The translations under genes and the position numbers were made by a program. A stretch of DNA of 21,541 nucleotides. It comes from Burkholderiales bacterium (lineage in GTDB: Bacteria; Pseudomonadota; Gammaproteobacteria; Burkholderiales; Usitatibacteraceae). Positions within the stretch are counted from its first letter, which is position 1. Each line of letters begins with the position of its first letter. The notes under the pieces were generated by a model, which saw nothing but the letters and a program-made list of their open reading frames with translations, was not told the origin of the DNA and searched no databases. Location: contig JACMOJ010000046.1 in the NCBI GenBank assembly GCA_014378085.1, positions 1-21,541 of the forward strand, given 5' to 3'. Shown here in pieces: positions 1 through 21,541 of this stretch.

Positions 1-2
1 CA

Positions 3-1286
3 GTTTCCACTGTTCATGCGCAAAGCATCACCGTTCAAGCGCAAAGCATATTTGTCAATGGCTCCAGCACTCCCTGTCCGTCCGCTACGGTTACGTTTGG
101 CGCCGGGGTAATTAATATTAATACGGCCGGATGTACTGGCACCCCCGTGGCATCCCAGCCGAGCATTTCAAGCGTCTCCCCGTCTAGCGGTCAATCTGGG
201 GCGCAAGTCACTATAAATGGTGCCAATTTGGCTGGCGCGAATATCACCATTGGTGGTCAGTCTGCCGGTATTTCAAGTAACACCGGAACCACCATCACGA
301 CCAGCGTCCCAGCGGGGGCGACCGCAGCTGGGGGTGGCGTAGTGGTGGTTGTGCCGGGACTTGCACCCGCATTATTTCCTTTTTCAGTATTGAATTCCTC
401 CCCCGTCGCACCGTCCGCGCCTACCATCTCGCAAGTGACACCGGCGTCCGCGTCAGCAGGCACCACCGTTATAGTTAATGGGTCAGGCTTTACCGGAGCT
501 TCAGTGAGGATCGGTGGTGCAACAGCCAACATCACCACAAGCAACGCCACCTCTATCACAACGACAGTCCCTGCAAACGCAGCTATTGGTGCCGGCACAT
601 TAGTGGTCACCAACGCTACAGCGTCGGCATCCTTTGCTTTTGTCGTGAATGCGATAGTGGCCGGATGCGATGACGTATCAGAAGACGGCATTCCCCTTGG
701 ATGCGTCAGCAAGCAACCAACCAGCGTTGTAGCTTTAGCGGCAAGACACAACGGATTAAACGGTGCGGGCCCGGAAATGAACGCTTACTCAATGGGTGCG
801 ACACGATGCTCTACAACGCCACCGCTCACAAAGTCGTGGCAACACAACATCGACTTGAAGGAGTACAAGCGGAACGCAATCGATGTCTTTTTGCTTAACG
901 CCAATGAATCGATGAGTTACAAATTCACGGTCCCAAATTCGGACACCACAGGCGGCTTTTCGTACGGTGAAGCAGCAGCTTCAGGCGGAAGTTACCCGCC
1001 TGTATTCATGTCGATTACTTCAGCGCCATGTGATTTCGACACTTCAAAAGTAGCATCGGGACCTGCCCAGAATTTTTGTTACCAAAGCGGCATCGCGGGC
1101 TTGGCAATGGGCTGGACGACGGTAACAGGTGTTTCGCTACCCATATCCTACTGCCGACTCAAAAAAGGCGAGACCTACTACTGGAACATCCGCTTTCAGG
1201 ACGCACGGCCTGTCTCGGAAGGTGGGTCTCCGACGCGCGATTCCTGCAGCAGCAGTCCTTGCGGCGGCGTCTTGCAGATTCTGTAA
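3..1286 (+). CDS. Exported IPT/TIG-domain protein, 5' end outside the window
   Basis: The reading frame is open from base 3 (427 codons to the TAA at 1284-1286), so the gene starts upstream of the window; the GTG at 147 is not a convincing start. The first visible residues, VSTVHAQS, resemble the end of a signal peptide with an AxA-like cleavage site (VHA|QS), which suggests export. Two IPT/TIG immunoglobulin-like domains follow, each opening with a P-x-I-S-x-V-x-P motif and a V-x-(I/V)-x-G motif: about bases 159-390 and 420-645. The C-terminal part (about 660-1286) is not recognised; it has about nine Cys, including a closing C-S-S-S-P-C stretch, probably in disulfides. IPT/TIG domains are known as spacers or binding modules in surface proteins. 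Its function is unknown. It could be an envelope protein served by the glycan locus downstream, but that is only inferred from proximity. Confidence 0.75.
   Translation, partial: VSTVHAQSITVQAQSIFVNGSSTPCPSATVTFGAGVININTAGCTGTPVASQPSISSVSPSSGQSGAQVTINGANLAGANITIGGQSAGISSNTGTTITTSVPAGATAAGGGVVVVVPGLAPALFPFSVLNSSPVAPSAPTISQVTPASASAGTTVIVNGSGFTGASVRIGGATANITTSNATSITTTVPANAAIGAGTLVVTNATASASFAFVVNAIVAGCDDVSEDGIPLGCVSKQPTSVVALAARHNGLNGAGPEMNAYSMGATRCSTTPPLTKSWQHNIDLKEYKRNAIDVFLLNANESMSYKFTVPNSDTTGGFSYGEAAASGGSYPPVFMSITSAPCDFDTSKVASGPAQNFCYQSGIAGLAMGWTTVTGVSLPISYCRLKKGETYYWNIRFQDARPVSEGGSPTRDSCSSSPCGGVLQIL
12..49 (+). repeat. Short direct repeat in the IPT/TIG gene
   Basis: Bases 12-28 and 33-49 are 17-mers differing at one position and spaced 21 bp apart, exactly seven codons. 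They encode the near-repeated peptides VHAQSIT and VQAQSIF around the proposed signal-peptide cleavage site. It is a small in-frame duplication, not a mobile-element signature. Confidence 0.5.
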
Positions 1287-1302
1287 ACATCATCCAATGA
1301 TA

Positions 1303-1338
1303 AAATCGCGGCCGGCGAAAGTCGGCCGCGATTTTTTT
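1303..1338 (+). terminator. Rho-independent terminator after the IPT/TIG gene
   Basis: A perfect 12-bp GC-rich stem (1303-1314 with 1323-1334) encloses an 8-nt loop (1315-1322), and the T run at 1332-1338 follows or overlaps the stem's 3' arm. It lies 17 bp after the stop at 1286. It ends only 20 bp before the ATG of the next gene, so it may also act on transcription into the glycan locus. The minus strand has only a short T run, so use in that direction is less likely. Confidence 0.9.
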
Positions 1339-1358
1339 GCCTTGAGACAAAATTGCAC

Positions 1359-2303
1359 ATGAACCGAACACGAAACCTTTATCGCGTCATAGTTGGTGCC
1401 GTTGCGCTCGCATTAACGTCCAGTATTTTCGCCCAGATTGTCGTACCGCCCGATACAGTGCTCGCCTTCAACGCAAGGGCCAAAATTACCTATGCAGATC
1501 TCCTTGCGGACATGGAGAGGCTTCCTGAAGAGAATCGAATTGAGTTCCTGCTCAATGAAAAACGCGTCGCCGCCGTTATCGAGAACCTACTGATTAACAA
1601 AATCATGTCCGCCGAGGCAAGAGCTTCAGGACTGCAAGATAATCCGAAAGCCGCGGCAGAAATACGCAATCAAACCGAAAGAGTACTGGCCAAATATCGT
1701 CGGGAAGAACTCGAAACCAAAGCGCCCAAGATCGACCTGTTCCCGCTTGGACGTGAAATCTACCTGACTCGCCTGAAAGACTTCGAACGCCAAGCAATCT
1801 ACACCAGTTGGCACACCCTTATCAAAACACAGGGCCGCACGCTTGAAAGTGCGCGCGAAATCGCCAAACTGGTCAAAGCCAAAGTAGATGCTGGTGGACC
1901 ACTCGACCAGATCGCAAAAGAATTTTCCAACGACGAATCGGTCACCGCCAATTCTGGCTACATCACGCCAACTCCCCTTTCCAATCTTGACCGCGAATTT
2001 GCCAATGTGCTTGAGAAACTCAAGGAAGGCGAGTCAGGTATCGTAGAGACAGATTACGGGGTTCACGTTGTGCGCCTGCTCAAAATGATCCCGCGCCATC
2101 GGCCCACACTGGAAGAGGTAAAGCCGTACTTGCTAGCCGAGGCCGACAAAGTCTACAAAGTACGTATCGTGGAAGACCACCTCAAAAGCATTCGAACCGA
2201 CCCAACCCTCAAATTCGAAAAAGAAGTACTCAAGCAAATACGTCCCAAGCTACCCGAGATTCCGCCGCCTCCTGCCGCAGCGCCGCCCACCCGACCTTTT
2301 TAA
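1359..2303 (+). CDS. Periplasmic parvulin-type peptidyl-prolyl cis-trans isomerase (SurA/PpiC/EpsD-like)
   Basis: The product is predicted to catalyse cis-trans isomerisation of prolyl bonds and act as a periplasmic folding factor. The ATG at 1359 is chosen over the TTG at 1353 because it gives a clean signal peptide: basic MNRTRNLYR, a hydrophobic core, and a likely cut near residues 25-26 (SIFAQ). A helical, SurA-N-like region (about 35-145) is followed by a parvulin domain (about 146-243) with the two family histidines visible: H152 in a W-H-T-L-I variant of the usual A-S-H-I-L, and H236 in Y-G-V-H-V-V. The C-terminus is a proline-rich tail (P-P-P-P-A-A-A-P-P). Length is 314 aa. Only 9 bp separate it from the permease gene, so it is probably co-transcribed with it. 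Parvulins of the EpsD type are known from exopolysaccharide clusters in betaproteobacteria; assignment to that exact subfamily is inferred. The Shine-Dalgarno sequence is weak. Confidence 0.85.
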   Translation: MNRTRNLYRVIVGAVALALTSSIFAQIVVPPDTVLAFNARAKITYADLLADMERLPEENRIEFLLNEKRVAAVIENLLINKIMSAEARASGLQDNPKAAAEIRNQTERVLAKYRREELETKAPKIDLFPLGREIYLTRLKDFERQAIYTSWHTLIKTQGRTLESAREIAKLVKAKVDAGGPLDQIAKEFSNDESVTANSGYITPTPLSNLDREFANVLEKLKEGESGIVETDYGVHVVRLLKMIPRHRPTLEEVKPYLLAEADKVYKVRIVEDHLKSIRTDPTLKFEKEVLKQIRPKLPEIPPPPAAAPPTRPF

Positions 2304-2312
2304 CGCTTCAAT

Positions 2313-3095
2313 TTGCTCACCCCCGGCCCACAACCGCTGCTCCTGCTGGTTAGATTCACCGAGCGTGAAATTCTTTCTCGATTTGCTGGTAGCGCTTTCG
2401 GCCTAATCTGGGCACTTGCTAATCCGCTGTTGTTGCTCGCGATATACGCGTTCGTCTTCGGCCAGTTGTTCAAAACCAGAATGGGAGATCTGTCTATGGA
2501 CAGTTACCTCACATTTTTAGCAATAGCACTATGGCCATGGATGATGTTTGCAGATGGCGTGATGCGCGCGATGCAAAGCGTGCAGGCGAACGCACCCCTG
2601 GTAAAGAAAGTTGCGTTTCCGCACCTGTTGTTGATATTGGCCGCCGTCAACAGTGTGTTTCTCGTGCACCTAGCTGGCTACGTCGTCATCCTCAGCCTCC
2701 TTGCAGCAACCGGGCACACGCTGCATCTCGCCGGCATACCCTCGGCGATGCTTGCAATTACAACGATGTATTTGCTCGCGGTCGGCGTTGGCGCTTTTCT
2801 AGCCGCGCTTCAGACGCTACTGCGCGATGTGGAGCAAGTGGTCGCACCCGCACTGATGATGATGCAATTTCTGACACCGGTACTTTACCCGGTAACGATT
2901 ATCCCTGAAGCCTATCGACACCTGTTCGCATGGAATCCCTTAACCGGAGTCATGCAACGCCTGCGCGATGGCTTGTTGTCGGGAACCACGCCGCAATATA
3001 CAGATTTGCTCGTCTTGTCAGTTGGCATCATGGTCGCGATTATTGGCATCAGTTTTTTTCTCCGCTTGTCACCGTACTTCGAGGATTTTCTGTAA
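2313..3095 (+). CDS. wzm: ABC-2 type polysaccharide/O-antigen export permease (Wzm/KpsM/TagG family)
   Basis: This is the inner-membrane channel subunit of an ABC exporter for lipid-linked or capsular polysaccharide; it pairs with the ATPase encoded next. The N-terminus carries the family pattern F-T-E-R-E-I-L-S-R-F-A-G-S-x-x-G-L-I-W-A-L-A-N-P, an amphipathic segment before the first membrane helix. About six hydrophobic segments follow, with a conserved L-T-P-V-L-Y-P-V-T-I-I-P-E region near residues 188-200 and W-N-P-L-T-G after it. Length 260 aa is normal for the family. An in-frame stop at 2301-2303 (that of the previous gene) limits the start; the only early candidate is the TTG at 2313, since the next ATG falls after the first helix. 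No good ribosome-binding site is visible, so translation may depend on coupling to the isomerase gene 9 bp upstream. The symbol reflects family, not proven substrate. Confidence 0.88.
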   Translation: MLTPGPQPLLLLVRFTEREILSRFAGSAFGLIWALANPLLLLAIYAFVFGQLFKTRMGDLSMDSYLTFLAIALWPWMMFADGVMRAMQSVQANAPLVKKVAFPHLLLILAAVNSVFLVHLAGYVVILSLLAATGHTLHLAGIPSAMLAITTMYLLAVGVGAFLAALQTLLRDVEQVVAPALMMMQFLTPVLYPVTIIPEAYRHLFAWNPLTGVMQRLRDGLLSGTTPQYTDLLVLSVGIMVAIIGISFFLRLSPYFEDFL

Positions 3096-3158
3096 CGCGA
3101 GAACGCCTTGGCGCCGAAAGATAACCAACCGGTTCGCACGCCCACGAGGGACCACGCC

Positions 3159-3164
3159 TATAAT
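3159..3164 (+). promoter_or_regulatory. Possible internal promoter (-10 box) in the permease-ATPase gap
   Basis: A perfect TATAAT hexamer sits in the 134-bp gap (3096-3229) between permease and ATPase, 65 bp before the ATPase start. The gap is unusual in an otherwise tightly packed locus. No convincing -35 element is found 16-18 bp upstream and there is no extended -10 (TGn), so this is a weak call. A TTG-initiated frame runs through the gap into the ATPase gene in another frame, but its product resembles nothing I recognise. Confidence 0.3.
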
Positions 3165-3229
3165 GCCAAGCTCAAGCAGGTTGCTGCGGATTCGTCAGTC
3201 CCCCGCCAAATTAATCTGAATCAAGAATT

Positions 3230-4447
3230 GTGTCTTTCTCCGACTCCAACGATCTCATCCGTCTTGACCACATCAGCAAGGACTATCCGGTCATCCGCTC
3301 CGGGGCCGGTCGACTGCGAACTGTTTTTGAATTGCTTACCGGGCGCGCCGTGCATGATCACTATCGGGCGCTGGACGACATCAGTCTTACTGTTCGTCGC
3401 GGCGAGTCTTGGGGAATCATCGGTGAAAACGGCGCAGGCAAATCAACCCTTCTTAAAATCATTGCCGGGGTCGTAAAGGCTTCCAAGGGTACTTTGGTTG
3501 CGCAGGGACGCGTCAGCGCACTGCTGGAATTGGGCACAGGGTTTCACCCCGAATATAGCGGGAGAGATAACATCTTCCTGGCCTCGGCGTTGATGGGGTG
3601 GAGCCGGACCGAAACGCACGCGCAACTAGATGCAATCCTTCGATTCGCCGATATCGGCACACACATCGATCAGCCCGTCAAAACATATTCGTCGGGTATG
3701 GTAGTGCGATTGGGTTTCGCGGTCGCGACCGCACTATCTCCCGATTTGCTCGTGACCGACGAAGTGCTCGCGGTGGGCGATGAGTCATTCCAGAAAAAAT
3801 GTCTGCGCTGGATGGAAGATTTCCGGGCGAACGGAGGGACATTTCTGTTGTGTTCGCATAGCATGTACCACGTGCAGTCGCTCTGCCAGCAAACCATGTG
3901 GATACACGATGGCAAAATGCACATGCAGGGAGAATCATTCATGGTGACGCAAGCTTACCTCGCGCACCATGAAGCCAAAAACAGGAAAAACGTGCTCACG
4001 GCACCATCCAAAGCCGAATCGATTGCGCCATTTCCAATGCTGGCCGCACTCTGGATCGAAGACAATTTCGGCGCTTGCCGAGAGCAGTTTGATATGTCGG
4101 AAGACCTTGCGCTATGCGGAACGTATCAAACGCCGGAAGACAGGCCAACTGTGCTTATGGCGGGCATTGTGAGAATGGATGGCACACCGGTCTTCGGCAC
4201 GTTTTCAAATGACGCTGGCTTCAGCGCGAATCGACTCGCGCCTAATGTATTTGGGTTTTGCGTTAATTTCAGGCGCAATGCGTTGCTACCGGGCATGTAC
4301 CATCTTCGCGCGCACACGCTAGACGGCCACGGGCTGCGCATGTTCGATACGCGCGAAGTGTCCCTCACCATCCGCGGCAAGACTCGCGATCATGGCTTTG
4401 TGCGCCTCGACCACGAATGGACGCCAGGACACGAGCCGCCACCGTGA
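3230..4447 (+). CDS. wzt: ABC transporter ATP-binding protein for polysaccharide/O-antigen export with Wzt-type C-terminal domain
   Basis: This cytoplasmic ATPase drives glycan export through the permease encoded upstream. Visible motifs are Walker A GENGAGKST (residues 65-73), the signature Y-S-S-G-M (153-157), Walker B D-L-L-V-T-D-E (172-178) followed by the V-L-A-V-G-D typical of KpsT/Wzt/TagH ATPases, and the H-loop S-H (209-210). After about residue 250 there is a further ~155-residue region, mostly beta-type in appearance, matching the position of the Wzt C-terminal carbohydrate-binding domain. In characterised Wzt proteins that domain recognises the modified end of the O-polysaccharide, so chain-end-dependent export is a reasonable inference. 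The start GTG at 3230 gives a normal N-terminus (MSFSDSNDLIRLDHISKDYP). The stop overlaps the GTG at 4444 by 4 nt (GTGA) and the ATG at 4417 by 31 nt, so it is probably translationally coupled to the next gene. Confidence 0.9.
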   Translation: MSFSDSNDLIRLDHISKDYPVIRSGAGRLRTVFELLTGRAVHDHYRALDDISLTVRRGESWGIIGENGAGKSTLLKIIAGVVKASKGTLVAQGRVSALLELGTGFHPEYSGRDNIFLASALMGWSRTETHAQLDAILRFADIGTHIDQPVKTYSSGMVVRLGFAVATALSPDLLVTDEVLAVGDESFQKKCLRWMEDFRANGGTFLLCSHSMYHVQSLCQQTMWIHDGKMHMQGESFMVTQAYLAHHEAKNRKNVLTAPSKAESIAPFPMLAALWIEDNFGACREQFDMSEDLALCGTYQTPEDRPTVLMAGIVRMDGTPVFGTFSNDAGFSANRLAPNVFGFCVNFRRNALLPGMYHLRAHTLDGHGLRMFDTREVSLTIRGKTRDHGFVRLDHEWTPGHEPPP

Positions 4448-7400
4448 CAACCCAACCACCACCACTGACGCCAGAGCTTCGTGCGCTAGCGCAGCAGTCG
4501 TTTCAGCATCAGGCGGCGGGCCGGTTTGCGGAAGCCGCGCAGGGTTACATTGCCGTACTCTCAAGGGCACCGGCACTTTGGTCGGCATGTTACAACCTGG
4601 GGCTGGTTTATCAGCATTTGGGGCGCCTCCGTGATGCCGCGGAAATGTATCGGCGCGCGATACGACTTAACCCGCAACTCGCGGAAGCGCACAACAACCT
4701 GGGCAATGTGCTCAAGGCGCTGAAAAACGAAGCTGCCTCCATCGAGGCCTATCAGAGAGCCATCAGTCTCAATCCGCAGCTCGCCGACGCGACCTACAAT
4801 CTCGCCATTATGTTACAGGCGCGTGGCGAGCATGCGTCGGCAAACGCGTTGTTTCAAAAAACAATTGCAGCTAACCCAACGCACGTTGCTGCGTGGGATG
4901 CGCTTTATCGAAGCCTGCTTGGGCTAAAGCGGTATGAAGAAGCTGTCGCGCTTTTTCTCGCGTGGGACCGCGCACTACCGCCGTGTCCCGAATTGGTGAC
5001 TGCCGGGCTGGCGCTATGCCGATCAACCGGTGACCGAGCACTTGAAGCACGCTATCTTGCCTTGGCACTAGATTGGCCGTTCGAAGATTTCACCCCCACC
5101 CAATTTACGCCGATCCTCGGCATGATCCAATATTTTGACGTGACTGCGGCGCAATTGCTCGCATGCTATCGCCGCTATGACGCGGCTGTTGCGGCGCGCC
5201 AGCCGATCGTGATTCCGATGTTGCCGCGACGTTCAGCCGATACGCGATTGCGCATCGGCTATGTATCGGCGGACTTTCGACGCCATGTGATGGGACGCTG
5301 GATGCTGGACATCATTTCCAGGCATGACCGCAATCGCGTTAGCATTTATCTCGTCTCAACGTGCCCGCGCCGCGAATACGATGCGATGACGGATGCGTTT
5401 CGCAAACATGCCGATGGCTTTGCAGACATCAGCGAACTGGACGATTTTGCCGCCGCCAGGAGCATTGCCGAGGCCGACCTGGATATTCTGGTTGATCTTG
5501 CGGGACACACAATGGCCGCACGCCCCGAAATTTACGCGCATCGTCCCGCAAGAAGCATCGTTACTCACCTCGGCTATCACGGGTGCCTGGGGCTCAGTGC
5601 AATCGACTTCAAATTGACGGATCGCGTCGCCGATCCGATCGACGCAGCCAAATTCCAGATTGAGCGGCCCTTCGCGCTAAATACGTGTGTGTTCCCGTTT
5701 GTGCGAGTTGCACCGGGCGCCGCCGATCCCATGATGGCGGCCGGTCTCGGCCTGGAGGGAAAATTCGTTTTTGCTGCATTCACCAATGAACTCAAACTTT
5801 CCGCCAGATGCCTCGCGGTGTGGCGGCGTGTGTTGGAGGCGCTACCGGAGGCGATGCTGCTGTTTTCGCCGCTCTCGCCCTCCCAGCATGCAGGTATTTA
5901 TCGCATCCTCACAACCGCCGGTATCGATAAATCGCGTATCGCGTTTCTGAACGTACCGGTTGACGATGCAATCTGGCGCGCACGCTACCGCCTGGTACAC
6001 GCGGTGCTGGACACATTTCCGTATGCGGGCGGTGATACCACGCTCGCGGCACTCGACATGTCCGTTCCAGTAGTAACGCTGCTGGGTAAGCGGCATAGCG
6101 AGCGCGTCGGCGCCAGCATCCTGACGCATCTTGACATCAACGAAACGATCGCAAGAACGGACGATGAATTTGTCGCAATCGCAGTCAGGCTGGCACGTGA
6201 CGCCACATTTATGGCGCAAACAAGGCGGCGTATCGAAGCCGCCGTCGCCGCGACCGATCTGACCGCGTACACCCGGTCGCTGGAGCTTGCGTTCGCCGAC
6301 ATTGCCGCTGACGAGCCAGTGACCCAGTCGATGACGCTCACCGCTCGAGAGTTCTTTCAGACTTTGCGCGAGGCCGTGCGACGCCACCGAGCGGCAAACG
6401 ATATTGAAGCGCAAAGTACCGTGGCCACGATTTATGCTGCTTTGCGTGTTGAGCAACCAGACTATCCGCCGCTGTTGCGCGCTGAGGGTGATCTCGCGCA
6501 AACGATGGGCAACCTGACGCTCGCCACCAATTGTGCAAGCGCCTTGTTGCGAATTTTTCCGGATGACCTTGATGTCCGATTGTCGTCAGCCGGCTCCCTT
6601 ATTGACGACGGCGCAGCTGCAGATGCATTAAGTATATTACCGCCGATTTCCGATGACGGCGAAAGCGATGTACGCGTACTCAAGTTGTACGTCCGCGCAC
6701 ATGCGAAACTGCGACAGTGGGCTGCCTCTCTAAGCTACAGCACGCCGGCAGTTGCGCTGGCGCCGGCCGATGTGCAGGTGTTGTTCTGGCACGGCATAGT
6801 GCTCTCACATACAGCCGACGCTGAATCTGCGCTGGCGTACCTCAACCGTGCATTGATTCTTGCACCGGATCACATCGAGGCCGCTTATAACGCGGGTGTG
6901 ATTCTCACCGAGCTGGGCAATTACCGGGATGCGGAGACCGTCTTTCGACGCGCGCTCAACGCACCTGCCGCAAGCACCACCACAGCAGTACGGGTCAACG
7001 CGCATCTTCGGCTATTGCAGTTGTTGTGGATGCAAGGCCGCCATGAGGAGTGGATGCTTGAAGGACAGAAGTTCGCCGACGCTTCCCCGGGTCTAGCGCG
7101 CTCGCGCCTGATTGCATCACGCATCGCACGCGACAGTGGGCAACTCGAACGCGAATCAGAAATTCTGTTGCCGCTGGCTGAAGAGGCGGCGGCGCTGAAG
7201 GACGACGTGAGCGCGCTCGAATTGATCGGTGAATTGTTGGCGTCACTTTGTTATCACGATGTTCCGGGGCAGTTGTTGCAGCGGCTGAACAAGCGCTTCA
7301 GGGAAGCTGCGCACGCGCTTTACCCGCCGATGGATGCGCTGCAACTAGCTGACGAAAACCACCTATTGCAGGTAGGTTACCTGGTCGATTTTTGTCAGCC

Positions 7401-8478
7401 TTTTGTCGCGGACTTCATCGGCGTCCTTGTTAGCCACCACGATTTGCAGCGTGTGCGTATACACATCTATGCCATCAGTCCTGTTGCGCCAGAAATACGT
7501 GACGCACTACTCGCTGCCGGGATCCAGTTGATATCGGTAGCAACTTTTGATGAGCAACGCGCCGCACAAAAGATTCGCGCCGACGGCCTGGCCATCTTGA
7601 TAGATGTCGCAGCTTTCGGGCATTACGCCAAGCTTGGACTGCTCTCATTCAGACCGGCGCGTGTTCAGCTGGCATTGCCTGGCTTCATGGCGCCGGTTGG
7701 CGCCGGTGATGTCGACTATCGCTTGTCCGATCAAGTGGCGGAGCGCGACGCGACCCAAAACACAGCCATTTCCGCCCCGATTCTTCTCGACGGTGGCGTA
7801 TTCCCACTATTGCCCGTCCCGCAAAGTAGATCGCAACTCACACGCGAGCAACTTGGCATCGGCACCGAGGTTGCGGTGTTCGGTGTCCTGGCGGCGGCAG
7901 CGCGCCTGTCATCGCGCTGTGTAACGACATGGAAAGCGCTTGCCGATACAGCGCCAGATGCCGTGTTTTTTGTTTGCCCTCTGCAGGCCGCCGACCGTGA
8001 GCCGATCAGAAGGCTGCTTTTGGCCGGGGGTATCGAGGATACTCATATCCTGATGCTGCCCGCAGCCTACGCGCGCCCGCGCGATGTGGTGCTCACGGGA
8101 ATGGTGGATGTCATTCTCGACACCATGCCCGGTAGTGATTATTTCAGCACGCGTGCTGCCATCCATGACGCGATCCCGCTTGTGACTATGTCCGGCCGCA
8201 TGTTTGAAGAGCGCGTCGCACTCTCGCTATTGACCCATCTTGGTGACCGATCCACGGTCGCGGCAAGTGGTCGCGACTATGTGGGGATCGCGTCGAAGTT
8301 GGTGCTGGAACTCACTGCATCTCCTACGGCGCGCGCAGTTCGGACCGATCGTCAGCGCGAATTGTTGCGGAAATCACCGATTGCGGATATGCGTCGTTAT
8401 GTGGCCCAGTTTGAAGCCGCACTGTTTCGTGCCGCCGCACCATGTGCCGTACCGGACAGGACGGAAATATTGCCATGA
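4417..8478 (+). CDS. Double TPR-GT41 (SPINDLY/O-GlcNAc transferase-like) glycosyltransferase, 1353 aa
   Basis: The layout is TPR - GT41 - TPR - GT41, apparently an internal duplication of a TPR-glycosyltransferase unit. The first TPR block (about residues 20-175) has clear repeats such as A-E-A-H-N-N-L-G-N-V-L. The first GT41 domain (about 277-640) has G-Y-V-S-A-D-F-R-R-H (H290), D-L-A-G-H-T (360-365), K460 in N-E-L-K-L-S, and D-T-F-P-Y-A-G-G-D-T-T (532-542). The second TPR region spans about 650-930 and the second GT41-like domain about 984-1340. The second domain has no His at the H290 position (D-F-C-Q-P-F), Arg1163 in place of K460, and Y-F-S-T where the first has G-D-T-T, so it is probably catalytically dead or altered. 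GT41 enzymes transfer sugars from nucleotide donors, mostly to protein Ser/Thr (OGT) or Asn (HMW1C); the donor and acceptor here are unknown. The start may instead be the GTG at 4444, which forms a GTGA overlap with the ATPase stop. No signal peptide is seen, so it is probably cytoplasmic. Confidence 0.85.
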   Translation: MDARTRAATVTTQPPPLTPELRALAQQSFQHQAAGRFAEAAQGYIAVLSRAPALWSACYNLGLVYQHLGRLRDAAEMYRRAIRLNPQLAEAHNNLGNVLKALKNEAASIEAYQRAISLNPQLADATYNLAIMLQARGEHASANALFQKTIAANPTHVAAWDALYRSLLGLKRYEEAVALFLAWDRALPPCPELVTAGLALCRSTGDRALEARYLALALDWPFEDFTPTQFTPILGMIQYFDVTAAQLLACYRRYDAAVAARQPIVIPMLPRRSADTRLRIGYVSADFRRHVMGRWMLDIISRHDRNRVSIYLVSTCPRREYDAMTDAFRKHADGFADISELDDFAAARSIAEADLDILVDLAGHTMAARPEIYAHRPARSIVTHLGYHGCLGLSAIDFKLTDRVADPIDAAKFQIERPFALNTCVFPFVRVAPGAADPMMAAGLGLEGKFVFAAFTNELKLSARCLAVWRRVLEALPEAMLLFSPLSPSQHAGIYRILTTAGIDKSRIAFLNVPVDDAIWRARYRLVHAVLDTFPYAGGDTTLAALDMSVPVVTLLGKRHSERVGASILTHLDINETIARTDDEFVAIAVRLARDATFMAQTRRRIEAAVAATDLTAYTRSLELAFADIAADEPVTQSMTLTAREFFQTLREAVRRHRAANDIEAQSTVATIYAALRVEQPDYPPLLRAEGDLAQTMGNLTLATNCASALLRIFPDDLDVRLSSAGSLIDDGAAADALSILPPISDDGESDVRVLKLYVRAHAKLRQWAASLSYSTPAVALAPADVQVLFWHGIVLSHTADAESALAYLNRALILAPDHIEAAYNAGVILTELGNYRDAETVFRRALNAPAASTTTAVRVNAHLRLLQLLWMQGRHEEWMLEGQKFADASPGLARSRLIASRIARDSGQLERESEILLPLAEEAAALKDDVSALELIGELLASLCYHDVPGQLLQRLNKRFREAAHALYPPMDALQLADENHLLQVGYLVDFCQPFVADFIGVLVSHHDLQRVRIHIYAISPVAPEIRDALLAAGIQLISVATFDEQRAAQKIRADGLAILIDVAAFGHYAKLGLLSFRPARVQLALPGFMAPVGAGDVDYRLSDQVAERDATQNTAISAPILLDGGVFPLLPVPQSRSQLTREQLGIGTEVAVFGVLAAAARLSSRCVTTWKALADTAPDAVFFVCPLQAADREPIRRLLLAGGIEDTHILMLPAAYARPRDVVLTGMVDVILDTMPGSDYFSTRAAIHDAIPLVTMSGRMFEERVALSLLTHLGDRSTVAASGRDYVGIASKLVLELTASPTARAVRTDRQRELLRKSPIADMRRYVAQFEAALFRAAAPCAVPDRTEILP
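8458..8465 (+). promoter_or_regulatory. Ribosome-binding site deciding the start at 8475
   Basis: The purine-rich AGGACGGA ends nine bases before the ATG at 8475. The alternative ATG at 8442 lies upstream of this site and has no comparable motif, so the downstream start, overlapping the preceding stop by 4 nt, is preferred. Confidence 0.55.
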
Positions 8479-10739
8479 CGGCGCGTCTGAACGCAGCGCG
8501 CGGCGCGCTGCACGCGGGACGAACGGAGCAGGCCATTGGCCAGTTGGCGCAGATCACGTCAACGGAACCAGCGAATGCGGAAGCATTTAGTTTGCTTGCA
8601 GTCGGTTATGTACGCATCGCGAAGCTGGGGGAGGCGCAACAAGCCATGACGCGTGCGCTGGCACTGCATCCGCACAATGCCGACTATCACTTGACTGCCG
8701 CCAATATCGCGCAGGACCTAGGCCATCTTGAAGCTTCGGTGGCGTTGCTTGGCAGAGCGCTGGTCCTGCGTCCCTCGTTTGCGCAGGCGCATAACAATCT
8801 TGGTATCGTCCTGTCCGATCTGGGCCGGGTCGAGGAAGCAAGTAATGCCTTCAACGAAGCGATTCGTTTGAACCCGCAGTACGCGCGCGCTTACGCTAAT
8901 CTGGCTACCGCACAGATGCGCCTGCTGAAATTGCAAGACGCGCTAAACTCTGCGCAACGCGCGATCAACCTGCAACCAGAATACGCGCACGCGCACCATC
9001 TTTTGGCCAATGCACACACGATGCTGGGCGATCCCCAGGCGGCGGAACTGGTGCTCACCAACGCGTTGCGGTTAAAACCCGATCTGGTTGAGTCCTCATT
9101 GCTCTTGGCCCAGGTGCTGAGCAAATTGAAGCGCCCCGATGAGGCGGAGCGGGCGGTTCGACACGCGCTCACGCTTTCGCCCAATCGCGCCGAACTTTGG
9201 ACACTGCTAGGGGATCTCGTCAGCGGTCGCGACGACCTCGCCGCGGCGCTCGACGCCTACCAGCGCTCGCTGCAATTGCGACCCAGTGATGTCACCACGA
9301 CAGCGCGCGCGGCATTGCTGCTGCCCAATATTTACGCTAGTGAAGCCCATCTGACAGCTTGCCGAACGCGCTACACGCGCGGCATCGACTATCTGGTCGC
9401 GAATGCCGAAATATTATCCACCTCTGTCACGCGTGAGCGCTTGGGCGATGCGGTGTCGAGCAATTTCCTGCTCGCCTATCAGGGAAGCGACGACACCATT
9501 TTGCAGCGTCTGTACGCGAACTTTATTCACACGCTCGTGCTGAAGGCATTACCCGAACAGGCGAACGCGCTGGAAACATTGCGCAACGCGCGGCAAGGCG
9601 CCGGCACCAGCCGGAGAATTCGCGTCGGATTCTGCAGTCGCTTCTTCTATCGCAGTACCGTCGGCAATTATTTTGGCAAATGGGTCACCGACCTTGATCG
9701 CAGTGTCTTTGAAGTATTTGTTTATCACTCGCATGTGATCGAGGATGAAGTGGTAGCCGAGTTACGGGGCACGGCAGATCATTTTGTGCAGGGCGCCGAA
9801 AACTTTGCATTTTTCTCGAAACGCATTGCTGCCGATGAACTCGACATCCTTGTCTACCCAGAGCTGGGCATGGACCTGATGTGCTTCCTGCTCGCTGCGT
9901 TGCGCTTGGCACCCTTGCAGGTTTGTGCCTGGGGGCATCCTGTCACGCCTGGCCATCCGACGATCGACTACTTCATTTCGTGCGCGGCTATGGAGCCCGC
10001 CAACGCAGCGGCACATTACAGCGAGCGCCTGCTGACTTTGCCCGGCATTGGCACGCGTTACGACTTACCGTCGGTAACCGCACCGATCTCGAAAAAGACT
10101 AGGGTGGACTATCAACTGCCAGAAGACGCGCATCTCTACTTATTTCCACAATCGCTATTCAAAGTACATCCGGCCAATGACCGATTGCTGGTTGCGGCCA
10201 TGGCCAACGACCCGGAGGGTGTACTGGTAATGTTCGCCGGGCAGAATGAAGGCGTCACGCAGAAGTTTATTGCGCGCTTGTCGGCGGCCTTCGTCGCTCA
10301 GGGCGTTGCGCCTCAGGGTCGGGTAAAGCTATTGCCGTTCGTGACCCACGACGATTACAAACGCATCAATGCGTTGTGCGATGTGATGCTCGATACCTTG
10401 CACTGGTCTGGCGGGAATACATCGCTCGATGCACTGGCTATGGGAGTGCCGACCGTGACGCTGCCGGGAGAGTTCATGCGCGGCCGGCAAACGATGGGCA
10501 TGCTCACATTGCTCGGCGTCGATGAGTTGATCGCGACTTCAACGGACGACTATCTTGCCATCGCCGCCAAACTGGGTACCAACAAAACCTATCGGTATAC
10601 CATCTCGCAGAAAATCCTCGCCAATGTGCCTCGCCTGTTCAATGATGTTGCACCGACGAAGGCACTGGGCGCGATGTTGGAGTCATTGGTTGTGAACGAG
10701 CGCAAGGCATCCGGGCGGGACGCATCACCACGGCAATGA
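8475..10739 (+). CDS. TPR-containing GT41-like (SPINDLY family) glycosyltransferase, 754 aa
   Basis: The N-terminal ~275 residues form eight consecutive 34-residue TPR units, a probable superhelix for acceptor or partner binding. The C-terminal region (about 380-750) is GT41-like: R-V-G-F-C-S-R-F-F-Y-R-S-T-V-G-N-Y-F (from R383), D-I-L-V-Y-P-E-L-G-M, A-W-G-H-P-V-T, F-P-Q-S-L-F-K-V-H-P with K563 matching the nucleotide-binding Lys of the family, and H-W-S-G-G-N-T-S-L-D-A-L. At the position where related enzymes usually have His (F-F-x-x-H-T-V-G), this protein has Ser394. The ATG at 8475 is preferred over the one at 8442: it makes a 4-nt ATGA overlap with the previous stop and has an AGGACGGA-like ribosome-binding site at 8458-8465. 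The gene downstream encodes a shorter paralog. It is probably cytoplasmic. Acceptor unknown. Confidence 0.85.
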   Translation: MTARLNAARGALHAGRTEQAIGQLAQITSTEPANAEAFSLLAVGYVRIAKLGEAQQAMTRALALHPHNADYHLTAANIAQDLGHLEASVALLGRALVLRPSFAQAHNNLGIVLSDLGRVEEASNAFNEAIRLNPQYARAYANLATAQMRLLKLQDALNSAQRAINLQPEYAHAHHLLANAHTMLGDPQAAELVLTNALRLKPDLVESSLLLAQVLSKLKRPDEAERAVRHALTLSPNRAELWTLLGDLVSGRDDLAAALDAYQRSLQLRPSDVTTTARAALLLPNIYASEAHLTACRTRYTRGIDYLVANAEILSTSVTRERLGDAVSSNFLLAYQGSDDTILQRLYANFIHTLVLKALPEQANALETLRNARQGAGTSRRIRVGFCSRFFYRSTVGNYFGKWVTDLDRSVFEVFVYHSHVIEDEVVAELRGTADHFVQGAENFAFFSKRIAADELDILVYPELGMDLMCFLLAALRLAPLQVCAWGHPVTPGHPTIDYFISCAAMEPANAAAHYSERLLTLPGIGTRYDLPSVTAPISKKTRVDYQLPEDAHLYLFPQSLFKVHPANDRLLVAAMANDPEGVLVMFAGQNEGVTQKFIARLSAAFVAQGVAPQGRVKLLPFVTHDDYKRINALCDVMLDTLHWSGGNTSLDALAMGVPTVTLPGEFMRGRQTMGMLTLLGVDELIATSTDDYLAIAAKLGTNKTYRYTISQKILANVPRLFNDVAPTKALGAMLESLVVNERKASGRDASPRQ

Positions 10740-12484
10740 AGGTTCCACCGCCTGAATCGATTGGCTCAACGACATCGTTGCATCCGTCGTGGGCCGAATC
10801 TGCGGGCAGGCTCTATGTAGCGGGCGACATCGTTGCGGCGATCGGGATCGTTGAGGCCCGTATCACGAGCAATCCAGGTGATGCAGCTGCATGGCACAAG
10901 TTGGCGCGATGGCTGGCGGAAACCTGGCAATTCGCGCGTGCAGATATCGTTATCGGGCAAGCGCTCACACTGTTCGGTGAGGATGCTGCGTTGGGGGCCT
11001 TGCAGGTGTTTGCCAAACAGGAATTGGGGCAAACGGACGCGGCGCGAGCGGTTGCCTTGAATGCCGCGGGGCACTTTCCAGATCGCCTTTCGTTCCAGTT
11101 CGATTCGAGACTGCTTTTGCCTATGGTGTACGCCGATAAAGCAGATCTCGATGCCAGGCGCGCGCAATATGCAGCCGGTCTGGGTGAAATAGAGGCGATG
11201 TCGCCGACGTGGCAGCAGGATGCGTCGCGCATCTACGCGCTCGAGCGCAGCAATTTCCTGCTCGCTTATCAGGGTGAAGATGATCTTTCACTGCAGCGTC
11301 GCTACGCCAATGTCATCGGCTCGCTGATCGCTACGGCGGACCCGACACTGCGCGAGCGACCGCCCTGCACCGCTCGCGTCGGGGATAAGCTGCGCGTGGG
11401 CTTTGTCGGCAAGTGGTTTTTTTCCTGTACCGCCGGGAATTATTTTGAACGCTGGATTACCCAGCTCGATGCCGCACGCTTTGAAAGATTTGTTTATTAC
11501 ACCGGCCAGACAAGCGATGACGTTACCACGCGCATCGGCGCAGCAGCGGAGCACTTCACACGCCTGCGAGGCAACACGCACACCAACGCACAACGTATTC
11601 GTGCCGATGAACTCGATATCCTCATTTACCCGGAAGTGGGTATGAGCACCGGCTCCTATCTGCTCGCCAGTTGTAGGTTGGCGCGTATACAGTGCGCAGC
11701 CTGGGGGCATCCGGTCACCACGGGTAATGACGCCATCGATGTGTATTTCAGTTGTGCCGAAATGGAGCCGCCGGAGTGTCAATCGCATTACGCTGAACGC
11801 GTGTTGTTGCTCGACGGCATTGGTGTGGATTTCGCGATGCCAGAGGTGGGTGCACCAGGCGCACGTGCGGATTTTGGCCTTCCTGCGTCGGGGCGCCTGT
11901 ATTTTTGCCCGCAGTCGCTTTTCAAGATTCATCCTGACATGGATGACGCATTTGTAAAAATTCTCGAAGCCGATGCCAATGCAGTGCTGGTGTTCTTTCA
12001 GGCCGATAGTCGCGCCGTCACGTTCGCCTTCGCAGATCGCCTGACGCGCGCACTCGCCGCCCGTGCCATCAGCGCGAAAGGGCAGATCAAATTCCTGCCG
12101 AGGCTGACTACAGAGGCATTTCGAAAAGTACTCCAGCTTGCCGATGTGTTACTCGATCCCTTCCATTGGTCGGGTGGAGGCACCAGCCTCGATGCCTTTG
12201 CCGGTGATGTGCCGGTGGTGACGCTGCCGGGAAGATTCATGCGCGGTCGCCAGACGGCAGCGATGCTGCGTATGATGGCGGTAGAGGTGTTGGTTGCGAC
12301 GGACATAGAGACGTATGTCAAAACAGCAGTCGAGGTGGCCGGCAATCAAACGATGAACCGCGATTTGCGCGCAATCATCCATGCCCACAAGAGCACGCTT
12401 TTTGATCGCCATGATCTCAATGGCCAATTTGCTGATTCGCTGATTTCTCTCGCCTATTCGGCGGAGGAAAAAGAAAAAACGTAG
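10736..12484 (+). CDS. Short-TPR GT41-like (SPINDLY family) glycosyltransferase, 582 aa
   Basis: This is a paralog of the preceding gene with a shortened repeat region: roughly three degenerate TPR units (about residues 20-115) before the catalytic part (about 215-575). Conserved elements shared with the neighbour include S-N-F-L-L-A-Y-Q-G, Y-P-E-V-G-M, A-W-G-H-P-V-T-T-G, C-P-Q-S-L-F-K-I-H-P (K397), H-W-S-G-G-G-T-S-L-D-A-F and L-P-G-R-F-M-R-G-R-Q-T. The His-containing motif near the start of the catalytic domain is replaced by W-F-F-S-C-T-A-G-N-Y-F, with Cys231 at the expected His position. The ATG at 10736 overlaps the previous TGA in an ATGA. Three tandem GT41-type enzymes could act sequentially or as a complex, but the sequence does not show which. 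The C-terminus ends in a Lys/Glu-rich tail. Substrate unknown. Confidence 0.83.
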   Translation: MKVPPPESIGSTTSLHPSWAESAGRLYVAGDIVAAIGIVEARITSNPGDAAAWHKLARWLAETWQFARADIVIGQALTLFGEDAALGALQVFAKQELGQTDAARAVALNAAGHFPDRLSFQFDSRLLLPMVYADKADLDARRAQYAAGLGEIEAMSPTWQQDASRIYALERSNFLLAYQGEDDLSLQRRYANVIGSLIATADPTLRERPPCTARVGDKLRVGFVGKWFFSCTAGNYFERWITQLDAARFERFVYYTGQTSDDVTTRIGAAAEHFTRLRGNTHTNAQRIRADELDILIYPEVGMSTGSYLLASCRLARIQCAAWGHPVTTGNDAIDVYFSCAEMEPPECQSHYAERVLLLDGIGVDFAMPEVGAPGARADFGLPASGRLYFCPQSLFKIHPDMDDAFVKILEADANAVLVFFQADSRAVTFAFADRLTRALAARAISAKGQIKFLPRLTTEAFRKVLQLADVLLDPFHWSGGGTSLDAFAGDVPVVTLPGRFMRGRQTAAMLRMMAVEVLVATDIETYVKTAVEVAGNQTMNRDLRAIIHAHKSTLFDRHDLNGQFADSLISLAYSAEEKEKT

Positions 12485-12494
12485 ATCAAGCATT

Positions 12495-12522
12495 GGCAGG
12501 CGTTTCGGGCCAAAAACGTGCC
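12495..12522 (+). other. Imperfect stem-loop in the 126-bp gap before the GT2 gene
   Basis: The gap 12485-12610 holds no gene. Bases 12495-12498 plus 12501-12505 can pair with 12514-12522 (nine pairs, a two-base GG bulge, 8-nt loop). No T run follows, so it is not a standard terminator. A TTGTCA at 12546-12551 lacks a suitably spaced -10, so I do not call a promoter. Confidence 0.2.
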
Positions 12523-12610
12523 AGAGTGCCCGCCAGTCTTGGGGTTTGTCAAAATATTTTCAGTAGCGAGGGGGCGCGTGTAAGGCAGTGCGACGGACCC
12601 GTCCAGTACA

Positions 12611-13660
12611 ATGGCTGACGCAAACTGCACCAAGGCAATGATCCCGTCCCTCACCAATCCCGTCGTCAGCATCGTCGTTCCTGTCTACAACGCCACTGCA
12701 TATCTCGAAGCCTGCATGAATAGTCTCTGCACGCAGGACTTTGCCGCTATCGAGATCATTGCCGTTGATGACGGCTCAACAGACGGCGGCGCCACGCTTC
12801 TCGCCAAGTGGGCAAAGCGCGATCCACGGGTGAAGATACTTTCGCATCCCCAACAAGCCAATCGCGGTGTTGCCGCGACTCGAAACCTTGGGCTCGCTTA
12901 CGCGCGTGGCGAGTATCTGTGGTTTGTCGATGCCGATGACCGCGTGCGTCCGAGTGCTATTTCGCATTTGCTCGCGCTTGCAAAAGCCAGCAATGCCGAT
13001 GTCGTCGCGTTCAACGCCGAGGATGGTGGTGTGGGCACCGCGCCGCACCGTATATATCAGCAGCCAAAGCCCACGACCAAAATGACCGGCGAAGCGTGGG
13101 TGGCTTTGAGTTGTCGACAAAAGGAATTTCCGCATCTGGTCTGGCTGCGTTTTTATCTTCGAACCTATCTGGAGGCGTGCGGCTTACGGTTCCATGAAGG
13201 CATCGTGCATGAAGATATCGCCTGGATTACCGAGGGCGATTTGCGTGCGCATCGGCTGGTGTACAGCGATGCGATTCTCTACGATTACGCGCGCAATGTA
13301 CGTTCAATTACCGGCGACGAAAGTGACGCCAGCCTGCTGCGCCGCGCGGAGGGTTTGCTGGTGGTGGTCGATCAGCTTCGCGATATCAATCAGCGTGTGC
13401 CCATGTCGGTAGAAACGCGCACGTTGCTGCGTGCGGAACTGGTGGGACAAGGACTGCAAGTTGACCACCTGCGTCAGCACATCACAGACGCTGGTATGCG
13501 CAAACGCATTGACGATGGCGTGAAACAAAAAGATCTCTGGCGCACGTTATGGAAAGATGCCACCCGCCTAACCCGCAAACGCCAGCTCGCCCAGGTCATG
13601 CTGCGCGAGTGGTTTCAGCACAAAGCGCCGTCACGCCGACCATGCAATCCCAGCCAATGA
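12611..13660 (+). CDS. Family 2 glycosyltransferase (GT-A fold)
   Basis: It transfers a sugar from a nucleotide-sugar donor, probably on the cytoplasmic face of the inner membrane during glycan assembly. The N-terminal GT2 fold is clear: V-S-I-V-V-P-V-Y-N (19-27), D-D-G-S-T-D (53-58), N-R-G-V-A-A-T-R-N (84-92), the metal/donor-binding D-A-D-D (107-110), and H-E-D (200-202) as the likely catalytic-base motif of EpsJ/WcaA-like GT2 enzymes. The last ~120 residues are helical and basic. Length 349 aa is normal. The ATG at 12611 is the first in-frame start; an internal ATG at 12638 is also possible and would remove nine residues before the fold begins. The stop shares an ATGA with a start for the ligase-like gene, indicating coupling. 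Sugar specificity cannot be read from sequence. Confidence 0.9.
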   Translation: MADANCTKAMIPSLTNPVVSIVVPVYNATAYLEACMNSLCTQDFAAIEIIAVDDGSTDGGATLLAKWAKRDPRVKILSHPQQANRGVAATRNLGLAYARGEYLWFVDADDRVRPSAISHLLALAKASNADVVAFNAEDGGVGTAPHRIYQQPKPTTKMTGEAWVALSCRQKEFPHLVWLRFYLRTYLEACGLRFHEGIVHEDIAWITEGDLRAHRLVYSDAILYDYARNVRSITGDESDASLLRRAEGLLVVVDQLRDINQRVPMSVETRTLLRAELVGQGLQVDHLRQHITDAGMRKRIDDGVKQKDLWRTLWKDATRLTRKRQLAQVMLREWFQHKAPSRRPCNPSQ

Positions 13661-14931
13661 CCGCCACGCGACACCTAATTCGCTTAGCATCTGTGGCAGC
13701 CGGCATTGCAATTTTCGTCGCGCCCTTTCGCTCCAGCGCCGGGCTGCGTGGCGCAATGCTGGTACTTGCAGGGTTGGCTATTCTTTTCGCTTACGTGCGT
13801 GTGGGCCAGTTCAGGCAATTTCTGTTGCCGTACAGAGTGCTCGTTATCGCGACGGGTGCCTGGCTGCTTGTTGCTTCGCTTTGGTCGTTCCTCAGTCCAT
13901 CGCCACTCGAGAGTTTGTCCGCGGTGAAGCGTGACATCCTCACACCGATGCTGGCGTTTATGATTTTTTATGCGTTGACGCGAACCCGTGCTGACATGAT
14001 GCGCTGGGTTTCGGTCCTGACTGCGGGCTTACTCATCTTGACGGTTATGATCGTACGGGAGCCCTTCGATCCGCACGCCACTTTGCAGGAATCGGACTAC
14101 CTGACCGTAGGCTTGCTCACGACCTGGATCGTTACACTCGCGCCGATGTTGGCGTTGTCACTATTTGCAAGCCGTCCGTGGCGCCGCCGTGCCATGTTGC
14201 TGTCGATTGCTGGAGCGCTTTGCCTGTTGATTTCAGCATGGCTCTCAGGCAATCGTACCGTGTGGGTGTGTTTTGCCGCCATGGTGGTCGTGGCGACTGG
14301 TCTGGGCATGCGAGGGCGACGCGTCGTGAATAATCGGTGGCGGACATCCGCGCTCGTACTCGGCCTGATGGCGGTGCTGGCGACGTTCATGTTTGCAGCG
14401 ATGCAGTTTCGCGCGCAAACACAGGCGCCAGCGGGCACCGGACCGCTGGCGTTCCTGTTGCGCGACAGCCGCGTGCCGATTTTGACCGTGGCGATCGACA
14501 TGATTGGCGAAAATCCCCTGCTTGGTCGGGGCTATGGCAATCCAGAAATAGGTCATATTTTTGCGGCCCGCTTTGAAACGCCGTGGCTGCGAAATTACGT
14601 GCATCATCCGCACAATGTTGTTCTAAATTACGCTTTGCAAATGGGCGTGACCGGCTCGGTAGTGATTCTTTTTCTATTTGCAGCGCTGGCGTGGACGTTC
14701 TTTAGGCTATTGCCGCTGGGCGGTCTGGCGCGGCTGGCGGGGCTATGCGGGTCGGCGCTGGTAGTCGGGGTATTGCTGCGTAATATGACCGACGATTTTT
14801 TTTCGCGGCATACCGTGCAATTCTTCGGTGCAGCTGCAGGCATGTTGGTTGGAATGGCGACGCGCCGACTGCCCCTAAACGTGCGTCGCAGAGAAAAAGT
14901 CTGGGCACCAGGATTACAACGGCTCGCTTGA
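13657..14931 (+). CDS. O-antigen ligase / Wzy_C-type polytopic membrane protein
   Basis: This inner-membrane protein has about ten hydrophobic segments. A large loop carries the Wzy_C/ligase landmarks: S-G-N-R-T-V-W-V after a membrane helix, G-E-N-P-L-L-G-R-G-Y-G, and H-H-P-H-N-V-V-L-N-Y-A (H316, H317, H319, N320), where WaaL and PglL-type enzymes have an essential His. Members transfer lipid-linked glycans in the periplasm to lipid A-core (WaaL) or protein Ser/Thr (PglL/O-OTase), or polymerise repeats (Wzy). Beside an ABC exporter a ligase role is more likely than Wzy, but protein O-glycosylation cannot be excluded. The ATG at 13657 (ATGA overlap with the GT2 stop) is preferred; 13642 is a close alternative, whereas a start at 13549 would require a 112-nt overlap and a polar N-terminal extension. 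It is the last gene of the + strand locus. Confidence 0.82.
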   Translation: MTATRHLIRLASVAAGIAIFVAPFRSSAGLRGAMLVLAGLAILFAYVRVGQFRQFLLPYRVLVIATGAWLLVASLWSFLSPSPLESLSAVKRDILTPMLAFMIFYALTRTRADMMRWVSVLTAGLLILTVMIVREPFDPHATLQESDYLTVGLLTTWIVTLAPMLALSLFASRPWRRRAMLLSIAGALCLLISAWLSGNRTVWVCFAAMVVVATGLGMRGRRVVNNRWRTSALVLGLMAVLATFMFAAMQFRAQTQAPAGTGPLAFLLRDSRVPILTVAIDMIGENPLLGRGYGNPEIGHIFAARFETPWLRNYVHHPHNVVLNYALQMGVTGSVVILFLFAALAWTFFRLLPLGGLARLAGLCGSALVVGVLLRNMTDDFFSRHTVQFFGAAAGMLVGMATRRLPLNVRRREKVWAPGLQRLA

Positions 14932-15005
14932 ACACAGGCGCAATCAGAATCACACCCTTTCAACGGTACCGCGCAACTTGCGATCAGCTTTTATATGTGG
15001 CGCCC

Positions 15006-15692
15006 TTACAACGCCAACCGGTACCCCACGCCCGTCTCCGTAATCAGATACTTCGGCTGTGCCGGATCATCCTCAAGCTTCTGCCGCAGATGTTGCATGA
15101 AGATTCGCGGATAGTGTGTCTGCTCGATATGCGTCGGCCCCCACACTTCCTTGACGATCTGCCGGTGTGTGAGCACCTTGCCTGCATGCGCGCACAAGTA
15201 CGCTAGCAAGCGAAATTCAATCGGTGTGAGGTGTACATCTTTTTCGGCTTTTCGCGTGACTCGGCTGGCAAGATCAATTTCCACGTCACCAATTACGACC
15301 ATGCTATCGCCAGACTCACTGTTGCGCGCGGATCTACGCAACGCAGACCTCACGCGCGCCAGCAGCTCGCCAACGCCGAAGGGTTTGGTCAGATAGTCAT
15401 CAGCCCCCAGATCGAGCGCCGCGATTTTGTCGGCTTCAGACGAGCGCGCTGATAGCACGATCACTGGCACGTTTGACCAGCCGCGCAAATCGCGAATCAA
15501 TTCCAATCCGTCGCGATCAGGTAATCCCAGATCGACAATCACCAGGTCGGGTTTGCGCGTACCGGCTTCAATGAGTCCACGCGCGACAGTCTCGGCCTCA
15601 TAAACCTGGCAGCCTTCCTCTTCCAGTGCCGCGCGAACGAAACGCCGGATCTGCGGCTCGTCTTCGACCAGTACAACTTGCCGTGCGCTCAT
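15006..15692 (-). CDS. kdpE: KdpE, response regulator of the potassium-uptake operon
   Basis: An OmpR/PhoB-type DNA-binding regulator that activates kdp transcription when phosphorylated by KdpD under K+ limitation. The receiver domain (about 5-118) shows the acidic pair D11/E12, phospho-acceptor D54 in I-V-D-L-G-L-P, and K103 in L-T-K-P-F. A winged-helix domain (about 130-226) follows, with the KdpE-like stretch R-I-F-M-Q-H-L-R-Q-K-L and the terminal E-T-G-V-G-Y-R-L. Length 228 aa is standard. Its ATG shares a 4-nt ATGA with the kdpD stop, so the two are translationally coupled. It is the last gene of the operon; its stop lies 74 bp from the convergent ligase-like gene. Confidence 0.96.
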   Translation of the reverse strand: MSARQVVLVEDEPQIRRFVRAALEEEGCQVYEAETVARGLIEAGTRKPDLVIVDLGLPDRDGLELIRDLRGWSNVPVIVLSARSSEADKIAALDLGADDYLTKPFGVGELLARVRSALRRSARNSESGDSMVVIGDVEIDLASRVTRKAEKDVHLTPIEFRLLAYLCAHAGKVLTHRQIVKEVWGPTHIEQTHYPRIFMQHLRQKLEDDPAQPKYLITETGVGYRLAL

Positions 15693-18430
15693 GTAGACGG
15701 TCCTTCCTCTACTGCTTCTTCTTCCATCTCAATTGCTGGTGGCGTATCGAGTGGCAGTGTGAACACGAAGCTTGCCCCTCGGGTCGGCAGATTCTCAGCG
15801 CGGATCGTGCCGCCGTGCGCTTCAACTACCGCTCGGCAAATCGCCAAGCCGAGCCCCACGCCGCGTATGGTCGATTCTGGCGCCGCTCGCGTGAATTTGT
15901 CGAACAGGCTTTCAGCAAACTCGGCAGGAAATCCTGGGCCGTCGTCGACGACAGAAATTTCGAGCCAATTACCCAGCTTGACGGCAGCGATGGTGATTGT
16001 GGAACCAGCAGGCGTGTACTTCGCGGCGTTTTCCAGCAGATTGCACAGGACGCGTTCGATCAGTACCGCATCAAAACGGACAAGCGGCAAATCTGCAGGC
16101 AATTGGGTCACGATCAGATGATCAAGCAGAGCGGAGTGGCTCGCGCGCAGTGCACTGCCGACCACTTCCTCTACCGGTTGCCACTGCGCATTCAGTTTAA
16201 CTTCACCCGCCTCCAACCGCGCCATGTCGAGCAGGTTGTCCACCAGCTGTGACAGCCGCTGGGTCTCGGCCAAAATCGATTGCGCATACTCGATCTGATG
16301 CCACGCCAGCCGCGGCTCCGAGCGGGTCAGCGAGTCGGCCATTCCAATCAGTGCCGTCAGCGGTGTGCGCAGATCGTGTGACAGCGCCGCCAATACATTG
16401 TTGCGCAGGCTCTCTGATTCCATTTTCAGGATCGCTTCGCGCGCAACCTCCACATAATGCACCCGCTCCAACGCAATTGCGATAAGCGAAGCAAAGGTAT
16501 CGAGTTGTCGGCGTTGTTCCGGCACGCGCAGCCAACGCGGATTCTCGGTCTCGATGGCCAACACGCCGCGCGTGCGCATCGGTGCGGTGAGCGGCAGGTA
16601 GAGCACGTTGCTCGCCGCCAGCGTATCGGTCCCCAAACCGGCAGGTTGGCCGCGATCATAGACCCACAATGCGATCGTTTCATCAATTCGCGAGGGCCGT
16701 GTGACATCTGCGCCAGGCGAGAAATCGAGGCGGTCGTTGCGATCCGGGAGGATGAGCGCGGCTTTGGCGCGGAAGGTCTCTTCGATCCGGGCATCACTGA
16801 TCTCAACCACCTGCTCGAAGGTCAGCGCACCCGATAACTCGCGGGCCATTTCATACAGTGCACGTGCACGACCTTCGCGGTGTCCAGAGACGCGTGCCTG
16901 GTATCTCAATCCTGCTGTCAGGTGCGCGGTAATCAATGCAACTGAGAGCATGATCGCAAATGTGAACAGGTATTGCGCGTCAGAAACGGCGAACGAAAAA
17001 CGCGGCGGGACGAAGAAGAAATCGAAGGACGCAACCGAGAGGAATGCAGACAAGATCGCCGGGCCGCGACCCAGCCGTGCTGATACCAGCACCACATTTA
17101 GCAGAAACAGCATGACGATATTGGCAAGAGCGAAGTATGGAAGCAGCGCTGTTGCAATCACGCTGGTGACCGCGCACGAGGCCAACGCGATCACATAGCC
17201 ACGTGCGCGGGGTTTATCAATTTCAGTTGCGTTATCAATATTTAGAGGCGCCTTCAACGTCCGTCCGCTGTTCGTTTCGCCTCGGGCGATCTGCATCACA
17301 TCCAGTTCCGGTGCGGCACGCAATACCCGGTCTGCCAGCGTGGCGCGCCACGGCCACCTTAGGTTCCAATCACTCCCGCTGGAGGACTCCCGCCCGATCA
17401 CCACTCTATTGAGATTGTTTTCACGCGCGTAGACGACCACCGCTTCACTGATACTTTCGCCCGCCAGTGTGGCGGTACGCGCACCGAGATCTTGCGCAAG
17501 TTTGAGCACATTGAGTATTCGCGTGCGTTCGGCTTCCGGCAGGCGCTGTAACTTCGGCGTTTCCACATAAACCGCGTGCCACGGCGCGTCCAGGCTATCG
17601 GCTAGTCGCGCAGTAGCGCGCACGACGCGCTCGCCGCCCTCGCGCGGACTCACGCACGCGAGCAGCGCATCGCGCGTCGCCCAAACACGCTCGATGGACT
17701 TTTGATCGCGGTAATCCTTGACCTCGGCATCGACGTGATCCGCTGTGCGGCGCAATGCCAGCTCGCGCAGCGCGATCAGGTTACCCTTCCTGAAAAAGTT
17801 CTTCGCGGCGCGTTGCGCTTGTTCGGGTAGATAGACTTTACCGTCTTCCAAACGCTTGAGAAGTTCATCTGGCGGAATATCGACCAACGTCACTTCGTCG
17901 GCCTGGCCGAACACATGGTCAGGCACGGTCTCCCATACCTTCACGCCGGTAATGCTGCCGACTACGTCGTTAAGACTTTCGATATGCTGGATGTTAAGCG
18001 TGGTGTGGACATCGATTCCCGCCTGCAACAACTCTTCCACATCCTGCCAGCGTTTGGCGTGTCGAGAGCCGGGTGCGTTGGTATGTGCGAGCTCATCAAC
18101 GAGCAATAACGCCGGCCGCCGTTTCAACGCAGCGTCCAAATCGAATTCCCTGATGATGCGTTCTGATGTGGAAATTTCAGCGAATGGCAATATCTCGATG
18201 CCGCCAACTAACGCGGCCGTTTCCTTTCGCCCGTGCGTTTCAATGACGCCGATGACGACATCTCTTCCCTCGCGCAACGATGCGCCAGCCGATGCCAGCA
18301 TCGCGTAGGTCTTACCGACACCTGCGTTGGCACCGACAAAAACCTTGAGCCGCCCACGGCGGCTCCTGGCGTCGTCTTCCTGAAGTTGGGCTAACAGCCG
18401 GTCCGGATCCGGCCTGGTCTGCTCGTTCAA
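15689..18430 (-). CDS. kdpD: KdpD, K+/turgor sensor histidine kinase
   Basis: This inner-membrane kinase senses K+ limitation or osmotic change and controls KdpE by phosphorylation and dephosphorylation. Domains in order: KdpD N-terminal ATP-binding domain with Walker A GANAGVGKT (33-41) and Walker B A-L-L-L-V-D-E (107-113); a UspA-like domain (about 250-375); four closely spaced membrane segments (about 411-510); a GAF-like region; HisKA with phospho-acceptor H685 in A-L-S-H-D-L-R-T-P-L; and HATPase_c with N-L-L-E-N-A-A-K-Y, D-D-G-P-G-F and G-V-G-L-G-L-A-I-C. The C-terminal tail is acidic (E-M-E-E-E-A-V-E-E). Length 913 aa is usual. The start is TTG at 18430, giving M-N-E-Q-T-R-P-D-P-D-R-L-L as in E. 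coli KdpD; the next in-frame Met is inside the Walker A region. It starts 4 nt after the kdpC stop. The TTG may keep its level low. Confidence 0.96.
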   Translation of the reverse strand: MNEQTRPDPDRLLAQLQEDDARSRRGRLKVFVGANAGVGKTYAMLASAGASLREGRDVVIGVIETHGRKETAALVGGIEILPFAEISTSERIIREFDLDAALKRRPALLLVDELAHTNAPGSRHAKRWQDVEELLQAGIDVHTTLNIQHIESLNDVVGSITGVKVWETVPDHVFGQADEVTLVDIPPDELLKRLEDGKVYLPEQAQRAAKNFFRKGNLIALRELALRRTADHVDAEVKDYRDQKSIERVWATRDALLACVSPREGGERVVRATARLADSLDAPWHAVYVETPKLQRLPEAERTRILNVLKLAQDLGARTATLAGESISEAVVVYARENNLNRVVIGRESSSGSDWNLRWPWRATLADRVLRAAPELDVMQIARGETNSGRTLKAPLNIDNATEIDKPRARGYVIALASCAVTSVIATALLPYFALANIVMLFLLNVVLVSARLGRGPAILSAFLSVASFDFFFVPPRFSFAVSDAQYLFTFAIMLSVALITAHLTAGLRYQARVSGHREGRARALYEMARELSGALTFEQVVEISDARIEETFRAKAALILPDRNDRLDFSPGADVTRPSRIDETIALWVYDRGQPAGLGTDTLAASNVLYLPLTAPMRTRGVLAIETENPRWLRVPEQRRQLDTFASLIAIALERVHYVEVAREAILKMESESLRNNVLAALSHDLRTPLTALIGMADSLTRSEPRLAWHQIEYAQSILAETQRLSQLVDNLLDMARLEAGEVKLNAQWQPVEEVVGSALRASHSALLDHLIVTQLPADLPLVRFDAVLIERVLCNLLENAAKYTPAGSTITIAAVKLGNWLEISVVDDGPGFPAEFAESLFDKFTRAAPESTIRGVGLGLAICRAVVEAHGGTIRAENLPTRGASFVFTLPLDTPPAIEMEEEAVEEGPST

Positions 18431-18434
18431 ATTA

Positions 18435-19019
18435 TCACTTCATATTATCCAGGGCGAGGTTAACTTTTAGCACGTTTACATGCGCGTTTCCAAATATGCC
18501 GAGCCAGTTGGCCTGGGTGTTTGCCGCGACAACTTCACGGACTTTTGCTTCCGGCAAGCCGCGTACTTTTGCGACTCGCGCGAGCTGATATTCGGCGGCA
18601 GCCTCACTGATATGTGGATCCAGTCCACTGCCTGACGCTGTCACCAGATCGATCGGTACGGCCTTGGTCTGTTTGATGCCGGCATCTTGGTCGCCCTTGC
18701 CGAGTGCCTCGACGCGCGCCTTTGCGTTGTCAGCGAGTACCGGGTTCAATGGGCCGAGATTTGTGCCGCCCGATGCAGAGGCGTTGTAGGGATACGTGCC
18801 GGTACCGGACAATCGACCCCAGAAGTATTTGGGTTCCGTAAACTGCTGGCCGATCAGCGCGGAGCCGATGAGCTTGCCGTTCTGCTCGATCAAGCTGCCG
18901 TTCGCCTGGCTGGGAAATACCAATTGTGCAACGCCGGTGGTCAGCATGGGGTAGATCAAGCCGGTGATCACGGTCATCAATAGAAGCATCAGAACTGCGG
19001 GTTTTATTTGCTTAAACAT
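18435..19019 (-). CDS. kdpC: KdpC, potassium-transporting ATPase C subunit
   Basis: A single-span subunit of the KdpFABC complex that stabilises it and is thought to raise ATP affinity of KdpB. An N-terminal hydrophobic helix (about residues 6-30: [18 protein letters not shown]) anchors a soluble domain with family motifs [46 protein letters not shown] and [10 protein letters not shown]. Two starts are possible: an ATG at 19025 and this one. This one is chosen because the AAGGA motif (plus-strand 19027-19031) lies 7 nt upstream of it but only 1 nt from the other. Length is 194 aa. The start lies 24 nt downstream of the kdpB stop. Confidence 0.95.
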
Positions 19020-19026
19020 GTTCATT

Positions 19027-19031
19027 TCCTT
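19027..19031 (-). promoter_or_regulatory. Ribosome-binding site of kdpC
   Basis: On the minus strand this reads AAGGA inside a longer purine run. Its spacing of 7 nt to the ATG at 19019 is ideal, whereas the ATG at 19025 would be almost touching it. It therefore decides the kdpC start. Confidence 0.7.
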
Positions 19032-19043
19032 TCGATACAGCGT

Positions 19044-21116
19044 CTATACCCAACCAGCGGCGACGAGAATGAGATCAATCAATTTAATACCGATGAACGG
19101 CACGATGATGCCCCCCAGCCCGTAAACCAGCAGATTGCGACGCAACAACACTGCCGCACCCATCGCGCGATACTTCACACCCTTCAGTGCCAGCGGAATC
19201 AGCGCGATGATGATGAGCGCGTTGAAAATGACCGCTGAAAGAATCGCCGAATTTGGCGTGGCCAGCCCCATGACATTGGGCGCGCCAAGTTGTGGATAAG
19301 TTGCCGCAAACGCAGCGGGAATGATCGCAAAGTATTTGGCCACGTCGTTGGCAATTGAAAACGTGGTGAGTGCGCCGCGCGTCATTAGCATCTGCTTGCC
19401 CGTCTCCACCACCTCGATCAGCTTGGTCGGATTGGAATCAAGATCGACCATATTGCCGGCTTCTTTCGCAGCCTGGGTACCGCTGTTCATCGCCACCGCC
19501 ACATCGGCTTGCGCGAGTGCGGGTGCATCGTTGGTGCCGTCACCCGTCATGGCCACCAACCGTCCTTCGGCCTGGTACTGACGGATCAACGCAAGTTTCA
19601 TTTCCGGCGTAGCTTCGGCGAGAAAATCGTCCACGCCCGCCTCGGCCGCGATTGCCGCTGCCGTCAATTTATTGTCACCCGTGATCATCACCGTCTTGAT
19701 ACCCATGCGGCGCAGTTCTGCAAAGCGCTCGCGGATCTCCGGCTTGACAATATCCTTGAGTTCAATCACACCGAGAACTCGTCCATTCTCAGCAACGACC
19801 AGCGGCGTGGAACCACGACGCGCGACATCATCTACCTTGCGAGAAACTTCATCAGGAATGCGTCCGGCAGCTTGCTCGATGTGCAGCTTGATGGCGTCAG
19901 CAGAACCTTTGCGAATGCGGCGTGTATTGGCTTTATCTGCTATATCGACTCCACTCATGCGCGTCTGGGCTGTAAACGGAATAAAAACGGTTTCTGGTTG
20001 AGCGGTGGGTGCCGCCTTATATTTCTGTTGGGCCAGCGCGACAATACTCTTCCCTTCCGGCGTTTCATCGGCAAGCGAAGCCAGGTACGCAACTTCAGCA
20101 AGCATCTGTTCGCTCACGCCAGGCGCCGTAAAAAACGCGGAGGCCTGACGGTTGCCGAAGGTGATGGTGCCCGTCTTGTCCAGTAGCAGCACGTCAACAT
20201 CACCTGCGGCCTCCACGGCACGGCCTGAGGTCGCAATGACATTGGCCTGCATCATGCGGCTCATGCCTGCCACGCCGATTGCGGAAAGGAGCGCGCCGAT
20301 GGTGGTGGGGATCAGACACACCAACAGCGCGATCAGTACGGTCACGGTGACTGCAGTACCGGCCTTGGCGGCCTCCACGGAGAATAACGAGAAAGGCAGC
20401 AGCGTCACGGTGGCCAGCAAAAAAACGATCGTCAATGCCACCAGCAGAATAGTTAAAGCAATTTCATTCGGCGTTTTGCGACGCTTGGCGCCTTCAACCA
20501 TTGCAATCATGCGATCCAGAAAGGTCTCGCCGGGATTGACCGTGACTTCCACGATCAGCCAATCCGACAACACGCGTGTGCCGCCGGTGACACTGGAAAA
20601 ATCCCCGCCGGATTCGCGGATGACCGGCGCGGATTCGCCGGTGATGGCGCTCTCATCCACTGAGGCTGCACCTTGCAGGACGATACCGTCTGCGGGAACG
20701 ACGTCACCCGCCTGAACCAGCACGATGTTGCCTTTTTTTAGTTCTTCCGACGGTACGGTATGCGTTTCGCTGCCGAATACCGGCTGCGCCATCTTCTTTG
20801 CCCACACGGACTTTCGCAATCCACGCAACGAAGCCGCCTGCGCCTTACTGCGGCCTTCGGCCAGCGCCTCTGCAAAATTGGCAAACAGGACGGTGAACCA
20901 CAGCCACAGCGAGATGGCCAGGATGAAGCCGGCGGAAGTTTCACCAGCTCCGCTCAGTGCATGAACGTAAAGCGCGCTCGTGAAAATGCTACCGATGTAG
21001 ACCACGAACATCACCGGGTTTTTCATCTGCGTCATCGGCGACAACTTGCGGAAAGCATCCACTATTGCCAGCGAGAGAAGTGCGGTATCCATCAGGGAGA
21101 GGGTTTTCGTTTTCAT
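19044..21116 (-). CDS. kdpB: KdpB, potassium-transporting P-type ATPase catalytic subunit
   Basis: This subunit hydrolyses ATP to power high-affinity K+ import through KdpA in the inner membrane. P-type signatures are all present: T-G-E-S-A-P of the actuator domain, the phosphorylation motif D-K-T-G-T with D313, the nucleotide-binding region with K-G-S-A-D-A, M-I-T-G-D-N, and the hinge motif [12 protein letters not shown]. Hydrophobic helices lie at about residues 35-95, 220-280 (with C-L-I-P-T-T-I-G in the membrane) and 590-690 near the C-terminus. Length 690 aa matches the family, and no key residue is missing. The start codon ATG lies 9 nt after the kdpA stop, as expected for an operon. 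Confidence 0.97.
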
Positions 21117-21125
21117 ATTGGCGGC

Positions 21126-21541
21126 CTATTTCGCAGCGAGCAGTATCAATTGCTCGACAATTGGACCCAGCGCCAGCGCCGGGATGTAGGTTAATGCACC
21201 AATCAACAGCACCGTGCCGATCAGCAGGACGATGAACAATGGCCCGTGCGTCGGCATGGTGCCGCCGGAAACGGGAATGCGTTTCTTGGCCGCCAGCGAA
21301 CCAGCCAGCGCCAGCACCGGTACGATGATGGCGAAACGCCCGAACCACATGGCGATGGCCAAGGCAATGTTGTAGTACGGCGTATTCGCCGACAGCCCGG
21401 CAAAGGCACTGCCGTTGTTATTGGCCGCTGATGAGAACGCATACAGCACCTCCGAGAAACCATGCGCGCCTGGATTGAGAATGCCGACTTTGCCATCGGC
21501 AACCATCACCGCGATGGCAGTGCCGGCGAGTACCAGCAACG
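21126..21541 (-). CDS. kdpA: KdpA, K+-translocating subunit, C-terminal fragment cut by the window edge
   Basis: KdpA is the channel-like subunit that binds and moves K+ in the KdpFABC complex. Only about the last 137 residues are in the window; the frame is open to the right edge, so the TTG at 21539 is not a real start. Family landmarks are [26 protein letters not shown], the [18 protein letters not shown] helix, and [10 protein letters not shown] followed by a final membrane helix ending in [12 protein letters not shown]. The operon promoter and any kdpF must lie beyond the edge. The selectivity-filter segments earlier in the protein are mostly outside the window. Confidence 0.96.

Follow-up and report, generated by a model that had tools for sequence, protein, structure and literature searches.

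A double TPR-GT41 protein with a putative pseudo-glycosyltransferase half, encoded next to a Wzm/Wzt-type ABC exporter in a Burkholderiales bacterium

Organization of the Locus

The window analyzed here, a stretch of 21,541 nucleotides from a Burkholderiales bacterium (contig JACMOJ010000046.1 of assembly GCA_014378085.1), contains a gene with an ATG start (4417–8478, + strand) that encodes a double TPR-GT41 protein of 1353 aa. Its first GT41 domain (referred to as GT1) is intact, and its second (GT2) is a putative pseudo-glycosyltransferase. Upstream on the same strand are genes encoding a PpiC-type peptidyl-prolyl isomerase (rotamase, 1353–2303), a Wzm/KpsM-like ABC-2 permease (2313–3095), and a Wzt-like ABC ATPase with a C-terminal extension (3230–4447), the frame of which overlaps the double gene by 31 bases. 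Downstream, also on the + strand, are genes for a TPR-GT41 protein distantly related to HMW1C/NGT (8442–10739, with a frame overlap of 37 bases with the double gene), a second GT41 protein of the same NGT-like group (10736–12484), a glycosyltransferase of the GT2 family (12611–13660), and a Wzy_C/O-antigen ligase-like protein (13549–14931). The overlaps of 31 and 37 bases look as in a translationally coupled operon.

A gene encoding a TIG/Ig-like protein (3–1286) lies beside the operon and relatives of it occupy the corresponding position in three of the related loci described below (L001, L025, and L028), all of which encode a dead second half, i.e., one without the catalytic residues. This TIG/Ig-like protein might be an acceptor. 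Between its gene and the rotamase gene, a 15-pair stem with a T-rich tail (1302–1335) forms a possible terminator; in the window as a whole, terminator-like sites are no commoner than in shuffled sequences (19 found vs. 17.3 expected), and 4 promoter-like sites were found vs. 7.9 expected. On the minus strand, positions 15006–21116 contain the potassium transport genes kdpB, kdpC, and kdpD, together with a response regulator gene in the kdpE position.

The identities of the ABC-2 permease and the ATPase are clear. The profile of the Wzt-like ATPase aligns with the solved transporter 8dku, which we take to be a Wzm-Wzt O-antigen transporter, past the ATPase domain and up to chain position 348 of 404, and a Wzt_C match was found in the relative L028 only (20.2 bits vs. 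a cut-off of 30.4). The adjoining permease and this ATPase may correspond to a Wzm-Wzt export system, in which the ATPase carries a carbohydrate-binding C-terminal domain; a difference is that the exporter here stands with GT41 enzymes.

The two downstream NGT-like proteins match solved HMW1C-like structures as well as the NCBIfam NGT model, although their scores with this model (77.3 for 8442–10739 and 36.8 for 10736–12484) are far below its cut-off of 1000, and the likeness to HMW1C/NGT is one of the neighbors rather than of the double protein. Each of the 14 NGT-like GT41 domains aligned (the two in the window and 12 rows in L001, L025, L026, L028–L031, L034, and L035) has Ser, Cys, or Gly at the active-site His position and keeps the Lys.

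Architecture of the Double GT41 Protein

The Pfam profile PF13844 (Glyco_transf_41) matched the whole 1353-aa protein at 1.5e-64 in four stretches, and TPR repeats were found too. In a sequence search of solved structures, the first 638 aa matched SPINDLY with TPRs included (5e-77), and the last 402 aa matched it again (7.2e-27). The chain consists of a first TPR region (about aa 34–190; 4516–4986), GT1 (aa 268–628; 5218–6300), a second TPR/helical region (about aa 640–970; 6334–7326), and GT2 (aa 976–1345; 7342–8451), all on the + strand. Since the VIA-align structure comparison for the long model was effectively limited to its residues 1–407, GT2 was modeled alone; the long model had a pTM of 0.67, and its relative placement of the two halves was not relied on.

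Similar to OGT and SPINDLY (SPY), the protein combines TPRs with a GT41 domain and keeps the His and Lys in GT1, and each of its halves superposes on SPINDLY, XcOGT, and OGT. Different from them, it has two TPR-GT41 units per chain, the second without catalytic residues, and its GT1 carries GGDTT and A544 where the customary donor loop and the ribose-binding acid would stand. In the first TPR region, N60, N94, and N128 are invariant in all family rows that cover them. OGT and SPY hold peptides by a ladder of Asn residues, according to the part of the source available (PMC10027727). The three Asn residues of the double protein are reminiscent of this ladder, and a protein acceptor may accordingly be considered on sequence grounds.

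Homologs were collected in a protein search with the second half, in which scoring was limited to the 7996 candidates with the most words in common with the query, and 62 proteins were obtained at E 0.001 or better. The family alignment consists of the window protein and 54 of these (P0006–P0059, 44–92% identity), with eight distant ones excluded. Because the query was the second half and candidates were chosen by shared words, the sample is poor in relatives whose second half is very different. The 54 homologs are 1191–1364 aa long, except P0058 (1083 aa) and P0059 (771 aa). The latter, named as coming from a Betaproteobacteria MAG, contains only a second half and the tail of a first, as a result of gene fission, frameshift, or assembly error.

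Catalytic Residues of the Two Halves

GT1 matches the GT41 profile and has the GT41 fold. The His of the GT41 active site (H290, codon at 5284–5286), the pyrophosphate-binding Lys (K460, 5794–5796), and the GGDTT donor loop (G538–T542, 6028–6042) are each invariant in 54/54 rows of the MAFFT alignment, P0059 being without a first half. To map the pocket, SPINDLY residues in contact with GDP-fucose, as given in the part of the source available (PMC10027727), were carried over to each half via the printed SPINDLY alignments. The GT1 pocket positions N457, K460, L385, S484, R523, Y536, G539, D540, and A544 show little or no variation. Apart from L866, R904, and C917, the OGT residue numbers are presumed ones, and so is the number given to the SPINDLY His.

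A544 occupies the position of SPY E752 in 54/54 rows, so that the ribose-binding acid, the equivalent of which in OGT we take to be D925, is missing from GT1. The activity of GT1 is what we infer, rather than observe, because its pocket is unusual, with A544 at the place where SPY E752 binds ribose. D540, four residues before A544, is likewise invariant (54/54), which makes the donor pocket unusual in its own right, and it might replace the ribose-binding acid. Two further positions bear on the donor. The available passages on OGT and SPY describe R904 of OGT as reading uridine, and Y744 of SPY, which aligns with OGT C917, as clashing with the N-acetyl group (PMC10027727). R523 of GT1 aligns with R904, which suggests a UDP donor, and Y536 aligns with Y744 and C917, which argues against an N-acetyl sugar; a UDP-hexose would be our guess from the sequence.

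The original prediction, made from an alignment of the two halves by eye, was that the protein repeats a TPR-GT41 unit and that the second unit has lost H290 to Pro or Phe, K460 to R1163, and GGDTT to DYFST (1241–1245). The repeat agrees with the PF13844 stretches and the SPINDLY match of each half, and HHalign of the GT1-family against the GT2-family profile gave a probability of 100 (E 2.6e-51, 350 columns, 27% identity). This alignment pairs DFRRH with DFCQP, NELKLS with AAARLS, and PYAGGDTT with PGSDYFST, which reproduces the replacements of K460 and GGDTT as predicted. The loss of the His and its placement also stand, with the replacing residue now narrowed to P995. In the family alignment as in HHalign, P995 (codon at 7399–7401) faces H290, R1163 (7903–7905) faces K460, and DYFST (D1241–T1245, 8137–8151) faces GGDTT. 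The flanking scaffold motifs said to be preserved in GT2 are also present.

The losses extend across the homologs and are not those of one strain. At the His position, GT2 has Pro in 53 rows, Leu in one, and Arg in one (n = 55); at the Lys position, it has Arg in 42, Gln in five, His in four, Asn in two, Met in one, and no Lys (n = 54, as P0058 stops earlier). Within the aligned positions 988–1002, a His occurs in only 2/55 rows, neither at 995, and within 1157–1168, a Lys occurs in 0/55. The GT2 counterparts of the GT1 pocket residues listed above are A1160, R1163, P1088, C1187, L1226, G1239, Y1242, F1243, and A1247, respectively. A further 16 donor-site positions were mapped from SPINDLY; in the window protein, GT1 and GT2 have different residues at 15 of them, and the sixteenth (that of SPINDLY E752) is Ala in both. 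D1241 is Asp in 54/54 rows and residue 1242 is Tyr in 53/54; an acid at this phosphate-side glycine position would be unfavorable for a nucleotide sugar. GT2 is homologous to GT41 and has the full GT41 fold in the predicted model, and we conclude that it is very probably no GT41-type catalyst.

Relatives and Origin of the Dead Second Halves

In a genome search with the second half (E 1e-40), matches were found in 8/399 sampled genomes of the order, 6/28 of the family, and 1/369 of the class of genome G001; 6/61 relatives of G411 matched, all of them already among the earlier matches. Only G001 (73% identity) and G411 (78%, with the gene cut by the contig start) are ortholog-like. Other doubles with a dead second half are in L025 and in L027/L028, which are close copies. 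The second half keeps the His and Lys in the doubles of L026 and L029, which are distant and not orthologs, and L030–L035 have single GT41 proteins. That of L035 is of the GGDTT type and has no second half, which indicates that such enzymes can manage without one. When the L025 second half served as query in another protein search, P0069–P0072 were added; their second halves are also without His and Lys in the alignment. Chains with multiple GT41 domains exist elsewhere as well, with three domains of similar score in P0073 (1817 aa) and two in P0075 (1767 aa). No relative could be confirmed in a pattern scan of viral contigs. Among plasmids, 70 records match, all with <60% identity, and one place covers at least 80% of the query in one record.

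Among 12 related loci (excluding L036, which is on the same contig as L001, and with L027 and L028 being close copies), Wzt-like genes are present in 9 and rotamase genes in 7, as far as the contigs extend and in some cases at a distance of kilobases. No Wzt-like gene was seen in the fetched stretches of L029, L034, and L035. The double protein is thus part of a GT41-plus-exporter locus that recurs, and this locus probably serves a surface glycan or glycoprotein. We rejected the idea that dead second halves are tied to the ABC exporter and active ones are not, as Wzt-like genes are also present in L026, with its active double, and in the loci of the singles L030–L033. In L025 (12368–13240) and L028 (4561–5397), a methyltransferase gene follows the NGT-like gene, occupying the place of the third GT41 gene of the window.

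What stands at the His position depends on the dead subfamily: Pro in one, Arg, Gly, or Thr in another, and Asn or Ser in the third. A domain tree of 47 rows placed all 15 dead halves in a single clade (99/98), the grouping of which with the active second halves and related singles is weakly supported (86/65); the inner branches of the dead clade are long, and the tree program raised a warning that long branches meet at the outgroup. In the first tree, of 60 rows, the dead clade was recovered at 89/94 with two rows flagged as long, and its union with the active second halves was not rejected (p-AU 0.315). A shared origin of the sampled dead halves is supported by these computations, and one duplication followed by one early loss of activity would be the simplest reading.

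Conservation and Possible Roles of the Second Half

GT2 evolves faster than GT1 (mean pairwise identity of 51% vs. 71%). Its dN/dS, a rough estimate, is well below 1, indicating constraint. Because its fold is kept in the model, its His, Lys, and donor loop are gone family-wide, it is under purifying selection, and the dead halves sampled have one origin, we regard GT2 as a pseudo-glycosyltransferase, in support of the predicted intramolecular pseudoenzyme. Pseudo-glycosyltransferases are already known as a kind. Among the matches listed from the open literature (titles and abstract openings), none described a GT41 pseudoenzyme or a protein with two GT41 units.

On balance, we find it reasonably probable that GT1 is a glycosyltransferase and GT2 an old pseudo-glycosyltransferase that holds the acceptor or docks GT1 to the neighboring GT41 proteins. 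GT1 would take a sugar from a nucleotide-sugar donor and attach it to a protein or glycan held by the TPRs, and GT2, unable to do the same transfer, would hold the acceptor or, alternatively, dock GT1 to its GT41 neighbors. The product would probably be carried out by the adjoining Wzm/Wzt-type ABC exporter. For the part of GT2 in acceptor or partner binding, which we favor slightly, we argue by analogy with GtfA-GtfB. In this system for glycosylation of accessory Sec adhesins, the glycosyltransferase works with a partner protein that acts on the acceptor as a chaperone, according to the part of the source available (PMC6973325). The likeness to the double protein is in the working mode, without claim to sequence kinship: GtfA and GtfB are separate proteins of another kind, with the domain DUF1975. 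GtfB itself is presumably an inactive glycosyltransferase relative. We had also considered that a useless half would be lost more often, and withdrew this argument as the homologs had been found by that half.

Conservation of the pocket bears on two other explanations. With the base loop left out, the 12 pocket positions of GT1 have a mean entropy of 0.17 vs. 0.88 for the domain, and a fraction of 0.0004 of 20,000 random sets is as low; those of GT2 have 1.05 vs. 1.53, with 0.037 of random sets as low. When the base loop is counted in, conservation of the pocket does not significantly exceed that of the domain in either GT1 (0.16) or GT2 (0.19). These tests point to a strong pocket constraint in GT1 and a weak one in GT2, and lend no support to strong new selection on the GT2 pocket as a whole. 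GT2 has 23 positions that are conserved in at least 95% of rows and differ from the GT1 residue (one has no GT1 counterpart), including P995, P1088, D1241, and Y1242 at old donor-site places. A comparison of dead and active second halves further revealed that D1241 and the motif SG-x-[DE]-Y (1284–1288; SGRDY, S1284–Y1288, at 8266–8280 in the window) are present in all three dead subfamilies compared and absent from the two active second halves compared.

Such positions could indicate that GT2 is a repurposed ligand site or an enzyme of other chemistry, with a sugar-phosphate site rebuilt from P995, P1088, D1241, Y1242, K1072, and SG-x-[DE]-Y. We consider this unlikely, given that, taken together, the pocket positions of GT2 exceed the domain in conservation by only a little, that an acid in place of the phosphate-side glycine would not favor a nucleotide sugar, and that Y1242 is replaced by Pro, Val, or Ala in other dead subfamilies. 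Among these subfamilies, the residue at the catalytic position has not stayed the same, which makes a different chemistry in particular less likely.

Equally unlikely, in our judgment, is that GT2 is a mere structural remnant, serving to stabilize the long chain without binding any specific partner or ligand. Its faster evolution, its fewer positions conserved in at least 95% of rows (43 vs. 118 in GT1), and the little constraint on its pocket would fit a remnant. The GT2-specific invariants, the signature common to the dead subfamilies, and the low dN/dS suggest more than packing, although packing alone can also yield such values. That the second half is really active, and was misaligned or decayed in one strain, is very improbable, as HHalign, MAFFT, and the fold comparison agree and the His is lost in 55 aligned proteins and the Lys in 54/54.

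Beyond the preferred reading of GT2 as a pseudo-glycosyltransferase for acceptor holding or docking, we tentatively suggest, as a rather doubtful extension, that it is a repurposed GT41 cleft reading the growing glycan or glycoprotein, i.e., an acceptor or length sensor that would couple GT1 to the neighboring GT41 proteins and the Wzm/Wzt exporter.

Implications

OGT-type enzymes are mostly regarded as single catalytic units. The related GT41 proteins found here include singles, doubles that keep both sites, and doubles that have lost the second site and kept its fold over long divergence, and this natural set of singles and doubles lets one ask what a GT41 domain does beyond catalysis. The finding also draws attention to a GT41-rich locus that recurs, together with a Wzm/Wzt-type exporter, in what, by their record names, seem to be Betaproteobacteria.
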